Virus record (IMG/VR): IMGVR_UViG_3300021511_000005
Location: 45,479 to 109,478 of that record
Direction: 5' to 3' (one strand)
Source: a virus
Length of the DNA stretch: 64,000 bases
Shown here in pieces: positions 1-64,000 of this stretch. The translations under genes were made by a program, and so were the position numbers. Each line of letters opens with the position of its first letter. The stretch's first letter is position 1. The notes beneath the pieces are model-generated. The model worked only from the letters and a program-made list of their open reading frames with translations, was not told where the DNA came from and did not search any database.

Positions 1-601
1 CGGGGTCCACGGGGCCTTGATGAACAACGGACAGAAGGACCGCGGAGGGCTCGAGGCCGGCGATCAAGACAGCTACCTCTTGGTCCTGGGGCATTACCAC
101 AAGCACCACGCGCCGGCGCCGGGGGTGGTCTACGTCGGCAGTCCCTTCCAGCATACCTTTGGGGAGGTCGGTAACCGGACCGGCGTGGGCCGTGTTCTGT
201 GGGTCGATGGGGGCGTGGTCTTCGATCAAATCGAGCTGGACGTGGGACCGAAGCATTACGTGGTGTCCTGGGACGTCGCGAAGGAGGAGAGGCCGCCGGC
301 GCCGGAGTCTCTGGTCAACGGGCAGCCGCGGCCGCAGGACAAGGTCCGCGTGGACATCGTGGCCCCGCCGAGCCTGATCAACAAGGACCTGACCAAGCGG
401 CTGATGACGGCCGGCTACGAGGACGCCCAGGTCAACGTCCAGCCGGCGCCGGAGAAGCGGGAGCATCGTTTCCCCCTGGTTCCGGGCGAGTCGCTGGTGG
501 AGCTGGCGGAGCGGTTCGTGGCCCACCGGTTCGAGAAGCAGATCGATCCGGACGAGGATCCGCTGTGCCGCAAGCTTCATGAGTGGGCGGGTGAGCTATG
601 A
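1..601 (+). CDS. sbcD: SbcD/Mre11-like nuclease subunit, 5'-truncated
   Basis: This is the C-terminal part of a metallophosphoesterase-type DNA exonuclease. The frame is open to the window edge, so the gene begins upstream; TTG at 17 and ATG at 20 are internal. Metal-binding motifs typical of the family are visible: an HG step (VHGAL, bases 5-19), then GHYHKHH followed by VYVGSPFQHTFGE, which matches the GHxH and GSP blocks of SbcD/Mre11/T4 gp47. The N-terminal D-x-H and GD motifs lie outside the window. The stop overlaps the ATG of the SbcC-like gene (ATGA), as in other sbcDC pairs. It should form a nuclease-ATPase complex that processes DNA ends during phage recombination or replication. 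Confidence 0.85.
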   Translation, partial: GVHGALMNNGQKDRGGLEAGDQDSYLLVLGHYHKHHAPAPGVVYVGSPFQHTFGEVGNRTGVGRVLWVDGGVVFDQIELDVGPKHYVVSWDVAKEERPPAPESLVNGQPRPQDKVRVDIVAPPSLINKDLTKRLMTAGYEDAQVNVQPAPEKREHRFPLVPGESLVELAERFVAHRFEKQIDPDEDPLCRKLHEWAGEL

Positions 602-2634
602 GACTGATCGAGCTGGAGCTGGAGAATTTCCAGACCTATACCGGCGTTCACACGCTGGTCCTGGACAACCGCGGCCTGGTACAGGTCTCCGGCAACAACC
701 TGGACGATCCGGGCAACAACGACAACGGCGCCGGCAAGACGACGATCCTGGAGGCGCTGACTTGGTGTCTGTTCGGGGAGGGGCTACCTCGCAGCCAGGG
801 CAACAAGGAGAAGGGCGTCCAGGCCGATGAGGTGATCCCCGACAACACGAAGGGCCAGACGCGGGTCACGGCCTATCTGATGGACGAGCAATTCGCGCCC
901 ACCCATATCGGCGTGGTCCGCTGGCGCAAGTACAAAGAGGGATCCAAGAAGCGGTCGAGCGGAGTCACTATCCGGGAGGATGGTCAGGACTTCACCTACC
1001 TGGACATGTCGGAGGGGAACAAGCATATCAAGAAGACCCTGGGCATCGACCGGGACATCTGGGTCCGGTCCGTCATCTTTGGTCAGGAATCCGCCTTCAA
1101 CTTCTGCGAGGCGACGGCCAAGCAGCGGGCGGACATCTTGACCACGGTGATGGGGCTTGAGGAGCTGGACCGCTGGCTGGGGCGCTGCAGGGACGAGCGG
1201 ACCAACCTCCGGCCGATCCTGGCCCGCGCCGAGGGGGCCCACGAGCAGCAGGCCCACCAGCTCGAGCAGGTCCGCGCCGAGAATCCAGCGGAGCGCGTCG
1301 AGGCGTGGGAGCAACAACGGCGGCAGCGGCTTGAGCAAGCCCGAGCCTACCGGGATGAGATCGAAGCCCATGGCAAAGACCAGAAGGCCAAGCTGGACGC
1401 GCTGCCGGCGCCGGAGCCTATCGAGGAACCGGCTCATGGCGTGGACCCCGCGCTGGAGGAGAGACATCACCAGCTCCGGACGCAGCACATCGCAGCGTGC
1501 GGTGAGGTGACACAGCGAGAACGGACGCTGGCTGAGCTGGTAGGGAGTTTGGACAGCTTGCGGGACTTCAACCAGAAGGCGACGTGCCCAGTCTGTCTCC
1601 AGGATATCCAAGAGGAGCACAAGCGATCCTGTGAGCAAGAAGCAGCGCAGCGGTGCCACAACGCGCAGATTGAATTGGAGGCGGCCAAGGCTGCCGTACC
1701 GGTGACGGAGCAGGCCTTCGCGGCCGCGGACGCGGAGCTGAAGGAGGTCCGCCAGCAGCTGGCCCGGGCGTGCGAGTACTACGACGTCCACAAGGCTCGC
1801 AATGCGCGGCTGAGCATGGATCGGCTCACCCTGGAGCAGGCCGTCAAGCTGGATCGCAGCAACTGGCAAACGGCCAACACACGGGTCCTGGAGATCGAGA
1901 CCGAAGTGAATCCCCATCTGGACCTGGAGCAACTGTGGCGGGCGAAGGTGAGCAGGCTCGAGCAAGAGCGGGCCGCTAGCCAGGCCGCGGTGGATGATCT
2001 TCAGGAGCAGATGGGCGTCTTGGATTGGTGGGCCGCCGAGTTTCCGCGGTTCAAGACCTGGTTGTTCGATAGTGTAGTGGACAGCCTGGCCGCGGAGGCC
2101 AATCGCTGGATCAAGGTGATGACCGGCGGCGTACTGTGGATCCAGGTCTCGACACAGCGGGAGCTGGCCAAGGGAGCGTTGAAGGACGAGCTAGACGTCC
2201 AGCTCTATCGCTGGAACCCGGACGGGTCTATCACGAGCCGGCCCTATCGTGTATGGTCCGGGGGCGAGAAGCGCCGGGTGGCGTTGGCGGTGGACCTGGG
2301 GTTGTCCAGACTGATGGCCCAGCGAGCCTCCAAGCCCTATCGCTTCTTGGCGCTTGATGAAGTAGACCGCCATCTGGACACCCAGGGGCGGGAAGGCCTG
2401 CGGCAAGTCCTGGAGGAGTTACGACGCGAGCGAGAGACCACCTTGGTCATCACGCACGATCCCGAGTTCCGCGCGTCATTCGATCGGGAGATCCGGGTCA
2501 CCAAGCACGGGGGCTCGAGCACAATGGAGACCATCAATCATGGGCAAGAAACGAGAGATCAAGCAGACGCGGACCCGGAAGGTCGCCAAGAGGACGAAGC
2601 CGCGCACCAAGAAGCAAGTTCTCCGCCGGCCTGA
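598..2634 (+). CDS. sbcC: SbcC/Rad50-like (T4 gp46-like) ATPase
   Basis: A 678-residue SMC-like ATPase partner of the preceding nuclease. A Walker A motif (NDNGAGKTT, about residues 41-49) follows a typical N-terminus (RLIELELENFQTY). A central coiled coil carries a zinc hook, CPVC at residues 330-333. The ABC signature WSGGEKRRVALA lies near residue 553 and Walker B, LALDEVD, has its acidic pair at about 587-588, followed by the H-loop region VITHD. Length and domain order fit phage gp46 proteins. The last 30 residues overlap the next gene by 95 bases and look like read-through rather than a conserved domain. It should open and tether DNA ends for the SbcD-like nuclease. Confidence 0.93.
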   Translation: MRLIELELENFQTYTGVHTLVLDNRGLVQVSGNNLDDPGNNDNGAGKTTILEALTWCLFGEGLPRSQGNKEKGVQADEVIPDNTKGQTRVTAYLMDEQFAPTHIGVVRWRKYKEGSKKRSSGVTIREDGQDFTYLDMSEGNKHIKKTLGIDRDIWVRSVIFGQESAFNFCEATAKQRADILTTVMGLEELDRWLGRCRDERTNLRPILARAEGAHEQQAHQLEQVRAENPAERVEAWEQQRRQRLEQARAYRDEIEAHGKDQKAKLDALPAPEPIEEPAHGVDPALEERHHQLRTQHIAACGEVTQRERTLAELVGSLDSLRDFNQKATCPVCLQDIQEEHKRSCEQEAAQRCHNAQIELEAAKAAVPVTEQAFAAADAELKEVRQQLARACEYYDVHKARNARLSMDRLTLEQAVKLDRSNWQTANTRVLEIETEVNPHLDLEQLWRAKVSRLEQERAASQAAVDDLQEQMGVLDWWAAEFPRFKTWLFDSVVDSLAAEANRWIKVMTGGVLWIQVSTQRELAKGALKDELDVQLYRWNPDGSITSRPYRVWSGGEKRRVALAVDLGLSRLMAQRASKPYRFLALDEVDRHLDTQGREGLRQVLEELRRERETTLVITHDPEFRASFDREIRVTKHGGSSTMETINHGQETRDQADADPEGRQEDEAAHQEASSPPA

Positions 2635-3154
2635 GTGGTACCGGCTCGAGGCGCTGTTTCGGGATGCGCCGGCCAACACGGTCAGCCAGGTGGACGGCGG
2701 CGATGTCGTCATGTGCGGATTCTTGCCTCCGGAGAACGAGGTGGCTCTGTGCCTGGCTCCGCCGTCGATCACCCATGAGCAGGGGCTGGCGCTTCAGAAG
2801 CTCCTGGAGGCCAACTTCCGCGCACCCGTGATGATCCTGACCAACAACATTCAGCTGGTTCGCCTGAAGCCCATCACGGAGGCGCTCGCGAACAAGGTGA
2901 TCGCGGAGACCACTGGCGAGGTCGTTCAATTCGGACACGATGGAGAAGACGATGGGAGCGAAGTCGGGACCCAAAGGGAAAACGTTCGAGAGGAAAGTTG
3001 CCCAGCTGATGAGGGAGATCTACGATCCGCCGGAGCTGCTGGCGGAGCTGGCGGACTTGTCGAAACTGGCGGCGAGGGCCGCGAAGGGGAAGAAGGGTCC
3101 GCTCCTGCAGACTCATCGGGAGCTTCAGAAGTCAAGCGCGGTCCGACGTTCTGA
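2540..3154 (+). CDS. Conserved-looking phage protein, unknown function
   Basis: 204 residues starting MGKKREIKQTRTRKVAKRT, a strongly basic N-terminus that could contact nucleic acid. A compact region around residues 32-130 (RRPEWYRLEALF, FLPPENEVALC, LKPITEALANKVI) looks like ordinary coding sequence. From about residue 134 the sequence turns into Gly/Glu/Ala-rich low complexity, exactly where the next gene begins, so the last 215 bases are probably overprinted read-through and the functional protein is about 135 residues. It sits between the SbcC-like ATPase and a nuclease candidate, suggesting a recombination accessory. No family recognised. Confidence 0.6.
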   Translation: MGKKREIKQTRTRKVAKRTKPRTKKQVLRRPEWYRLEALFRDAPANTVSQVDGGDVVMCGFLPPENEVALCLAPPSITHEQGLALQKLLEANFRAPVMILTNNIQLVRLKPITEALANKVIAETTGEVVQFGHDGEDDGSEVGTQRENVREESCPADEGDLRSAGAAGGAGGLVETGGEGREGEEGSAPADSSGASEVKRGPTF

Positions 3155-3596
3155 CCAGGGCAAGGGTGCCATAGAGCCCGATGTGGTGATCCGGGAGGGG
3201 CTCTGCCCTTGTTGGTTGGAATGTCAGGACGCTGCGGGGATCAATTACAGGCCCAAGGCCAAGTACACGCAGGCATGCAGGGATGTGGTGGAGAGTCGGT
3301 CTCCGTTGTGGCCGGTGGCCATCTGCCACAAGACCGGGGACCAGAAGATCGGCGTGTGGATCGGACTACCCCACCTGGTCCTGCTGGCCAACATGCAGCC
3401 GGGCGTTGGGCGGACCTGCGAGGCCGGACCGCTGAATCGCTGGTCCCAGGGCTTCGAGTTGCGGCAGCCCGTCCGCCTGGACCTGGAGGACTTCCTGTTG
3501 CTGCTGCGGGATGACAACTCACGCCGCAATGTGCAGAGCAACAATGGGGCCAAGATGCTGGAGCGGCAGAATAACGCGCTGAAGAGGAACCAATGA
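2940..3596 (+). CDS. Putative PD-(D/E)XK-like nuclease (resolvase candidate)
   Basis: 218 residues. The N-terminus (GPKGKTFERKVAQLMREIY) resembles the opening helix of Hjc-like and other PD-(D/E)XK enzymes, where a conserved Glu sits in a GxxFE-type helix. Further on, IEPDVVI and WLECQ are spaced like the catalytic PD...(D/E)xK pair, except that Gln replaces the usual Lys (ECQ). A second in-frame Met at 2952 is an alternative start. Its place beside sbcDC genes fits a recombination nuclease or junction resolvase, but the missing Lys means activity is uncertain. Confidence 0.5.
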   Translation: MEKTMGAKSGPKGKTFERKVAQLMREIYDPPELLAELADLSKLAARAAKGKKGPLLQTHRELQKSSAVRRSDQGKGAIEPDVVIREGLCPCWLECQDAAGINYRPKAKYTQACRDVVESRSPLWPVAICHKTGDQKIGVWIGLPHLVLLANMQPGVGRTCEAGPLNRWSQGFELRQPVRLDLEDFLLLLRDDNSRRNVQSNNGAKMLERQNNALKRNQ

Positions 3597-3784
3597 ACGA
3601 ATTAGGCGATAAGCTTTTCGAATTAAGGAAGGCGCTCAAGGAGCAGGCCGAATTGATGAGGCGCTGGGCCGGGGAGTGCAGGATCTTTGGGTGGTCCACC
3701 CAGTTGGTGGAGCCGATGCGCCGCCAGGCGGATCTCCTTGATGAGCTGCTGATTCGCCACAGGCAAGGGGAGTCCGATGGCTGA
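3593..3784 (+). CDS. Small unknown protein
   Basis: 63 residues, predicted helical and charged (LFELRKALKEQAELMRRW), overlapping the stop of the upstream gene with ATGA and the start of the next gene by eight bases. The overlaps and the G/C third positions support coding. No family or motif recognised. Confidence 0.6.
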   Translation: MNELGDKLFELRKALKEQAELMRRWAGECRIFGWSTQLVEPMRRQADLLDELLIRHRQGESDG

Positions 3785-4379
3785 GGACCTGGACAAGGTG
3801 AAGGCCCAGCTGAAGGCCGCCAAGATCAACGAGGTCCTGAATCGGCTGAAGGTCTCCGGGGCGGAGGACTTCTTCAAGGACCACCCCCAGCTCAAGCAGG
3901 GCTACGCGATCTACATGCAGCGGCGGGCGATGCGAGCCAAGGTCGGTGCCGATATGGCCCCGGGTGGTTGTTTCATCCTGGGGGATGCCGCGGTGATCGC
4001 CGGCTGCGTGGCGGAGGCCCATACCATGCTGGCGCGGTTGTTGCGGCTTCCCGCGGAGAACATCAAGCTGTCCATCGAGCGTCCGGGGCTCAACACGGGG
4101 ATCCGACTCAACGCGGACGTGCAGATCCCGGAGGGCTACATGACACCGGTCCACACACTGGACTCCCCGGAGGCCCAGCTCGACGAGATCGGCAAGTTGA
4201 CCAAGGACTACCTCGAGGTCTGCCTGTCCAAGATCAACCCTATCTTCAAGAAGGATCTGACCGAGCGGTTGGCCCACGTTCGTGTGACTCGGCCGGACTT
4301 GAACCAGCCGGTGGTCCCCTTCCGGAAGGAAGTCAGTGGCGAAGAAGAAGAAGAAGAAGGTCGTCCTGGTCCGGAGTGA
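3777..4379 (+). CDS. Unknown phage protein
   Basis: 200 residues. The N-terminus is helical and charged (DKVKAQLKAAKINEVLNRL). The middle (GCFILGDAAVIAGCVAEAHTM) is hydrophobic, and the C-terminus ends in a Glu run (GEEEEEEG) created by a repeated GAA codon tract that overlaps the next gene. It is transcribed with the recombination cluster. No catalytic motif recognised, so function is open. Confidence 0.65.
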   Translation: MAEDLDKVKAQLKAAKINEVLNRLKVSGAEDFFKDHPQLKQGYAIYMQRRAMRAKVGADMAPGGCFILGDAAVIAGCVAEAHTMLARLLRLPAENIKLSIERPGLNTGIRLNADVQIPEGYMTPVHTLDSPEAQLDEIGKLTKDYLEVCLSKINPIFKKDLTERLAHVRVTRPDLNQPVVPFRKEVSGEEEEEEGRPGPE

Positions 4380-4992
4380 GGCCCAGGAGGCGCGTTCCGC
4401 CAAGAAGTGGCAGCGGGAAGAGGCGCTCCGTAGCGCGGAGGTCGCCTATATCACGGACGAGCAGCAACGGTCCCTGGAATGGTGGTGGCATCAGCTCTGC
4501 GACAAGGTGATCGACCTGCGGACCTATACGGTCCGGGCGTCGAAGGGCAAGTGGGCCGATCGTCGGGAGAAGTACTGGCGCGGTGTCCAGCAGGCCATCC
4601 TTCGCCAGTCCAAGAACCACGCGATCCGGGATCGTGTCCGAGGGCTTCAGGAGATCCAGAAGGTGAGGGACAACACGCTGGAGTTGATTCAGCCCAAGAT
4701 CGTGGACGGTCAGAAGTTCTACAAGGTCCAGCCCAGCACCTACGAGGGGATGGCCCGGGCCTTCGTGAAGCTCGACGAGCACCTGTCCGCTGAGCGCGAC
4801 GGGATCCTGTCCATGATTGAGCCCGACCTGGCCCGCGACGAGCTGGGCGAGGAGCGGACACTATTCCCCCATGACGAGATGACAGCTCTGGCCGAGACCC
4901 TGCTGGAGATGCGACGACAGAAGCAACAGAAGCGGCTCGAAGCCAAGGTGGCCAAGGAGAGTGAAAATGGATCCGAAGACGATCACGATTGA
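4336..4992 (+). CDS. Unknown basic helical protein
   Basis: 218 residues from a GTG start. The N-terminus has six consecutive lysines (MAKKKKKKVV) encoded by the same GAA/AAG-rich tract that makes the upstream poly-Glu tail in another frame. The remainder is helical with many Trp and charged residues (EQQRSLEWWWHQLCDKVIDL) and a coiled-coil-like C-terminus (ETLLEMRRQKQQKRLEAK). The lysine run could bind nucleic acid. It overlaps the ParB-methyltransferase gene by about 26 bases. No family recognised. Confidence 0.65.
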   Translation: MAKKKKKKVVLVRSEAQEARSAKKWQREEALRSAEVAYITDEQQRSLEWWWHQLCDKVIDLRTYTVRASKGKWADRREKYWRGVQQAILRQSKNHAIRDRVRGLQEIQKVRDNTLELIQPKIVDGQKFYKVQPSTYEGMARAFVKLDEHLSAERDGILSMIEPDLARDELGEERTLFPHDEMTALAETLLEMRRQKQQKRLEAKVAKESENGSEDDHD

Positions 4993-6349
4993 GACTGCGG
5001 AGGTCCGCGAGGGCCGCCGAGTCCGCTCTGATCTGGGTGATGTGGATGGCCTCGCGGCCTCCATCCGTGACCTGGGGCAGCTCCACCCCATTGTGGTGAC
5101 CAACGGGGGGCACGGTCGCTACGACCTTGTGGTGGGCGCCAGGCGGCTCCGTGCGTGCAAGAAGCTGAAGGTTCCGGTCCGAGCCGAAGTGGTGACGGTG
5201 GAGGAGGCGCTCAAGCGGCTGGACATGGAGATGCACGAGAACCTACGCCGTAAGGATCTGGATTTGGCGGAGGAGTCGGAGGCCCACGCACGGCGGAAGG
5301 CTCTGTGGGAGAAGGCCCATCCCGAGACCAAGCGCGGTGCTCCGCTCAAGAAGGGCGACAAGAAGCCGGAGCCTCCCGTGTCGCAGAAACCGCGAGACGG
5401 GGAGCCGCCGGAGCCGGTCAAGCGCTACACGCTGATGGCCGCGGAGGCCCTGGGCTGCAGCGAGCGGCGGGTCCAGGAGCTGCTGGAGATCCAGAAGCTC
5501 CCCAAGGACGCGCTGGAGAAGGTTCTCAAGGGGTGCAAGACAACGACAGAGCGTAATCGGGCCTGTCAGGACTTGCTTCGCCAGGTCCGCCAGAAGCGGA
5601 AGGAAGACAAGCTCCAGAAGAAGGCGGAGGCCAAGAAACAGCAGACGATCGAGGATGTGACCAGGCCCAAGGTTATCTTGCACCACGGTAACTGTATGGA
5701 GCTGATGGGGCACGCGGAAGAGACCGTGGACCTGTGTATGACAGATCCGCTCTATGACCGGAAGCGAAGTCTGATCACCCACGCGGCCCGGGCGGCCATC
5801 GGGGAGGATGTGGACTGGGACCACGAGCTGGACCTGGGTTGGATCTTCAAGATGGCGCCCATGTTGAAGAAGGGCGGCCAGGTCTTGGCCTTCTGCCCGC
5901 TGGAGGCCGTGGGCTCCTATGAGGTGGTGATGAAGGCCGCGGAGCTGGAGTACCGGATGACCCTGATCTGGTGCAAGACCAACCCCGGTCCGGCCCACCG
6001 GCCCACCTATGTCCATGCTACCGAGGCCATCGTCTGGGGAGTCAAGCCAGGCAAGGCTCCCTACTTCGAGCCCTGGGGCGACCAGAGCGGCGGTGAGGCG
6101 CTCAATTGGATTGAGGGTCCTATCTGCCAGGGTAACGAGCGGCTCAATCATCCGACGCAGAAGCCTGAGTGGCTGATCACGAAGCTGATTAACCGCCATA
6201 GTCAGGAGGGGGACAACGTCCTGGATCCCTTCGCGGGCGTGGGGACCACCGGAGCGGTCTGTATGGATCTGAAGCGGGCCTGCACCATGATGGAGCTGGA
6301 GCCCAAGTACGTGAAGTTGGCCCGGATGCGGCTGGAGGCGAGGCGATGA
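4967..6349 (+). CDS. ParB-like domain fused to beta-class DNA methyltransferase
   Basis: 460 residues from ATG 4967, chosen over GTG 4961 because AAGGAG lies at correct spacing. Residues 1-110 resemble a ParB/Srx-type N-terminal domain (LAASIRDLGQLHPIVV, then VVGARRLRACKKL and ENLRRKDL), followed by an HTH-like stretch (LMAAEALGCSERRVQELL). From about residue 228 there is a class I DNA methyltransferase: motif IV DPLY at 260-263 (usually DPPY), HPTQKP, and motif I DPFAGVGTTG at about 420. The order IV before I is the beta-class arrangement of N4-C or N6-A methylases. It probably modifies phage DNA against restriction; the ParB part may direct DNA binding. DPLY is a recognisable but non-canonical catalytic tetrapeptide. 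Confidence 0.85.
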   Translation: MDPKTITIETAEVREGRRVRSDLGDVDGLAASIRDLGQLHPIVVTNGGHGRYDLVVGARRLRACKKLKVPVRAEVVTVEEALKRLDMEMHENLRRKDLDLAEESEAHARRKALWEKAHPETKRGAPLKKGDKKPEPPVSQKPRDGEPPEPVKRYTLMAAEALGCSERRVQELLEIQKLPKDALEKVLKGCKTTTERNRACQDLLRQVRQKRKEDKLQKKAEAKKQQTIEDVTRPKVILHHGNCMELMGHAEETVDLCMTDPLYDRKRSLITHAARAAIGEDVDWDHELDLGWIFKMAPMLKKGGQVLAFCPLEAVGSYEVVMKAAELEYRMTLIWCKTNPGPAHRPTYVHATEAIVWGVKPGKAPYFEPWGDQSGGEALNWIEGPICQGNERLNHPTQKPEWLITKLINRHSQEGDNVLDPFAGVGTTGAVCMDLKRACTMMELEPKYVKLARMRLEARR

Positions 6350-6537
6350 TCTGGCTCTGGTTTGCGGGGGCTGTGGTGATCTCCTTTAGCGTTGGTTACG
6401 CGGTGGGGCACGTCCACGAAGGTGATTATTGGGAGCGGAGGGCTCGCATTCAGACACCTGTCTGTCACCGAGGGGAGTTCTACTATGTGGTGCCCGAGGC
6501 CGCGTATGTGGAGATCAAACGGGAGGCCAGACGGTGA
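6346..6537 (+). CDS. Small single-span membrane protein
   Basis: 63 residues with one N-terminal hydrophobic helix (WLWFAGAVVISFSVGYAVG) and a charged soluble tail. It overlaps the upstream methyltransferase stop (ATGA) and the next start. The sequence supports membrane insertion. Function unknown. Confidence 0.65.
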   Translation: MIWLWFAGAVVISFSVGYAVGHVHEGDYWERRARIQTPVCHRGEFYYVVPEAAYVEIKREARR

Positions 6538-6725
6538 GCCGAGTTAAGATCACGGTGACCACGGTGGGGGCGGGCCACGACCAGCTCCCCACCGAGACGA
6601 TGCGGAAGGCCATCCAGCAGGACGTCCAGGCCCAGATCAACGCGGGTCGGACGCTGCGCGCCGGCGTGAGTCGCGGTGGCGCGGTCTACCTGGTCTACGC
6701 GGAGAAGGTGAAGGGGGAGCGGTGA
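6534..6725 (+). CDS. Small unknown protein
   Basis: 63 residues from a GTG start that overlaps the preceding TGA (GTGA). Begins MSRVKITVTTVGAG and is likely a small alpha/beta protein (VYLVYAEKV near the end). Overlaps on both sides support translation in a chain. No family recognised. Confidence 0.6.
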   Translation: MSRVKITVTTVGAGHDQLPTETMRKAIQQDVQAQINAGRTLRAGVSRGGAVYLVYAEKVKGER

Positions 6726-6916
6726 TCACTGTCGTCCTGGTCAAAGAGGAGGAGGTCTGGGCCTATGACATCGGCCGCAGGCCTGGGGGTGAGTACGTGG
6801 TGGAGACGATCCCCTGTGGGGCTCAGGCTCACTTGGTCAGTGCGGCGATCAAGAAGCTCGACGGGCATCTGATGACGACGCAGAAGCGGGGCTGTAAGCG
6901 GAGGCGGAGACGATGA
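6722..6916 (+). CDS. Small unknown protein with basic tail
   Basis: 64 residues from GTG, in GTGA overlap with the upstream gene. Beta-rich start (MITVVLVKEEEVWAYD), ending in a strongly basic CKRRRRR tail. No family recognised. Confidence 0.55.
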   Translation: MITVVLVKEEEVWAYDIGRRPGGEYVVETIPCGAQAHLVSAAIKKLDGHLMTTQKRGCKRRRRR

Positions 6917-7077
6917 AGTGTGGGCAGTGCGGCGCGCCGACGTTCTCTTTGGTGGGGGACCGCTGTAAGTTCTGTCGGCGCGAGGGCCTGGTGGCCCGGC
7001 TATGGTGGTGGCTCCATCCCGACTTGATGCGGCGCGTCCGCTGGCGTCAGAATTTCCGCGCGGGGGGCTGGTGGTGA
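6913..7077 (+). CDS. Small zinc-ribbon protein
   Basis: 54 residues starting at ATG 6913 in ATGA overlap with the gene before. Two CxxC knuckles (MKCGQCG and CKFC, residues 3-6 and 18-21) indicate a zinc ribbon, followed by a Trp/Arg-rich tail (LWWWLHPDLMRRVRWR). Such small zinc proteins are frequent in phages and often bind nucleic acid. Specific role unknown. Confidence 0.6.
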   Translation: MKCGQCGAPTFSLVGDRCKFCRREGLVARLWWWLHPDLMRRVRWRQNFRAGGWW

Positions 7078-7078
7078 C

Positions 7079-7369
7079 GTGCCCAAGACAGGCTCCAGGC
7101 GATTCATTCGGGTCTGCCACGAGGACCACTGGTACGAGATCACGGTTCCGCAGTGGCGGGCCTTCGATTTGCTGTCTCCCCAGTGGATGTGGATCAAGTG
7201 GAAGGTTATTCACTTCAACACGCGGCTGGGGCTCGAACGTCAGGGCTGGGCGGAGTTCCGCAATGTCAGTGGAACGTTGCAAGTCCGGCTCACACCGCTG
7301 GGGCTTATCATCCGCGACAAGGTGGAGCTGCGGTTGGCCCAGCGCCGCGATCGGGAGCTGAGACGATGA
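7079..7369 (+). CDS. Unknown small protein
   Basis: 96 residues from a GTG start one base after the previous stop. Rich in Trp, Arg and beta-prone segments (WYEITVPQWRAFDLLSPQW). It ends in ATGA overlap with the next gene. No family recognised. Confidence 0.55.
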   Translation: MPKTGSRRFIRVCHEDHWYEITVPQWRAFDLLSPQWMWIKWKVIHFNTRLGLERQGWAEFRNVSGTLQVRLTPLGLIIRDKVELRLAQRRDRELRR

Positions 7370-7875
7370 TTGTCCGATTGCCTGATGTGCCCCCGATGAC
7401 CGAAGACGGCGATCCTCCCGATCCATTGGCGGTGTTGCTGGGGTCAGCGGGACCTTGGCAGCCCCGGATCGCCAAGGACTTGGGGGCCAAGGCCGGTTCA
7501 GCGGGGGCGGTGGTGATGACGGATTGCCCTATTCGGGGAGTTCTGCAGACGGAGGGGTATCGTCCGGAGCCCATCTTGGACGCGATTCAGCTGTTGGTGG
7601 AAGCCGCGGATGTGGTGATGGTCTGGATCGATGGGGGTCCTGTGTGGTTGTGGCTTGAGCTGGGGGTCTGGATCGCGGATCGTCGTTTCGTTTGGGGTAT
7701 CGACGAGTCAGTCCGAAGCCATTTTCATCACGTTGGGCATCTCTATCACTTGTTGGTCCGCGAGGGCCGGGCGGTCCGCGCAACTCGTGAAGATACCCTA
7801 ATAGAGGCCGGGATCCGGCTACAGGAGAGACGAGCATGGAGACGCGACACATCCGGTTCTACATCAGCGAGTTGA
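7366..7875 (+). CDS. Unknown; weak nucleoside 2-deoxyribosyltransferase-like pattern
   Basis: 169 residues from ATG 7366 (ATGA overlap). The stretch AADVVMVWIDGG followed by WLWLELGVWIADRRFVW loosely resembles the hydrophobic-D...ELG pattern of nucleoside 2-deoxyribosyltransferase folds, where the Glu of ELG is catalytic. The rest does not clearly match, so this is a weak suggestion. The last 13 residues overlap the next gene and look like read-through. Confidence 0.4.
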   Translation: MIVRLPDVPPMTEDGDPPDPLAVLLGSAGPWQPRIAKDLGAKAGSAGAVVMTDCPIRGVLQTEGYRPEPILDAIQLLVEAADVVMVWIDGGPVWLWLELGVWIADRRFVWGIDESVRSHFHHVGHLYHLLVREGRAVRATREDTLIEAGIRLQERRAWRRDTSGSTSAS

Positions 7876-8351
7876 TCGCGGCGCTCGAGGCCTATGGCAA
7901 GCTGCGGCGGCCGTCCATCTCGGAGGCGTTGACCTACTACTACAACTGGGCCTACGCCCGAGGGTGGCGGATCATCAGCGTCCTGGGGCATGGTGGCCGT
8001 CAGAGGATCTGGACGGGGGCAGGTGACCGGTCTACCCAGCTCGAGATCCAGGAGCTGGACTACGCCTATGAGGTGGTGATGGCCGGCGAGGACACAGACG
8101 GGACCTGCGACTTCATCGAGGCCTTTCCGGTGGTGGTGGCTGTCCGCGATATCGTCGAGGAGCTGGAGGCCCGGGGCTGGGTCATAGACGCCGATCGCGA
8201 TGGCTACCAGAAGGAAGACGGCTATCTCTACATCGCGGGCGGACAGATCGCCAAGCTACCCCTGGAGCGGGTCTTCGACTGGGACAGTCCGGAGGGGGTG
8301 GCGGAGGCCTGCGATCTGCTGGAGTCCAACGCCGTTCGGATGGGCATCTGA
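7836..8351 (+). CDS. Unknown phage protein
   Basis: 171 residues. A GGAGA Shine-Dalgarno lies about nine bases before ATG 7836, which supports this start despite a 40-base overlap. Helical N-terminus (YISELIAALEAYGKL), then mixed alpha/beta with an acidic C-terminus. The next gene starts on its stop (TGATG). No recognisable motif. Confidence 0.6.
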   Translation: METRHIRFYISELIAALEAYGKLRRPSISEALTYYYNWAYARGWRIISVLGHGGRQRIWTGAGDRSTQLEIQELDYAYEVVMAGEDTDGTCDFIEAFPVVVAVRDIVEELEARGWVIDADRDGYQKEDGYLYIAGGQIAKLPLERVFDWDSPEGVAEACDLLESNAVRMGI

Positions 8352-8557
8352 TGGGCTTCAAGCGCCACAGGGAAGCAGGGGAGCCGACCCACGTCCAGGT
8401 GATGGAGAGCCACGATTGGGTTCTCCAGGGGGGCTTCTGGGTCAAGGACATCAACGGGGATCTGCGGAAGCTGTCCGCCGGCCTGGTTCTGCGGCTGTGG
8501 GAGGAACAGGGGCCGCGGAATTTGGAGAGGACGGTCCGTGCCAAGGAGGCCGAGTAG
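8351..8557 (+). CDS. Small unknown protein
   Basis: 68 residues, TGATG-coupled to the gene before. Sequence HDWVLQGGFWVKDINGDLRKL suggests a small beta-hairpin domain followed by a charged tail. No family recognised. Confidence 0.55.
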   Translation: MGFKRHREAGEPTHVQVMESHDWVLQGGFWVKDINGDLRKLSAGLVLRLWEEQGPRNLERTVRAKEAE

Positions 8558-8752
8558 ATGCCGCGTCCACAACCTCATGATTTCCGCCTGGAGCGGCTCT
8601 GCGCGTCTGGGTGGTTACTGTTGGACTTCGGGACCCAGCGGGAGATGAACGCCGGCTATCGGGCTCTGACGGGCTCGCTCGAGCTGATTCATGTCCGGTT
8701 CCGCGTGTTGCGGCCGGACGGCAAGACCGAGGTGGATACAGGAGATCGATAA
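8558..8752 (+). CDS. Small unknown protein
   Basis: 64 residues directly abutting the previous stop (TAGATG). Short alpha/beta sequence (RLERLCASGWLLLDFG). It overlaps the next start by one base. No family recognised. Confidence 0.55.
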   Translation: MPRPQPHDFRLERLCASGWLLLDFGTQREMNAGYRALTGSLELIHVRFRVLRPDGKTEVDTGDR

Positions 8753-9036
8753 TGCCCTTCAAGCAGGACCTACAACAGCTGATGCAGCAGTTCGGCGGGC
8801 CGATGAACGCCATGGCGACGGTCCAGGGGATTGCCGGCGTGGCGATGGCGGTGGTCTACCAGGACCCCGAGGCGAGCGCGGAGGAGCGCAAGGACGAGGT
8901 GGCGCTGATCATCGTGCCCAAGCAGGCCCATATGGAGGACGACGTTATCCAGGTGGCCATCAACGCACTACAGGCGCATCTGCAGACCAAGCAGGCCCAG
9001 GACGCCGGCGGCGCTGCTGGCGGACCCAACAACTAG
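8752..9036 (+). CDS. Unknown small protein
   Basis: 94 residues from ATG 8752 (TAATG coupling). Helical start (KQDLQQLMQQFGGPMNAM), a Val/Ala-rich middle, a possible alpha/beta core (EVALIIVPK) and a Gly/Ala tail. It directly precedes the Acb2-like gene, from which it is separated by eight bases holding a GGAGGA ribosome site. No family recognised. Confidence 0.6.
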   Translation: MPFKQDLQQLMQQFGGPMNAMATVQGIAGVAMAVVYQDPEASAEERKDEVALIIVPKQAHMEDDVIQVAINALQAHLQTKQAQDAGGAAGGPNN

Positions 9037-9044
9037 GAGGAGAC

Positions 9045-9284
9045 ATGGACGTCAAGACCGCAGTCGAGGTGTTGGAGCGATTCAAAGCCCACTACAGCAT
9101 CTTGAAGTACTTCAGGTGGGATCATCTTCCCGAGCCTCTACAGGCGGTTTCCAGGTCTTTCGGGATGCTGGCAGCGCGGGCGTTGCTCGACGTAGGTGAT
9201 ACGAAGGCGCCGGCGGAGGTGGCCGCGGGCCTGCGGAAGCTCCTGGAGGCGAAGGACTGTTTCGTCCGCGCGGCGCTGAAATGA
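9045..9284 (+). CDS. Acb2/Tad1-hairpin-like small protein (candidate nucleotide sponge)
   Basis: 79 residues with a strong GGAGGAGAC leader. The sequence has two helical halves: KYFRWDHLPEPLQAVSRSFG, then a mid-loop, then AAGLRKLLEAKDCFVRAAL. This is the layout of the small helical-hairpin family that includes Acb2 and related anti-CBASS proteins, which bind cyclic oligonucleotide signals: an aromatic-HLP/HPP start, a mid Ser/Arg helix, and a closing A-L-R-K-L-L-E-A-K helix. Many phage relatives with the HLPE and LRKLLEAKDA pattern are uncharacterised. Family placement is by pattern memory; ligand binding is inference. Confidence 0.6.
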   Translation: MDVKTAVEVLERFKAHYSILKYFRWDHLPEPLQAVSRSFGMLAARALLDVGDTKAPAEVAAGLRKLLEAKDCFVRAALK

Positions 9285-9499
9285 GCGAGTATCTGTGGAG
9301 GGGATTGGCCATGGGGGTGGCCGAGACCGATTCGGCATTGAAGGCCTGGCCCAGGCAGATCTTCCAAGACTATGATGCTGGCGCGGCGGTGGCGAAGAAG
9401 GAGCGTGTGGCGCTGGCTCAGCTTCTTCGCGAGGCGTTGAAACATCTCGAGCCTGGCGATCTGCGGGAACGCGTCAAGCGGGCGCTATCGGGGGAGTGA
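9281..9499 (+). CDS. Small helical protein
   Basis: 72 residues in ATGA overlap with the Acb2-like gene and therefore probably co-translated. Helical and charged (AVAKKERVALAQLLREALKHL). Unknown. The coupling makes it a neighbour worth testing with the sponge candidate. Confidence 0.55.
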   Translation: MSEYLWRGLAMGVAETDSALKAWPRQIFQDYDAGAAVAKKERVALAQLLREALKHLEPGDLRERVKRALSGE

Positions 9500-9717
9500 T
9501 GATCGGGGCTCTGAAGGACTTGGTTTGGGCGTTCCTCCACCGGGTCGAGATGACGGTCGATATCTTGGACAAGGCTCCGGCACTGAGCTTCCGCCAAGCG
9601 TGGGGGATGGCCTGCCAGACGATGCGGCAGGTAGAGCTGGAGGAGCTGGAGGATCTGCGGAAGCAGGTGGCCCGTATGCGGGACCTACGGGACGATTTGC
9701 GGAAACGGAGGACTTGA
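9499..9717 (+). CDS. Small helical protein
   Basis: 72 residues from ATG 9499 (TGATG coupling; a GTG at 9496 would add one residue). The N-terminal half is amphipathic and Trp-containing (ALKDLVWAFLHRVEM); the C-terminal half is coiled-coil-like (VELEELEDLRKQVARMRDLR). No family recognised. Confidence 0.55.
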   Translation: MIGALKDLVWAFLHRVEMTVDILDKAPALSFRQAWGMACQTMRQVELEELEDLRKQVARMRDLRDDLRKRRT

Positions 9718-9884
9718 TGCACTGGACATGGAAATTCGCGATGGTGGTTGCCGTCATGATCTATGCGAGCCTGGCGATCTGGGGATCGGAGTATATCTGT
9801 CGCGGAGCTTTGGCCGGGACCGCGTTGACCTACGTGCTGGAATTGGTCCCCTGTTGGCGGCGCAGGAGGCACCGATGGACTTGA
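9717..9884 (+). CDS. Small membrane protein
   Basis: 55 residues from ATG 9717 (TGATG). Two hydrophobic stretches (FAMVVAVMIYASLAIWG and ALAGTALTYVLELVPCW) ending in a basic cluster RRRRHRW, consistent with one or two membrane spans and a cytoplasmic positive tail. Function unknown. Confidence 0.55.
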   Translation: MHWTWKFAMVVAVMIYASLAIWGSEYICRGALAGTALTYVLELVPCWRRRRHRWT

Positions 9885-10240
9885 AGCTGGTTCCGGGTGA
9901 CAACGCCCTGATCAACACGGTGAGGGCGGCTCGCCAGCTCCTGTTGGCGCGGAAGGCCTGGCTGGAGAAGGAGCGGACCCTGTATGTGGAGCGACTCACC
10001 AGCAGACACAAAGGCCTCGAGCCGGACTTGGATCTGATGAACGAGTTGGAGGACGAGCGCTTCCAGGTCCAGGCGGAGGGGTTGTCCTACGAGGCCATGG
10101 CGGCAGAGTTGCAGGTCCTGGTGGACGGCTACGAGATCGTCCGCGAGCGGGGAGCCAACGGTTACCGTGTGGAGATCCGCGTGGAGCCCATTTCCGATTC
10201 CAACAACTTTGTGGATCCACCCGACAAATCGACACCTTAG
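9875..10240 (+). CDS. Unknown helical protein
   Basis: 121 residues from ATG 9875, chosen because GGAGG lies eight bases upstream. Largely helical (TVRAARQLLLARKAWLEKERT) with acidic patches. It precedes the sliding clamp gene by a 63-base gap. No family recognised. Confidence 0.6.
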   Translation: MDLKLVPGDNALINTVRAARQLLLARKAWLEKERTLYVERLTSRHKGLEPDLDLMNELEDERFQVQAEGLSYEAMAAELQVLVDGYEIVRERGANGYRVEIRVEPISDSNNFVDPPDKSTP

Positions 10241-10303
10241 ACGACACCCCGAAGATCCGCGGAAGGGCGGAAGGATCGGGGGCGACAGCAAACAGGAGCC
10301 GAC

Positions 10304-11359
10304 ATGAGCGAAACTATAGACAGAATCGTCGCAGTGGCCAAGTTCGCGGACGCCAAGAGCGACATCAACAGCAGCTTCCAGACTGTCCAGTTCACCAAGG
10401 GACGCGTGGCCGCTTGCAGCTACGAGGGAGGGGCGTCCATGAGTATCGATGTGGACGTCAAGGCTGTGGTGGCCGCGTCCATCCTGCTGAAGGTCTGTAA
10501 GGCGATGCCCAACGCGGAGCTGTCCATGACGGAGCCGGAGAAGGGGTCCAAGGAGCGTCCGCGGCTGCAGCTCCGCCAGGGCGAGTCCGTGGCGGTCATC
10601 GACACCCAGCCGGACCAAACGGCCCCCAGAATCCCCAAGCCAGCCAAGAAGGCTACCTGGCATGAGGTCAGTGGGCTGGACGAGTTGGCGCGTGTGGCTT
10701 GGTGTTGCTGCGCGGATCCCACGCGGAGGCACATGGCGGGCGTCTACCTGGGCCAGTACGGGATGGCCGCCACGGATGGTCACGCCGCTGTGATGCTGCA
10801 GACACCGGGGGACCTGACCAAGGAGCTGGGGGAGAACGGACAGATCGTTCCGCCGGCGATGATGAAGGGTTTGGGAAGCCCGGTGATGATGACGTCCAGC
10901 GGGCGGCAGCTGTTCTTCGCGGAAGACCCCAGCTCCGGCGATTTCCGTGTGGCCAATTGCTACGACGGACGATTCCCCCCCTTGGACCAGGCGATGAAGG
11001 GCGTGTGGAAGCAGCCCAAGATGGAGGTCCCACGGGTCGAGTTCGAGGACATGGTCAAGTCCGCCAAGCTCGCGGACAAGAATCTGGTCCTGGCCGTGGA
11101 AGGTCAGCGGCTCCGCGTGGTGGTGGACCGCGGACGGATGGTCCAGACCCTGTTCGACTTCGAATCGGCCGTGAGCTTCGAGGGGAAGGTTCCCCCGGGC
11201 TATATCGGGTTCGGCGCTCATCTGGTTCTTCCGGCGCTCCAGGCCTGTGACAGCGATACGATCCAGGTCTTCCTCAATCCCCACGAGAAGGGGAGCATCG
11301 AGCCGATGGGCATCAGGGACGGTGGATACAAGGTCGTCATCATGCCCACGCGGATGTAG
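10304..11359 (+). CDS. dnaN: DNA polymerase beta sliding clamp homologue
   Basis: 351 residues, close to the length of bacterial beta clamps (about 365). Clamp features include SGLDELARVAWCCCADPTRRHMAGVYL in the middle domain (LARVA...R-x-x-L pattern), YGMAATDGHAAVM (the TDGHRL-like block), a final domain with VLPALQACDSDTIQVFLN, and the ending KVVIMPTRM, which mirrors the C-terminal PMRL-type terminus of DnaN. It should ring DNA and tether a polymerase. No polymerase gene is in this window. GGAG lies upstream of ATG 10304. The 63-base leader before it has no clear promoter. Confidence 0.85.
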   Translation: MSETIDRIVAVAKFADAKSDINSSFQTVQFTKGRVAACSYEGGASMSIDVDVKAVVAASILLKVCKAMPNAELSMTEPEKGSKERPRLQLRQGESVAVIDTQPDQTAPRIPKPAKKATWHEVSGLDELARVAWCCCADPTRRHMAGVYLGQYGMAATDGHAAVMLQTPGDLTKELGENGQIVPPAMMKGLGSPVMMTSSGRQLFFAEDPSSGDFRVANCYDGRFPPLDQAMKGVWKQPKMEVPRVEFEDMVKSAKLADKNLVLAVEGQRLRVVVDRGRMVQTLFDFESAVSFEGKVPPGYIGFGAHLVLPALQACDSDTIQVFLNPHEKGSIEPMGIRDGGYKVVIMPTRM

Positions 11360-11362
11360 CCG

Positions 11363-11590
11363 GTGACCGTCCAGGAGCTGCGAGTGGTGCTGGCTGATCT
11401 GCCGGCGGAGATGCCAGTGTTGGTCCCCACGGGGACCAACTGGGCCTTCGTTGTCGAAGCGGGAGTGGAGGTCGTTTCCATCAAGGGAAGACATATCGCG
11501 TTGTCCGCAAGCGCGGGGTCAGGATTGGGAGTGGAGCTGCGGGGTTTGTTCTTGAAGCCTTATGAGGGCGATGGAGACAGGTATCCATGA
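11363..11590 (+). CDS. Small unknown protein
   Basis: 75 residues from GTG 11363. The opening VQELRVVLADLPAEMPVLV is a pattern seen in many small phage proteins of unknown role. It is followed by a short alpha/beta core. It overlaps the next ATG (ATGA at 11587). Confidence 0.6.
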   Translation: MTVQELRVVLADLPAEMPVLVPTGTNWAFVVEAGVEVVSIKGRHIALSASAGSGLGVELRGLFLKPYEGDGDRYP

Positions 11591-11796
11591 TGCGTTCGAG
11601 CTGGATCTTGAAACTGGTGTCCGCGGAATGGCAGAAGCGGCCATTGACCAAGGCGGAGGCGGAGCGGTTGGTGATGTACCTGGACCATCTGGACAGCGCG
11701 GTGGCGGAAGCTTCTCTGGCGTTTGGACAGATGGAGGGCCACGCGCGGACGTTCTACAGATGTACTCAGGCCGCTGATGGGCGCGCGGACGAATGA
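11587..11796 (+). CDS. Small unknown protein
   Basis: 69 residues, mostly helical (KAEAERLVMYLDHLDSAVAE), ATGA-coupled to the previous gene. A competing frame at 11562-11777 gives Gly-rich sequence and was not chosen. No family recognised. Confidence 0.5.
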   Translation: MMRSSWILKLVSAEWQKRPLTKAEAERLVMYLDHLDSAVAEASLAFGQMEGHARTFYRCTQAADGRADE

Positions 11797-11827
11797 CATC
11801 CGCAGCTCCCCGCGGAAGGGTAGAGGT

Positions 11828-12007
11828 ATGAAGGATCCGACGTTCATGGATTACAAGGACTGGAAGCGCCGCCACTTGAGGGAGTGCCGTTACACGTCCA
11901 TGGACGCTAGGCGGTCCACGCTGAGTCGGACGGTCATGTGTGCCAAGTACTTTGTGGGTCGGCGCTGCATGTGGAGGTGGTGTCCCCTGCGGAAGGAAGA
12001 TCCATGA
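11828..12007 (+). CDS. Small Arg/Cys-rich protein
   Basis: 59 residues from ATG 11828, with AGAGG just upstream. Four cysteines (ECRY, MCAKY, RCMW, WCPL) and many arginines suggest a metal-binding or disulfide-containing nucleic-acid-type protein, but the Cys spacing does not match a known ribbon. The frame extends upstream to 11723 without a better start. Confidence 0.45.
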   Translation: MKDPTFMDYKDWKRRHLRECRYTSMDARRSTLSRTVMCAKYFVGRRCMWRWCPLRKEDP

Positions 12008-12204
12008 AGTTGACGATCGAGCTGCCCGAGGTGGACGTGGACGAGGCGATCCGCGCCTTGTATGGGGTTCGTCGGTGGTGTCGGCTGTATTCCGATGAGG
12101 GGCTGCGGGAGCCAGAGATGGGCGATGAGCGGTTGTTGGAGCAGGACGCGTGGAACGTGCTGGAGGTGTTGCGGAAGGCCTTGGAGAGGGGGCGCGGACG
12201 ATGA
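12004..12204 (+). CDS. Small unknown protein
   Basis: 66 residues from ATG 12004 in ATGA overlap. Begins MKLTIELPEVDVDEAIRALY, a beta strand then helix, followed by a helical charged tail. No family recognised. Confidence 0.55.
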   Translation: MKLTIELPEVDVDEAIRALYGVRRWCRLYSDEGLREPEMGDERLLEQDAWNVLEVLRKALERGRGR

Positions 12205-12716
12205 AACTGGTCCGATTGATCGGCGGCAAGCCCGCGCCGGAGGCCAAGTTCGAGGTGACCGTCCACGGCTACTCCATGATGATCAAGTGTCCGTGTGGAA
12301 CGGTATGGACCACCACGGTCCCGGGTCCGGGGAGGCAGCGGGAGGAGATGTGCCCCAGCGGCTGTGGACACGGGATTGACGTGGACGCACGCCCGATAAT
12401 GGAGGTCCAGTGGGTGGATCTTCCACCGCCGGGGCCCCTGGAGGATGTGCTGCGGAATTTGACCTATCCGGTCCCGGAGGTCTTGCGGAACGCTTTCCGT
12501 ATTCCGGAGGAGCGTTTCCACAGGGAGTATCTGTGCGAGCCGGTACCGGCCGGCTTTGACTGGTTCTGCGGGGTCTGCCGGTTGGGTTACTACTCGCCGG
12601 ACGTGAAACGGTCGGACGCGGACAGCAATCCGCTGTGTCGCTGCGGACGGGTCCTGAACGGTTCACACGAACAACCCCCAGGACTGCGCTGGGTAGGAGA
12701 AGACGATGGGGACTGA
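12201..12716 (+). CDS. Protein with two zinc-ribbon motifs
   Basis: 171 residues, ATGA-coupled. Two cysteine clusters are visible: KCPCG...MCPSGCG (about residues 29-53) and WFCGVC...LCRCG (about 126-153). Each could bind one zinc ion. This suggests nucleic-acid or protein binding. The linker is Pro-rich. It overlaps the next gene by 11 bases. No specific family recognised. Confidence 0.6.
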   Translation: MKLVRLIGGKPAPEAKFEVTVHGYSMMIKCPCGTVWTTTVPGPGRQREEMCPSGCGHGIDVDARPIMEVQWVDLPPPGPLEDVLRNLTYPVPEVLRNAFRIPEERFHREYLCEPVPAGFDWFCGVCRLGYYSPDVKRSDADSNPLCRCGRVLNGSHEQPPGLRWVGEDDGD

Positions 12717-14382
12717 CTACTATCTGATCGACCCGAAGGCCCGGCAAGTCCTCTACATCGACCGCGCGGGCTCTGACTTCTGCTGCGTCCATCCCGGTCC
12801 CGAGCGCCAGAAGGTCCCGGACCACGGGACCGTCCGCGTGGTGACCGCGGGAGTCTTGGAGGCAGTGAGGGAGAGCCTGGAGGATGATGGGCCGCACGCG
12901 GACTTGCGCACGAAGGACGCCTACAATTGGTGCCTGGGGCGGACGCCGGTCCTGCTGGTGGACGACCACAGCTCCGGGGATGAAGTCGCGTTTGCATTCT
13001 GCGGTATGGTCTCTGCCGGCGAGGTGGAGGGCTGGTCCGCGGCGCCGGACGCGGGGACGGACCCCCGTCCGCGGAGCCAGCAGGAGCGGTGGGACAGCGC
13101 CATGTTCGAGCTGCGGGAGGCCGGCGTGGACGTTCCGCGGATGGCCATCGAGCAGGCGATGCGGAACTACGTCCGCCTGGGCCTGGGCAAGGATGAGCGG
13201 AAGGCCGCGGACGAGGCGATCCCCCACCGGATGTCCGCGGAGGGGATGAAGCTCCAGTACGAGCTGGACGTCCGCGACTTCGACGCGGGCGTGGCGGACA
13301 CGGCCCACACGGTCCTGGTCCTCCGCAGCAAGGACCCCGGCCACGGTTTCCACCAGCCGGTCTACGGCGCGGTCTTCCAGGAGGAGTGGAACGGCGAGGA
13401 CGACCCAGAGGCCCAGGGCGTCCGCATCGGCTACGGGCGGGACGTGCTGTCCGCCATCCAGGACCTGCTGGGCTCGGAGTCCGCGGAGGTGGACGAGGGC
13501 GACCTGCCCGGGCGGACCACCGGCGCGGAGCTTCCGCGGGAGGTGATCTTGGAGGCGGCGCTGGCGGACGCCTACGGACGGATCGAGCAGCTGCTGGAGG
13601 AGCGCCGGCCTCTCCTGGACCAGGCCAACGCGCTGGTCCTGTCCATGGAGCAGCGGGAGGCCATCGGGGAGGACTGGCACCCCTACTACGATCAGTGGCT
13701 GCGGACGTTCGCGGAGTGGTGCGCGCGGATGGGGCCCGAGTACTGGGGTCACCGGGATGCCGCCCACCTGGTCCGCTCCCTGTTCGCCAAGCTGTCGGGC
13801 TTCGAGCCCCAGGAGTCGCCGGAGCCCCGGCCGCTGTTCTACCCGACGATCCGCGGCGGCGAGCCTGAGCGGGACCAGGAGCGCCCGCAGACGTCGGAGC
13901 TGGAGAAGGACCCGGACCCCCAGAACGCCTACTGGGCGCAGCGGCGCGAGTCGGTGGAGGCCGGTCCGCCGGAGTGGCGTCAGCGCCGGCCGCCGCGGAC
14001 GACGCGCGACAGGAGCGTGACCCACGAGGTCGTGACCCGCTTCAACGTGGAGACGGGCTACGTCGAGTGGCGCGGCTACCGCATCCTGCTGGGCGCGCTG
14101 GAGCCGCTGGACCAGCCCCTTCTGCAGAGCAACGGCCACCTGTTGGAGGGCGTGATGTTGCTCCACGAGGTCTGGGAGGACATCGCGGAGAAGTTCATGC
14201 TGGGCGTCCCGCCGGAGAAGTCTCTGGCGGACATCCTGACGGGGGACATCACGGAGCGTGTCCGCGCCTACCTCGACCGGATCCCGCGGGTGACGGAGGA
14301 CGACCTGGCGGACAGCCACGGCGGGCCGGAGCTGGGCTCCCCGGCCCCCCACAAGCTATGGACAGGAGAGGACGATGGATAA
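12706..14382 (+). CDS. Large unknown phage protein
   Basis: 558 residues. The N-terminus GTDYYLIDPKARQVLYIDRAG resembles the opening of small phage proteins of unknown role that begin with GTDYYL. The middle is helical, with a region (ADAYGRIEQLLEERRPLLDQ) suggesting coiled coil, and two Pro/Arg/Glu-rich linkers around residues 380-440. No catalytic motif is evident. Third-position G/C is extreme here, which also creates a long antisense shadow frame. Confidence 0.7.
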   Translation: MGTDYYLIDPKARQVLYIDRAGSDFCCVHPGPERQKVPDHGTVRVVTAGVLEAVRESLEDDGPHADLRTKDAYNWCLGRTPVLLVDDHSSGDEVAFAFCGMVSAGEVEGWSAAPDAGTDPRPRSQQERWDSAMFELREAGVDVPRMAIEQAMRNYVRLGLGKDERKAADEAIPHRMSAEGMKLQYELDVRDFDAGVADTAHTVLVLRSKDPGHGFHQPVYGAVFQEEWNGEDDPEAQGVRIGYGRDVLSAIQDLLGSESAEVDEGDLPGRTTGAELPREVILEAALADAYGRIEQLLEERRPLLDQANALVLSMEQREAIGEDWHPYYDQWLRTFAEWCARMGPEYWGHRDAAHLVRSLFAKLSGFEPQESPEPRPLFYPTIRGGEPERDQERPQTSELEKDPDPQNAYWAQRRESVEAGPPEWRQRRPPRTTRDRSVTHEVVTRFNVETGYVEWRGYRILLGALEPLDQPLLQSNGHLLEGVMLLHEVWEDIAEKFMLGVPPEKSLADILTGDITERVRAYLDRIPRVTEDDLADSHGGPELGSPAPHKLWTGEDDG

Positions 14383-16342
14383 GCTACAGGCGCTGGAGGA
14401 GCGCATCCTTGAGCTGCAGAAACGGGAGAAGGTGGTGGCTGCTTTGGAGAAGCGGCTCGCCCAGGTGGAGGGTCTTCTCAGCATGCCCGAGGATCAGGAC
14501 GAATCCCTGTGGGGTCTGGAGAAGCGGGTCAGGGCCCTTGAGAGCATCGAGCTGCGGTTGGCCCAGCCCCTGGCGGACCGACAAACGGAGCTGGCTGGGC
14601 GGATGTCTGAGCTGGAGGAGCTGGCCGGGCGGATGTCTGAGCTGGAGGAGCTGGGACAGCGGCTGTTGGGCACGTTGGAAGCGCAGCCCCATCAGCTCTT
14701 GAATCTGGCGTCCACAACGAAGCTCGAGGATCTGGAGGATCGGGGCAAGGCCGGGCTCAAGCGTCTGCAGGCGCTGGAGATGCGATGCTCCAGGATGGAG
14801 ACGAACACAGATGAGTGGCTGGCCAAGGTGGGGGACCAGGCCTCGGGGGCTCTGCAGCGGGTGGCCCGTCTGGAGGAGGATCGGGGGGAGATGGAGGCTC
14901 TGGAGGCCTTGGCGGACAAGTTCGATTCGATGGGGGGGTGGTCCCGGCTCCTTGACGACGTCCAGCCCCGGCTGGAGGCCCTGGAGGCCAAGGCGGATCG
15001 GTTCCCCGATGGGATGGGGCAGCAGGCGATGAAGCGGCTTGAGGCGTCGGAGCAGGAGTGGGTGATCTGCCAGGCCCGTATCATGGCGCTGGAGGAGTTC
15101 GAGGTGGATGGGCAGCGGCTCACTCGAAAGCGTTTCGACGTGCAATTGTTGAGTCGGTTTCAAGAGCTAGAGGAGTTGATGGAGCGGGTCCAGGAGCGGG
15201 TGATGGACGGCTTTCGCCAGCGTCCGCGCTGTGTGGACTGTGGTGCGGCGATTAAGGCTCCAGCATGCCGCTGTCCTCAATGCAGTGGGGGGGAGCCTGT
15301 TGGCCTAGCGGCGCGAGTCGCAGTGTTGGAGGAGCAGGCGCCATGGGCGGACGCTTTCCGCAGTCTGCGGAAGCGAATAGAGGGGTTGGAGGAGGATCCA
15401 AGCCTCGCGGGGCTCCAGGGGGCCATTGACGGCGTGGAGGATGCTGCCGAGCTGGCGCGCGGACGGCTGGAGAAGCGGATCGATTTGTTGGAGACGACGC
15501 AGAGCGATGCCGCCCGGGCGCGGACGGAGATTCGGGAGCATCTGTCCCGGGCGATGAATGTGCCGGGCAAGGCGATCAACGGGTTTGAGCGCCGGCTTCA
15601 CGCGATAGAGGCAGCGCAAGCGGGCCAGGTCCTTCTGGACAAGGACCGGGCCGTGGAAGCCCAAGAGCTGAGCCATGGCCTGGCCAACCAGGTGGACGCT
15701 TTGAACGCACTGGACGGCCGTGTGGCTGTCCTGGAGACGATGCCAGACGAGGGTCCGGTGGTGGGCAAGCCCTTCCGCAATACCAAGGACCTGCAGAACG
15801 TTTTGAGTGGCACGGTGATGGGCGGATTCATCCCCAGTCCCCAGGCCCAGGCGGAGGTGAATCAGCATGTCCGGAACCTGCAGGACACGGCCGCCTTGCT
15901 GCAGGGGTTGGCGGAACAGCAGGAGCTGGCCGGGGCCTATCCGGCGAATAGCGAGCTGGCGGGACCTTGCGACTGTCCCCAGATGCCCTGTGAGCATGAT
16001 AACCTGCCACCGTTGTTCGCGAACGGGGAGCGCGCGAACCTGGTCAAGCTTCAAGCCCCGGTCCAGAGTCTGGTCCGTCCAGTCGGGTGGGTGATGACGG
16101 ACTACGTGGGGGCTGTGACGGTGGAACAGCGCGGGGAGGTCATCAAGCTCCGCGGCGATTGCCTGGTGACCTGGACCTCCGTGGGGGATGTGTGGGTGGC
16201 CGTATTGGGCGACAATGCTATGGTGTCCGGTAAGGTAAGGGCTTGGGAGGCTGCGGGGGCAAATCCAATGACCTTCGAGTCCAAGCCGGTCTTGGAGGTG
16301 GAGGTCATGGAGGTCAAGCGCTACGGCGACAAGGCCCATTGA
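14375..16342 (+). CDS. Long coiled-coil protein with central zinc ribbon
   Basis: 655 residues dominated by heptad-like Leu/Glu patterns (LQALEERILELQKREKVVAALE; many ALE, RLE and LEEL units), indicating an extended coiled coil. A 10-residue unit ELAGRMSELE is tandemly repeated near residue 72. A zinc-ribbon-like cluster (RCVDCG...CRCPQC) interrupts the coil around residues 287-308. The C-terminal 100 residues, after CDCPQMPCEHDN, appear globular and beta-rich. This architecture suits a scaffold or bridging protein. No homologue recognised. Confidence 0.75.
   Translation: MDKLQALEERILELQKREKVVAALEKRLAQVEGLLSMPEDQDESLWGLEKRVRALESIELRLAQPLADRQTELAGRMSELEELAGRMSELEELGQRLLGTLEAQPHQLLNLASTTKLEDLEDRGKAGLKRLQALEMRCSRMETNTDEWLAKVGDQASGALQRVARLEEDRGEMEALEALADKFDSMGGWSRLLDDVQPRLEALEAKADRFPDGMGQQAMKRLEASEQEWVICQARIMALEEFEVDGQRLTRKRFDVQLLSRFQELEELMERVQERVMDGFRQRPRCVDCGAAIKAPACRCPQCSGGEPVGLAARVAVLEEQAPWADAFRSLRKRIEGLEEDPSLAGLQGAIDGVEDAAELARGRLEKRIDLLETTQSDAARARTEIREHLSRAMNVPGKAINGFERRLHAIEAAQAGQVLLDKDRAVEAQELSHGLANQVDALNALDGRVAVLETMPDEGPVVGKPFRNTKDLQNVLSGTVMGGFIPSPQAQAEVNQHVRNLQDTAALLQGLAEQQELAGAYPANSELAGPCDCPQMPCEHDNLPPLFANGERANLVKLQAPVQSLVRPVGWVMTDYVGAVTVEQRGEVIKLRGDCLVTWTSVGDVWVAVLGDNAMVSGKVRAWEAAGANPMTFESKPVLEVEVMEVKRYGDKAH
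14588..14647 (+). repeat. 30-base tandem repeat inside coiled-coil gene
   Basis: Two adjacent 30-base copies differing by one base, with the start of a third, encode ELAGRMSELE twice. This looks like a recent in-frame duplication that lengthened the coiled coil. Confidence 0.9.
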
Positions 16343-16818
16343 TGCCGATCCTGGATAGTGTGAGGGGGCAGCAGCCTACGATGGGATCGTGGGGGGCGCC
16401 GGCGACGGTGGACGGGACGCCGGCGATGGATACACCTCTATTTCGTCGATGTACGGGCCACTGCTGTCAGTGCTTCTGTCTGGGGGGTATGTCTCTCGAG
16501 GACTTCCGCGAGAACCTGCGGCGCTCGCGACTGCCGGGCGGCTACTTGTCGCAGGGCTGGCCCCAGCGATGTTCCAATGGGAAGTTTCTGCAGGGGCCGG
16601 TGGTCGATATCGAGCTGATCGTGGATATGCTGATTCCATGGAAGGAAAGCGATCCACGACCAGTGAGTCGATCATCAGGGACCCCGGATAGCCTTCCGCG
16701 GTTCACCTGCCGGTACCTGGACGGGGATCGCTGTAGTATCTACAGTCGGCGGCCGCACTTCTGTCGGAGCTATCCGAATGGGGCGTGTGAATACCGAGAT
16801 TGCACGAGGGAGCATTGA
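16342..16818 (+). CDS. YkgJ-like cysteine-cluster protein
   Basis: 158 residues from ATG 16342 (TGATG). Cysteines follow the pattern of the YkgJ/CxxCxxCC zinc- or iron-binding family: RRCTGHCCQCFC near residues 36-46, then FTCRYLDGDRCSIYSRRP and FCRSYP, where the C-x-IY-x-x-RP-x-x-CR-x-YP signature is very clear. The family probably binds a metal ion; its biochemical role is unknown. A second member occurs at 29935. Confidence 0.8.
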   Translation: MPILDSVRGQQPTMGSWGAPATVDGTPAMDTPLFRRCTGHCCQCFCLGGMSLEDFRENLRRSRLPGGYLSQGWPQRCSNGKFLQGPVVDIELIVDMLIPWKESDPRPVSRSSGTPDSLPRFTCRYLDGDRCSIYSRRPHFCRSYPNGACEYRDCTREH

Positions 16819-17036
16819 CCAAGGTCAATCTGATCCGCGATCACCCGCTGACCTGGCGGATGGTGAAGGGCGCGCGCAAGGGTGTTTGTCGGTACTACAC
16901 GGCGCAAGGACGGCCGCCGCGGCGCGATTCGATTCTGTGTCTGGGGCTCGAGGGCGCGTGGCGGCCATGCCTGGATCGAGAGATCTGCCTAGAAGTGGCA
17001 CCGGGCCAGCGGCGTGGTGTAGACTCGAAACGCTAA
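16815..17036 (+). CDS. Small unknown protein
   Basis: 73 residues if started at TTG 16815, which overlaps the preceding TGA and lies after GGGAG; the frame is open further upstream to TTG 16800. Contains several cysteines and basic residues (MVKGARKGVCRYYTAQG). No family recognised; start uncertain. Confidence 0.5.
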   Translation: MTKVNLIRDHPLTWRMVKGARKGVCRYYTAQGRPPRRDSILCLGLEGAWRPCLDREICLEVAPGQRRGVDSKR

Positions 17037-17278
17037 TGGGGCAGCTCACGGACAGTCAGCGGAGGATCTTGGGGATCCTGGTTGTGGAGCATGGATGGTG
17101 GGCCAAAGCGACGAGCTTGGCGTCCATGCTAGGCATCAATCCCCAGGGCTGCGGGATGGCGCTGAAGGGGCTCTACAAGCGGGGGCTGGTGGACCGTCGG
17201 CCGCCAGCTCCCAAGGACTCGGCGGAGTATCGGATCAACGCGGAGGGCATCAAGGAGGCCCAACGCCATGGAGAGTAG
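17036..17278 (+). CDS. Winged-helix DNA-binding protein
   Basis: 80 residues. The sequence LTDSQRRILGILVVEHGWW, TSLASMLGINPQGCGMALKGLYKRGLVDRR and a short wing (AEYRINAEGIKEA) form a compact winged helix-turn-helix like MarR/LexA-type regulators. It lacks any other domain, so it is a candidate phage transcription regulator. The ATG overlaps the upstream TAA. Confidence 0.7.
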   Translation: MGQLTDSQRRILGILVVEHGWWAKATSLASMLGINPQGCGMALKGLYKRGLVDRRPPAPKDSAEYRINAEGIKEAQRHGE

Positions 17279-17567
17279 ATATCGCGTGGACCTGGCAGTC
17301 TTTGATCCCCCGGAGGGAGAGGACGAGGAGCCGGCCGTGGTTTGCCAGATGACGGCTCACGGGGCCAGTTTGGAGGGCGCCATCGCCAACGCGATCGTGG
17401 CGATGGCGCCGCATATCATCCACATGGGCTACGAGTTCATGGTGGTGGGCGCGGGGGTCTTCTGCGACGTCCACGGCTGCTACCACGAGATCCGGAATGT
17501 TCTGGGCCATGCCGCGGAACAGCCGGAAGTGGTCTTCGAGGGACCGCCGGAGCCGGCGGTCAATTGA
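17268..17567 (+). CDS. Small unknown protein
   Basis: 99 residues overlapping the winged-helix gene by 11 bases. Alpha/beta character (VDLAVFDPPEGED, GAIANAIVAMAPH, MGYEFMVVGAGVF) with one CDVHGC motif. No family recognised. Confidence 0.6.
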   Translation: MESRYRVDLAVFDPPEGEDEEPAVVCQMTAHGASLEGAIANAIVAMAPHIIHMGYEFMVVGAGVFCDVHGCYHEIRNVLGHAAEQPEVVFEGPPEPAVN

Positions 17568-17571
17568 GGCC

Positions 17572-17787
17572 ATGATGGTCCACGAGGTCTTGTTGTTGTG
17601 CGAATGGAAGCTGGAGGCCTTCGAGCAAGCGCTGGGAGTCGAGTGGCCCTACATCCGGTTGGCGCTGCGAGTGTGGCGTCAAGCCCTTGGGCTGTGGCCA
17701 CGGGGGGTCATCGGTCCGGAGCGCCAGCTTCCAGCTTACCAGTTCTTCTACGGGCAGCTGTGGCGATTGAAGGGGGTCACGAGGTGA
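17572..17787 (+). CDS. Small Trp-rich helical protein
   Basis: 71 residues from ATG 17572. Aromatic and helical (LLCEWKLEAFEQALGVEW, ALRVWRQALGLW). The next GTG overlaps its stop. Not clearly transmembrane. No family recognised. Confidence 0.55.
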   Translation: MMVHEVLLLCEWKLEAFEQALGVEWPYIRLALRVWRQALGLWPRGVIGPERQLPAYQFFYGQLWRLKGVTR

Positions 17788-18041
17788 CGACGATCAAGGA
17801 GGCCTTCGCGAAGGTGGCTGTCGTTTTCACGGATGGCGCGATGGACAAGTTGGTCTACGGGCCGGGCAAGGACGGGGAGCCTGTCCGCATGATGTCCGAG
17901 CTGAAGAAGGGAGACCGTTTCCGCGAGTTCCGGTGGGATGGTCCGATCGAGGTTGCCGGTGGAGACGCTTATCAGATGGACAATCCACCGCCTGGGCCGA
18001 AGGGGAAGCTCTGGTGCGTGCCGATGGACCGGAGTCGCTGA
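17784..18041 (+). CDS. Small unknown protein
   Basis: 85 residues from GTG 17784 (GTGA overlap). Contains a beta-rich segment with a possible barrel-like ELKKGDRFREFRWDGPIEV. No family recognised. TGATG coupling to the next gene. Confidence 0.55.
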   Translation: MTTIKEAFAKVAVVFTDGAMDKLVYGPGKDGEPVRMMSELKKGDRFREFRWDGPIEVAGGDAYQMDNPPPGPKGKLWCVPMDRSR

Positions 18042-18298
18042 TGGCGGGCAAGCGGGCGTTGAAGGCCTACCTCGCGGTCCTGGAGGCCTTGTCCACCGGG
18101 CCCAAGATGAAGACCGATTTGAAGCGGGCCTGCGGCTACGACGTCATCCGCGAGTACCCAGCTCTGGATCGTCTGCTTCAGGATATGCGAGTGGCCGGGG
18201 TCATTGAGTGCCGCGGCAAGACCTGGGTCTTGGCGGAGGGCAAAGAGCTGTGCCCCCAGTGCCATGGCCGGGGGATCTGGGATAAGGAGACGGGTTGA
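18041..18298 (+). CDS. Winged-helix-like protein with CxxC knuckle
   Basis: 85 residues. Helices around KAYLAVLEALSTGPKMKTDL and YPALDRLLQDMRVAGVIE resemble a small winged helix; the end carries CPQCHGRGIW, one half of a DnaJ-type CxxCxGxG zinc knuckle. It may bind nucleic acid. It is coupled to both neighbours by TGATG. Confidence 0.55.
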   Translation: MAGKRALKAYLAVLEALSTGPKMKTDLKRACGYDVIREYPALDRLLQDMRVAGVIECRGKTWVLAEGKELCPQCHGRGIWDKETG

Positions 18299-18447
18299 TG
18301 AGCAAAGACAAAGACAAGGATACGGGTACAGACAGGGATCTGTTACGGGAGGGGGTGGGTCACCAAAACGATCAGATCGATGAGGCCATGAGGGAAGAGA
18401 CAAGGGATGATCGAGGGGGCGGGGATCGCGAGGAGAACGGCAAGTGA
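18298..18447 (+). CDS. Very small acidic/charged protein
   Basis: 49 residues, almost entirely charged (SKDKDKDTGTDRDLL, EETRDDRGGGDREENGK) and presumably disordered. Support comes mainly from TGATG coupling on both sides. It could instead be a translated spacer that couples the protease gene downstream. Confidence 0.4.
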   Translation: MSKDKDKDTGTDRDLLREGVGHQNDQIDEAMREETRDDRGGGDREENGK

Positions 18448-19073
18448 TGTGGAGCTGGATGAAGGCGAGTCCCTGGACCTTCGCTGTCGGTGGTTTGATT
18501 GCTGTTTTGGCGGTGGGTGGTGTTATCTACGCATTGGCGACTCACAAGAGGCGGATGGCCGCGCGGGACAAAGGGCTGATGATTCGTGATGGTCACCGAC
18601 TTCGCTGGAAGCGGGAGGACTTGCCCCTGGGGGTCTGGTTCCATCCGGGCCTTGCTGACGAGCTGCTGGAGGCCTGGAAGGGTGCCACGGCGTTGTTCGA
18701 GCAGGCCGTGGGGCGGCCGCTGTTCATGATCCCGCTGATGGCCCCTAATGACCTGGACCTGGACAAGCCGCCGCGGGGGAACGTGGTCCTGAAGACGACA
18801 GACCCCCAGGGCGATATGTCGAGCGACCATGGACGGACGGAGCACCGCTACGACAAGCGGGACGGTTACTTGATCAGCGCCATTGTGTCGTTGCCCTGGG
18901 TTCCGCGGACCGGGCTCCACCGGCATGTGGCGGTCCACGAGATTGGTCATGTCTTGGGTCTGGACCATGACGATGTGACGTCGTCCATCATGTTCCCAAC
19001 GTTGAGCTTGCGGAGGACGCCGGGGACGCTGTCCGATCTGGACGCGCAGAGGCTCAAGGATATCTATGGTTAA
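18447..19073 (+). CDS. Membrane-anchored matrixin-like zinc metalloprotease
   Basis: 208 residues. An N-terminal hydrophobic helix (FAVGGLIAVLAVGGVIYALA) acts as an anchor. The catalytic domain shows the full metzincin signature HEIGHVLGLDH (zinc-binding His at about 164, 168 and 174, Glu 165) and a downstream SIMFP Met-turn (Met 182). A basic stretch KRRMAAR follows the membrane helix, so topology needs testing. Metzincins are rare in phages; the target could be a host envelope protein or another phage protein. ATG 18447 is preferred over GTG 18444. Confidence 0.8.
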   Translation: MWSWMKASPWTFAVGGLIAVLAVGGVIYALATHKRRMAARDKGLMIRDGHRLRWKREDLPLGVWFHPGLADELLEAWKGATALFEQAVGRPLFMIPLMAPNDLDLDKPPRGNVVLKTTDPQGDMSSDHGRTEHRYDKRDGYLISAIVSLPWVPRTGLHRHVAVHEIGHVLGLDHDDVTSSIMFPTLSLRRTPGTLSDLDAQRLKDIYG

Positions 19074-19299
19074 GGTAGGGCCGGCCATCGAGTCGGAGGG
19101 TTGGCGCCCGGTGGTGGGGAAGGCGCCGCTATAAGGGGAGGGGTTGACAGGTAGCCGGGCCTAGGGCACCTTGGAGCCTGGCGGACCGAAGGCGTTGGGT
19201 TATCCAGTGAGCAACTGGCCCGGTCCATGAGGTCGGGCTTATCCAGCTCCATACCATGTTCGCCATCACGAGGTCACATGCAAGGGACACCCTGGATCA
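19074..19299. other. Longest intergenic gap (226 bases)
   Basis: No supported gene. It contains a GGCGCC...GGCGCC inverted repeat (19103-19127) followed by a TATAAG box at 19130, and a perfect TTGACA at 19144-19149 without a convincing -10. A promoter or processing site is plausible but not established. No tRNA-like cloverleaf was seen. Confidence 0.4.
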
Positions 19300-19533
19300 A
19301 TGGAATCTCGCGTGGACAGCTCCCCGGCTGCGCTCGAGGCGCGGCGACTGAGGTCCGCTCTCCGGAAGACCAAGGTTTCGGAGGGGCCGGTCCTGATGGT
19401 GGTGACACCGCAGGAGCAGGCCGAGATCTGGGCGGAGCTGACTCCCAGGGAGAGGGAGAGGGTCACGCTCCTGACGAGCTGGCCGTGGAGCGCTCCCGCG
19501 TTGGCCAGCTCCCGGTTGTGCCGAGCCGCCTAG
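19300..19533 (+). CDS. Small unknown protein, possibly frameshifted
   Basis: 77 residues. The first 58 residues (ALEARRLRSALRKTK, TPQEQAEIWAELTPRERERV) look like real helical coding sequence. The last part (TSWPWSAPALASSRL) does not, whereas the -1 frame from about 19470 to 19565 gives DELAVERSRVGQLPVVPSRL and stops just before the next gene. Either frame may be expressed. No Shine-Dalgarno is obvious. An alternative ATG at 19278 lies in the other frame. Confidence 0.4.
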   Translation: MESRVDSSPAALEARRLRSALRKTKVSEGPVLMVVTPQEQAEIWAELTPRERERVTLLTSWPWSAPALASSRLCRAA

Positions 19534-19568
19534 ATCTGCGGCTCAAGGACGCCCTGATCGGGTGATCC

Positions 19569-19895
19569 ATGCGCTGGTCAGGGTTGATTGTCGCGGTGGT
19601 GGCGCTGGTCCTGGCCTTCGTGGTGGCCGTTCTGGGGTCCTGCACGGCCCCCAATCCATCGCTTCAGGACTGGGAGGCCTGGGACGTCTACTGCTATCCG
19701 GACAGCTGTGTGGCGGTCTGGCGGGCTCAGGACGGCGGTTTGGGCGTGGACCGGCTTCTGCTGTGCGATGAGACCGGGTGCTACTGCATGGGCGGGGGGA
19801 GCCTGCGGACGCGCTGCTGCGACCGGCAGCCCTTCACCATGGAGGCCATGGAGTCCGTCTACCTCGGTGGGTGCTGCGCTACATTAGGCCCTTGA
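19569..19895 (+). CDS. Putative lipoprotein
   Basis: 108 residues. A signal peptide with hydrophobic core (LIVAVVALVLAFVVAVL) ends in a lipobox LGSC, so Cys 24 should be lipidated. The mature part is Cys-rich (DVYCYPDSC, LLLCDETGCYC, RCCDRQ, GGCC) and probably disulfide-bonded outside the cytoplasm. Phage lipoproteins often block superinfection or assist lysis; which applies here is unknown. The TGA stop is inside the -35 box of the next promoter. Confidence 0.7.
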   Translation: MRWSGLIVAVVALVLAFVVAVLGSCTAPNPSLQDWEAWDVYCYPDSCVAVWRAQDGGLGVDRLLLCDETGCYCMGGGSLRTRCCDRQPFTMEAMESVYLGGCCATLGP

Positions 19896-19950
19896 CTTAC
19901 TCCGCACTGCGGTCACCATCCTATTGTCTTCGGACAACAAGGAGGCTCAC
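19891..19950 (+). promoter_or_regulatory. Promoter-leader cassette A
   Basis: -35 TTGACT (19892-19897), palindrome CCGC-ACT-GCGG (19902-19912), a weak -10 region (CATCCT) and a leader hairpin TTGTC-TTCG-GACAA (19924-19937), followed after one base by AAGGAGG (19939-19945) and ATG 19951. It shares its layout with cassettes B-G. The stop codon of the lipoprotein gene overlaps the -35 box. Confidence 0.7.
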
Positions 19951-20832
19951 ATGGCGACCAAGCAGCTCTCTCTTCTTCCCAAGTTGGCCCTGGCGGCTGC
20001 GATGTCTAGCGAGTTGAACAAGGCCAAGCGGGACGAGACCATTCCCGACCTGCAGAGCTACGATATCATTCTGGTCAACACCAGCGCGGGCAAGGACAGC
20101 CAGGCGATGCTGGACCTGGTGGTGGAGCACGCCAAGGCGGCCGGCGTCCTGGACCGGGTAATCACGGTCCACGCGGACCTGGGTCGGATGGAGTGGGCGG
20201 GGACTGGCGAGCTGGCCCGCGAGCAGGCTGAGCACTACGGGCTCCGTCTCGAGGTCGTGAAGCGTCCCCAGGGCGATTTGCTGACCCAGGTGGAGGACCG
20301 GGGTATGTGGCCGGGCCATACCACGCGCTACTGCACCAGCGACCAGAAGCGGGGTCAGGTCTACCGCGCGATGACCGCCTTGGTCCGCGAGCTGGGTCTG
20401 AAGCGCCGGGCGCGGATCCTCAACTGCCTGGGCCTCCGCGCGGAAGAGAGTCCTAACCGTGCCAAGCTCGAGCCTCTGAAGGCGGACAAGAAGGCCAGCA
20501 ACAAGACTAAGCGTGAGGTGGACACCTGGCTGCCCATTCACGACTGGACGGTGGAGCAGGTCTGGGCACGTATCAAGCAGAGCGGCGTCCGCCACCACCG
20601 GGCCTACGATTTGGGGATGCCCCGGCTCAGCTGCGTGTTCTGTATCTTCGCGCCCAAGGCGGCCCTGGTGCTCGCCGGCAAGCACAATCAGGAGCTGTTG
20701 GACGAGTGTGCGGGGATCGAGAAGCGGATTGGCCACACCTTCCGCCAGGATCTGACGCTGGCGGAGGTCAAGGAAGCGGTGGAGGCCGGCGAGGGCGGGG
20801 CCGTCGAGGACATCGACAGCTGGTGCTGCTAG
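19951..20832 (+). CDS. PAPS-reductase-family PP-loop protein 1
   Basis: 293 residues. The PP-loop SAGKDS (residues 45-50) binds ATP or an adenylated substrate, as in PAPS reductase/DndC-type enzymes. Downstream CTSDQKRG and LRAEESPNRAKL match the C-x-x-x-x-K and R-x-E-S-x-x-R family motifs, and SCVFCIFA gives a CxxC pair. Phage members have no assigned sulfur-assimilation role and could act in nucleic-acid modification. ATG 19951 follows the cassette Shine-Dalgarno. It is monocistronic, followed by cassette B. Confidence 0.8.
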   Translation: MATKQLSLLPKLALAAAMSSELNKAKRDETIPDLQSYDIILVNTSAGKDSQAMLDLVVEHAKAAGVLDRVITVHADLGRMEWAGTGELAREQAEHYGLRLEVVKRPQGDLLTQVEDRGMWPGHTTRYCTSDQKRGQVYRAMTALVRELGLKRRARILNCLGLRAEESPNRAKLEPLKADKKASNKTKREVDTWLPIHDWTVEQVWARIKQSGVRHHRAYDLGMPRLSCVFCIFAPKAALVLAGKHNQELLDECAGIEKRIGHTFRQDLTLAEVKEAVEAGEGGAVEDIDSWCC

Positions 20833-20846
20833 GAAGCGATTAGACC

Positions 20847-20910
20847 CTTGACATGCTCCGCGCTGGGGTCAGCATATAGGGGTCCTCGGACACAACTCAC
20901 GGAGGCTCAC
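20847..20910 (+). promoter_or_regulatory. Promoter-leader cassette B
   Basis: TTGACA (20848-20853), imperfect palindrome CCGC-GCT-GGGG (20858-20868), AT-rich CATATA (20873), short leader stem GTC-CTCG-GAC (20882-20891), GGAGG (20901-20905) and ATG 20911. The leader stem is only three pairs, weaker than in A or F. Confidence 0.65.
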
Positions 20911-21870
20911 ATGACGACTCAGACCTTGTTCGACTTTGCCCGCCCCAGCCGGCCCACCAGCACCTTCACCGATAGTGACCAGCTGACGGTCGTGGACCTG
21001 TGTTGCGGCGCCGGGATGGCCTCCTTGGGCTTCAAGGCGGCCGGCGGCTACGACATCCTGGGCGGCGTGGACATCTGGGACGACGCGGTGGAGGCCTTCT
21101 GTCTCAACCACGGCAATGACTACGACTTCTTCCAGGACGCGGGCTGGCTGGGCGTCGAGGGCGCAGCGGCTGGCCGTCAGGAGCATTCCGACGGTTGGAC
21201 GGTGGACGTGGTCTTGACCGGTCCGCCCTGCCAGGACGACAGCCTGGCCAACCACGCCGCGGACAAGGGTCGTGGCGCCATCAAGGCTCCGGCGCTGGCC
21301 GCGGCGCGGGCGATGGGGGCCACCTGGATCATCATGGAGATGGTCACGAGCAAGTACGCTGACTGGTGCCGCAGCCAGGGTGCCCGTCAGATCCTGAAAC
21401 TCCAGGACTGCAAGCTGGGCGGCTTCACCATGCGGACCCGCTGGTTCGCCGTCTGGGGTCCCTGGGACCTGGTCATCACGGAAGAGCAGGGACGCGGCTG
21501 GGGTGAGGCTCTGGGTGTGGACGACCCCGACGCCCGTCTGGCGACCGAGAGTAACAGCAAGGCCAAGCGTTGGCAGCGGGCCAAGGCTCCCCACGAGGCC
21601 GCGGATGCCTGCGTGGGCGGCGACCGGCGCCACGTCATCCGCTTGGGTAACGGCGAGGAGATCCGGTTGGGACCCCAGGACGAGGCCGCGTTGGCCGGTT
21701 TCCCCAACTTGGAGCTGCAGCGGTCCGAGCACATGTGCAACGGGGAGCGTGAGTGGACGTGGACTCAGGGCGCCCAGAACGAGCGGGACGCCAACACCAT
21801 GGTCGGCAACGGCTGGCCCATGAGCTTCGGGCGCGCCATCGGGCGGGCCATCACAAGGAGGAGCCGATGA
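20911..21870 (+). CDS. C5-cytosine methyltransferase-like protein
   Basis: 319 residues with the motif order of DNA cytosine-5 methylases: motif I DLCCGAGMASLGF (Asp 29), motif IV GPPCQD with the catalytic Cys at 107, motif VI as EMV (Glu 143) where ENV is usual, motif VIII RTRWFAVW, and motif X VGNGWP near the end. A target recognition region around residues 190-260 is short. It should methylate cytosine in DNA, or initiate a covalent intermediate for another modification. It lies between two PP-loop genes with matching promoters. Confidence 0.8.
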   Translation: MTTQTLFDFARPSRPTSTFTDSDQLTVVDLCCGAGMASLGFKAAGGYDILGGVDIWDDAVEAFCLNHGNDYDFFQDAGWLGVEGAAAGRQEHSDGWTVDVVLTGPPCQDDSLANHAADKGRGAIKAPALAAARAMGATWIIMEMVTSKYADWCRSQGARQILKLQDCKLGGFTMRTRWFAVWGPWDLVITEEQGRGWGEALGVDDPDARLATESNSKAKRWQRAKAPHEAADACVGGDRRHVIRLGNGEEIRLGPQDEAALAGFPNLELQRSEHMCNGEREWTWTQGAQNERDANTMVGNGWPMSFGRAIGRAITRRSR

Positions 21871-22040
21871 CCGAGAGGGAGAAGAAGCTTCAATCGATTA
21901 GGGCCGTGGCGCAGAATCTTCGAGGTGTGGCGTCGTCGGAAGAGACAACCGACGAGTACGCCATTTGGCTTCGACGTCAGGCCGCGGTCTTGGAGTCCTC
22001 GGTTCGATTTCTGGCCTCACAGCGCGAAACGAGGGAGTAG
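21867..22040 (+). CDS. Small helical protein
   Basis: 57 residues in ATGA overlap with the methyltransferase gene. Helical (REKKLQSIRAVAQNLRGVA, WLRRQAAVLESSVRFL). It is co-translated with the methylase and could be an accessory subunit. No family recognised. Confidence 0.55.
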   Translation: MTEREKKLQSIRAVAQNLRGVASSEETTDEYAIWLRRQAAVLESSVRFLASQRETRE

Positions 22041-22376
22041 ATGGCCGGCAAGGATAGCCACGGGGCAAGCGCGGCCCGGCGCGCCAAGGCGGACGCCAAG
22101 GACAAAGCCCGGCGCTTGAAGGCGCGCGGGACCTGGACGCCGCGGAAGCCGGAACAGTTGGAGCTGCCGCTGGACCGGATCGCGCTGGAGGAGGGCGTGA
22201 TCTACCATCCGTGCGAGACCGGGATGGAGCCCTGCGAGGCTTGTACCGAGTGGGCCAAGACCGCGGAGCGCGACGAGTGGGGGTACTTCATAGGTCCCAG
22301 TCCCTGCGACCTGGTTCGGCGCCGGCGGCTGGAGGCTTTTACTGCGGAACACAAGACCCGAGGAATCACACTATGA
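22041..22376 (+). CDS. Small unknown basic protein
   Basis: 111 residues abutting the previous stop. The Lys/Arg-rich N-terminus (KADAKDKARRLKARG) is probably disordered. Three cysteines (HPCETGMEPCEAC) could form a metal site. No family recognised. Confidence 0.55.
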   Translation: MAGKDSHGASAARRAKADAKDKARRLKARGTWTPRKPEQLELPLDRIALEEGVIYHPCETGMEPCEACTEWAKTAERDEWGYFIGPSPCDLVRRRRLEAFTAEHKTRGITL

Positions 22377-22693
22377 CTGACGAACAGATAGAAGCCCGAG
22401 CTTGGGCGTTGATCAACGAGGGGCCGCTGTTTCTGGCGAAGCAGATCGTCCGGATGGATGAGGCCCTGGTGGGTCTGATTGAGCGTGTGGACCGGCTCGA
22501 AGAGAATCAGGTTGTCCTGGATGTGGATGACATCGAGGGCCGCCTGGGAGCGGTTGAGGCGTCCTCCGAGCGATTCGAGGATCTGCAGCTCCTGGCCTTC
22601 ACCGAGACCACCGCGGACCAGTTGGAGAGCCTGGAGGGTCGCCTGGATCGCTTGGAGGAGCGGGTTCCAGACCCGGAGCTGCGGACACCATGA
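22373..22693 (+). CDS. Small coiled-coil protein
   Basis: 106 residues with long heptad-like stretches (MDEALVGLIERVDRLEENQ, QLESLEGRLDRLEERV). It probably oligomerises. ATGA-coupled on both sides. No family recognised. Confidence 0.55.
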   Translation: MTDEQIEARAWALINEGPLFLAKQIVRMDEALVGLIERVDRLEENQVVLDVDDIEGRLGAVEASSERFEDLQLLAFTETTADQLESLEGRLDRLEERVPDPELRTP

Positions 22694-23436
22694 CCGCGTT
22701 CGCGAGGGGCTCCGATCTGATTGCCAAGTCTCTGGACGTGCCCGGGGTTCGGGATGCCCGGGTCTATGAGTCTGAGCCTGGGAAGGTGGATTTGGTGGTC
22801 TGGACGTATCCCGAGTATGTCTACCCTGGCCGTGATTCGGAAGTGATCCTGGACGAAGTCCGCAGGCAAGTATCGGGGATGATACCGATGGGAGTCTTGA
22901 TCAAGGTGATCAAGGGGGAGGACATCCCGATCCAGCTCAAGAGGGCGATGATTGGCCTCCAGGGCAACGCGGCGGTGGCTATGCCTATCCTCGATTGGGT
23001 TACTGCAGATGACTTCGCTGCGGGCCTCCTGGAGTGTGAGGACCAGGTCTTCGGGAGGAGCGGGAACTGCAATTGTCAGCTGTCATGGTTCTGGTGCGCG
23101 GCCCGCTGCGCCCAAGGATCTCCACGGGCCCGGCGCTGGCTGGGGGTGGATCTGGAGCGGTCACCGGAGAGCTACTGGCAGGATCGCCACGTCTGTCAGG
23201 CGCTGAAGAGTCCCGCGATAGAGGATATCTTTGTTCATGATATCTTTCTGGAGGCCGCTGGTTACGCACCCATCCTGAAGGTTCTCCGGATGGCCTACGC
23301 CGGCGAGGGGCTGATCCTGGATCGGGGAGTGAGCGGGGAATGGTGGGAGCTGGTCGGACTCCGCCACCAGGCCCAGCGTCGTGTTATCCTGGAGGCCGTG
23401 TGGGGCGGTGAGGAAGACGAGTCGGACTCCCCGTGA
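22690..23436 (+). CDS. Unknown phage protein
   Basis: 248 residues. An N-terminal alpha/beta part (VPGVRDARVYESEPGKVDLV, VRRQVSGMIPMGVL) has a ferredoxin-like rhythm; the C-terminal part is helical and Cys-containing (GNCNCQLSWFWCAARCAQ), which might bind metal. No catalytic motif recognised. It ends just before cassette C. Confidence 0.6.
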   Translation: MTAFARGSDLIAKSLDVPGVRDARVYESEPGKVDLVVWTYPEYVYPGRDSEVILDEVRRQVSGMIPMGVLIKVIKGEDIPIQLKRAMIGLQGNAAVAMPILDWVTADDFAAGLLECEDQVFGRSGNCNCQLSWFWCAARCAQGSPRARRWLGVDLERSPESYWQDRHVCQALKSPAIEDIFVHDIFLEAAGYAPILKVLRMAYAGEGLILDRGVSGEWWELVGLRHQAQRRVILEAVWGGEEDESDSP

Positions 23437-23440
23437 CCCC

Positions 23441-23502
23441 CTTGACATACTCCGCATAGCGGTCAACATACAGGGGTCCTCGAGACAACTCCGGAGGCTC
23501 CG
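23441..23502 (+). promoter_or_regulatory. Promoter-leader cassette C
   Basis: TTGACA (23442-23447), perfect palindrome CCGC-ATA-GCGG (23452-23462), CATACA region, short stem GTC-CTCGA-GAC (23476-23486), GGAGG (23493-23497) and ATG 23503. Confidence 0.65.
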
Positions 23503-24597
23503 ATGACCCAGACAGCTCTGAACGTAGACCGGATTGTGACCCTCAACTGCGGCCTGGGGCGTGATTCCATCGCGATGACGGGGCTGCTGGAAGAGGGCGA
23601 GCTGGTGGTGGCGGAGCGGGTTTGGTGTTGCCGGGATTGTGGAGCTGAGATCCCCATGGTGGAGGAGCTAGCCCCGATCTGTGATTGTACCGACCCCGAC
23701 GGTTGGTGTGTTCCCGCCATGATCCAGTTGACCACCAAGATCGGCCGCCAGGACGTGGACTACGTGGTCTTTTCGGATGTTGGTCACGAGTGGGAGCATA
23801 CCTACAAGCTGATCCCGACCATCCGCGAGAAGTGCGCGGCGATGGGCGTCCGCTTCTTCGTACTGGCCAAGGGCAACGGTCGGAGCTACCCCGCGAAGCC
23901 CTCCACCTGGGCCGAGGTTGAGGCCAAGGCCGCCGCGGGCGGTTATCACGTTAGCAACAAGGGTCAGGCCCTCCCGGCCCTCATGGATGAGATGTTGTCC
24001 CGGTCCACGGTGGTCAACTTCCGCGGACAATGCACGGACAAGCACAAGATCTCCCCGATGCGCCGGCTCATCGAGGATGTGGCCCGGATCCGCTTCGGCG
24101 TTCGTGACAACCGCCGCTGGGGTCACGAGGTCCGCAAGGGTCAGCGCCGTCCCCATCTGGCAATGGTGGGTATCGCCGCGGATGAGACTCCCCGCATCAA
24201 CAAGGCCGCCCAGGCTGCGGGTGTGAGCTACGTGGACGAGACCTATCCGCTGGTCACCATGGGGATCGCCAAGACGGACGAGCAGCCTATCCTGGAGCGT
24301 CACGGTCTGGGGCACGTCCGGAAGTCTGGCTGCTACCTTTGCCCCTTCCAGCCGGCGAGCTGGTACTGGGCTTTGAGCGTGACCGATGAGGTCGCCTACC
24401 AGATGGTGGTGAGCTACGAAGCTCAGGCCCTCCAGAACAATCCCAACATGCACGCCACGGCTGCCAAGAAGACCATCCCCGAGATGGTGAAGACTTGGCG
24501 AGCTGCCAACCCGAAGGCCACCGTGGGCGCTGTTCTGGCCAAGACTTACGAGATGTGCCCCGCCGCGGCTCGAACGGCCCAGCGGGTGGCGGCTTGA
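23503..24597 (+). CDS. PAPS-reductase-family PP-loop protein 2 with zinc insertion
   Basis: 364 residues. The PP-loop is the variant CGLGRDS (residues 16-22). Immediately after the first strand and helix sits a Cys-rich insertion (CCRDCG...CDCTDPDGWC) that looks zinc-binding. VVFSDVGHEWEHTY corresponds to the SDTG-x-E-x-x-x-T family block, and SGCYLCPFQPASWYWAL provides a CxxCPFQ motif. It is clearly a different subfamily from the first PP-loop protein. Substrate unknown; DNA or RNA modification is an inference from its neighbourhood. Confidence 0.75.
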   Translation: MTQTALNVDRIVTLNCGLGRDSIAMTGLLEEGELVVAERVWCCRDCGAEIPMVEELAPICDCTDPDGWCVPAMIQLTTKIGRQDVDYVVFSDVGHEWEHTYKLIPTIREKCAAMGVRFFVLAKGNGRSYPAKPSTWAEVEAKAAAGGYHVSNKGQALPALMDEMLSRSTVVNFRGQCTDKHKISPMRRLIEDVARIRFGVRDNRRWGHEVRKGQRRPHLAMVGIAADETPRINKAAQAAGVSYVDETYPLVTMGIAKTDEQPILERHGLGHVRKSGCYLCPFQPASWYWALSVTDEVAYQMVVSYEAQALQNNPNMHATAAKKTIPEMVKTWRAANPKATVGAVLAKTYEMCPAAARTAQRVAA

Positions 24598-24656
24598 CAT
24601 ATTCCGCAGTGCGGTCAATATCTAGAGGTCCTCGCGACACTGACCAGGAGGCTCTG
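24593..24656 (+). promoter_or_regulatory. Promoter-leader cassette D
   Basis: TTGACA (24594-24599) contains the upstream gene's TGA stop. Perfect palindrome CCGC-AGT-GCGG (24604-24614), TATCTA-type AT-rich box, short stem GTC-CTCGC-GAC (24628-24638), AGGAGG (24646-24651) and ATG 24657. Confidence 0.65.
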
Positions 24657-24998
24657 ATGGCTCGATTGACCCAACCCCCCAAGAACCAGGCCTACGCGCA
24701 AATCACTGAGGCCATCGGTACACGCGGCCGGTGGAACCTGTTGGGCTACGCTCGCGTGTCTCTGCTCAGTCCAACTGATCGGGAGGAGATTACGGTTCGT
24801 GTTCAGGCGAGCGCTTGCGAGGTCCCGGTGGGCCACAAGCGGCAACTCAGGCGATGCGACCTGTTCATTACGCCGGAGGAGATCGAGTGGCTCGAGCGGC
24901 AGATCGCCTATACCCAGAGCCATGATGGGAAGGCCCCGCATCCGGGCGAGCGACCGGATTGGCCCAAGGCCGGGGACCAGCTCGGGCTGGGCGTGTGA
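24657..24998 (+). CDS. Unknown phage protein
   Basis: 113 residues from ATG 24657 after the cassette ribosome site. Contains a beta-rich core (RWNLLGYARVSLLSPTDREE, ITVRVQASACEVPV) and a helical segment (ITPEEIEWLERQIAY). No family recognised. Its own promoter cassette suggests it is needed at a defined time or level. Confidence 0.65.
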   Translation: MARLTQPPKNQAYAQITEAIGTRGRWNLLGYARVSLLSPTDREEITVRVQASACEVPVGHKRQLRRCDLFITPEEIEWLERQIAYTQSHDGKAPHPGERPDWPKAGDQLGLGV

Positions 24999-25055
24999 CA
25001 ATCGGCAGGGGCGCGGAATAGGATCAACAGGGGCTTTGGCCCCAGGGAGGCACCG
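24995..25055 (+). promoter_or_regulatory. Variant promoter-leader cassette H
   Basis: GTGACA (24995-25000) includes the upstream TGA stop. TAGGAT (25019-25024) lies 18 bases downstream as a possible -10. The leader has a perfect five-pair hairpin GGGGC-TTTG-GCCCC (25030-25043) touching AGGGAGG (25044-25050) before ATG 25056. The CCGC-N3-GCGG palindrome is absent, so this unit may be regulated differently. Confidence 0.55.
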
Positions 25056-25322
25056 ATGGCGGGATCACCCAACCTGAAGGTCTACGCAGGCCGCGAGTAT
25101 GTGGCGAGCTGCAAGCATATCGAGGACGCGGTGGTGATTGCGGCCGTCCGCGGCGAGGGCACCACCATCCGCTACGGGCACGGCAAGGCTGCGATCCTGT
25201 GGACGGAGGGGGCGGAGGGCCAGTCCGCTAGCGAGAGTTACGACCACGCGACGGCCGTGGTGGTCTCGCGGATGGAGGCCCACTTCGCGCTGCTGGCGCG
25301 CAGGCGGAAGGCCCGCGGCTGA
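25056..25322 (+). CDS. Small unknown protein
   Basis: 88 residues, alpha/beta (LKVYAGREYVASCKHIEDA, VVIAAVRGEGTTIRYGHG). First gene after the variant cassette H. TGATG to the next gene. No family recognised. Confidence 0.6.
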   Translation: MAGSPNLKVYAGREYVASCKHIEDAVVIAAVRGEGTTIRYGHGKAAILWTEGAEGQSASESYDHATAVVVSRMEAHFALLARRRKARG

Positions 25323-25654
25323 TGTCCAACCCGGACCGTAACCGGATTGAGCTGCCTGGGGTAATTCTTCAACTGGGCAAGCCACGGTTGACAGCCCGGG
25401 GACGGGTCATGGTGATCCCGGCGCTGCTCTACCCGGAGCGGCCGGTTAACTTCATCAACACGACGATCACACTCGGAGGCGGAGATGCCCCTGTTGGACG
25501 ACAAGGACCGGGCGACGTTGGCCTGGCTGAAGGAGGCGAAGATGACGAGGGACGGAAGGTACAACACGACGCCGGCGGTGGACCGCAAGGCGGCCAAGCT
25601 CCGGGCGGAGGGGTTGAGCTTCCGCAAGATCGCGGAGGCTCTGGGGGTCAGTGA
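25322..25654 (+). CDS. Small unknown protein with overprinted tail
   Basis: 110 residues, but only the first 54 or so (RNRIELPGVILQLGKPRL, VMVIPALLYPERPVNF) look genuine. From 25485 on, the frame reads through the next gene as Gly/Asp/Gln-rich sequence. Stops are rare in this relative phase because a stop would need T at the downstream gene's third codon positions, so the long tail may simply be tolerated. Confidence 0.45.
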   Translation: MSNPDRNRIELPGVILQLGKPRLTARGRVMVIPALLYPERPVNFINTTITLGGGDAPVGRQGPGDVGLAEGGEDDEGRKVQHDAGGGPQGGQAPGGGVELPQDRGGSGGQ

Positions 25655-25907
25655 CAAGACGGCCAAGCAGGCCGCGGAGCGTGGCGCTAACGGTCGTCAG
25701 CTGGACGCCGAGAAGGCCAGGGGCCAGGAACTGCGGAAGCTCCTGAAGGACCGCTGGCGGAGGCTGACGGACCCGGAGATGGAGGCAATGGAGCGGCGGA
25801 TGGCCGGCGATACCCAGGACGCGATCGGCGCCAAGCTGGGCATCAGCAAGCAGCGGGTGGCCCAGCTCCAGGCCCAGGCGGAGAAGAAGCTTCGGGAGGA
25901 ACGATGA
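25485..25907 (+). CDS. Double helix-turn-helix DNA-binding protein
   Basis: 140 residues with two HTH motifs: GLSFRKIAEALGVSDKTAKQ (about residues 45-64) and DAIGAKLGISKQRVAQLQ (about 112-130, similar to sigma-70 region 4 or LuxR-type HTH). A helical charged linker joins them. It could be a phage transcription regulator or a small-terminase-like DNA binder. GGAGGCGGAG precedes ATG 25485. The 170-base overlap with the upstream frame is noted there. Confidence 0.7.
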   Translation: MPLLDDKDRATLAWLKEAKMTRDGRYNTTPAVDRKAAKLRAEGLSFRKIAEALGVSDKTAKQAAERGANGRQLDAEKARGQELRKLLKDRWRRLTDPEMEAMERRMAGDTQDAIGAKLGISKQRVAQLQAQAEKKLREER

Positions 25908-26275
25908 CGACGGCCGAGCGACTCAGGAAGATCTTGACGAGGCACCGTTACAGGTCCTTTGACTACTCCAACGACTTCAAGATCAAGGCGACAGACGCCC
26001 TGCTGGACAAGCTGGTGGCGGAGCTGCTGGAGGTCGTGGAGGATCAGGAGAAGAAGGTTCACGCGGCATACGCGCCTGACGTGGCCGCTTCCTTCGACAA
26101 GGTCAATCAGAGTGATTTCGTTATCGGGCTGGTCCGCAAGGTCCGCAAATGTAATGCCTGCGGTTGTTCTAAGTGGGAACCCTACGTTCCGCTGGGGCGG
26201 TTCGGGGCGGACGGGCTCGTCTGCGCGGGCTGTGGTAACGCTATCGAGAATAGCACCATGATGGAGGAGCCCTGA
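25904..26275 (+). CDS. Unknown protein with C-terminal zinc ribbon
   Basis: 123 residues in ATGA overlap with the HTH gene. The N-terminal 80 residues are helical (KATDALLDKLVAELLEVVED); the end has CNACGC and CAGCGN, a zinc ribbon. Possibly a nucleic-acid binder acting with the preceding regulator. Confidence 0.6.
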   Translation: MTTAERLRKILTRHRYRSFDYSNDFKIKATDALLDKLVAELLEVVEDQEKKVHAAYAPDVAASFDKVNQSDFVIGLVRKVRKCNACGCSKWEPYVPLGRFGADGLVCAGCGNAIENSTMMEEP

Positions 26276-27432
26276 TGGGCCAAGATAGACTTACCGAGGG
26301 CGGCCGGAGCATTGTGTGGAAGGCCGTGATGGACAGTTTGAACGCTCACCGGCGCCAGGGGATGGTCTTCAAGACCAAGCTGTTCTTGAAGTTCGAGCGC
26401 TGGGGCGTGGGGGTGGAGGATCTGTGGGAGCCCGGGATGCCCGACAAGCCTGGGATTCCGGAGGAGACGATCCAGGCCTTCGTTGCGGACATCGCCGCGG
26501 ACGTCTGCAAGCGTGTGGAGGAGGCGCTGGACCGCATCGACCCTAGGCCAGGGCCCAACCAGGAGATCATCTGCCAGAGCTGCGGTCAGGAGTTCGTGAC
26601 CACGGTGGGTGGAGCTTGCCCGAGCTGCGGACACAAGTGGGACGGGACAACGCCGGCGACAAAGGACCTGTCCGCGGCAGACCGGGCGAAGCGGGCCTGG
26701 GGCGAAGTCCAGATTGGCGGACCTGGTGACGTGGTGGAGCCGCCGGCGATAACCGACGCCATAGAGCGCTGGAAGGCGGATCCGGAGCCCAGCATGGACG
26801 AGACGTGGACGGAGGCCGAGAGGATCTCGTGGACGGAGGCCGAGAGGATCTCCTGGGAAGCAGTGGAGCGGTTGGAGGGGAGCGGCCACACCCCCCATTG
26901 CGCGCGGAGGATGATCTGGGGAGATGGGGAGTGCGAATGCCAGCTGCCGAAGGCGAAGGCCTCCGCGATCACCTGCACCTGCCACCTGATGGACCCGGGG
27001 AAGCTCTGTGCCGTCTGCTTGGAGGACATGAATCGCCAGCTCCAGGAGACCTACCAGCCGGCCTTCCCGGACACGCAAAGTCGGATCGACGAGCTGCGGG
27101 GAGCGCTCGAGGCCGGCGCACGGTTGGCGGAGGAAGAGCCCCTTCCGGTGATGGACGACCCGATGGGTCCCGTATCGCAGGCCCCGCGACACGGGACACG
27201 ACCAGGCCGGCCCCCGCGGAGCTACAAGGAGATGGCCCGAGATGAGCGAGAGGCTGCAGAGAGAGACGCTAGGGTTCTGCATGAATTGTGGGGATCCGCT
27301 GGTCCCAAGGGACCTAGAGCTGGCGGTGGTGCAGCTCCGGAAGACGATCCTCAATCAGCTGAGGAGCGTGGGCTGGACGCCGGGCTGGAGGACCGCGGAC
27401 AACCTGGCCCGGACGATCCTGTCGGGGATTGA
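26275..27432 (+). CDS. Unknown protein with zinc ribbon and tandem repeat
   Basis: 385 residues. The N-terminus is helical. CQSCG...CPSCGHKW (about residues 100-121) is a zinc ribbon. A second Cys-rich region (CECQLPKAKA, CTCHLMDPGKLCAVC) lies around 222-248. A 24-base tandem repeat encodes WTEAERIS twice. The last 64 residues overlap the next gene and are Gly/Pro/Glu-rich read-through. No catalytic motif recognised. Confidence 0.6.
   Translation: MGQDRLTEGGRSIVWKAVMDSLNAHRRQGMVFKTKLFLKFERWGVGVEDLWEPGMPDKPGIPEETIQAFVADIAADVCKRVEEALDRIDPRPGPNQEIICQSCGQEFVTTVGGACPSCGHKWDGTTPATKDLSAADRAKRAWGEVQIGGPGDVVEPPAITDAIERWKADPEPSMDETWTEAERISWTEAERISWEAVERLEGSGHTPHCARRMIWGDGECECQLPKAKASAITCTCHLMDPGKLCAVCLEDMNRQLQETYQPAFPDTQSRIDELRGALEAGARLAEEEPLPVMDDPMGPVSQAPRHGTRPGRPPRSYKEMARDEREAAERDARVLHELWGSAGPKGPRAGGGAAPEDDPQSAEERGLDAGLEDRGQPGPDDPVGD
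26805..26852 (+). repeat. 24-base perfect tandem repeat
   Basis: Two exact 24-base copies inside the preceding gene, encoding WTEAERIS twice and followed by a degenerate third unit (WEAVERLE). It is consistent with recent slippage duplication. Confidence 0.9.
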
Positions 27433-27475
27433 GGATTACGGGCGAGAGGAGCCTCCACCGAATTCTGACCCTTGA
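27242..27475 (+). CDS. Small unknown protein
   Basis: 77 residues. Contains CMNCGD, half a zinc knuckle near the N-terminus, then a helical stretch (ELAVVQLRKTILNQLRSVGW). Its start lies 191 bases inside the upstream frame. The TGA stop is within the -35 box of cassette E. Confidence 0.5.
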   Translation: MSERLQRETLGFCMNCGDPLVPRDLELAVVQLRKTILNQLRSVGWTPGWRTADNLARTILSGIEDYGREEPPPNSDP

Positions 27476-27534
27476 CATGCTCCGCGGCGCGGTCATCATC
27501 TCGGTTGTCTTCGGACGCTACCTTGGAGGCTCGA
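27471..27534 (+). promoter_or_regulatory. Promoter-leader cassette E
   Basis: TTGACA (27472-27477) overlapping the upstream stop, perfect palindrome CCGC-GGC-GCGG (27482-27492), CATCTC region, stem TGTC-TTCG-GACG (27506-27517) with a UUCG tetraloop, GGAGG (27525-27529) and ATG 27535. Confidence 0.7.
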
Positions 27535-27831
27535 ATGTTCAGCAGCTACGACAACTGGAAGACCACGGACCCCCGCGACTCTGAGCGGGAGGTTGGGATG
27601 GTGGATTGCCCCGACTGTCAAGGCGAGGGCCATGGTTGCGACGAGGACGGCCCCTGGTACTGCCCGACCTGCAGCGGCGAGGGTTGGCTGTGGGAGGAAG
27701 TCCTGGAGGTCATGGAAGCGGAGGAGGAGCTGGACGCGGGTTGTCCGCGCTGTGGTGGCCTTCTCTGCAACTGCGTCAACATCGAGGCCAGTATAGAAGC
27801 CATGATGGCCGGAAAGGAAGAAGCTGCCTGA
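27535..27831 (+). CDS. DnaJ-type zinc-knuckle protein
   Basis: 98 residues. CPDCQGEGHG and CPTCSGEGWL are two CxxCxGxG repeats as in the DnaJ cysteine-rich domain, followed by GCPRCGGLLCNC. No J-domain is present. Such short proteins probably bind zinc and an unfolded peptide or nucleic acid partner. First gene of a run under cassette E; the next genes follow by TGATG. Confidence 0.7.
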   Translation: MFSSYDNWKTTDPRDSEREVGMVDCPDCQGEGHGCDEDGPWYCPTCSGEGWLWEEVLEVMEAEEELDAGCPRCGGLLCNCVNIEASIEAMMAGKEEAA

Positions 27832-28202
27832 TGGACCGCACCGATCCCCGACACGTCGCCCACGAGCTGACCCCCCTGGAGCGTGTTCTCCAGACCATGT
27901 CCTACCACACCGGCCTGGTGATGACCGAGCCGGCCCCCAGCACCTTGAAGATGGGGCTGTCCCACGAAGACGTCTTGGTCTTGGTGGAGATCACCATCCA
28001 GCCCAGCTCCTGCGGCCCGCAGGAGGACAGCCCCCTGGGTCCCAACGTCATGGACCAGTGTTGCATCAAGGTCGAGGGGGAGGCGAAGGGCTCCTGGGTT
28101 GGGAACCGCTGTGGTGCCCGTCAGGCCCTGGCAGCGCTATACGCTCCGGTCATCGCGGCCGCAGCCGCGATGGAGTCCGAGACCGAGAGGAATGCGGCTT
28201 GA
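27831..28202 (+). CDS. Unknown phage protein
   Basis: 123 residues from ATG 27831 (TGATG). N-terminal helical part (ELTPLERVLQTMSYHTG), beta middle (EDVLVLVEITIQPSS) and an Ala-rich helical end (AALYAPVIAAAAAMESE). No family recognised. Confidence 0.6.
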   Translation: MDRTDPRHVAHELTPLERVLQTMSYHTGLVMTEPAPSTLKMGLSHEDVLVLVEITIQPSSCGPQEDSPLGPNVMDQCCIKVEGEAKGSWVGNRCGARQALAALYAPVIAAAAAMESETERNAA

Positions 28203-28381
28203 TGGATCGGGATCAGTGGAAGAGGCGCGTGGTGTCCAAGCGGGAGGCCAGGATCGCCAAGTTGGTCCGTGCTCATGGTTTCACGCGCGTATCGGATCGG
28301 AAGGTCCGCTGTCCTCATTGCGGCGCGGAGCTGACCTATAATCTGGTGCGACGTGTCCATTTGACCGGGAGGTGTGTCTGA
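28202..28381 (+). CDS. Small zinc-finger protein
   Basis: 59 residues. Helical basic start (RRVVSKREARIAKLVRAHG), then CPHCGAELTYNL and a final H-x(4)-C, giving a CCHC-type zinc site. TGATG-coupled on both sides, so part of the SprT operon. Probably nucleic-acid binding. Confidence 0.6.
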   Translation: MDRDQWKRRVVSKREARIAKLVRAHGFTRVSDRKVRCPHCGAELTYNLVRRVHLTGRCV

Positions 28382-29130
28382 TGGCCAAGCCGAAACAATA
28401 CCGCTGGGTCTGTCCTCAGTGTGGGGCCGGCAAGCTGGCGCCGAGCAGGCCGCGGAAGGACGACGTCCGCCGCTACTGCCTACCCTGCAGCGAGCGGACG
28501 GGGCGGTTGGTGGAGAGACTGTCTCCGGCGCTGGAGCGCCAGCGTCGGGAGAAGGAGGAGCGCCGGCGGAGCAGGGACAAGCGCAAGCGGGCGGCCAAGA
28601 CCCGGGCGAGGGCTCGCAATCGCGAAGCCCGGGCGGAGTGGATCGTGGAGCGGGAGATCGCTTTGGGCTTTGCCCAGGACGGCGGGAAAGACTCCATCCA
28701 CGGTTGGTTCCGCAGGCTCCGGAAGCTGAAGGCCTGGGGCTGCAAGATGAGCCACTGCAGCCTCCGGGTCCGTTACAGCGACACGGACCGTCACGCGCAT
28801 CCCTGGACCAGCGGACACGCCTGGCTGGAGGAGGGCGAGATCGTGATCACGGCCGCCAAGCCCAGGGCGGGTTACCCGACGTTGCGGCAGAAGGCGGAGG
28901 TGATCCAGACTCTGCTCCACGAGCTGGCCCATCCCGCAGCCTTTGGGCGTTTCGGACACGAGGGGACTAACCACGGCCCGGAGTTCAAGCGGACACTGCT
29001 CGAGGCCGCGGAGGAGCTGACCGGTCGGGTAGCGGATGTGACCGTAGAGCACGCGACTTATGACGTGGACCAAGAGGTTGTGGATATGCTTCACCTGTGG
29101 CTGATGGAAGAGGACGCCGATGGCTGCTGA
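28381..29130 (+). CDS. SprT-like metallopeptidase with N-terminal zinc ribbon
   Basis: 249 residues. N-terminal CPQCG...CLPCSE zinc ribbon, a very basic coiled segment (REKEERRRSRDKRKRAAK), then a SprT-like domain: LLHELAHPAAF (His 180, Glu 181, His 184) with downstream GHEGTNHGPEFK offering the third zinc ligand (His 193 or 198). SprT/Spartan proteases degrade DNA-crosslinked proteins, and the basic region suits DNA contact. ATG 28381 preferred over an upstream GTG. Part of the cassette E operon. Confidence 0.8.
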   Translation: MAKPKQYRWVCPQCGAGKLAPSRPRKDDVRRYCLPCSERTGRLVERLSPALERQRREKEERRRSRDKRKRAAKTRARARNREARAEWIVEREIALGFAQDGGKDSIHGWFRRLRKLKAWGCKMSHCSLRVRYSDTDRHAHPWTSGHAWLEEGEIVITAAKPRAGYPTLRQKAEVIQTLLHELAHPAAFGRFGHEGTNHGPEFKRTLLEAAEELTGRVADVTVEHATYDVDQEVVDMLHLWLMEEDADGC

Positions 29131-29767
29131 CCTAACACGGGGACAGGTGATGGACGCCCTGGAGCAGCTCATATGGGGTGGGACCGCTTCGTGGCTGGGG
29201 GAGGACCTGGCCCACGCGATGGCCATCTTTGAGGGCACCGGGCGGATCAGCGAGCGCTTGATGGAGGTGGTCCAAGATCACGTCCAGGTCCGAGAGGTTG
29301 AGCGCTTGGAGCAACAGGTGGCTCAGACTGCCCTTCGGGAGACCGCATTGGAGGCTATGAAGAAGAAGGGGCGGAAGGTTCACTGGCGGATCGCGGGTCA
29401 GCGCAAGACGGCTTGCGGGTTGGTCCTCAATCCTCAGCGCGAGCCCTACAACGCGCCGGCGGCCGATTACGATCCGGAGAAGGTCACCTGCAAGAGTTGC
29501 CTGGGATCCAGTGGGCTCCGGGAGCTGCGGTCCAAGTGGCCGCCGGTTCGTGTGTTGTCTGCGAGCTTCAGTTTGGAGGGGCCACCGGAGGGCAGGACTC
29601 GGGTCTTCAGTTATCGGCGCCGGATGACCCCGGAGGAAGTGGCGGTGGTGACGACACTTCTGGAGGAGCGAGTCCCCAGTCTACTGGAGGAGCCGGATCC
29701 CAAGATTGTCACAGCCTATCGCGCGGCCAAGGCGGCCGCGGAGAGGAGGGACGCCGATGGCAGCTAA
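29120..29767 (+). CDS. Unknown protein with CxxC pair
   Basis: 215 residues. Helical N-terminal half (VMDALEQLIWGGTASWLG, QVREVERLEQQVAQTA), a middle part with HWRIAGQRKTACG and CKSCLG that may form a zinc site, and a C-terminal alpha/beta region. It overlaps the SprT gene by 11 bases. No family recognised. Confidence 0.6.
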   Translation: MAADLTRGQVMDALEQLIWGGTASWLGEDLAHAMAIFEGTGRISERLMEVVQDHVQVREVERLEQQVAQTALRETALEAMKKKGRKVHWRIAGQRKTACGLVLNPQREPYNAPAADYDPEKVTCKSCLGSSGLRELRSKWPPVRVLSASFSLEGPPEGRTRVFSYRRRMTPEEVAVVTTLLEERVPSLLEEPDPKIVTAYRAAKAAAERRDADGS

Positions 29768-29948
29768 GGTCTACATGTTGGAGCTGGAGAACGGGACCTA
29801 TGTCTACCTGTGTCCCCAGCACCTGAAGGATTGGCGGGTGGCTGGCGGCAAGGAGAAGGCCAAGGTGGCCACCGGCCGCGACTGCGATCACTGCGCGGCT
29901 GGCGGTGGGCCGGGCAGCTCCTGGAGCGTGCGCGATGATGACGCCTAA
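29757..29948 (+). CDS. Small unknown protein
   Basis: 63 residues. Beta-hairpin-like start (AKVYMLELENGTYVYLC), then CPQH and CDHC that together could bind zinc. It overlaps both neighbours. No family recognised. Confidence 0.55.
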   Translation: MAAKVYMLELENGTYVYLCPQHLKDWRVAGGKEKAKVATGRDCDHCAAGGGPGSSWSVRDDDA

Positions 29949-30588
29949 GCGGTTGCTCCGGAACCTGCGGGACGCCAAGGCGGCCCGCAACAAGTTGGTC
30001 AAGGTCTGGCGCCACAAGGTCCAGCTCCCCGAGGGGGCGAAGGTCCAGTGTCGGGGTAAGGGTTGCGTGGGCTGCTGTTACCAATTCGTCCTGGCGGGCA
30101 TCTGGGAGGGCGCGTTGATCGCTCACTATCTGCTGCACACGGAGGGCTCCCACGAGCTGATTCAGGAGTGCGCGCGGGCCGGGGACGAGCAGCTCGAGCG
30201 TGTTGGGCCCGAGTACACCCCGGACGCGATCAACGCGGTCACGGGGCCCTGGTTGGACGAGAGACACCCCTGCGTCTTCCTGAAGGATGGGGTCTGCGAG
30301 ATTTATGCTCTGCGGCCTATCGCGTGCTCGAGCTACGTTGTCATCAGCGATCCGGAGGTCTGCGCCGCGGGGAGCGGGGCGGAGGTTTGCGCCGGCGACA
30401 ACGCGAGCTGTTTGGCCTGGAGGCTTGAGGTGGACCGGCGGCTCGTTTCGGAGCTGCTGAGCATCAAGCGGGACGACGTGGTGGTGATGCCCTTGCCGCT
30501 GCCCCGGGCGGTGACTCTGGGCTCTCAGCTCCTGCTGGAGGGGCCAGAGGCGCTTCGTGGGATTGTCCTGGGCGAATCGAACCCTTGA
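29935..30588 (+). CDS. YkgJ-like cysteine-cluster protein 2
   Basis: 217 residues. Helical basic start, then CRGKGCVGCCYQF (the CxxxxCxxCC cluster) and CVFLKDGVCEIYALRPIAC, the C-x-IY-x-x-RP-x-x-C signature of the YkgJ family. Additional Cys follow. The family is thought to bind zinc or iron; role unknown. It belongs to the same family as the protein at 16342 but is not a close copy. Its stop lies in the -35 of cassette F. Confidence 0.8.
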   Translation: MMTPKRLLRNLRDAKAARNKLVKVWRHKVQLPEGAKVQCRGKGCVGCCYQFVLAGIWEGALIAHYLLHTEGSHELIQECARAGDEQLERVGPEYTPDAINAVTGPWLDERHPCVFLKDGVCEIYALRPIACSSYVVISDPEVCAAGSGAEVCAGDNASCLAWRLEVDRRLVSELLSIKRDDVVVMPLPLPRAVTLGSQLLLEGPEALRGIVLGESNP

Positions 30589-30647
30589 CATAGTCCGCAT
30601 CGTGGTCACCATATGCTCGTCTTCGGACGCAACCTCAGGAGGCTCCA
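30584..30647 (+). promoter_or_regulatory. Promoter-leader cassette F
   Basis: TTGACA (30585-30590) overlapping the upstream stop, palindrome CCGC-ATC-GTGG with one mismatch (30595-30605), CATATG box, perfect stem CGTC-TTCG-GACG (30618-30629), AGGAGG (30637-30642) and ATG 30648. Confidence 0.7.
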
Positions 30648-30956
30648 ATGACTAAAGTGGTGTTTGAGCGGATGGAGACGGATCCCCAGGACGGGACCAC
30701 GACTTGGGAGATCCGGTTGGAGACCGGGGGCGTGACCGAGGTGGTGGGCTCCATCCACAAGGATACGGTGTGGTGCGGCGATGGCTACCGGGCGGATACC
30801 TATCATGTCGAGGTGGACCGGGATCAGTGGGACGATTCGCGGGAGAAGACGTTCCAGGTCTGCAATATTTGGAGCCGCGGTCGTGGAACGTCGGCGCGGA
30901 CTGCGATGGCCGAGGCGAAGGCCTGGGCACGCGAACAGCTCAAGGAGGGCCTCTAG
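30648..30956 (+). CDS. Unknown phage protein
   Basis: 102 residues, mostly beta (KVVFERMETDPQDGTTTWEI, DTYHVEVDRDQWDD) with a C-terminal helix (TAMAEAKAWAREQLKEG). First gene after cassette F. No family recognised. Confidence 0.6.
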   Translation: MTKVVFERMETDPQDGTTTWEIRLETGGVTEVVGSIHKDTVWCGDGYRADTYHVEVDRDQWDDSREKTFQVCNIWSRGRGTSARTAMAEAKAWAREQLKEGL

Positions 30957-31198
30957 TGGCTCGCAACTCAGACGGCACGTTTGCCAGCAAGCAGCACCTG
31001 GATCGCTTCGACCATCAGCGGCAGCTCCAGATGAAGCTCCGCGAGGTCTTGACCACCGCCGCGGACAAGTTGGATCCCCAGGACGCGCTGTGGGGTGTCA
31101 AGGTGATGCGGGAGCGGCCGGACTGGGCCGTCCCAGTGATCGAGCGTATCGAGGCCGAGCTGGCCGTTGACCGTCTAACTGGAGGCTGCAATGGTTGA
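30956..31198 (+). CDS. Small unknown protein
   Basis: 80 residues from GTG 30956 on the upstream stop (TAGTGG). The opening ARNSDGTFASKQHLDRFDHQ resembles the NxDGTF start of several small phage proteins. The rest is helical. No family recognised. Confidence 0.55.
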   Translation: MARNSDGTFASKQHLDRFDHQRQLQMKLREVLTTAADKLDPQDALWGVKVMRERPDWAVPVIERIEAELAVDRLTGGCNG

Positions 31199-31544
31199 TC
31201 TGTTCCTGGCCCTTCTCTCCATCCCCTTCGTTCTCCGCCCGCGGGAGGACGACTGTTGCCGGTGGGACGTCTACGCAGGCCCCATGCTCGTGGCGATCGT
31301 GGAGTACGTCCACAGCGCCAAGGGGGAGTGGATGTGGAGTCCTCCGTGTTCCGGGTTCCGTTATCCCTGTCCCTGGGACTCTTCCCGGGGGACCTGGGCG
31401 GACTCCTATCCGGACCGCCACGAGGAGGCGCTGATGGCGGAGATCCGGCGCTTCATCGAGATCCACAACGTCGAGCATCACCAGGCCTACCTGCTTGCCA
31501 TGATGACCGGGGAGCGGCGCTTGCTCGAGCTGGAGGGAGAGTAG
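31191..31544 (+). CDS. Unknown phage protein
   Basis: 117 residues. A short hydrophobic N-terminus (VDLFLALLSIPFVL) could be a weak membrane anchor. The middle is Trp/Cys/Pro-rich (CCRWDVYAGPM, WMWSPPCSGFRYPCPW). Helical end. No family recognised. Confidence 0.55.
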   Translation: MVDLFLALLSIPFVLRPREDDCCRWDVYAGPMLVAIVEYVHSAKGEWMWSPPCSGFRYPCPWDSSRGTWADSYPDRHEEALMAEIRRFIEIHNVEHHQAYLLAMMTGERRLLELEGE

Positions 31545-31546
31545 CC

Positions 31547-31798
31547 ATGGACAAACGATCGGCCCCTACTCTGTACTTCAGCTCCAAGACCGGCAAGTGG
31601 GGCACCACGCCGATCGAGGGTGCTCCCACCTGGCAGCACAGCTCCATGATGGTCTATGAGGCCTGGTTGCGGAGCCAGGACCGTCGGCGGCGCTACGCGG
31701 CCCAGAGAGCCGCGGACCGTCGGCGGACCAAGGCCCAGTCCAAGTACATCGTCGAGCGGTGCCTGATGGCACTCCTGGCTCACTGGGAGCGGTCATGA
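31547..31798 (+). CDS. Small basic protein
   Basis: 83 residues. Beta start (PTLYFSSKTGKWGTTP) and a long basic helix (QDRRRRYAAQRAADRRRTK) suitable for nucleic-acid contact. No family recognised. Confidence 0.5.
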   Translation: MDKRSAPTLYFSSKTGKWGTTPIEGAPTWQHSSMMVYEAWLRSQDRRRRYAAQRAADRRRTKAQSKYIVERCLMALLAHWERS

Positions 31799-32085
31799 GG
31801 CGGCGCGCGGGTGAGGACCAAGAGGATACACGTCGGCGGTTGACCTGGCGCATTGAACAGCTGGCGGAGGTGGGCTGGATCCCGGTGGGCTGGGATGATG
31901 TCCGCGGGAAGTTGGCGCCTAAGTCTCCGGCGGAGAGCCATAGGGTCCGCTGTCCCCATTGTGAAGTGACCTTTGACCACAGCAGCGGGACGGCCCGGGA
32001 GAAGCACTTGATCAAGAAACATGGTTACAGTCGCCTGGACGGTTTCTACCGGGCTCATGGGATGGACTGCTTCGAAGAGCCTTGA
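31795..32085 (+). CDS. C2H2 zinc-finger protein
   Basis: 96 residues from ATG 31795 (ATGA). CPHCEVTF...REKHLIKKHGY is a classical C2H2 finger (C-x2-C-x14-H-x4-H, residues 55-77), uncommon in bacteria but known in some phage and Ros-type regulators. The N-terminal half has a helix and loop. Candidate nucleic-acid-binding regulator. The stop lies in the -35 of cassette G. Confidence 0.65.
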   Translation: MRRRAGEDQEDTRRRLTWRIEQLAEVGWIPVGWDDVRGKLAPKSPAESHRVRCPHCEVTFDHSSGTAREKHLIKKHGYSRLDGFYRAHGMDCFEEP

Positions 32086-32150
32086 CATACTCCGCAGCGG
32101 GGTCATCATATCGGTTGTCAGGGCTTCGGCCCACAACCCAGGAGGCTCCG
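32081..32150 (+). promoter_or_regulatory. Promoter-leader cassette G
   Basis: TTGACA (32082-32087) overlapping the upstream stop, palindrome CCGC-AGC-GGGG with one mismatch (32092-32102), CATATC box, and the strongest leader hairpin: GGTTGT (32113-32118) pairs with ACAACC (32133-32138), a two-base bulge, then GGGC-TTCG-GCCC (32121-32132). AGGAGG (32140-32145) and ATG 32151 follow. Confidence 0.75.
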
Positions 32151-32381
32151 ATGACCAAGACCGTTACGAAGGAACGCAAGGATGGCCGGGACCTGGCCAA
32201 GCTTCTCCGCTCCAATTTCGGCTCCTACGAGCTGGTTCAGAATGTCCTGACCGCACAGTGCGCCGGCTGTCGCGAGATGGCTCAGGGGATGTTGGACGAG
32301 CTGACTGTGGACGAGCTGGACGAATTGGACGCCCAGATCGAGCTGATTCAGACTCAGATGGCTCAGCAGGCGCAGGAGTAG
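32151..32381 (+). CDS. Small unknown acidic protein
   Basis: 76 residues. Basic start (TKTVTKERKDGRDLAK), a CAGC pair, then an acidic Leu-rich helix (LDELTVDELDELDAQIEL). No family recognised. It is separated by three bases from the XF1762-like gene. Confidence 0.6.
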   Translation: MTKTVTKERKDGRDLAKLLRSNFGSYELVQNVLTAQCAGCREMAQGMLDELTVDELDELDAQIELIQTQMAQQAQE

Positions 32382-32384
32382 GCG

Positions 32385-33194
32385 ATGCACCAGCTCCGCC
32401 TTGCCATCGAGCCCCTGGACGACACCCGGCCCATTCCGACCTGCCAGGATGGAACCGGGCCCATCTGCCCCTGGTGCGGGGAGGAGCGTTTCCTGGATGT
32501 CCTGGAGTACTGGCCGGAGGAGCGGGCGTGGATGTTCGATACCTGCTGTGAGGGCTCCCATCAGGATGCCTGTGAGCACGCCGCCCAGGACCCCCGGGGC
32601 TTCGGTCGTTGGTTTGAGGGCGTGACTGGTTGCTACGTCCGTCAGGGTTACCAGAGTACGGTGGAGCCCGACTTTCTCCGCCTGGACTTCGGTTTGACCG
32701 TGGGGCCGGTGAAGCAGGCGGACGCCAAGGCCTTCATCAGCGAGCATCACCGCCACAACAACGCACCGGCCGGCTGGAAGTGGGGTTTGGGCTGCTACAA
32801 CGGCCACGAGCTAATCGCAGTCCTGTGGGTCGGTCGTCCGGTGGCGCGGAAGCTGGACCACACCAAGATCGTCGAGGTCAACCGCTTGTGTGTGAATCCC
32901 GACCTGGACCCGGAGCTGGTGTGGAACGCTTGCTCGAAGCTCTACGCTGAGGCGGCCCGGGAGGCCAAGACTCGGCGCTACGACAGGGCCATCACCTACA
33001 CCCTGGCGAGCGAGTCCGGCGGGACCCTGGTGGCTGCGGGCTGGACCCCGACGCACCGCACCGAGGGAGGAAGCTGGGATCGCCCGAGCCGAGCCCGCAC
33101 CGACAAGGCCCCGACTTGCCAGAAGATCCGTTGGGAGAAGGGTTGCAACAAGCGCGCCCGTAAGGACATCGCCAAGCGGGCCATCACCCTGTAA
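32385..33194 (+). CDS. XF1762-like GNAT-type protein with N-terminal zinc motif
   Basis: 269 residues. An N-terminal Cys cluster (CPWCGEERFLDVLEYW, DTCCEG) precedes a domain with the pattern of the phage/plasmid XF1762 family: AFISEHHRHNNAPAGWKWGLG, VGRPVARKL, VEVNRLCVN, NACSKLYAEAAREAK, ITYTLASESG and LVAAGW. The strand-helix order and loops are GNAT-like. A relationship to Mu Mom-type DNA-modifying acyltransferases has been a tempting idea for such proteins; here it is only inference. It follows cassette G. Confidence 0.75.
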   Translation: MHQLRLAIEPLDDTRPIPTCQDGTGPICPWCGEERFLDVLEYWPEERAWMFDTCCEGSHQDACEHAAQDPRGFGRWFEGVTGCYVRQGYQSTVEPDFLRLDFGLTVGPVKQADAKAFISEHHRHNNAPAGWKWGLGCYNGHELIAVLWVGRPVARKLDHTKIVEVNRLCVNPDLDPELVWNACSKLYAEAAREAKTRRYDRAITYTLASESGGTLVAAGWTPTHRTEGGSWDRPSRARTDKAPTCQKIRWEKGCNKRARKDIAKRAITL

Positions 33195-33196
33195 GC

Positions 33197-33231
33197 TTGC
33201 CCACCGAGGTCTCGCGCGTTACGCTGGGGCC
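33197..33231 (+). promoter_or_regulatory. Possible leaderless promoter of the lysis genes
   Basis: TTGCCC (33197-33202), 17 bases, then TACGCT (33220-33225), only six bases before ATG 33232. The gene has no Shine-Dalgarno. If this box is a -10, transcription would begin at or next to the start codon, giving a leaderless mRNA. Confidence 0.45.
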
Positions 33232-33942
33232 ATGCCCGCCAAGCCCAAGATGGTCAGGTTCAACGAGCTGGCCGGGATCCCCTGCTACTACGCGAGGGTC
33301 AACGCGGCCTATGGGGACCTGGCGAGGACCACGAGCAGAACCGACAAGGGACGTATGCGGAGTTTGGCGCCGAGCTTCAAGGCCCGGATGGATGCCTGCA
33401 TCGCGGAGATCTACTGGCTGACCTACGGGCTGCTGGGGCCCTTGCAGGCCATCACCAGCGGTGGCGCCTATGTGAACAAGCCGGGCTGGCATCGTAAGGG
33501 CAAGGCCTACGATCTGGGCGGGCTTCACTGGCCGGAGCGGAAGCTGGTCCTGATTCAGACCGCCTCCGCGCGGAAGCTGGGTGAAGACTGGAATTGGCAT
33601 CTGTATTTGGCCGTGGAAGCCGCGATCCGGCGGCACTTTGGGACCGTCTTGGGAATCCTCCACAACCGCCAACATTGGAATCATTACCATATTGATCCGG
33701 GGACCAAGGTGGGCTTCTGGACCGAGGGCTTCGGAGCTACCACCAGGATCACCTTCCTCCAGGCCGTGTTGAAGGACATCTGGGGTCACTACGTCGGCAA
33801 GCTGGACGGGGACTACGGTCCCAAGTCCAAGGCGGCCGTGGCGGCCGTCCGAAAGGAGCTGGCCCTGGGCCCCCTCGAGAACCCCACGGCCTGGAGTCAG
33901 TTTCTGCTTCTGACCGCGATGTCGGGGATTCAGCATGGGTAA
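33232..33942 (+). CDS. M15/extensin-like endolysin with C-terminal peptidoglycan-binding segment
   Basis: 236 residues. The catalytic part has the D-Ala-D-Ala/L-Ala-D-Glu peptidase pattern: HRKGKAYDLGG (His 87, Asp 94) and HWNHYHI (His 151 and 153), with the zinc-binding HxxxxxxD...HxH arrangement of M15/VanY/extensin-like enzymes. The C-terminal YVGKLDGDYGPKSKAAV resembles a PG_binding_1 repeat (DGDYGPKT-type). No signal peptide, so export would depend on a holin. It begins the lysis block. Confidence 0.75.
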   Translation: MPAKPKMVRFNELAGIPCYYARVNAAYGDLARTTSRTDKGRMRSLAPSFKARMDACIAEIYWLTYGLLGPLQAITSGGAYVNKPGWHRKGKAYDLGGLHWPERKLVLIQTASARKLGEDWNWHLYLAVEAAIRRHFGTVLGILHNRQHWNHYHIDPGTKVGFWTEGFGATTRITFLQAVLKDIWGHYVGKLDGDYGPKSKAAVAAVRKELALGPLENPTAWSQFLLLTAMSGIQHG

Positions 33943-34504
33943 GAGCTGGACTGATGACCTGAGCCGTTACCAGGACCTGGCGCGGCAAATCGAGCCCGCG
34001 ATTCGATTGACCACGAAGGACGGGTGGTTCTGGCGGGCGTTGGCGGTTGTGGTTCACGGTGTCACATTCGGGGGGACCACGCGGACAGAGTTCCTCGAGG
34101 ACTACGGGACGACGATCGGGCCGGTGATGGCCAATCCTCGACGTTGGCCGCGGCTTGGTGAGGGCTACATTGTCCACGAGGGGACCCACGCCGCGGACAT
34201 GCGGAAGGCTGGTTTGGGTATCCATCCGTGGGTCGGGTTGTTGTTCTACGGCCTGGTCTACCTGTTGGTGTTCTTCCCCTTTCTTTTGGCCTATGGGCGG
34301 TACAAGCTCGAGCTGCGAGCGGACGTGGCCCGTTGGCGTCACGAGCTGAAGCAGGGATTGAGGTCTCCGGATCAGCTCCGCGCGCACGCTGAGCGCCGGG
34401 GGAAGTCGCTCAAGGGGGGAGCCTACGCCTTCGCTTGGCTGTGGGCCCGCAAGGGGTACGCGAGCCGCGTGGAGGCGGTGATCGAGGAGATCGGTCATGT
34501 CTGA
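33935..34504 (+). CDS. Membrane protein with HExxH motif
   Basis: 189 residues. HEGTH (residues 81-85) suggests zinc binding; ELRAD (Glu 126) after the membrane segment could be the third ligand. A hydrophobic segment WVGLLFYGLVYLLVFF (about 99-114) enters the membrane and may form one span or a hairpin. It overlaps the endolysin stop by eight bases, so it may assist lysis, but the function is not known. Confidence 0.6.
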   Translation: MGKSWTDDLSRYQDLARQIEPAIRLTTKDGWFWRALAVVVHGVTFGGTTRTEFLEDYGTTIGPVMANPRRWPRLGEGYIVHEGTHAADMRKAGLGIHPWVGLLFYGLVYLLVFFPFLLAYGRYKLELRADVARWRHELKQGLRSPDQLRAHAERRGKSLKGGAYAFAWLWARKGYASRVEAVIEEIGHV

Positions 34505-35042
34505 CGACAGCACGCCGTCTCATCCAATGCTGCAGGTCTTCAAGGACATCGGCTCCATCAAGACCGGGATTGCGAACCTGGAAGGCGGGCAGGCGGAGCT
34601 GGACGGCAAGGTTTCCGGGCTCCACCACACCATCGCGGGCCTGGTCACATCGGATGAGTGTGAAGCCCACAGGGACGCGCTGGAGGCGTCCATGGAGATG
34701 GCGGAGGGTCCGACAGCTCAGCTCCCCCCAGGCGGACCGGGGCTGCTGGAGCGCGCCGGCAAGCATGCCAAGGCCATCACGGCGATCCTGGTCCTGTTGG
34801 GGATGGTCGGAGGGATCCTGTTGGTCATGTCCCGGTTGGTGGGCTCTGTGGAGCGGACGCTGGCTGCGGACCGTCAGGCTCAGAAGGCCGTCCAGGCCCA
34901 GGTCCTCCAGGAGTTGAAGAAGCCTCAGGAGCCCGTGGTGGTTCGGGAGAAGGTTTATGTCTACCCGGACGCGGGGGCTCGCAGGCGGCGCCGGCGGCCT
35001 GTCAGGCGGCGTCGGGTTCCGCGGACCAAGCGGACCCCCTAG
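34497..35042 (+). CDS. Holin-like membrane protein with coiled coil
   Basis: 181 residues. Helical N-terminal part (VFKDIGSIKTGIANLEGGQ), one transmembrane helix (ITAILVLLGMVGGILLVM, about residues 94-111), then helices and a very basic C-terminus (RRRRRRPVRRRRVPRTKR). Single-span phage membrane proteins with a charged tail next to an endolysin are often holins. The length is large for a class III holin, so this is a contextual call. Confidence 0.5.
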   Translation: MSDDSTPSHPMLQVFKDIGSIKTGIANLEGGQAELDGKVSGLHHTIAGLVTSDECEAHRDALEASMEMAEGPTAQLPPGGPGLLERAGKHAKAITAILVLLGMVGGILLVMSRLVGSVERTLAADRQAQKAVQAQVLQELKKPQEPVVVREKVYVYPDAGARRRRRRPVRRRRVPRTKRTP

Positions 35043-35087
35043 ACAGACCTACACCGCGGAAGATACTCTACTGCCCAGGAGGGTCAC
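35040..35087 (+). promoter_or_regulatory. Putative promoter of the FmdB-like gene
   Basis: TAGACA (35040-35045), 16 bases, GATACT (35062-35067), then AGGAGGG (35077-35083) and ATG 35088. Both boxes are fair matches to the sigma-70 consensus. Confidence 0.45.
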
Positions 35088-35396
35088 ATGCCTGTTTACG
35101 CTTACACCTGCCAAGCCTGCGGGGAGACAACGGATCATTGTGTCCCCTACGATAGCCGGTTGAGGTCGCTGGATTGTCCGCTTTGCGAAGCTCCCGAGGC
35201 GGCCAAGTACTCCTGTGTGGACGGTCGGCCGCCGATGTCCACCATGAACGCAGTTCGGCCGCGGAAGGACGATGGCCGGATGATCTTCGATGAGCGGGAA
35301 GTCCACGCCGATTCAGAGCGGGGCAAGGATTGGCGGGATGAGGGGACCAACGGTAACCCGGGCGGCGCCGGCGAGAAGCTTTATTTCCACGATTAG
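35088..35396 (+). CDS. FmdB-type zinc-ribbon protein
   Basis: 102 residues. The N-terminus PVYAYTCQACGETTDHCV and following LDCPLCEAP match the FmdB/CxxC_CxxC putative regulatory domain (Cys at residues 8, 11, 30 and 33). The remainder is polar and probably unstructured. FmdB family proteins are small and poorly characterised; in phages a role as regulator or metal-binding factor is assumed only. Confidence 0.75.
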   Translation: MPVYAYTCQACGETTDHCVPYDSRLRSLDCPLCEAPEAAKYSCVDGRPPMSTMNAVRPRKDDGRMIFDEREVHADSERGKDWRDEGTNGNPGGAGEKLYFHD

Positions 35397-35399
35397 CCG

Positions 35400-35855
35400 A
35401 TGACCACCCTGATCATCACGGCGATCCTGTGGTTGGCGCCTCAGGTGGAGCCGGCGGACGCGAAGCTCTACGCGACTCATATTCAGCGAGAGGCCACCCG
35501 CTGGGACCTGGACCCCCTGCTGGTGCTGGCGGTGATCAAGCGGGAGTCCGGCTTCAACCCCAGGGCCAGGTCCAAGACGTCCGACTATGGCCTGATGCAG
35601 GTCCATGTCTCCAAGACGACCTACTCCGGCTACCTCCATCATCCGGAACGACTCTACAACCCCAAGCTCAACATCCGTTTGGGGATCCGCCTGATGGCCA
35701 TCTGGAGGGACTACCACGCCGGCCGATGTGAGGGTCAGCATCCGTTCTGGGCCCACTTCAAGTACGGCAAACGGATCCCGCGCAAGCGCAAGGGCAAGAA
35801 GGTGGACGCTATCTACCGGGAGCTGGTGGCCAAGTTCCGCAGTTCGGGGGTTTGA
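35400..35855 (+). CDS. Lytic transglycosylase (SLT-like)
   Basis: 151 residues. A short hydrophobic N-terminus (TTLIITAILWLAP) can act as a signal peptide or anchor. The catalytic motif is VIKRESGFNPRA (Glu 49) and SDYGLMQVH, the ES...GLMQ signature of family 1 lytic transglycosylases. It would cut peptidoglycan glycan strands. Its position between the holin-like gene and terminase allows a lysis or entry role. No metal site is needed. The basic end (KRIPRKRKGKKVD) is unusual. Confidence 0.85.
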   Translation: MTTLIITAILWLAPQVEPADAKLYATHIQREATRWDLDPLLVLAVIKRESGFNPRARSKTSDYGLMQVHVSKTTYSGYLHHPERLYNPKLNIRLGIRLMAIWRDYHAGRCEGQHPFWAHFKYGKRIPRKRKGKKVDAIYRELVAKFRSSGV

Positions 35856-37939
35856 TGCAGCGATACCCGGTGATGGGGCGGGTCCCCAAGGTCCTGCTGC
35901 GGAACACCAAGCCCACCCCCACGCCGGTTATCAACGGGACGACGGTTCCGCCCATCCGGGAGCTGGTTAACGCGGAGCTGACGCCGGAGCGAATCGCCGC
36001 AGCGGTGGAGCTGGCGGGCACCGCGGCCCAGCACGATCCGGGCTGGAGCTGCGCCTACGATCAGCTGCTGCGGACCAGCTGCTGCTTCTTCGCGACGGAG
36101 AAGATCCGGGGCCCCCAGGAGGAGCCCTATAACGGCAAGTTCCTGGTGGGACGCCATCACCTGGAGTGGGACAAGATGATCCCGCGCTACGACCGGATGA
36201 ATATCCTGGCGGCGCGGGACCACGGCAAGTCCTTCTTCTGGACGCTGGCCTACCCTATCTGGAAGGCCGGCTACAACAAGCCTGGGAGCTTGGGTTACAT
36301 CTTCAGTTCGACGCAGCCGGAGGCGGAGAAGTTCCTCCGGATGATCAAGGACGAGATCCTCGAGAATCCGGAGTTCGCCCACCTGATCCCTTACACGCGG
36401 GACCGCTACTGGTCGGCCAAGGAGATCAAGCTCCGCAACGGGTCGGTCATCAGGGCGCGCGGCTTCGGGGTCAAGGTCAGGGGCGGGCACCCCGACTGGG
36501 TCATTGCGGATGACGTCCTGGACGATGAAGACATCTATTCGGAGACTATCCGCCGGCGCAACGTGGACTACTTCTTGTCCGCCATCGCCAACATGGTTCC
36601 GATGCAGGAGCATGTGGTTGAGCACAAGCGGGCTCAACTAGTGGTCGTCGGGACTCCGATGCACCAGGCGGATCTCTATGCGGCGCTGGACTCCACAGGT
36701 GAGTACGAGTGTCGGAAGTATCCCTGCAGGAACAAGGCGGGGGAGCTGTTGTTCCCCGAGCGCTACAGTGAAGCCACGTTACTCCGTAAGCGGCGGGAGC
36801 TGAAGTCAGAGGCCCGGTTCGCCAGGGAGTTCATGTGTGAACCGCTGAGCGATGAGGCCAGCCTCTTCCCCTCAAAACTGTTCGTGGGAAAGACGGTCAG
36901 CGGGGACGCGATTCGTGTGCCCTACAAGTTGGGGATGCCTGCGAGTTACTGGGAGGCCAAGGGCTGCTTGCGCTATACCGGCGTGGACATCGCGATGTCC
37001 GCGGAGACCGGGGGCGACTACTTCGTGATCTTCACGGTCGCGGTGGACCAGGCGGGCAACCGCTGGATCGCCAACATCACCCGTAAGAAGGGGATCAGCT
37101 TCCAGGCTCAGCTCGACTTGATCAAGGACGAGTACTATCTCTTGAAGCCCGAGACCATCCTGATTGAGGCGAACCAGATGCAGCGGGTCTGGGCCGACGA
37201 GATTGTCCGGGAGACAGACCTACCAGTGAAGAAGTTCTTCACGACGGGCGTGGGTGGAACGCAACCGGATCAACCCTGGAAGAAGGGAGCCACGTCCATC
37301 AGCGTCAACAAGAATCACCTGGACCGTGGCGTTCCGGCGCTGCGGATCTCCCTTGAGAACGGCAAGTGGCGGATTCCGCGCGGGGACGCGGAGGCCATCG
37401 AGACCACTGACTACTGGATTGGGGAGATGGGTGCCATTGGCTGGATCGATGGGAAGGTCCAGTCAGTGGGCGAGCATGACGACACTGTGATGGCCTGCTG
37501 GATGTGCAACACGGCGGTCACCATGGGCGCGGCCGCGAAGCTCGACATGATCGAGACCGGTCCGGAGGAGCGTCGGGCTATCTTGGCGGCGCCGAAGCCG
37601 GAGGAGCTGATGGGAGAAGACGAGGTCAACACTTTGGAGCAGGACACCAGGAAGGCTTTGGCCGCCGTCCACAGCGGTAAGAAGACCAGCCTGGACCGGG
37701 ACACCTACATCATGGGGGGCCGGGATGCTTTGCAACACTACGCCGGTCAGTGCGTGGACTGGGGTGATGAGACCCGGGCGGTGGTGGTGCTGGAGGAGAT
37801 CAAGCGGCTGGACCGGTTACACGGGGTCCGTGCTGGAGACGTCCACCTTGCATCTGCGGAACGCGGAAGGTATGTTCAAGGCGCCGATTGGGCACCCCAG
37901 GAGCACGCCCCAACCGCCGAAGATCTTGGTGTTACCTAG
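35855..37939 (+). CDS. terL: Terminase large subunit
   Basis: 694 residues from ATG 35855 (TGATG with the transglycosylase stop). The ATPase has a Walker-A-like AARDHGKSF (about residues 119-127) and a Walker B WVIADDVLDDED (about 214-225). A C-terminal nuclease begins with YTGVDIAMSAETGGDYF (about 374-390), where acidic residues coordinate metal. It is larger than a typical TerL (450-600) with an acidic/basic C-terminal extension. It packages DNA into the prohead and cuts it. No small terminase was confidently identified; the double-HTH protein at 25485 is one candidate. Confidence 0.9.
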   Translation: MQRYPVMGRVPKVLLRNTKPTPTPVINGTTVPPIRELVNAELTPERIAAAVELAGTAAQHDPGWSCAYDQLLRTSCCFFATEKIRGPQEEPYNGKFLVGRHHLEWDKMIPRYDRMNILAARDHGKSFFWTLAYPIWKAGYNKPGSLGYIFSSTQPEAEKFLRMIKDEILENPEFAHLIPYTRDRYWSAKEIKLRNGSVIRARGFGVKVRGGHPDWVIADDVLDDEDIYSETIRRRNVDYFLSAIANMVPMQEHVVEHKRAQLVVVGTPMHQADLYAALDSTGEYECRKYPCRNKAGELLFPERYSEATLLRKRRELKSEARFAREFMCEPLSDEASLFPSKLFVGKTVSGDAIRVPYKLGMPASYWEAKGCLRYTGVDIAMSAETGGDYFVIFTVAVDQAGNRWIANITRKKGISFQAQLDLIKDEYYLLKPETILIEANQMQRVWADEIVRETDLPVKKFFTTGVGGTQPDQPWKKGATSISVNKNHLDRGVPALRISLENGKWRIPRGDAEAIETTDYWIGEMGAIGWIDGKVQSVGEHDDTVMACWMCNTAVTMGAAAKLDMIETGPEERRAILAAPKPEELMGEDEVNTLEQDTRKALAAVHSGKKTSLDRDTYIMGGRDALQHYAGQCVDWGDETRAVVVLEEIKRLDRLHGVRAGDVHLASAERGRYVQGADWAPQEHAPTAEDLGVT

Positions 37940-37952
37940 CTAGGAGAGGCCC

Positions 37953-40900
37953 TTGTCCCATTACCTACGGAATCCCCTGATACCGGGGCAAGGCCCCAAG
38001 CTGGTGATAGGTATGCGGAACCTGCGGAACGATGTCCGCGTGGACACGTCTGCGCTGGCGGAGTTGACCCGGCCGCCGAAGCCCCTGGGCCGGCCGGTCA
38101 TACCCGGCGGGGAGCATGAGTACCGCTCCGCGGATGAGGTCGCCAAGGGTCTGGGACTCAACCACGACCAGGAGCGGGACTTTCTCCAGGCGATGAAGGC
38201 CTGGTTGAGCGAGCCCAACGTGGTGTCCTTCCGCAAGTCGCTGGTCCGCGGTCTGCGGAAGATGGCACCCGGCAACGGTCCGTTGCGTGGGGAGCTGGCG
38301 CGCCGGGCGGTTCAGGTCTGGAAGGCCACAAGGGGGAACCACCCCTCTCGGACCTACGGACGGGAGGGGCAGCCCCAGGACATCATCCGCAAGGCCAAGA
38401 AGGACAAGCCTATCAGCGGTCAGTTGGGGTTGTTTGGGGGGACGCTGCCCAAGGGCGTCACAGTGGGCAAGCCCAAGAAGCCCAAGAAGCAGGTGAAGGC
38501 CGCGGCGGCGAGTGCGGGCTGGCAGGCGATCCCCGCGGGGAAGCACGGCGGCCAGCGCCGGCGGAAGGGCAATAAGTGGGAGTACCGCTACCCCGATGGT
38601 AAGGGAGGCTGGTCAGGCCAGCCCCAGAAGGCTGAGCCCAAACCGGTGAAGGTCCCAGAGCTGAAGCCCGAGGCCCGGAAGATGGCGTACAAGGGCCTGC
38701 GGACCTGGGTCACCGCGAGCGGTCACGGGACGACCAAGGAGGAGCTGGAGCAGCGACTGGCCGCGGCGCTCGAGGCCCAGAAGCAGTCCGAGGTATTTAG
38801 CTTCAAGGTGACGCACGTCAAGCGGGAGAAGGCCCAGAAGCATGACGACGGCCGATCGGTCCCCGCCTATGACGAGTGGGACGTGGAGGTCGAGCACCAG
38901 GCTGCCATTCCCGGTCACCAGTTGACCGGCAAGATCGAAACGGCCACTGGCGTGGTGACGCTGTTCCACGACAAAGCTACCGTTTCCAAGGACGATTACG
39001 CGCGGGCGCAGAGGGGCGTCTGTGACGTCTGCAAGACCAAGCGTCGGCGGAATTCGGTCTTCGTGGTGCAGCGGGAATCCGACGATAAGCACTTGTTGGT
39101 GGGTGGAGAGTGTTCCAAGAAGTTCAAGGGGGCCAATCTGTGGCGGTTGGCCAACGCCATGGAGGAGGTGGACCTGGGCGGCGCCATCGCGGATGCCTTT
39201 GACGAGGGAGAGGGCTTCGGCGGTGGTGGTGGTGGCGGACCCCGGTCCGCGGAGCCCCACGATCTGCTGGGGACAGCGTTGTGGCTCGTCCGTAAAGAGG
39301 GCTATATCGGCGGCGCGGATGCAGATGCCGAGATGACCATGTCCACACCCGATCGGGTCAAGGAGATCCTGGCCGGGGGGAAGGCCGCCCCAACCAAGGA
39401 GGAGCAAGCCGAGATTGATCGGGAAGCCGAGCTGATCAAGAAGGACCTTCCCGAGATTCGGAAATGGATCCAGGAACGCATCCCCACGGACCCGGACGCG
39501 GTCATCACCAAGGACATCGCGTTTGCGGTGACGGTGGACAAGCTCCTGGGCTCCGATTTCATCGAGCCCAAGCACTTCAGCCGCGTGGTGTGGGTTCCAC
39601 ATCGCTACTACAAGATGGTTCAGCGGCGTGAACAGAAGGCGAAGGCCAAGCCCTACGAGGCTCCCCACGCCAAGATGCACAACCTCCCCGGTGAGTGGAC
39701 GATCTTGTCCAACACCGTCAAGGACTCGGACTACGGTTCCTACAACTCGGTGACCGCGATGGACGCGGAGGGACACAAGATCTGGTTCCGCCAGACAGAC
39801 GCCTACGATCTGAAGGAGGGGGACAAGGTCACGCTCCGCGGCAAGCTCAAGGATCAGAAGGACACCATCACGTTCATGTCCCACATGAAGGTGAAGAATC
39901 TGTCCGAGGAGAAGCGGCAGTCTGTGATCGAGGCCGAAGCCGAGGAGTTCCGCAAGGAGCGGGCGCGGCGGATGGCGAGTACGGATCCGAAGGAAATCGT
40001 CCAGGTCAAGATGCACGAGGCCTATGATCCAACACCAGGCGGCACTGAGCGCCAGTCGGCCTTCCGCAAGAAGCTGGTCAAGGCTGTGGTGGCTTTGATG
40101 AAGGAAGGCGCCGAGATCCCCCACGACGCCCTGTATACGACGTGGGATTACTTCGACGGCTACGGCGACGACAAACGACCCGAGAAGGAGAAGCGCGGGG
40201 ACCCGGTAGCCGCCGCGGCTACACGCCAGTATGCCAAGGTCCAGGCCGGCGAGAATCCGGTCAACGCCAAGGAGCTGTTGGAGCTGTTACCCGAGGTGGG
40301 GGCTCGCATGATCCGCAAGAAGTTGGGGGAAGAGGCAGCCAAGTGGATCTTCAAGCGGGCCGGCCTGGCCAAGTCCATGGATGATGATTTGGCGAGGCTG
40401 CGGCCGCGGATGATCCTTCAGCCCACGAGTCACCCTATGGAGCTGGTATGGATGGCCGAAGAGGTCCCGGACAATCTCCACGAGACCTGGAAGCGGATGC
40501 CTCCGGGTTGGCCGGCCGCCGATGAGATCCTCAAGGCGAAGTACTTCAAGCGGACGGGCTCGCCGGGAAACTACGTTTACTACTACAAGCGAGACGATGG
40601 ATCGGTCCAGGCCGTCCGCCAGAAGATGCACCCGGAGGGTGATCCTCGGAGGCGGGGTCCCTACAAGAAGACCAAGAACGCCAAGGGAGAGACCGTTTAC
40701 ACCGGCGGGGAGAAGCCGCCGGGCGCGGGCTGGGAGAAGATCCCGGAGAGTCCACACGGCGGGATGCGGCGGCCGGTGAGCGGCGGCAAGGTCCGTCAGT
40801 GGGAGTTCTGGTATCCGGGTGGGGGGGAGAAGCAGACGGCGATGTTCGGTGGTGGGGGTGCAGCCCCGCCGGCACCGGCGGCACCCGAAGCGGCCAAGGG

Positions 40901-43403
40901 TGGCCCGGTCAAGTGGTCCAAGACGGATGGCGGCTACGAAGCCCGCGGCGGCTCCATCAAGATCCGGAAGCAGGGCAAGAAGTGGGAGATGGTCTACTAC
41001 GGCGAGACCATCCCCATCACCACCAGGAAGCCGAGCTTCGACCACGCGGAGGGTTTGATTCGCGAGCGTGAGGCGCCAAAGCAGACCGACCTGTTCCGTG
41101 CCCTGATGGCCACGGGTCTCTTCGAGCTGCGGAAGGCGGCGGGGCACAAGTACTTGAAGCGGATCCCCACGGGCAAGCCCAAGCCCAAGTATCGCTACAT
41201 CTACCGCCAGCCCAAGGGTGGGCTCACCAGCTCCAGGGACATCCAGGCCGGCGCCAAATTCAAGGTGGAGCACGCCGGCAAGTTGGGTCACTTCGAGGTC
41301 AAGGGCCACGACGCCCACAACGGAATCGTGACGCTGCAGCATGACGAGTCGGGCAGGATCGCCCATATCCGGGAGAAGGACCTACACCGGATGATCACCA
41401 GCCACCACGAGAAGCAGACCAAGAAGGTTACCGAGAAGCCGGACGAGTTCGCGGCAGAGCGGGCGGAGCTGCGCCAACGGCTGGCCACGAGTGAGGCCAA
41501 GCGCCGGCGCGCGGAGAAGAAGGCCCCCAAGAAGCCGGAGGCCAAGGGGCCCGTTCCGGAGCTTCCGCGGGCGAGCCTGGAAGACCTGGGCAAGGGTGGC
41601 TACGACAAGATCGAGGGCTTCAGTGCCGACCCGAAGGATCTGGAGACGCAGGCGTCCCTGATGGGGGGCGATCGGGAGTATGCGATCATTCCCCAGGCCG
41701 GTGGTCACGTTCTGGCGAGCCGGGCCAAGGCCAGCGGGACGGTCAAGGAGGCCAAGGGAGACAAGGCGGAGCTGGTGATGCGGGGCTCCAAGGGCAAGAG
41801 CCTGGACAAGGTGGAGGTGGAGTACGTGGTGATGGAGGCCAAGGACCTGGTGGCCAGTCATGATCCCACAAGCTTCGAGCCCCGGGCGGCCTATCCCGAG
41901 GGCGTCCAGGAGCGGCGTTACGAGGTCCAGGGCTCCGGTGATCAGGGCAAGATCGATCGCATTGCGCGGGAAATGGAGCCGGCGCTGATGGTCAACACCA
42001 ATCCGTCCGCCATCGACGGGTCCCCGATGGTCACCGAGGAGGGGATCGTCCTGGGCGGCAACGGGCGAACCATGGGCCTGCAGCGGGCCTATCAGCTCTA
42101 TCCAGAGAAGGCTCAGGAGATGAAGGACTACCTGGCCAAGCATGCCCGCGGCTTCGGCGTTAGCTCCGCAGAGCTGTCCAAGATGAAGCAGCCGGTCCTG
42201 GTGCGGCGGATGAAGGCGGAGACCAAGGATCTGACCGCGCTGGGTCGGCGGATGAATGAGGCGCTGACCCAAGGCATGGACCCGCGGACCATCGAGGTCG
42301 CGCTGGGTCAGAACTACGTCACGCCCGAGCTGATGGACAGCCTCACCCACAACATGGACCCGGGCCAGTCGATGTCCGAGTTCCTGCGGACCGCCAAGTC
42401 CCGCCCCTTCGTGGAGGCGCTCGAGCGCGCCGGCGTTATCGACCAGTACAACAAGGACGAGTTCGTGGAGAAGGGAAAGGGTGTCCTGAACGAGGACGGC
42501 CGGATGCGGGTGGAGCGAGTTCTGACCGCTCGCATGATCCCGGATGCCAGCGCCTTGTCCCGGATGGGGACCAAGCTCCGGCAGACCATCGCCAAGAGCG
42601 TCCCTTCCCTGATCCAGATGGAGCGCAACGGGTGGAGCGTCCAGGAGGCGCTGGAGCTGGCCGTCAAGGTGGACAACGACATGCGGCTGGAAGGCTTCAG
42701 CGGCGGGACCCGGACGTCCAAGAAGGCAGGCGGCAAGATCAAGATCCCGATGTCCGAGCACCGCGAGTCCTACAGGCAGCAGCAGACCCTGGGGGACAGC
42801 CTTCAGCGCCAGATCGAAGGGAACCCGCTGGCCCAGCTCCTGCTCGAGACGATCCAGGACAAGGCGGACAAGAACATGCCGTCCAAGTGGCGTCAGGTGG
42901 CGCTCGAGGCGGATCGCCAACGGGCGCGCAAGGCCTCCGCCGGTGAAGCTAAGGGTCAGGCCATGCTGGGCGGCGAGGACATCGTGGAGGAGCGGTCCTT
43001 GGAGGACAGCATCCGCGGCGCGTTCGGGCTGAAGAAGCAGGCCCAGCAGGGTGGCCTGTTCGCCATGAGCCTCCCGGAGCCGGATCTGGTGAAGGCCGGC
43101 GCGGAGCTGACCAGCTACCTGATGCACGCGGTCTTGTGGGAGGTCGAGAACCTGATCCGCGGGGCGGTGGTGGACGGGAAGCCCCCGAGCGGCGGGCAGC
43201 TTTTGCCGCGGCTCCAGGCCTTCATCAAGGACCAGGCCGCGGCGGACCAGAAGTTCGCCCAAGCTTTGGGCGCTCATCCCCTGAGTTCGGAGGCCCTGAA
43301 GGGGCTCCTGAAGGCCTCCGCGATGTCACGATCGACAGACCTGGCCAAGAGCATGGCTCGCTCGAGCCTGCATGCCAGCTGGAGGGATTTGTATGCCGGC
43401 TAA
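37953..43403 (+). CDS. Giant polyvalent-type protein (1816 residues) with DdrB/ParB-like domain
   Basis: TTG start 37953 behind AGGAGAGG. Readable parts are: a basic N-terminal region; a GWQAIPAGKHGG...WEYRYPDGKGG module (about 189-220); a CDVCKTKRRR...GGECSKKF zinc-binding segment (about 357-391); a beta-rich OB-like stretch near residues 570-650; and a second module (about 930-965). A DdrB-like ParB domain follows (VNTNPSAIDGSPMV, then VLGGNGRTMGLQRAYQLYP, about residues 1290-1660), and an acidic/helical end. This multidomain style matches polyvalent proteins of phages and conjugative elements. Lying beside terminase and portal, it is probably virion-associated and injected. The exact activity is unknown. 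Confidence 0.8.
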   Translation: MSHYLRNPLIPGQGPKLVIGMRNLRNDVRVDTSALAELTRPPKPLGRPVIPGGEHEYRSADEVAKGLGLNHDQERDFLQAMKAWLSEPNVVSFRKSLVRGLRKMAPGNGPLRGELARRAVQVWKATRGNHPSRTYGREGQPQDIIRKAKKDKPISGQLGLFGGTLPKGVTVGKPKKPKKQVKAAAASAGWQAIPAGKHGGQRRRKGNKWEYRYPDGKGGWSGQPQKAEPKPVKVPELKPEARKMAYKGLRTWVTASGHGTTKEELEQRLAAALEAQKQSEVFSFKVTHVKREKAQKHDDGRSVPAYDEWDVEVEHQAAIPGHQLTGKIETATGVVTLFHDKATVSKDDYARAQRGVCDVCKTKRRRNSVFVVQRESDDKHLLVGGECSKKFKGANLWRLANAMEEVDLGGAIADAFDEGEGFGGGGGGGPRSAEPHDLLGTALWLVRKEGYIGGADADAEMTMSTPDRVKEILAGGKAAPTKEEQAEIDREAELIKKDLPEIRKWIQERIPTDPDAVITKDIAFAVTVDKLLGSDFIEPKHFSRVVWVPHRYYKMVQRREQKAKAKPYEAPHAKMHNLPGEWTILSNTVKDSDYGSYNSVTAMDAEGHKIWFRQTDAYDLKEGDKVTLRGKLKDQKDTITFMSHMKVKNLSEEKRQSVIEAEAEEFRKERARRMASTDPKEIVQVKMHEAYDPTPGGTERQSAFRKKLVKAVVALMKEGAEIPHDALYTTWDYFDGYGDDKRPEKEKRGDPVAAAATRQYAKVQAGENPVNAKELLELLPEVGARMIRKKLGEEAAKWIFKRAGLAKSMDDDLARLRPRMILQPTSHPMELVWMAEEVPDNLHETWKRMPPGWPAADEILKAKYFKRTGSPGNYVYYYKRDDGSVQAVRQKMHPEGDPRRRGPYKKTKNAKGETVYTGGEKPPGAGWEKIPESPHGGMRRPVSGGKVRQWEFWYPGGGEKQTAMFGGGGAAPPAPAAPEAAKGGPVKWSKTDGGYEARGGSIKIRKQGKKWEMVYYGETIPITTRKPSFDHAEGLIREREAPKQTDLFRALMATGLFELRKAAGHKYLKRIPTGKPKPKYRYIYRQPKGGLTSSRDIQAGAKFKVEHAGKLGHFEVKGHDAHNGIVTLQHDESGRIAHIREKDLHRMITSHHEKQTKKVTEKPDEFAAERAELRQRLATSEAKRRRAEKKAPKKPEAKGPVPELPRASLEDLGKGGYDKIEGFSADPKDLETQASLMGGDREYAIIPQAGGHVLASRAKASGTVKEAKGDKAELVMRGSKGKSLDKVEVEYVVMEAKDLVASHDPTSFEPRAAYPEGVQERRYEVQGSGDQGKIDRIAREMEPALMVNTNPSAIDGSPMVTEEGIVLGGNGRTMGLQRAYQLYPEKAQEMKDYLAKHARGFGVSSAELSKMKQPVLVRRMKAETKDLTALGRRMNEALTQGMDPRTIEVALGQNYVTPELMDSLTHNMDPGQSMSEFLRTAKSRPFVEALERAGVIDQYNKDEFVEKGKGVLNEDGRMRVERVLTARMIPDASALSRMGTKLRQTIAKSVPSLIQMERNGWSVQEALELAVKVDNDMRLEGFSGGTRTSKKAGGKIKIPMSEHRESYRQQQTLGDSLQRQIEGNPLAQLLLETIQDKADKNMPSKWRQVALEADRQRARKASAGEAKGQAMLGGEDIVEERSLEDSIRGAFGLKKQAQQGGLFAMSLPEPDLVKAGAELTSYLMHAVLWEVENLIRGAVVDGKPPSGGQLLPRLQAFIKDQAAADQKFAQALGAHPLSSEALKGLLKASAMSRSTDLAKSMARSSLHASWRDLYAG

Positions 43404-46400
43404 CGTTGTGACGACTGGGACGGACGAGGCCCGGTGGGCCCGTGCGAAGGCAGCGGCGGCCAAGCAGGGAAAGGCCAAGAACTACGCGCTGGTGATGCAC
43501 ATCTACAAGCAGATGACCAAGGCGAAGGACCCGGATGAAGACGAGGGCGAGGCCCACAAGATGCCCATCCCGGGGATCCCCGCGAGCTGGAACAAGGGGG
43601 AGATTCTGACCGGTGGCGAGGGGGACAAGCGGCCGGACTCCGACTTTGACGCCACGGCGCTGAAGCAGGGGATCAAGGTGGAGTTCGAGCACACCACCAG
43701 CCGAGCGGTGGCGAAGGAGATCGCCAAGGACCACCTGACCGAAGACCCCCAATATTACAAGAAGCTGGCGACCATCGAGAAGGCGTTTCCAGGTCCGGCA
43801 GCTCCACCGGCGGGACATGCGGCCGGCGGCGCTCAGATTGGGGAGGTCCACGACTGGGGCCGGGGCAAGATGCGGAAGGTGGCTCCGGGTAAGTGGGAGC
43901 CGGTGACGGGGCCGCAGTCGGGGGCAAAACAGCAGCCCACAGGGCCAGAGCCAGCCACAGAGGGCACGGCGGACCATCACCGTCAGCAGGCCCTGGTCCA
44001 CACCCAGGCGGCCATGGCGCACGCCGTAGCTCACCAGAGCGCCAAGGAGCAAGAAGAGGCCGCCAAGCATGACGACAACGTCAGGGAGGCCAAGGAAGCC
44101 AGCCAGGAGGCTTACGAGGGCAAGGACGGCCGCCCGGTCGAGCCCCAGAGCCTGGAGGACAAGATCAAGGCTCTGATGGAAGAGCACGGCCAAGATGCGG
44201 TAGCCGCGGCTACCAGCAAGGCGGCCAAGGCCACAGCGGCCGGGCTGGACAAGGCTTTCCAGGCGGAGGCCAAGAAGGTGGCGGGCTCTGAGGGTGTCCA
44301 AGCGGCCGCCGGCGATGCCATCGCCGCGGCGGGCATCAAGAAGGGCGGAGAGGCTCCTAGCAAGTCTCAGGTGGACCAGGCGGTCAAGCACGCAGCCCAG
44401 GACCCCAACGTCAAGAAGGCGGCCCGGGATGGGCTGAAGGCGCTTGAGGGCCCCGGCGCGGACGCCTTGGTGTCGGGACTCGAGGCCGCGGTTCCGCCGG
44501 AGGAAAAGAAGAAGGCGAGCTGGAAGACCAAGGCGGCCGCGGTGGCCAAGATGATGATCCGGCCGTTTGTCTTCGGGTTCGTGGATAACTTCGTGATGTA
44601 TGTCGCGGGTTCCGCGGTGGACGGCGCTGTCCAGGGCGCTGGCTTCAGCTCTGCGGCCACGGCGGGGATCGGCAACGCCATCTCTGACGCGGTGGGCGAG
44701 ACCGCTGGCGGCTTGCTCGAACGGGCTCTACCGGACGAGGAGAAGCTGAAGGCGGAGCTGGGCAAGGACACCTACGAGAAGATGGAGAAGTTCCTGCAGC
44801 CGCTGGGGGTCTTTACCGGCGCGCTGCTGGGGATGATTCCGTTGGCCTTCGGGGTATCCTTCGGTAAATCTATGCGGCGGGAGATGGACATCCAGAAGGC
44901 CAGAGCCAAGGTCGCCGCGGGGCAGATGGGCTTCCAGTTTGGGGCGGCGAAGCCGGCCGGCGGCGGCGAGGGTTCGAGGGGTGGCGAAGTTGTGGGTCAC
45001 ACGGCCAGCGGCAAGGCCATTTACAAGAAGAAGGTCGCGGACCACGAGGCCAAGGCCAAGGAGCATGCCACCGCGGCAGCCAAGGCGACGGACCACGGTG
45101 TTCGGACCAAGCATTTGCACGCGGCCAAGGCTCACCAGGTTGCCGCGTCAGCCCACCGTATTGGGCACAAGGACGCGGACAAGGTGAGCACGGGGGCGGA
45201 AGGTTACAGCCGGCGAGCCCATCGGGCGCGGCCGACAGCGCCCCAGCGTCCTAAGCTTCAGCGGCCCACGTCTGCGGACCGTCCGCCGGGGATGCGAGCG
45301 AGGGCACCGGCAGCCAAGAAGGTGTCACAACCACACGCACAACCGGGCTCCGGCTCGCACCTGCAATTCTCAATGGAGGACAACATGGACATGAACAAGG
45401 CCGAGCTGCGGAAGTCTCTGATCAGTTTCCGCGGTCTGCGGAAGGGGCTGTACAACCGCGTGACCGAGTGGGCCGGTCAATTCATGGGGACGCCGCTGTA
45501 CGTGGAGGCGTTGCGCTGCCTGAAAGAGAAAGCCCAGTGCGACAAGGAGGCGGAGGCCACGCGGGCCAAGCATAAGTCTTGGCGTGAGCTGGAGGAGCTT
45601 CCGCGGAGTCGGCGCCAGGAGATGCGGAAGAAGCAGGACAAGGCCATGGACGTCCACCACCAGCGCAGCAGCAAGATCCTAGCGAAGATGGACGGTTTGG
45701 AGGAGAGGCTTCTGGACCACCAGATCGCGGAGGCGGAGCGGATGGGCAAGGGCGACGTGGACAAGGCCACGCCGATCAACCTTCCGGTGATCAAGTCCAC
45801 GGACGCTGTTGTCGAGGGGTTGGAGGAGCTGTTCAAAGCCGGCCAAGCGGCTGGACCTTTCCGCGGTCCCAAGGGTGGGCTGTGGGCTGATCCCGAGCAC
45901 AAGGTCCCCTATAAGCCGTTGGCGGGCAAGACGTCCAAAGCCGGACACAAGGGGGCCCACAAGGCTCATGTGATTCACCACGAGCGGGAGGCGGTCCGCG
46001 CGCGCAACAAGGGCAACGAGAAGGTGGCTGGCGCGCACCTGGACGCGGCGGACGCCCACAAGGTCGCGATGAAGGCCAAGCCCACTACGCTTGCGCGAGA
46101 GGCTGCCTATTCGGCTACCAAGAAGGCGAGTCACGACAAGGATCGGGCAATCCGGAAGCAGGCCTCGCACGTCAATAGCCACAAGGACCACGGGCATTAT
46201 GCCGCCCGGCTCCGCAGCTCGGCGGAGGAGGCCAAGCAGATGGGGATCGGCTCCCATGTAGACAAGTTGGCCCGGCAGCACGAACAGGCCAGCTCCGCCC
46301 ACAAGCACGCTGCGGAGATGCACGGTAAGGGGCACGAGTCCGCGGATGACCACAGCAAGGTGGCAGCCAAGGCCACGTCCACGGCCTTCGGGGATCCCAC

Positions 46401-47622
46401 GAAGCTCCCCCCATCACCACCGCCGGCGAACAAGGAGTCCGTCTTGGGCGGAGGCCACGCCCATCCAGCAGGGACTAAGGGAGCCGCTGAGCATCACGGC
46501 AAGTCCAAGGACTACCATGGGCGCCAGGCCGCCCACGCGCTGGCTCACGGCTACAAGAAGGACGCCATGATGCACGCGATGGCGTCCAAGCTCCACGGGG
46601 ATGCTCAGGATTTCCACGACAGCAAGCATGACGACGCGGGCTACTGGAGTGAGATGGCAAACAGCTCTACCAGAGCCGCAGAGCATCCCGAGGGCTTCAG
46701 CGACAAGCCGGGGGCCAAGACGACCCGAGAGGAGAAGGCAGCGATGGGCAAGAGCTTGGACCAGACGATGGACGATCTGATGAAGGCGGCCAACGGGGAG
46801 CCTGTGGCCGCATCCATGCGCCCCAAGGACGGCAAGGACGCCCAGACCAGTCTGGTGAAGAAGAAGTCTGGAGAGGAAGAGGAGGAGAACGGTCCCGGGG
46901 ACAGCGAGCACCACAAGGACCAGGCGATGTCCCATCTGGCGGCCGCCCAGGCCCATGCCACGGCCCACCGTTCCGCGAAGCAGCTCGAATCCGCGGACGG
47001 GCATCAGAAGAACGTCGAGGCGGCGCAGCAGGCCAGCGAGGCCGCAGCTCCGCCGGAGGAGGAGAAGAAGCCGGTGAAGAAGCCAAACGCGATCAAGAAG
47101 GGGTCCATGGTGATTCACCTGGACGCCGAAGAGGAGATCCTCAAGGGACTGGGCGACTCCGGGTTATCGGTCCAGGGAGCGGCCCAGGATCCCTACGGCA
47201 AGTACCGGATGGCTGCCATGGGGCGCGGAGATCCCGATGAGAACGTTCGCGCGGCGTCCTTCGAGAAGAGCGGGGTGGCCGGCGGGACGATCTTCGAGGG
47301 CGAGCACAACACTCAGGGTTTCCGCGAGGGTGACTCCCGGGAGGCCCATATGCGCGCCCAGGAGCTGGCCCAGGTAGTGGAGGATGACCCGGCGGGCTTC
47401 GAGGGTCAGGGCGGCCTTCCGAGCTGGTGGAGGGACGCGGGCCACCTGGTCAACGTCCCGGTGGGGGTCCGACCGATGGTCAAGGCGGTGGAGCCCCCGG
47501 TTCAGATCCTGGACGATTCCGACCCTCACACGCGGGCGATGGTCAACACCGATCCGCGCGAGGGGCAGATGGGCGCTCTGATGGCATACAAGGGCGCTGG
47601 CAAAGGCCGCGGCACCCGATAG
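43393..47622 (+). CDS. Giant His/Ala-repeat protein with DUF5661-like N-terminus and membrane segments
   Basis: 1409 residues from ATG 43393 behind GGAGGG. The N-terminus (residues about 10-135) matches the DUF5661 pattern: GDKRPDSDFDATALKQG, VEFEHTTSRAVAKEIAKDHL and EDPQYYKKL. The remainder carries at least six Ala/His-rich helical blocks (for example QAAMAHAVAHQSAKEQ and HLAAAQAHATAHRSAKQ), the first and last clearly duplicated. Two hydrophobic segments (FVFGFVDNFVMYVAGSAVDG and FTGALLGMIPLAFGVSFG, about residues 395-495) may enter membranes. FRGPKGGLWADPEHKVPYKP near 823-843 resembles a shuffled linker. Probably a packaged or injected head protein. Function unknown. Confidence 0.75.
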   Translation: MPANVVTTGTDEARWARAKAAAAKQGKAKNYALVMHIYKQMTKAKDPDEDEGEAHKMPIPGIPASWNKGEILTGGEGDKRPDSDFDATALKQGIKVEFEHTTSRAVAKEIAKDHLTEDPQYYKKLATIEKAFPGPAAPPAGHAAGGAQIGEVHDWGRGKMRKVAPGKWEPVTGPQSGAKQQPTGPEPATEGTADHHRQQALVHTQAAMAHAVAHQSAKEQEEAAKHDDNVREAKEASQEAYEGKDGRPVEPQSLEDKIKALMEEHGQDAVAAATSKAAKATAAGLDKAFQAEAKKVAGSEGVQAAAGDAIAAAGIKKGGEAPSKSQVDQAVKHAAQDPNVKKAARDGLKALEGPGADALVSGLEAAVPPEEKKKASWKTKAAAVAKMMIRPFVFGFVDNFVMYVAGSAVDGAVQGAGFSSAATAGIGNAISDAVGETAGGLLERALPDEEKLKAELGKDTYEKMEKFLQPLGVFTGALLGMIPLAFGVSFGKSMRREMDIQKARAKVAAGQMGFQFGAAKPAGGGEGSRGGEVVGHTASGKAIYKKKVADHEAKAKEHATAAAKATDHGVRTKHLHAAKAHQVAASAHRIGHKDADKVSTGAEGYSRRAHRARPTAPQRPKLQRPTSADRPPGMRARAPAAKKVSQPHAQPGSGSHLQFSMEDNMDMNKAELRKSLISFRGLRKGLYNRVTEWAGQFMGTPLYVEALRCLKEKAQCDKEAEATRAKHKSWRELEELPRSRRQEMRKKQDKAMDVHHQRSSKILAKMDGLEERLLDHQIAEAERMGKGDVDKATPINLPVIKSTDAVVEGLEELFKAGQAAGPFRGPKGGLWADPEHKVPYKPLAGKTSKAGHKGAHKAHVIHHEREAVRARNKGNEKVAGAHLDAADAHKVAMKAKPTTLAREAAYSATKKASHDKDRAIRKQASHVNSHKDHGHYAARLRSSAEEAKQMGIGSHVDKLARQHEQASSAHKHAAEMHGKGHESADDHSKVAAKATSTAFGDPTKLPPSPPPANKESVLGGGHAHPAGTKGAAEHHGKSKDYHGRQAAHALAHGYKKDAMMHAMASKLHGDAQDFHDSKHDDAGYWSEMANSSTRAAEHPEGFSDKPGAKTTREEKAAMGKSLDQTMDDLMKAANGEPVAASMRPKDGKDAQTSLVKKKSGEEEEENGPGDSEHHKDQAMSHLAAAQAHATAHRSAKQLESADGHQKNVEAAQQASEAAAPPEEEKKPVKKPNAIKKGSMVIHLDAEEEILKGLGDSGLSVQGAAQDPYGKYRMAAMGRGDPDENVRAASFEKSGVAGGTIFEGEHNTQGFREGDSREAHMRAQELAQVVEDDPAGFEGQGGLPSWWRDAGHLVNVPVGVRPMVKAVEPPVQILDDSDPHTRAMVNTDPREGQMGALMAYKGAGKGRGTR

Positions 47623-47631
47623 GAGGCCCTG

Positions 47632-49341
47632 ATGGGCGACTTCATGGAGGGCCTGTCCAAGGCGCTGGAAGGCGTCATGGTGGACGCGATGACCAACGCG
47701 ATGGCGAAGGCCAACGCGCGGGACATCGATGGTCGTCAACCGATGACGCTGGAGGGGGCGAAGCCCCAGCCTCTGCCACCTGAGCCGGCCATGGACGAGC
47801 CGACCGGGCTCCTGTTCGATCCCTTCGCCCTGATTGACCAGTTGGGCTACCGGGACCGGCCCAGCGGCCTGACTTATCAGACGCTGCGGGAGATGGCCAA
47901 GCGGGTCCCGACCTATGCGGCCATCGAGCAGATCCGGGTCAACCAAATCTGCGGCTTCGCCCAGCCCCAGGAAGACGAGCGGGATCCGGGCTTCAAGATT
48001 GAGCTGCGAGACTTCAAGCAGACCCCGAGCCGCAAAGACGTCAAGCGCATGAACGAGATAACGGACTGGGTCCAGCAGACTGGGACCGCCTGGGGTCCGA
48101 CGCGCGATGATTTCCGGACCTTCCTTCACAAGCTGTCCCGGGACAGCCTCGAGCTGGATCAGGGGACCTTCGAGGTCGGGCTCAACCGCAGGGGGGTTCC
48201 AGCGGAGTTCGTTTGTCTTGATGGCGCCACCATGCGGCTGGCGGATGTTCCGCCGGGCGCGGAGCATCGACCTGATCCGACGGACATCAAGTACGTACAG
48301 GTCTACGATGAGATCATCATCGGGGAGTTCCCGATCAATCGGCTGTGCTGGGGGATCCGCAACCCGCGGTCTGACATCCGGGCCAACGGCTACGGCTACT
48401 CCGAGCTGGAGATGTTGATCAACGTCATCACGGCGAGCCTGTGGGCCTTCGAGTACAACAAGCGCTTCTTCTCCCAGGGGACGAGCGCCAAGGGCGTGGT
48501 GAACCTGAAGGGCGGCGTCCCCGATGCCAAGATGGATGCCTTCCGCCGCATGTGGCAGATGATGATTGCCGGCGTGGGCAACGCCCACCGGACCCCGATG
48601 GTGTCCGTGGACGAGGTTCAGTGGATCGATCTGCACAAGTCCAACACGGATATGGAGTACTCCGCGTGGATGGATTGGCTGATCAAGATCACATGTGCGG
48701 TCATGTTGATGGATCCGGCGGAGCTGAACTTCAATTACGGCAACACCGGTCAGGCCAGCCAGATGTATCAGGCGCCGGCCGAGCAGAAGATGAAGGCCTC
48801 CAAGGACCGCGGGCTCCGGCCGCTGTTGACCTACTTCGCCAAGTGGATCAACACCCACCTGATCTGGCGGCTGGACCCCAACTACCGCCTGGTCTTCAAG
48901 GGGCTTGACGCCAAGGGCGAGGATGAGAAGGTGGACCTGTCCAAGAAGAAGTCCTCCTACCTGATGACGGTGGACGAGCTGCGCGCGGAAGAGGATTTGG
49001 AGCCACTGCCGGACGAGCTGGGGAACGTCATCCTGGATCCCACCTGGCTCCAGAACAAACAGGCCGCCGAGATGGCCGCCCAGGGCGATATGGGGATGGA
49101 GGGGGAAGAAGACGAGGAAGGGCCGGCGCCACCGCCGGGGGTCCCTGGGGTGGATGACCAGGAGGAAGAGGACGACGGTTCAGACGACTTCGATCAGATC
49201 TTCGGTCAGGCTGACCAGGAAGAGAAGTCCCTGTCCGCAGCGGAGCGGATCCGCGCATCACGTCAGCGGCTTGAGGCGGGCCAGCCGGATGACGATCCAC
49301 TGCAGAAGGCCCGAGTCACCGTCTACGAGATCGACCTGTAG
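47632..49341 (+). CDS. Portal protein
   Basis: 569 residues. A portal-like core (PTYAAIEQIRVNQICGFA, GYGYSELEMLINVITASLWA, FEYNKRFFSQGTSAKGVVNL, WMDWLIKITCAVMLMDPAEL) matches the conserved helices, where a GxSxLE or GYSELE block and an FxxGxxxxGxL block are typical of SPP1/lambda-type portals. Acidic C-terminal tail (EEEDDGSDDFDQ). It forms the dodecameric ring at the head vertex that joins terminase and tail. GGAGG upstream, and the MuF gene follows three genes later. Confidence 0.9.
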   Translation: MGDFMEGLSKALEGVMVDAMTNAMAKANARDIDGRQPMTLEGAKPQPLPPEPAMDEPTGLLFDPFALIDQLGYRDRPSGLTYQTLREMAKRVPTYAAIEQIRVNQICGFAQPQEDERDPGFKIELRDFKQTPSRKDVKRMNEITDWVQQTGTAWGPTRDDFRTFLHKLSRDSLELDQGTFEVGLNRRGVPAEFVCLDGATMRLADVPPGAEHRPDPTDIKYVQVYDEIIIGEFPINRLCWGIRNPRSDIRANGYGYSELEMLINVITASLWAFEYNKRFFSQGTSAKGVVNLKGGVPDAKMDAFRRMWQMMIAGVGNAHRTPMVSVDEVQWIDLHKSNTDMEYSAWMDWLIKITCAVMLMDPAELNFNYGNTGQASQMYQAPAEQKMKASKDRGLRPLLTYFAKWINTHLIWRLDPNYRLVFKGLDAKGEDEKVDLSKKKSSYLMTVDELRAEEDLEPLPDELGNVILDPTWLQNKQAAEMAAQGDMGMEGEEDEEGPAPPPGVPGVDDQEEEDDGSDDFDQIFGQADQEEKSLSAAERIRASRQRLEAGQPDDDPLQKARVTVYEIDL

Positions 49342-49349
49342 GAGAGATC

Positions 49350-49748
49350 ATGAGCACCGTATATATCCGCCACCGCGTTGTGGTGGTGGCCGCGATGGAC
49401 AGCGATGAGAAGAACCTCCAGCTGAAGCGGGAGGACGAGACCTTGACCACCGTCAACGATGAGCTGGCGGCGGAGGAGTCGGGTCACGCGGTCCTGGGGT
49501 CGGGTGAGACGGGTTTCAGTCTCCCCATGGGCAAGGTGGCCACCGGGGCGCTTCTCTTCATCGAGAGCGATAAGGAGCTGGTCCTCAACTTCGATGGCGG
49601 CGCGGAGGACATTCCGATCAAGCCGACGCAATCGGGGGTCAAGGCGAAGCTGCTGTTGACTAGCAGCTTCACCACGGCACCGAGCCTGGACAACGCCACT
49701 TCGGAGGTTGCTAACGTGACCTTCCTGATTGCCGGCGCCACGGCTTAG
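49350..49748 (+). CDS. Small beta-rich virion protein (candidate)
   Basis: 132 residues, mostly short beta strands (VYIRHRVVVVAAM, GALLFIESDKELVLNFDG, KAKLLLTSSF, EVANVTFLIAG). Its location between portal and MuF genes suggests a head decoration or completion protein. No family recognised. GGAGAG precedes ATG 49350. Confidence 0.6.
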   Translation: MSTVYIRHRVVVVAAMDSDEKNLQLKREDETLTTVNDELAAEESGHAVLGSGETGFSLPMGKVATGALLFIESDKELVLNFDGGAEDIPIKPTQSGVKAKLLLTSSFTTAPSLDNATSEVANVTFLIAGATA

Positions 49749-49749
49749 G

Positions 49750-49995
49750 ATGAAGATCCGCGTGGAGGCGGAGCCCGGCGAGCTGCAGGAGCGGCTGGGC
49801 GATGCGATCAAGGTCCTGCAGACGCTGTCCTTGGAGAAGGCGCTGCCCGGGATCCCGGATACGCATACCGACCAGGAGCCGCGGCCGCTGGATTACGAGG
49901 TTCTGCAGGCCGCGGTGGTCCGAGCGAACCAGCGCCAGGTCGTCCGCATCAAGCGAGCGCTGGACAAGCGGGTCGCGCAGATCCTGAAGGGGTAG
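49750..49995 (+). CDS. Small unknown protein in head region
   Basis: 81 residues from ATG 49750, one base after the previous stop. Helical and charged (GELQERLGDAIKVLQTL, VVRANQRQVVRIKRALDKRV). Perhaps a head-completion or adaptor factor. No family recognised. Confidence 0.55.
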   Translation: MKIRVEAEPGELQERLGDAIKVLQTLSLEKALPGIPDTHTDQEPRPLDYEVLQAAVVRANQRQVVRIKRALDKRVAQILKG

Positions 49996-49998
49996 CTC

Positions 49999-52900
49999 TT
50001 GGCCCTGTTGACACCAGAACAGCTGGAGCAGCTGCGGCGCGCCATTCAAGACGCATCGACCGCCGTGGCAATCTCCACCGTGGGCCACACGGTCACGGAT
50101 GACGAGCTGCAGCGGCTGGTGGACGAGGGCTGGGTGGATCCCGATAAGGTAGACGACGTCGTCATGACGGGTTTCCAGTACGGTAATCTGTTGAGCCACC
50201 TTCCCCGGGCCGCGGACATGGGCCTGGGGGCCTTCATCAAGGAGATCCAGCGGAACCCGATCAAGCTGTCCGCCGCGGAACGCCAGGCCGTCCAGATCGC
50301 GAGGGACCGTGCTGGCCAATACTGCGCGGGCCTGGGCTCGAGGTACAACGAAGAGATGGGCCGGATGGTGGTGGAGGCGGACGCCCAGCTGGCCAAGGTT
50401 ACTCGAGAGTTGATTGCTGACGAGACCGCCAAGAACATCGCCACACGCGGGACGCGGAAGCAGCTGGGTCAAACCCTGGGCAAGTTGACCCGCGACTGGG
50501 CCCGCGACTGGCGCCGAATCGCTAATACTGAGATTCATATGGCCCAGCAGGAGGGCTACCTGGAGGACGTCCGCGAGCGTTACGGGGACGATGAGCTGCT
50601 GGCCAAGATCCCCGAGCCCAACGCTTGCAAGCATTGCAAGCGGCTCTACCTGGATGGCGATGGTCAGCCCATCGTCCGTCCGGCGTCTTGGTGGGCAGCT
50701 CAGGGGGCGAGCAACGCCGGCCGCAAGGCTGCGGACTGGCTCCCCGTCCTGGGAGCGATGCACCCCTGGTGCCAGTGCCGGATGATCCGGGTCCCGGCGG
50801 GCTGGAAGCTGGACGGCGAGTTTCCCGACTGGGACTTGGTTCCCGAGGGCCTGGAGACGGAGAAGTCCCGAGTCGCGGATACTGCGACACGGGACCAGCT
50901 CGAGAAGGCCAAGAAGCCCACTCAGATGGGTTTCGCCTGGGAGCCTGCTCCGAAGTCCCGGAAGGGTGCGGAGCGGCGCAGGCTGCCCGGTGGGGGCTAT
51001 GAGTACCGCTATCAGACTCCGGTCCGCGCGGAGACCCGGAGGAAGGTCCACGGGGCTGAAGACCTGGCCGCGGTCACGTCGATCTTCGTCAACGTGTCCG
51101 GCGGTTCCGAGCGCAAGCGGTTTGTTCCGCAGGAGGAAGGCGAGGGCGTGGACATCGCGTCCAAGAACGTCCACGCCCAGATCACCGCCCACGAAGTCCC
51201 CAAGACCGACAAGGGCCGGTCCCGCTTCGCCAAGCTGGCGAAGGAGCGCGGGATGCGACTGATGATCGACTCCGGCGAGTTCGGCCGTTTCGGTAAGGAG
51301 CTGCGGGAGTACAAGAAGGCGGAGAAGGAGGAGCGGGAGCCGGTGGTTCCGGAGCTGGACTTCAACAAGGTCTTCGACAACTACGAGGCCATGGCCAAGC
51401 TGTTCCCCGCGGGGAAGCTGACCGTGGTGGCGCCGGACCGCATCGCGAACCCGGACAAGACCGCGGAGCTGCGGAAGCAGTACGCCGGGCGAGTCAAGGC
51501 ACTGCAGGCCGGCGGTGCGGAGGTCATCGTTCCAATCCAGGCCCGGTCCGCAGAAGAGATCGGGAAGGACTACATCGCGGCGACCAAGGTCTTCGGGGAG
51601 GACGTGACGCTGGGCTTCCCCACAGCGGCCGCGGTTCTGCCGATGGAGGAGATCCTCCCGGCGATGGCCCAGCTCTACGCTCACGGCAAGTTCCCGCGGA
51701 TCCACTTCCTGGGCGGCGGACGTCCCCGGGAGATGGCGGAGCGGACGGCGCAGCTCGTGGCAGCGGCCTACTTCGCCGGCCAGGGCGTGGCGCCGGAGCG
51801 TGTCCTGGAGCTGACCAAGACCGCGGACCTGGCAGCCCGCGCGCTACGGAACGTCAAGACCGCGGACATGGTCCTGGGGCGCGAGGCGGACGAGGCGCTG
51901 TCCGCGCGGTTCGAGGCATGGGCGGAGGAGCAGGGCCTGGACACCAGCGATCCGGACTTCGACGAGACGGAGGCCTGGCCCGACTTCTACGAGGCTCACC
52001 CGGAGGAGTTCAACCTGGAGCTGGACAGTGAGGATAAGCCGAAGTTGTTCCGCAAGATGGCCGCGGACCTGGTGCAGATGGACAGCCGCGTGGTGGGTTC
52101 CGCGCAGCAGTACGGTCTCCAGCACGACCCGATCACCGGGACGCAGATCAAGGCGGGGAAGAAAATCACGGCGCTGCCCAAGGCGGAGCGCCATCCGGCC
52201 ACGCTGCAGGCCTATTTAGAGGCTCGCGAGCATCAGACCGAGCGCTTCACCCCGCCGGCGATGTCCGCCTGGGAGGCTCTGTGGGGCGATTTTGAGAAGG
52301 TGGAGAAGGTGGAGAAGTCGCGGAAGCTCCACGGTCGGCGGAAGTTCCAGGGCTTCGATATCTCGATCGAGAACCGGGTGGGTTCAGTCCGTCACTGGTA
52401 CGACAAGGCCACGGACACGAAGGGCGAGACCAAGATGGTCAACCCCTACGGCTACATCCGTCTGACTGAGGGAACCGACGGCGACCATGTGGACGTCTTC
52501 CTGGGAGAGGACGAGCAAGCGCCGCGGGTTTACGTTATCCATCAGATGAAGGCCCCGAGCTTCACCGAATACGATGAGGACAAGTGTATGTTGGGGTTTC
52601 CGTCGGCGCGGGCGGCCAAGGCGGCCTACCTTCGCCACTTCGACAGTCCCAAGTTCTTCGGCTCGATGACAGCGCTTCCCGTGGAGGAGTTTCGCAAGAA
52701 GGTCTACAAGATGAAGGGCGAGCTGATCAAGGCGGGAGGGACCTACTCCGGATACGCCTCTGGTTCCCAGCCGCGGTCCACGTCGATCGTAGGAACCATG
52801 GGGCAGCATGATCGGAAGGCTCCACGGACGGCCGGGGCCAATGTTCGCGAGAACCGGGCGGATCACACCGAGGACTGGCCGCCCTATCAGGAGCGGCGGA

Positions 52901-53208
52901 TCCGCAAGGTCCGCAAGGTGGTCTCCGCGGAGGGAGCCGCCGATCCGGTCCTGGCAGGGGTGAGCCTGACCCAGCTCGTGGCCGCCGCAGAGCGGTTCAA
53001 CGTCCGCGGGCTTCAGCAGAGCCACGACTGGGCCAACAAGCCAAAGCTGGACCGTTGTCCGGACCTGAACGAAGCTGTGGCCCGGACGGACGCGGGCAAG
53101 AAGAATCTGGAGACCGTCGAGGAGATAGGACGCCAGCGGCGGAAGACCGCGGCGGGGGCGCGTTTGACGCTGAACCCCAAACTGATCCGAAGGGAGCAGA
53201 AGCGATGA
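49999..53208 (+). CDS. MuF head protein fused to TGT-like barrel and InPase-like domain
   Basis: 1069 residues from TTG. Residues about 150-270 form a Mu gpF/MuF domain (WRRIANTEIHMAQQEGYL, ACKHCKRLY, MHPWCQCRM). Then comes the linker module GGGYEYRYQTP. Residues about 410-605 resemble a tRNA-guanine-transglycosylase/DpdA-like TIM barrel (LMIDSGEFGRF, TVVAPDRIANPDKTAEL, EVIVPIQARS, IHFLGGG). Residues about 775-910 match the phage inorganic-pyrophosphatase-like (InPase) polyvalent domain (GFDISIENRVGSVRHWY, YGYIRLTEGTDGDHVDVFLG, YDEDKCMLGF). It is probably packaged inside the head through MuF. Enzymatic roles are inferred only. Confidence 0.75.
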   Translation: MALLTPEQLEQLRRAIQDASTAVAISTVGHTVTDDELQRLVDEGWVDPDKVDDVVMTGFQYGNLLSHLPRAADMGLGAFIKEIQRNPIKLSAAERQAVQIARDRAGQYCAGLGSRYNEEMGRMVVEADAQLAKVTRELIADETAKNIATRGTRKQLGQTLGKLTRDWARDWRRIANTEIHMAQQEGYLEDVRERYGDDELLAKIPEPNACKHCKRLYLDGDGQPIVRPASWWAAQGASNAGRKAADWLPVLGAMHPWCQCRMIRVPAGWKLDGEFPDWDLVPEGLETEKSRVADTATRDQLEKAKKPTQMGFAWEPAPKSRKGAERRRLPGGGYEYRYQTPVRAETRRKVHGAEDLAAVTSIFVNVSGGSERKRFVPQEEGEGVDIASKNVHAQITAHEVPKTDKGRSRFAKLAKERGMRLMIDSGEFGRFGKELREYKKAEKEEREPVVPELDFNKVFDNYEAMAKLFPAGKLTVVAPDRIANPDKTAELRKQYAGRVKALQAGGAEVIVPIQARSAEEIGKDYIAATKVFGEDVTLGFPTAAAVLPMEEILPAMAQLYAHGKFPRIHFLGGGRPREMAERTAQLVAAAYFAGQGVAPERVLELTKTADLAARALRNVKTADMVLGREADEALSARFEAWAEEQGLDTSDPDFDETEAWPDFYEAHPEEFNLELDSEDKPKLFRKMAADLVQMDSRVVGSAQQYGLQHDPITGTQIKAGKKITALPKAERHPATLQAYLEAREHQTERFTPPAMSAWEALWGDFEKVEKVEKSRKLHGRRKFQGFDISIENRVGSVRHWYDKATDTKGETKMVNPYGYIRLTEGTDGDHVDVFLGEDEQAPRVYVIHQMKAPSFTEYDEDKCMLGFPSARAAKAAYLRHFDSPKFFGSMTALPVEEFRKKVYKMKGELIKAGGTYSGYASGSQPRSTSIVGTMGQHDRKAPRTAGANVRENRADHTEDWPPYQERRIRKVRKVVSAEGAADPVLAGVSLTQLVAAAERFNVRGLQQSHDWANKPKLDRCPDLNEAVARTDAGKKNLETVEEIGRQRRKTAAGARLTLNPKLIRREQKR

Positions 53209-55259
53209 ATTGGGACACCTGGCTGGACAATTTGGTGGGACCGAAGTTGGTCTTGGACCTGGCGAAGGCGAAGCGGAAGGCCGCAGAGGGTCAGATGGGC
53301 CTGTTCGATCAACCGGCGAAGCCCGCCGCGAAGCCAAAGCCCAAGGCTCCAGCGGCCAGCGGCTGGCAGGCGATCCCCGGCGGCAAGAAGGGCGGCCAGC
53401 GGCGGAAGCAAGGCGGCAAGTGGGTCTATCGTTACCCGGACGGCAAGGGTGGCTACAGCTCGAGCCCGCCCAAGCCCAAGGCGAAGCCCAAGGCGAAGCC
53501 CGAGTCCGCGCACCGGGTCCCCACGTCGGGCGAGTTCGACGGGCGGACCAAGCCCTATCCGAGGCACTCAACGCTTGAGATCGGCCGGGGCTTCGATGCC
53601 CAGCACATCAGCGGACCCAAGGCGATGCCTGGGGATCACTGGACACACTCCCTGGCAGCCGATCCCAACGCGACGATGAAGATCTTGTCCCAGCGGTTTG
53701 ATCGGTACGGTCAGTGGAGTTACGTCGTGGAGTACGCCAGTGGCAATACCGGCGTGGTTCCCGAGCACAGCTTGAAGTCCATGAAGGCGAAGCCCCGAGG
53801 CGATAAGTCCGCGTCAGCTCCGAAGCCGAAGCCGTCCAAGGTCAAGCTCGAGCCGGCCAAGCCCGCCGGTCCGGAACGCCGGATCGCAGAGCGGTGGATG
53901 GCGATGAACCAGCGGGAGAAGATGGCCAATCTCCAGGAGCTGGGGCAGCAGAAGGGGATGAGCCTCATCTACGACGGGAAGAACTACATCGTTTCCCAGG
54001 GCAAGGACCACAAGGTCGCGGTGGGCTCCATCGCGGAGGCCAAGGACCTGATCCAGGCCGGCTCCGTCAAGGGGGCCAAGCCGGTCCCTGGGACCACAAG
54101 CTGGACCAAAGCGCCCGGCGGCGAGACCCTGGCCGTCACGGACAAGGCGGGCTTCGCGATTGCGAAGGACAACACCGTGACCAAGGTGGAGGGGAAGAAG
54201 AAGACCACCGTGGGCAAGTTCGAGTCTGAGCCGGAGGCGGTCCACGCGGTCAAGCAGGCCGCTGCGCCAAAGCCCAAGCCCAAGCCGAAATACAAGTTGG
54301 CGCCGGTCGAGCACTACGACGGCTATGGACCCAACGCATGGCGCGGCGCCAAGTCGGGAAAGCTGGGAGCCAAGGAGACCACGGCCGCGGTTCGCAAGGA
54401 GATCAAGCAGGCCCAGGCCGCGGGATGGCTCCCGGAGGGTGTGAAGGTCAGCGTGTCCCACGAGGGCTACGCCGGCGGCTGGTCCATGAATCTGAAGATC
54501 AAGGAGCTACCTCCGGGGATGATGCTCTACGAGGCCGCGGATTATGACGAGTTCGAGCATCGGTATGAGACGCCGTCCGAAGGGGGCAAGGTCCCGGTCA
54601 TGCGTCCGGAGATCGCGGACATGATCAAGAAGATGGAGCAGATTGCGGATCAGTATAACTACGATGACTCCGATTCCATGACCGACTACTTCAATCGCGG
54701 ATTCTACGTCCACAGCGGCGTGGGTCATGAGTTGGACAGTCTCCATCGGACGATGGCGTTGGATCCGGCCAAGGGTGTTGTCTTGGGCTCCGCGGCCCAG
54801 GCTCTCAAGACTCGCGACTTGGGGGACATTCAGGACGCTTTGGTGGGCTATCACGGCTCCGGCATGGACAAGGACGAGCGCGGACCTTGGGGGCTGGGTC
54901 AAGACCTGCGGAAGGTTCTGGCGGACAACTTGGGCGAGCTGGCTGGGCAGCACGGAGGGAAGCTCCAATCCGAGAAGACCCAGGCGCAGTATCGCTCCAA
55001 GGGCTTTCCGCCGAGCAGGATCCGCCAGATCTACGGCTTTGAGACGGAGGCCGGCGCCGAGAAGTTCTACGAGCTGGTGGCGGGCTTAACGGGCGCGGAC
55101 TGGGAGAACCCGGCCCCAAGAGATATGCGGGTGGTGCGGATGGGGCACCAGGTGGACCTGGTCAACATCCCGCTGGATGTCCCCAGCAAGCGGAAGGGCC
55201 ACAAGGCCAAGAAGAAGGTGAAGAAGTCCATGGAGCCGAGGCTTGTCCTCCACGTCTAA
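53205..55259 (+). CDS. Polyvalent-type protein with LPD29-like domain
   Basis: 684 residues from ATG 53205 (ATGA overlap with MuF; the open frame upstream is not used). Begins with SGWQAIPGGKKGGQRRK and WVYRYPDGKGGYSS (residues about 52-88), the module shared with the 1816-residue protein. Pro/Lys-rich linkers follow. Residues about 385-510 resemble an LPD29-type domain (TTAAVRKEIKQAQAAGWLP, VKVSVSHEGYAGGWSMNL, then QYNYDDSDSMTDYFNRGFY). Probably a companion effector in the head. No catalytic residues assigned. Confidence 0.7.
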   Translation: MNWDTWLDNLVGPKLVLDLAKAKRKAAEGQMGLFDQPAKPAAKPKPKAPAASGWQAIPGGKKGGQRRKQGGKWVYRYPDGKGGYSSSPPKPKAKPKAKPESAHRVPTSGEFDGRTKPYPRHSTLEIGRGFDAQHISGPKAMPGDHWTHSLAADPNATMKILSQRFDRYGQWSYVVEYASGNTGVVPEHSLKSMKAKPRGDKSASAPKPKPSKVKLEPAKPAGPERRIAERWMAMNQREKMANLQELGQQKGMSLIYDGKNYIVSQGKDHKVAVGSIAEAKDLIQAGSVKGAKPVPGTTSWTKAPGGETLAVTDKAGFAIAKDNTVTKVEGKKKTTVGKFESEPEAVHAVKQAAAPKPKPKPKYKLAPVEHYDGYGPNAWRGAKSGKLGAKETTAAVRKEIKQAQAAGWLPEGVKVSVSHEGYAGGWSMNLKIKELPPGMMLYEAADYDEFEHRYETPSEGGKVPVMRPEIADMIKKMEQIADQYNYDDSDSMTDYFNRGFYVHSGVGHELDSLHRTMALDPAKGVVLGSAAQALKTRDLGDIQDALVGYHGSGMDKDERGPWGLGQDLRKVLADNLGELAGQHGGKLQSEKTQAQYRSKGFPPSRIRQIYGFETEAGAEKFYELVAGLTGADWENPAPRDMRVVRMGHQVDLVNIPLDVPSKRKGHKAKKKVKKSMEPRLVLHV

Positions 55260-55506
55260 GCTCCCCCGTTGTAGCTGCAACCAGCGGCTGTTCTACAAGT
55301 CCGCGGACGGCGCCGTCCGCTTGCGGTCCGCGGTCCTGGTCTTCAAGTCGGGGCGGGCCCTGGCTATCTGCCCACGATGTAAGGGGGAAGTCCCCGTGGA
55401 CCTGGCCTTGGGGGAGGGCCTGCGGAAGGCCCTGGACCAACCTCCGCGGAAGTTGGTCCTCCGCGACTTGCGGAAATGTCTTGACGATCCGGAATCCGCC
55501 CAGTAG
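55243..55506 (+). CDS. Small zinc-ribbon protein (Com-like?)
   Basis: 87 residues from TTG 55243, overlapping the previous stop by 17 bases. CSCNQRLFY and CPRCKGEV resemble the two halves of the small Com-type zinc finger found in Mu-like phages, though here separated by a longer beta region. The C-terminal tail is helical. Candidate nucleic-acid binder. Start and family assignment are uncertain. Confidence 0.5.
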   Translation: MSSTSKLPRCSCNQRLFYKSADGAVRLRSAVLVFKSGRALAICPRCKGEVPVDLALGEGLRKALDQPPRKLVLRDLRKCLDDPESAQ

Positions 55507-55569
55507 TTTCTGACTCACGTCCCGCGTGGCCTGCGGAAGTTCCGCACTTGGGCATGGGAAGAGAACCCC
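55481..55569 (+). promoter_or_regulatory. Putative promoter and leader of the prohead genes
   Basis: TTGACG (55481-55486), 17 bases, TAGTTT (55504-55509), overlapping the end of the zinc-ribbon gene. A leader inverted repeat TGCGG-AAGTT-CCGCA (55532-55546) lies before ATG 55570. The -10 is weak. The layout resembles the cassettes of the accessory region. Confidence 0.4.
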
Positions 55570-56376
55570 ATGGCCAACCATCCTTCAGAGATACCGTTTC
55601 ACTTCGAGCTGCCCATAGAGGTATGGGAGAAGGCTGGCGATCCCGGCAAGGAGCGGCGGATCGGCGGCGTTATCTCTTCTCAGGACAAGGACCGCCAGGG
55701 CGAGGTTGTCCTTCAGCGCGGTCTGGACTTCTCCGAATTCATCGATCACGGGTGGTTCAACGATAACCACAGCAAGGATACGACGGGGATCGTCGGTTAC
55801 CCGGAGAAGGTGGAGAAGCGGACCATCAACGGGCGCCCCGAGCACTACGTGGAAGGCTATCTGCTGCGGGGTTTCGATAAGGCGGACGAGATCTGGAAGT
55901 TGGCTCAGTCGCTTCAGAAGACCAACCGCCGGCTGGGCTTCAGCATCGAGGGCTCCGTGATGAGGCGGGAAGGGCTCGACGGAAAGACGATTGCCCAGGC
56001 CAAGGTCCGCAACGTGGCGATCACGAATTGTCCGGTCAACACGTCCACGGGTCTCGAGATTCTGGCCAAGAGTATGATGGCCATGGAGTCCGAGGGTGAT
56101 CAGTCCGCGGCGGCCCACAGATGCTGGGGGGAGGGCGACTGTTGTGGAAGCTGCGAGACCGCGGACGCCGAGAAAGCGATGTCCGCTGGTCAGGCGGTGA
56201 GCGACCCGGGCGCATCTCCGGGCGAAGGCTTCGCGTTGCGGACCGAATCCATGGAAAAGAAGCCTAAGCGACTGACCAAGGCGGAGGCGATCAAGTTCCT
56301 TCAATCCCGTTATCGCGATCTGTCCAAGGCGGACGCGGAACGAATCTATCGCCACGCGGTCAAGATGGCCGCGTAA
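55570..56376 (+). CDS. Prohead protease
   Basis: 268 residues. N-terminal protease domain (GGVISSQDKDRQGEVVL, WFNDNHSKDTTGIVGYP, RRLGFSIEGSV) has the His (about 67) and Ser (about 125) of HK97/T4-type prohead proteases. A Cys-rich segment (RCWGEGDCCGSC) follows. At 206-230 it carries AGQ-x-V-x-x-PG...GEGF-x-LR-x-ES-x-E, a motif also found near the capsid protein N-terminus, perhaps its own cleavage site. It should cut scaffold and capsid during maturation. Located just before scaffold and capsid, as in many phages. Confidence 0.8.
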   Translation: MANHPSEIPFHFELPIEVWEKAGDPGKERRIGGVISSQDKDRQGEVVLQRGLDFSEFIDHGWFNDNHSKDTTGIVGYPEKVEKRTINGRPEHYVEGYLLRGFDKADEIWKLAQSLQKTNRRLGFSIEGSVMRREGLDGKTIAQAKVRNVAITNCPVNTSTGLEILAKSMMAMESEGDQSAAAHRCWGEGDCCGSCETADAEKAMSAGQAVSDPGASPGEGFALRTESMEKKPKRLTKAEAIKFLQSRYRDLSKADAERIYRHAVKMAA

Positions 56377-56386
56377 GGAGGATCCA

Positions 56387-57796
56387 ATGGCGGACGAGAG
56401 CAGGCAGTTGACCCTTGACGACCAGGCGGCAGAGCTGGCGGCGACGATGAACTTCGACGGCGCGGGTGCCCCGCTGGAGAAAGGGGGAGCCGCCGGCGAT
56501 CTGCCCGAGGGGCAGACCAGCGCGGAAGGCGGTTTCACCCAGGACGCCGGGGGCCAGGTTATCACGGCGGGCGTGGAAGGCGCGGTCAACAAGGGGGGCC
56601 AGACGGGCTCCCAGATGACGAGCGAGCCGGGCGCGCAGAACCAGAACCCCAAGACCGGCCGCGCCATGAGTGGCGAGCCCGGCGCGGACGCGGGCGGCGG
56701 AGCCGGCACCGGTGGCAACCTGTCTCAGGATGGGGATGCCAGCACCCGGGCGCGGAAGCCCGGCCAGGTGGGCGTCAGCGGCGGTTCCACTGGCGGCGGA
56801 AACTTGTCGGAGTCGGAGGACGACAAGATCCGTGGACGCAAGGCTGGGAAAGTCGGCATCTCCAAGGCGGAGGCCATCGAGATGGGTCTGTCCAAGGCCC
56901 AGTACGACGCCATGATGGCCAAGGGCCTGATCAAGGCGGAGGTCGAGGAGGATGACGAGGTCGAGGACGAGGAGAAGGGCTGCAAGAAGTCCGTCTCCGC
57001 CGGCGACTTGATGAAGTCGCTGGACACGCTCGAGGCCGTGGCCTCCGGTGCGGGGATCCCCACTACGGAGGATCGTCGGGTGGAGCTGGCCAAGGGCTTG
57101 GAGGCCGGTCAGCTGACTCAGGACGAGATGGTGGAGCTGGCGGACCTGATGAAGGCTGCGACCAGCTCCGACGAGGACGAGGACGCCCTGGTCAAGGGCG
57201 GCGATGTGGACGAGCTGGACGGCGTGGTCGATGAGGTCCAGGACCTGGACGATATGGACAAGAGTTTCCAGGAGCAGTTCGCAGACGCAGAAGCGGACCA
57301 CGACACCTACGACATCAGCCCCTACCTGGAGAGACTTCACCAGTCCACGGCGGCGGCGCTGGACCAGATCCAGGGCAACCTTCAGAAGGCGATGGACGTC
57401 CAGGGCAGCAACCAGCGCAACTTCAACGTCAACCTGGCCAAGAGCTTGAAGGGTATGGCTCAGTTGGCCCAGGACCAGGGGGAGCTGATCAAGAGCCTGA
57501 CGGACCGGCTGGAGCATGTCGAGAACCAGCCTCTCCCCCGCATTGGGGCGACCAGCGTCCAGCAGCTCCAGAAGTCCATTCCCAACGAGGCGACCGGAGC
57601 CGGTGGCAACGGTCTGAACCGGACCCAGATCTTGGACGCCATGACGGACATGGCGTGTCGCCAGGAGATGGCCCCCTGCGGGGAGAAGTTGGACCGCGCG
57701 GTGGCGATGTTCGAGTCCAGCGGCCAGCTCAGCAAGTCGCTGTACCGGGACGTCCAGAACTTCATCAAGAGCAACGGAATGGTCCAAGTCCACTAG
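56387..57796 (+). CDS. Probable scaffold or capsid-assembly protein
   Basis: 469 residues. The Gly/Ala/acidic N-terminal half is low complexity (GEPGADAGGGAGTGGNLSQ), followed by KISKAEA-type helices and a long acidic and coiled middle (EEDDEVEDEEKGCKK, SDEDEDALVKGGDVDELDG). The C-terminal half is helical (LDQIQGNLQKAMDV, LTDRLEHVENQP). Position between protease and capsid and the absence of a catalytic motif suggest scaffolding, but a structural role in the mature head is also possible. Confidence 0.55.
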   Translation: MADESRQLTLDDQAAELAATMNFDGAGAPLEKGGAAGDLPEGQTSAEGGFTQDAGGQVITAGVEGAVNKGGQTGSQMTSEPGAQNQNPKTGRAMSGEPGADAGGGAGTGGNLSQDGDASTRARKPGQVGVSGGSTGGGNLSESEDDKIRGRKAGKVGISKAEAIEMGLSKAQYDAMMAKGLIKAEVEEDDEVEDEEKGCKKSVSAGDLMKSLDTLEAVASGAGIPTTEDRRVELAKGLEAGQLTQDEMVELADLMKAATSSDEDEDALVKGGDVDELDGVVDEVQDLDDMDKSFQEQFADAEADHDTYDISPYLERLHQSTAAALDQIQGNLQKAMDVQGSNQRNFNVNLAKSLKGMAQLAQDQGELIKSLTDRLEHVENQPLPRIGATSVQQLQKSIPNEATGAGGNGLNRTQILDAMTDMACRQEMAPCGEKLDRAVAMFESSGQLSKSLYRDVQNFIKSNGMVQVH

Positions 57797-57837
57797 GGCT
57801 GGCCTCCACATAACGAACCTGAACGAAGGAGAGGATC

Positions 57838-59271
57838 ATGGGAGACAACGCATTTGTGAGCTGGCGAGACTACGAAGGTCTCGACGGCTTCGGCGCGGCC
57901 AGCCAAGCGGACGTCCAGGACCTGCGGAAGGCGCTTGCCGCGGGCCAGGATGTCAACAACCCGGGCACGGCCGCCGGTGAGGGCTTCCCGCTCCGCATCG
58001 AGTCGCTCGAGCGGACGCTGAAGGTCGTCACGTATCGCATGGACGATGTCCGCCTGTGGCGGAACATCACCAAGCTTCCGGCCTACAACACGGTCGAGGA
58101 GTACAACCGGCTGAGGAGCTACGGCTCCGGGGACGGAAACGCTTTCATCGCGGAGGGCAACCTCCCCGAGACGGACGATTCGACCTACAGCCGTGAGTTC
58201 ACCATCATCAAGTACCTGGGCACCACCCGGAGCGTGACGCACGTCATGTCCCTGGTGCGACCGGCCCATGGTCCGGTGGTGGCCCAGGAAACCATCAACG
58301 GGACTGCCTGGCTGCTCAAGCAGATCGAGCGGGCCCTGTTCTTCGGGGACTCGTCCCTGGTGCCGGTCCAGTGGGACGGGCTCGACGTGTTGATCACGGC
58401 GGGCGCGCCGGCGGCCAACATCATCGACCTGCGGGGTCAGCCGTTGTCGGAGGATGTCCTCAACGATGGCGGTTTGACGGTCAAGACCGCCCCCAACTAC
58501 GGGCGGGCGACCGACCTGTACCTGGCCGATGGCGCCTACAGCGACCTGGCCAAGTCCTTCTACCCGGCGGAGCGCTACAACATCCCGCCCGGCGGCTGGA
58601 CTGATGGAATGGTGGGGATGCAGATCAAGGGCTTCCACAGCATGGTCGGCCCCATCATGTTCAACCCGGACGTCTTCGTCGAGTTCGGCGCGGCCCCGGC
58701 CGCGGCAGCGGTTGGCGCGGCGGCCACCAGGCCGGGTACCCCGACCGAGGACGTGGCCCCTGCGGCCGCCGGCACGGGTTCCCAGTTCACCGCGGCGGAC
58801 GCCGGCGACTACAACTACAAGGTGGTCGCCATCAACCGGTACGGCAAGAGTGCAGCGCTGGCTCTGACCGGTCCGGTGACGGTCGCCACGGGTGAGCAGG
58901 TCACCTTCTCGATCGGTGACGGTTCCCCAATCGCCACGGCCTACGAGGTCTACCGCAGCCCGAAGGACGGCGCGGTGGGCACCGAGAAGCTGGCCTTCAC
59001 CACGGCATGGACGGCGGATCCGACGGTCATCACCGACACCAACGCCTACTTGCCGGGGACGAGCACGGCATTCCTCGTTCAGCAGAACGTGGAGTTCTTC
59101 TCGTTCAAGCAGCTGGCCCCGTTCGTGAAGATCCCGCTCGCCACGATCGACACCAGCATCCGTTGGATGCAGTTGATTTACGGCGCGCCGACGGTCTACG
59201 CGCCGGGCAAGTCCGTGATTTACCGGAACGTTGGCCGTGCGGTCGGTTCCGTGGGTGGCGGCGGCGCCTAG
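57838..59271 (+). CDS. Major capsid protein with inserted Ig-like domain
   Basis: 477 residues, HK97-fold type by context and pattern: a long N-arm with a probable cleavage region (AGQDVNNPGTAAGEGFPLRI, 35-54), KLPAYNTVEEYNRL, a spine-like helix NGTAWLLKQIERALFFGDS (about residues 158-176), and a C-terminal strand region (FVKIPLATIDTSIRWMQL). Between about 285 and 400 lies a Gly/Ala/Pro linker followed by a beta-sandwich-like segment (GDYNYKVVAINRYGKSA, GSPIATAYEVYRSPKDG) resembling an Ig/FN3 domain exposed on the capsid surface. AAGGAGAGG precedes ATG 57838. Confidence 0.8.
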   Translation: MGDNAFVSWRDYEGLDGFGAASQADVQDLRKALAAGQDVNNPGTAAGEGFPLRIESLERTLKVVTYRMDDVRLWRNITKLPAYNTVEEYNRLRSYGSGDGNAFIAEGNLPETDDSTYSREFTIIKYLGTTRSVTHVMSLVRPAHGPVVAQETINGTAWLLKQIERALFFGDSSLVPVQWDGLDVLITAGAPAANIIDLRGQPLSEDVLNDGGLTVKTAPNYGRATDLYLADGAYSDLAKSFYPAERYNIPPGGWTDGMVGMQIKGFHSMVGPIMFNPDVFVEFGAAPAAAAVGAAATRPGTPTEDVAPAAAGTGSQFTAADAGDYNYKVVAINRYGKSAALALTGPVTVATGEQVTFSIGDGSPIATAYEVYRSPKDGAVGTEKLAFTTAWTADPTVITDTNAYLPGTSTAFLVQQNVEFFSFKQLAPFVKIPLATIDTSIRWMQLIYGAPTVYAPGKSVIYRNVGRAVGSVGGGGA

Positions 59272-59289
59272 TAGCTAGGTAGGACCTGA

Positions 59290-59321
59290 CCCTGGGGGCT
59301 GGACGGCTCCGGCCCCCAGGG
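59290..59321 (+). terminator. Strong hairpin after capsid gene, no T-tract
   Basis: A near-perfect 14-pair stem (59290-59303 with 59308-59321, one T-G pair) with loop CGGC, 18 bases after the capsid stop. No T-run follows (GATATCC), so it is not a classical intrinsic terminator. It could partially terminate, stabilise the capsid mRNA 3' end, or attenuate downstream transcription. Confidence 0.5.
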
Positions 59322-59352
59322 GATATCCTCCAGCTACACAAGGAGGCGTCAC

Positions 59353-59898
59353 ATGAAGGTACAACTGCAACACAAGCGCCGCCGCGAAGGCGGTGTCTCG
59401 GTAGGTACGACTCGCTACACTCTGGATGAGCGGGGTGTGGTGGAGGTGAGCGAGGAGCACGCGGGGAAGATGCTCCAGGGGTCAGCCTGGCGGCCACTGG
59501 GGCCGGATGGGCAGCTCCCCTGGGATGAGCCTCCCCCAGCTCCGCCCATGATCCAGGGAGCCGCAGGCCGGCGTCCCAGGACGCGGGAGGAGCTGCTGGA
59601 CGTGGCGGACATCGCGGGGGTTCCGCCACCCGGCGACGAGCCCAAGGTTTTCGATCGGTCCGGGCGGACCATCAAGCCGCCCGAGCCGAAGGGCGAGGAC
59701 GAGGACGAGACCACCCCCGATCTGCCCCCAGCTCCGGCGGAGGCGTCCGAGCCCGAGGGGGCGGAAGAGGAGACCATCGAGGTCTCCATGGACATGACCA
59801 AGGCTCAGCTTCTGGAGGTCTGCGAACAGGTGGGGATCGAAGTCCCCAAGGGAGCGACCAAGGCGAAGCTGCTGGAGCTGATCACGCAAGGAGACTGA
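59353..59898 (+). CDS. Unknown virion-region protein with HeH/SAP-like end
   Basis: 181 residues. N-terminal beta-like part (VQLQHKRRREGGVSVG), a Pro/acidic linker, and a C-terminal helix pair TKAQLLEVCEQVGIEVP and GATKAKLLELI, resembling HeH/LEM or SAP-like folds often found in phage head proteins. AAGGAGG precedes the start. Perhaps a head-tail connector or head-associated protein. Confidence 0.6.
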   Translation: MKVQLQHKRRREGGVSVGTTRYTLDERGVVEVSEEHAGKMLQGSAWRPLGPDGQLPWDEPPPAPPMIQGAAGRRPRTREELLDVADIAGVPPPGDEPKVFDRSGRTIKPPEPKGEDEDETTPDLPPAPAEASEPEGAEEETIEVSMDMTKAQLLEVCEQVGIEVPKGATKAKLLELITQGD

Positions 59899-59899
59899 C

Positions 59900-60208
59900 A
59901 TGGCACCGAGAAACACGACCAAAGAGGACGAAGTCCTCCACGGCGTCAAGGCCCAGGCGAACGAGCGGTTCATGTCGTTCAAGCACGTCCACGCGGGCGC
60001 GGCGGACGCTGTGTTGTTCGCGTCCTACGGACTCCCCGACATGAAGGATACGGACTATCGGATCTTCCTACAGGGCGAGTCCACAGAGAGCCAGGGAGAC
60101 GCCATTTCCATCGACGAGTCTTCGATCGCCACCACGGGCTTCAGCTTCGTGGGAGGGACGGCCGCGGAGATCAGCCACATCCTGATCCACGGCAACGTGC
60201 AGGAGTAG
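59900..60208 (+). CDS. Small beta-rich virion protein
   Basis: 102 residues. Ends with GGTAAEISHILIHGNVQE; the middle contains FLQGESTESQGDAISIDESS. It looks like a compact beta-structured head or tail component, perhaps a decoration protein given its closeness to the capsid gene. No family recognised. Confidence 0.55.
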   Translation: MAPRNTTKEDEVLHGVKAQANERFMSFKHVHAGAADAVLFASYGLPDMKDTDYRIFLQGESTESQGDAISIDESSIATTGFSFVGGTAAEISHILIHGNVQE

Positions 60209-60211
60209 CCG

Positions 60212-60511
60212 ATGCCCCCAGTGGTCCAGCTGAAGGGCGGGGTCCCGAAGCACATCAACGGGACCACGGTTAATCCGGCGGCTCCGGAGGAATGGCCCTG
60301 GTCAGGCGGTCGGTCCAATTACCTGTGGTTTGAGAACACGGGGTCCGGGGCCATCGTGCTGTCCTTCAACGAGGCAGACGCCACGGCGGACATCGGTGTG
60401 TCGGTCGCAGCCGGTGCCCAGGTTCTGCTTCCGGTGGAGGCGGTATCCTTCTGGACCAAGTCGGCAGCGGCTCAAACGTTCCAAGCGGTAGCGTTTCTGC
60501 ATCGCGGCTGA
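60212..60511 (+). CDS. Small beta-rich virion protein
   Basis: 99 residues. Beta-rich (NYLWFENTGSGAIVLSFNEA, DIGVSVAAGAQVLLPVEA, FWTKSAAAQTFQAVAFL), the rhythm of small jelly-roll or decoration proteins. Three bases after the previous stop. No family recognised. Confidence 0.55.
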   Translation: MPPVVQLKGGVPKHINGTTVNPAAPEEWPWSGGRSNYLWFENTGSGAIVLSFNEADATADIGVSVAAGAQVLLPVEAVSFWTKSAAAQTFQAVAFLHRG

Positions 60512-60532
60512 TGGAGGCTCGACGGAGGAAGC

Positions 60533-61042
60533 GTGGCAGGCAGCGAGGGCACGGACGGTCTGATCCACCCGCCTGACGGTGGGGCCCATGACCATCATGC
60601 TGCGCCGGACCACGTCACGATCAGCGACATAGCTACGGTTATCTCCGCGGGTTCAACAGCCAATGTAGACACAACGCTCCCTCGTTCGGATTATCAGATT
60701 GCGCGGGTCCTGGTCCACGGGCCCAAGGCGGCCGTGGGGACCCTTCCGGGTAATGCGGGCTATGAGGGGGCCTTCGTCCTGGCAGCGCTGGTGTCCTCCG
60801 ACGCCATGGGGCATTCGGCGCGGGACGCGGGGGCCTTCCGCCAGTACAGCGGCGTCTGGAGCAAACAGGCTTCGGCGGCGATCCTGTCGGAGTACGTGTT
60901 CGACTCGTCGACATCTCTCTACAACCGTTACATCGCGATCCAGGACGCCTACATCACCGGCTCGACGCTACGGCTGGTGATGGTCAATGGACACAGCTCG
61001 TCTGCGACAGTCTGGATCAAGGGAGGAGCGATTCTGCTGTGA
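60533..61042 (+). CDS. Tandem beta-structured virion protein 1
   Basis: 169 residues from GTG 60533 after GGAGG. His-rich start (GGAHDHHAAPDHVTISDI) then beta sandwich-like sequence ending YIAIQDAYITGSTLRLVM and VWIKGGAILL. The pattern FDSS...DAYI...LR...G is shared with the gene at 61506 and, more weakly, the one at 61039, suggesting a duplicated family of surface or tail proteins. Confidence 0.6.
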   Translation: MAGSEGTDGLIHPPDGGAHDHHAAPDHVTISDIATVISAGSTANVDTTLPRSDYQIARVLVHGPKAAVGTLPGNAGYEGAFVLAALVSSDAMGHSARDAGAFRQYSGVWSKQASAAILSEYVFDSSTSLYNRYIAIQDAYITGSTLRLVMVNGHSSSATVWIKGGAILL

Positions 61043-61509
61043 GGCTTCGCGCGCCAGAAGGAATCACCGATCACGACCTGCTGGTGGTTACGCCGGAGGA
61101 CCACCATCCGGGCGCGGAGATTGAGCGTGTGATCCAGAATGGCCTATCGATAGCTCCGGGAGCCTACGAGCATCGAGTTCAGTGGACTCACGATGGTCAC
61201 GAGGTTACGGAGGCGATGTTGGCCGGGGTGTCGACGATTATCTCCGGCGGCCGTATTGGGGCCTGGGGGATGGGATCCCAAACGTCGGGTGAGGGGGACT
61301 CCCGCTTCATCAGCGGGGCGGGCGTCTACACGTACATCGCCAGCTTCAGCCGACTCCACGGGGATACCTACCTGTCCACCGCGATCTTCGGGACGTCGAT
61401 CTACTGGAGAGATATCTATCTCGATGGGGACGAGACTGTGTTGGAGTTCTTCAACACCGGCGCTAGCAACCAGATCTTGCGGTTCTGGGGGACGGTGGCG
61501 GCGAAGTGA
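61039..61509 (+). CDS. Tandem beta-structured virion protein 2
   Basis: 156 residues, GTGA-coupled to the gene before. SIAPGAYEHRVQWTHDG, GVSTIISGGRIGAWGMGS and SIYWRDIYLDGDETVLEFFN show the same overall layout as its neighbours but weaker similarity. Probably another surface or tail component. Confidence 0.55.
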   Translation: MRLRAPEGITDHDLLVVTPEDHHPGAEIERVIQNGLSIAPGAYEHRVQWTHDGHEVTEAMLAGVSTIISGGRIGAWGMGSQTSGEGDSRFISGAGVYTYIASFSRLHGDTYLSTAIFGTSIYWRDIYLDGDETVLEFFNTGASNQILRFWGTVAAK

Positions 61510-62027
61510 AGACCCGGGATCCCCTTGACCATCCGCTCGCCCACGCTGCGCTGACGAACGTCACGATCGACCAGCACCACATCCGGCCCAGTAACATCTC
61601 AGTGGTGAACACCACGCAGTCGATTGCGCCGCTTCCGGGTGGCCCTGACGATTGGGACATTGCGATCCCGTTCGATACTCAGGTGGTCCGGTTGTCGTTG
61701 CGGTCAGCGTGGCAGACGGATGATGTGGGTGGGATGGGCGGTGTCCACGTCATTGCCGGGAGGACGGCATACCTGCAGGCGTCTAGCTTCTCTCAGGGTG
61801 GCCCGAGCAACTGGAGAAGCGGGGGCTACTTCGGTGTCTTCGCCAAGCCCGCATCTTCGCTGGACTTGAGCCACAGGATCTTCGACAGTTCTGGTAAGAT
61901 TGCGTTGACGGACGTCTATATCGCGCAGACGGGGCCAAGTACGCGAGTGCTCCGGACGAGCTGGACGAACTACGGCGCAAGTTACTTGACTCTCTCCGCT
62001 TATGGAGAGGTCCACATCATGGGATAG
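61506..62027 (+). CDS. Tandem beta-structured virion protein 3
   Basis: 173 residues, GTGA-coupled. HRIFDSSGKIALTDVYIAQ and TLSAYGEVHIMG correspond to the C-terminal block of the 60533 gene product. N-terminal DH/QHH motifs also recur. Likely paralogue; function as receptor-binding or decoration protein is only a guess. Confidence 0.6.
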   Translation: MKTRDPLDHPLAHAALTNVTIDQHHIRPSNISVVNTTQSIAPLPGGPDDWDIAIPFDTQVVRLSLRSAWQTDDVGGMGGVHVIAGRTAYLQASSFSQGGPSNWRSGGYFGVFAKPASSLDLSHRIFDSSGKIALTDVYIAQTGPSTRVLRTSWTNYGASYLTLSAYGEVHIMG

Positions 62028-62029
62028 GG

Positions 62030-63355
62030 ATGGACATGTCCGGACGGTTGCGAGTGCTTGCGATCTGCACAGAGGACCCTGAGGTCCTGCTGGGCGGGAT
62101 GGGCCGTCATTGCCGCGAGCTGTACCGGGCGATGGCCCGCCGGTCGGACGTGGAGATTGACTTCCTCACCGCGGGGCCCGGGGAGCTGTCGAAGGAGTAC
62201 CTGGGCTTCACGAAGCACCGGTGGGCGGAGGTGGTCTCGCAGAAACCCATCGAGCTGGGGCTTCGCCCGGTCCTCCAGGCCGATTTGCAGATGGCCGGGC
62301 GGCTGATGGAGCTGATCGCCAGGGGGAAGCGTTGGGACGTGATCCACGCGCACGAATGGTCTTCTATCCAGCTTGCACATCTGGCCCGGACGGCGCTGGG
62401 GATCCCAATTGTCTCGACGATGCACCTGTGTATGGCGGCGCTCCGCATCTACGATCAACCGCTGTGGGGCGATGAGGGGGCTAAAGAAGACGCGGGGCCG
62501 GAGTGGAGCGAGATCGATCTGTGGGTCGCCAACCAGGAGGGGAAGCTCTTGATTGAGAATGACGCGCTGATTCTCTGCAGCCAGGCCTACGTGGATATCG
62601 CGCGGGAGTTCTATCCGCTGCGAGATCCAGCGGATCATTCAAAGGAACAGGCCTTCATGCTCCCCAAGCCCATCTCCATGATCCACAACGGCATCAATAT
62701 CGAGGAATGGCGTCCTGGGGCTGGTGATGGGGAGCGAGCCCGGGCCGAGCATCAGCTCAGCTCCGGGCGTCCAATTGCGCTATTCGTGGGGCGCATCGCG
62801 ACGATGAAGGGGATCGAATACCTTCTGGAGGCACTCGAGGACGAGGACACCGGCTATCAGGTTGTCATTGCGGGCGAGGTCAACGCGGATGTGGGGAAAG
62901 AGGAGTGGTACGTGACGCGGATGCTCCGCTCCATCGAAGGAAGGCATCCCAAGCGACTGCGATGGATCGGCCACCAGGGGGACCGGCAGCTGAAGGATCT
63001 CTACACGCTGGCGGACTGCTGCATCATGCCGAGTACACATGAACCGTTCGGAATCGTCGGACTTGAGGCCATGGCCATGGGCTGCCCTTTGATCGCAACT
63101 CCGATCGGCGGGCTGAAGGAGATCGTCGTCGACAACGACGGTCAGGAGTATGCGTTGATTATCCCCTCGCACAGTTCGGACGCGATCAACGTAGCTCTGA
63201 AGCAGCTTCGGGAGTATCCCGAGGATCGCGCCGAGCTGACGAAGTTGGGGCTCCGCCGAGTCCTGGCGTTTGATTGGGGGCGCATCGCAAACCAGACCGT
63301 GGAGGTCTATCGTTCGGCAATCGAGCCGAGCCAGGAGGTCGCCGTATGCCTGTGA
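62030..63355 (+). CDS. GT4-family glycosyltransferase
   Basis: 441 residues with two Rossmann-like halves. N-terminal GGMGRHCRELYRAMA (sugar or acceptor side) and VIHAHEWSS; C-terminal ALFVGRIATMKGIEYLLEAL and the GT-B family signature EPFGIVGLEAMAMGCPLIAT, which contains the E-x7-E motif. It should transfer a sugar from a nucleotide sugar. Within the virion cluster, possible acceptors are capsid or tail proteins. DNA glycosylation is also possible. Two ATG codons (62030 and 62036) are close. Confidence 0.9.
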   Translation: MDMSGRLRVLAICTEDPEVLLGGMGRHCRELYRAMARRSDVEIDFLTAGPGELSKEYLGFTKHRWAEVVSQKPIELGLRPVLQADLQMAGRLMELIARGKRWDVIHAHEWSSIQLAHLARTALGIPIVSTMHLCMAALRIYDQPLWGDEGAKEDAGPEWSEIDLWVANQEGKLLIENDALILCSQAYVDIAREFYPLRDPADHSKEQAFMLPKPISMIHNGINIEEWRPGAGDGERARAEHQLSSGRPIALFVGRIATMKGIEYLLEALEDEDTGYQVVIAGEVNADVGKEEWYVTRMLRSIEGRHPKRLRWIGHQGDRQLKDLYTLADCCIMPSTHEPFGIVGLEAMAMGCPLIATPIGGLKEIVVDNDGQEYALIIPSHSSDAINVALKQLREYPEDRAELTKLGLRRVLAFDWGRIANQTVEVYRSAIEPSQEVAVCL

Positions 63356-63852
63356 ATCTGACAGAACCCGCTCCGAGCATTGTCATTGACAAGGCCCGGA
63401 TCGCGAACATCGTGATCGAGCACAACCCCTTTCTCGGTCAGTATTGGCTTCTGGTTTACGTTGTCCTGGGGCGGTTGGTAGACGGCGTGTGGGAGCAGAG
63501 GACGGACCCGGAGGACGGCGCTACGGCGTTGTTCTTCCGCATTCAGCCCGGGATCAACCCCCACGCACAGAAGGCCTATCCGGGGCAGCCTGCGCCCGGA
63601 GCTGGGGCCGCGTTAGGCAAGTGCGATACCTGCGGGGCCTGGCACCACCAAGCCGCGGGGGACTGTACCGAGGATGGATGTGCGGGGACGATCCAGCCAT
63701 ATGATGGCTTCGAGCGGCTCTGTCTCGCGGCTCCAGCGGGATCAACCTGCTACGAGGTAATCAAGACGGCGGTCTACAGTTTTCTGACAACGGAGGAGGC
63801 CCCCGATCCGGCGGGCGTGGTTCGCCCGCTTCTCGCGGCTTCGATGGGGTAA
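63346..63852 (+). CDS. Unknown virion-region protein with zinc ribbon
   Basis: 168 residues from ATG 63346 behind GGAGG. Beta-rich N-terminus (SIVIDKARIANIVIEHNPFL, QYWLLVYVVLGRLVDGVWE) and CDTCGAWH...CTEDGCAG (about 92-111), a zinc ribbon. Position after the glycosyltransferase suggests a structural or tail role. No family recognised. Confidence 0.6.
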   Translation: MPVNLTEPAPSIVIDKARIANIVIEHNPFLGQYWLLVYVVLGRLVDGVWEQRTDPEDGATALFFRIQPGINPHAQKAYPGQPAPGAGAALGKCDTCGAWHHQAAGDCTEDGCAGTIQPYDGFERLCLAAPAGSTCYEVIKTAVYSFLTTEEAPDPAGVVRPLLAASMG

Positions 63853-63855
63853 CCG

Positions 63856-64000
63856 ATGACGCTTCACGCCAAATCAGGAGTGCAGCGGCGGTTCTGGACG
63901 GAGCCGCTGCACAGCGGCAATCCCGCCACGCCGGTCACGGGGTCCGCCACAATTTTGATTCGGATCTGGCGTAACAGCGACGGTCTGTGGTTCGACTTCA
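63856..64000 (+). CDS. Partial gene, 3'-truncated, unknown
   Basis: The first 48 codons of a gene running past the window edge, starting MTLHAKSGVQRRFWTEPLHS. Short beta-rich sequence (SATILIRIWRNSDGLWFDF) compatible with another virion component. Confidence 0.5.
   Translation, partial: MTLHAKSGVQRRFWTEPLHSGNPATPVTGSATILIRIWRNSDGLWFDF

Follow-up and report, generated by a model that had tools for sequence, protein, structure and literature searches.

Seven copies of a promoter-leader cassette of about 60 bp, all on the + strand and each ahead of a gene group, lie between 19.9 and 32.2 kb of the 64,000-nt stretch of DNA analysed here (the window; coordinates refer to it unless marked contig), part of a 109-kb contig of a tailed bacterial virus. 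Each copy comprises a predicted promoter, a probable regulator-binding site, a short RNA leader and a ribosome site. We assign a probability of about 0.68 to the reading that each cassette combines an internal σ70-type promoter with its own phage operator and short leader, which would put an accessory gene or gene run under common control.

Seven constrained cassettes ahead of gene groups

All seven sites that a preliminary description had reported as sharing one sequence order were present (Table 1). Their consensus reads CTTGAC[A/T]T-R-N-TCCGC-RNN-GNGGTCA-N-[C/T]AT in the upstream part and GTC-loop-GAC, followed by GGAGGCTC-NN-ATG, in the downstream part. With leave-one-out matrices the left-out cassettes scored 34–49 bits and the best non-cassette site in the 109-kb contig scored 7.6 bits, which sets the seven far apart from chance matches; first-order Markov simulations (n=20) topped out at 11.4 with the cassette matrix. 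No further copy was found by matrix scan in the remaining 45 kb of the contig, and the contig has just seven instances of GGAGGCTC-NN-[A/G]TG, one at each cassette. An Rfam search of the window returned no family.

Pairwise identity is 0.77 within the block, compared with 0.29 in the upstream flanks and 0.30 in the first codons, that is, the surroundings of the seven loci are no more similar than random sequence. Within the block, the positions that are free to vary have drifted as well, and some two dozen positions are invariant across the seven copies. The cassettes are therefore islands kept by selection and not fresh duplications.

Each cassette opens a gene or gene run within an otherwise nearly gapless gene array, and the gene calls agree with the earlier claim that each starts a separate gene or operon. 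The stop codon of the upstream ORF falls inside the -35 at cassettes 1 and 5 (TGA at cassette 1), and that of the preceding gene does so at cassettes 4 (TGA, 24595–24597), 6 and 7. For the C5-methylase-like and Mom-like genes the viral collection (viral_contigs) had no close relative, and among the relatives identified the accessory genes had no convincing similarity, with short or weak matches at most.

An eighth site, at 24995, had been grouped with the seven on account of its -35-like box, hairpin and ribosome site. It is a canonical-looking promoter with these features and a -10 of TAGGAT; it is without the TCCGC-N3-GNGG block, and its cassette-matrix score was below the reporting level. 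A gene for a two-HTH protein (25485–25907) sits behind it.

Table 1. Cassettes, the genes that follow them and further features of the window (RBS, ribosome site).
Feature	Position	Strand	-35	-10	Predicted +1	Leader hairpin	SD	Remarks
Cassette 1	19891..19950	+	TTGACT 19892-19897	CACCAT 19914-19919	G 19926	GTCTTCGGAC 19926-19935	GGAGGCTC 19941-19948	spacer block TCCGC-ACT-GCGG 19901-19912; ATG 19951
Gene behind cassette 1	19951..20832	+						PAPS-reductase-like; Pfam PF01507, phrog_424
Cassette 2	20847..20910	+	TTGACA 20848-20853	CAGCAT 20870-20875	20882	GTCCTCGGAC 20882-20891	20901-20908	
Five-gene run behind cassette 2	20911..23436	+						first gene C5 cytosine methylase-like, PF00145
Cassette 3	23441..23502	+	TTGACA 23442-23447	CAACAT 23464-23469	23476	GTCCTCGAGAC 23476-23486	23493-23500	
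Gene behind cassette 3	23503..24597	+						distant PAPS-reductase-like; phrog_424, E 2.4e-13
Cassette 4	24593..24656	+	TTGACA 24594-24599	CAATAT 24616-24621	24628	GTCCTCGCGAC 24628-24638	24647-24654	
Single gene behind cassette 4	24657..24998	+						no family match
Eighth site	24995..25055	+	GTGACA 24995-25000	TAGGAT 25019-25024		GGGGCTTTGGCCCC 25030-25043		RBS
Candidate regulator	25485..25907	+						140 aa; N-terminal HTH residues 35-63; σ70 region-4-like HTH 93-138 (Pfam, PHROGs)
Cassette 5	27471..27534	+	TTGACA 27472-27477	CATCAT 27494-27499	about 27506	GTCTTCGGAC 27507-27516	27525-27532	
Seven-gene run behind cassette 5	27535..30588	+						includes SprT-like and CxxCxxCC proteins
Cassette 6	30584..30647	+	TTGACA 30585-30590	CACCAT 30607-30612	30619	GTCTTCGGAC 30619-30628	30638-30645	
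Five-gene run behind cassette 6	30648..32085	+						
Cassette 7	32081..32150	+	TTGACA 32082-32087	CATCAT 32104-32109	about 32116	GGTTGTCAGGGCTTCGGCCCACAACC 32113-32138 (longer)	32141-32148	
Two-gene run behind cassette 7	32151..33194	+						second gene Mom-like, phrog_1384, E 3.3e-28

Predicted promoter register, spacer block and leader

The -35 is perfect (TTGACA) in six of the seven cassettes. The preliminary description had named a CATAT-like box 19 bases further on; CATAT is literally present in only three of seven, and the most likely -10 is CANCAT, 16 bp past TTGACA. This register is set by two related contigs with obvious -10s, G004 (TTGACA-16-TANNAT) and G032 (TTGACA-16-TATAAT). In this register the second and sixth bases of the -10 are an invariant A and T, and the predicted +1 is the G with which the GTC stem opens; CANCAT has a C at position 1 and is poor by the usual consensus. 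An architecture of the MerR type, in which a 19-bp spacer to CATATN with a centred dyad is opened by a DNA-twisting activator of that family, has in its favour that in the 19-bp register the 4-bp dyad is exactly centred in the spacer. We regard it as very improbable: its last -10 position would be unconserved, the relatives space -35 and -10 at 16–17 bp, and PF13411 had no match in the contig, which may be incomplete.

The spacer sequence described earlier, CTCCGC-N3-GCGGTCA, is exact in three cassettes, and the other four depart from it at one or two positions. We read its core, TCCGC-N3-GNGG, as a putative phage operator, in keeping with a third relative, G017, which has a dyad (TACGGC/GCCGTA) at the equivalent place in the spacer. 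The dyad CCGC-N3-GNGG has arms of only 4 bp, imperfect in three of seven, and so does not establish a simple symmetric site for a dimer. The spacer hairpin was rejected as an RNA or DNA structure, since the left arm is invariant and substitutions by G or T in the right arm go uncompensated.

The leader hairpin of the preliminary description is retained as a conserved GTC/GAC repeat; it is weak, with folding energies between about -1.6 and -4 kcal/mol, site 7 excepted, when the ribosome site is kept unpaired. In the more probable 16-bp register (CANCAT), the hairpin would come right at the 5′ start of the transcript. A stable UUCG leader hairpin was rejected as the selected feature on account of these weak energies and of CUCG or 5-base loops at three sites. 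The conserved element could instead act mainly in the RNA, where the leader would alternate between two folds, the GUC/GAC hairpin, which leaves the ribosome site open, and a GUCYUC:GGAGGC pairing, which closes it, and so control translation of the group. The predicted minimum-energy fold indeed pairs the ribosome site with the leader in six of seven cases, and pairing probabilities exceed the shuffled-leader mean at every site, but significance is reached at a single site (0.005; others 0.18–0.48), and the combined support is marginal. Such control would also leave the conserved TTGACA-TCCGC-GNGGTCA-CAT upstream of the predicted start unexplained, and we consider it improbable.

Proposed control of the cassettes

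We infer the -10 register and the start site, and likewise that the cassettes are active promoters with an operator and a regulator; these parts would work together as follows. Host RNA polymerase would read TTGACA and the CANCAT 16 bp on, and transcription would start about seven bases past the -10, at the G of GTC. The RNA would thus carry a small GUC-YUCG-GAC stem-loop at its 5′ end and GGAGGCUC-NN-AUG after it. A DNA-binding protein of the phage would read the invariant bases of TTGACAT-NN-TCCGC-N3-GNGGTCA, both those that separate the -35 from the -10 and those about the two boxes, and switch the seven promoters jointly; an activator would fit the poor -10, and repression is the alternative. 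Sequence, position and the analogous families of the relatives lend good support to the earlier proposal of a dispersed promoter-leader element that serves accessory genes; for the other part of that proposal, common control, a single putative regulator is likely because the spacer is conserved.

The two-HTH protein is a tentative candidate for this regulator. Against tying a regulator to the sites, a search of the viral collection detected no relative of this protein, and G004 and G017 both lack a σ-region-4 match. The single-sequence AlphaFold2 model of the candidate (pLDDT 77.7; pTM low, at 0.37) gave no significant fold match. Half-site matrices revealed no extra regulator site above the random maximum in the rest of the contig, and across the relatives the presence of HTH_3 or σ-region-4 proteins does not track the presence of a promoter family.

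The cassettes might alternatively be the promoter class of a phage σ factor, an ECF-like protein of 160 aa (contig 35864–36346), which would recognise the whole block and leave no separate operator. The σ-like protein is encoded directly behind the phage primase gene, is absent by profile from G004, and would accommodate a cassette -10 that departs from the TANNNT of the other promoter-like sites of the contig. This is nevertheless unlikely: the -35 is the standard TTGACA, as it is in the three relatives, two of which (G004 and G017) have no σ-region-4 match. Contacts made by σ factors are not known to account for the five invariant bases TCCGC three bases past the -35, which also counts against it. 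Still less likely are ordinary strong host promoters that were copied around, with a spacer kept by recent descent and no regulator. Nothing shows a regulator, and the cassette sequence is private to this phage, as such copying would have it; yet recent copying does not give some two dozen invariant positions amid randomised flanks and free positions, and the cassette -10 is not strong. Promoters of T7-type single-subunit polymerases found no support: PF00940 gave no match, with a control set that was equally silent.

Related viruses and known systems

The exact cassette pattern was absent from 2.9 million viral contigs (viral_contigs) and from 84,980 species genomes (genome_contigs), and no cassette with up to three mismatches was found in 53 related records (48 identified by the major capsid protein, five by the terminase). 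Terminase relatives were not found in bacterial and archaeal species genomes. Three of the 12 larger related records, all distant relatives, bear their own private dispersed promoter family. The copies of G004 are mostly leaderless, as in five of seven the ATG coincides with the predicted +1 or lies no more than a base away; G017 has five dispersed promoters with its dyad in the -35/-10 spacer; in G032 a CTTGATT/AATCAAG dyad surrounds the -10. These families resemble the cassette in the TTGACA-type -35, the 16–17-bp spacing, the several copies ahead of genes and a conserved stretch or dyad within or next to the spacer; they differ in that the operator-like sequence is each one's own. We can only speculate that viruses of this clade share a promoter chassis (TTGACA, 16–17 bp, fixed-distance start) seeded through accessory regions, in which each lineage replaced the built-in operator and rewrote the scattered copies along with a swapped regulator, here an asymmetric, partly σ-region-4-like two-HTH protein that would read the -35 and TCCGC; taken whole, this is unlikely.

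If the operator reading holds, many small unknown genes, DNA-modification-like ones among them, could be handled as a single regulon whose starts are predicted. The private promoter families of the related viruses make up a natural series in which to study how an operator with many scattered copies in one phage is rewired all at once, which is close to a question left open for the ESAS of Cluster K.

The operators and stoperators of Cluster A mycobacteriophages (L5 type; PMC9283540) are likewise many dispersed asymmetric sites at promoters and in short intergenic regions. At four sites CTTGACAT-NN-TCC agrees in 11 of 13 positions with the stoperator consensus when the latter is reverse-complemented, a match that is mostly the -35 itself. 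Like the candidate regulator, the repressor of the L5 type contains two DNA-binding domains; sequence and fold searches of the PDB with the candidate gave no match to that repressor. Unlike in the L5 type, every site here is a predicted promoter with a start block, and tyrosine or serine recombinase families, a trait of the temperate L5 type, had no match in the possibly incomplete contig. Microbacterium phages of clusters EC, EF, EG and EI carry 5–12 intergenic repeated motifs, also in short gaps and mostly at a fixed short distance from start codons; their sequences are unrelated, and the passages on them describe no promoter elements (PMC7302621).

The closest described kind is the ESAS/SAS of Cluster K mycobacteriophages (PMC3203893; Adephagia, PMC11373665). 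The ESAS of Cluster K, of which Adephagia also has seven copies, are described as joining SigA-like -35 and -10 elements to an inverted repeat and a conserved start block (PMC11373665). Both systems are dispersed between genes ahead of a subset of non-structural genes, with SigA-like elements (predicted ones here), a conserved dyad and an unusually conserved ribosome-site block; here, too, the start-codon block extends beyond the ribosome site proper (GGAGGCTC-NN-ATG in all seven cassettes and nowhere else in the contig). The sequences are unrelated: the SAS consensus GGGATAGGAGCCC had two 2-mismatch matches in the window, compared with 3.4 expected by chance, neither at a cassette. The -35/-10 spacing is 17–18 bp in Cluster K and 16 bp here, a value taken from relatives and not from a mapped start. 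The imperfect inverted repeats upstream of SAS, with arms of 15–17 bp, are not in the cassettes, whose dyad has 4-bp arms inside the spacer, and the GTC/GAC leader stem at the predicted +1 is particular to the cassettes. Adephagia is temperate, whereas no integrase was found in this phage. The dyad consensus of ESAS varies between subclusters, comparable to the private sequences found here. That the element was not recognised from other phages in the preliminary description holds for its sequence; its kind had been described (PMC3203893, PMC11373665, PMC7302621), and the strategy of matching dispersed switches ahead of gene groups is already on record for a few phages.

Cassette conservation and placement

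The seven promoter-leader cassettes (ca. 60 bp, plus strand, 19.9–32.2 kb) exist at the positions given in the preliminary description: each left-out copy scored 34–49 bits with a matrix built from the other six, far above every other site of the entire contig (top non-member, 7.6 bits) and the maximum over twenty simulated windows (11.4 bits). The columns CTTGAC-T, TCCGC, G-GG, TCA and AT are without variation, and about ten other positions are free. Identity between copies was 0.77 within the block, compared with 0.29 in the upstream flanks and 0.30 in the first codons; because the likeness of these neighbouring stretches does not exceed that of random sequence, the cassettes are maintained islands, not copies of a larger duplication.

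The window covers positions 45479-109478 of a viral contig of 109,478 bases, and all genes called in it are on the plus strand. Each cassette sits in a genuine gap, of which the tightly packed gene array has few, and cassettes 1–7 begin runs of 1, 5, 1, 1, 7, 5 and 2 genes, respectively. At five of the seven, the upstream reading frame ends on the TGA within TTGACA, and read-through from one cassette-led group into the next is possible. The cassettes are in all likelihood regulatory. None was identified outside this contig in the viral contigs, species genomes and related records searched.

Structural genes (tail sheath, baseplate, head and terminase) and a replication set (DnaB, primase, UvsX-like, DNA polymerase and clamp) mark the virus as a contractile-tailed phage; searches of the contig for an integrase or a serine recombinase gave no match. 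Further products are listed in the table; the large proteins near the portal gene resemble the polyvalent proteins described in PMC5512222.

Coordinates of individual features (window positions unless a related contig is named)
Feature	Position	Strand	Remarks
PAPS-reductase-like proteins (phrog_424)	19951-20832; 23503-24597	+	each the sole gene behind its own cassette; hardly any direct mutual similarity
C5-methylase-like gene	20911-21870	+	behind a cassette; possibly DNA modification
Eighth site	24995-25055		promoter-like
Two-HTH protein, 140 aa	25485-25907	+	sigma region-4-like; behind eighth site
Mom-like gene	32385-33194	+	behind a cassette; possibly DNA modification
Promoter-like site	33197-33235		TTGCCC, 17 bp, TACGCT, ATG seven bases past last T; looks leaderless
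Proteins of 1816, 1416 and 1069 aa	37953-43403; 43372-47622; 49999-53208	+	near portal gene; ddrB-ParB, DUF5661, TMEM65-like and inorganic-pyrophosphatase-type domains
ECF-like protein, 160 aa	replication region		sigma region-4-like helices
AGGTATT/AATACCT dyads	e.g. G034 21135, 33555		dispersed in promoter-like regions of G034 and G033
Perfect 28-base palindrome	G032 11775, 56301		GGCTTGACTGCAAATTTGCAGTCAAGCC, two occurrences
Single promoter-like site	L015 1778-1840		TTGATT...GCCGATAGGCGTCATATTAG with AGGAGG and ATG

Register of the -10 and the leader

In the preliminary description the CATAT-like box stands 19 bp downstream of the -35; relatives favour instead a -10 hexamer at 16 bp, CANCAT, with invariant A at position 2 and T at position 6. 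The predicted +1, seven bases past this hexamer, coincides with the G in the GTC arm of the conserved stem. We infer the 16 bp register from two related contigs. G004, collinear with this phage in structural and replication genes, contains seven copies of GTCTCAYG-TTGACAC...TANNATGG with 16 bp spacing; in five of them ATG lies at the predicted +1 or one base later, and these messages are predicted to be leaderless. G032 contains TTGACA-16-TATAAT in four clear copies and a weaker fifth.

The leader sequence GTC-YTCG-(N)-GAC is retained at six cassettes, and the seventh has a longer stem. Folding energies of the GTC/GAC stem are low. For most leaders the folding program favours pairing of GUCYUC with the ribosome site, which controls render marginal, so the leader is taken only as a conserved, probably 5'-terminal element.

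Spacer block and candidate regulator

Of twelve larger related records that were examined in addition to this phage, three each carry a private dispersed promoter family; the others gave no family clear enough by this method, except for small groups of dyads in two records of low GC content. This clade-level pattern is unusual and worth following. The -35/-10 spacer of five dispersed promoters in the related contig G017 is filled by TACGGC-N4/5-GCCGTA or a near variant, and G032 carries a CTTGATT/AATCAAG dyad around the -10. The cassette block TCCGC-N3-GNGG lies within the spacer where G017 has its dyad; it is shorter and asymmetric, with an invariant left arm and a varying right arm; a hairpin was rejected for these reasons, and we read the block as a putative protein site. 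Given this conserved spacer, a protein that reads it is expected.

Among other relatives, one AGGTATT/AATACCT dyad of the G034/G033 contigs lies ∼280 bases upstream of an open frame for an HTH_3 protein; L015 is a fragment (terminase identity 65 %).

Sigma region-4-like helices were found in two phage proteins. The two-HTH protein is a candidate regulator of the cassettes by position and domain type: it lies within the regulated region, its own expression would depend on another promoter (the eighth site, ahead of its gene, is without the conserved block), and it pairs a -35-reading helix type with another HTH. Its structure model is uncertain, and across the relatives the occurrence of a promoter family is not matched by that of any HTH family.

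Comparison with known systems

The Extended Start-Associated Sequences and Start-Associated Sequences (ESAS/SAS) of Cluster K mycobacteriophages are dispersed, group-private and composed of SigA-like elements and a dyad, with a conserved start block at the end (PMC3203893, PMC11373665); seven ESAS copies were reported for Adephagia (PMC11373665). Similar repeated motifs occur in Microbacterium phage clusters EC, EF, EG and EI (PMC7302621). The cassette differs from ESAS/SAS in their sequence-defining features and is therefore not an ESAS. By analogy it appears to work in an ESAS-like manner, and this kind of dispersed element is already known from Cluster K.
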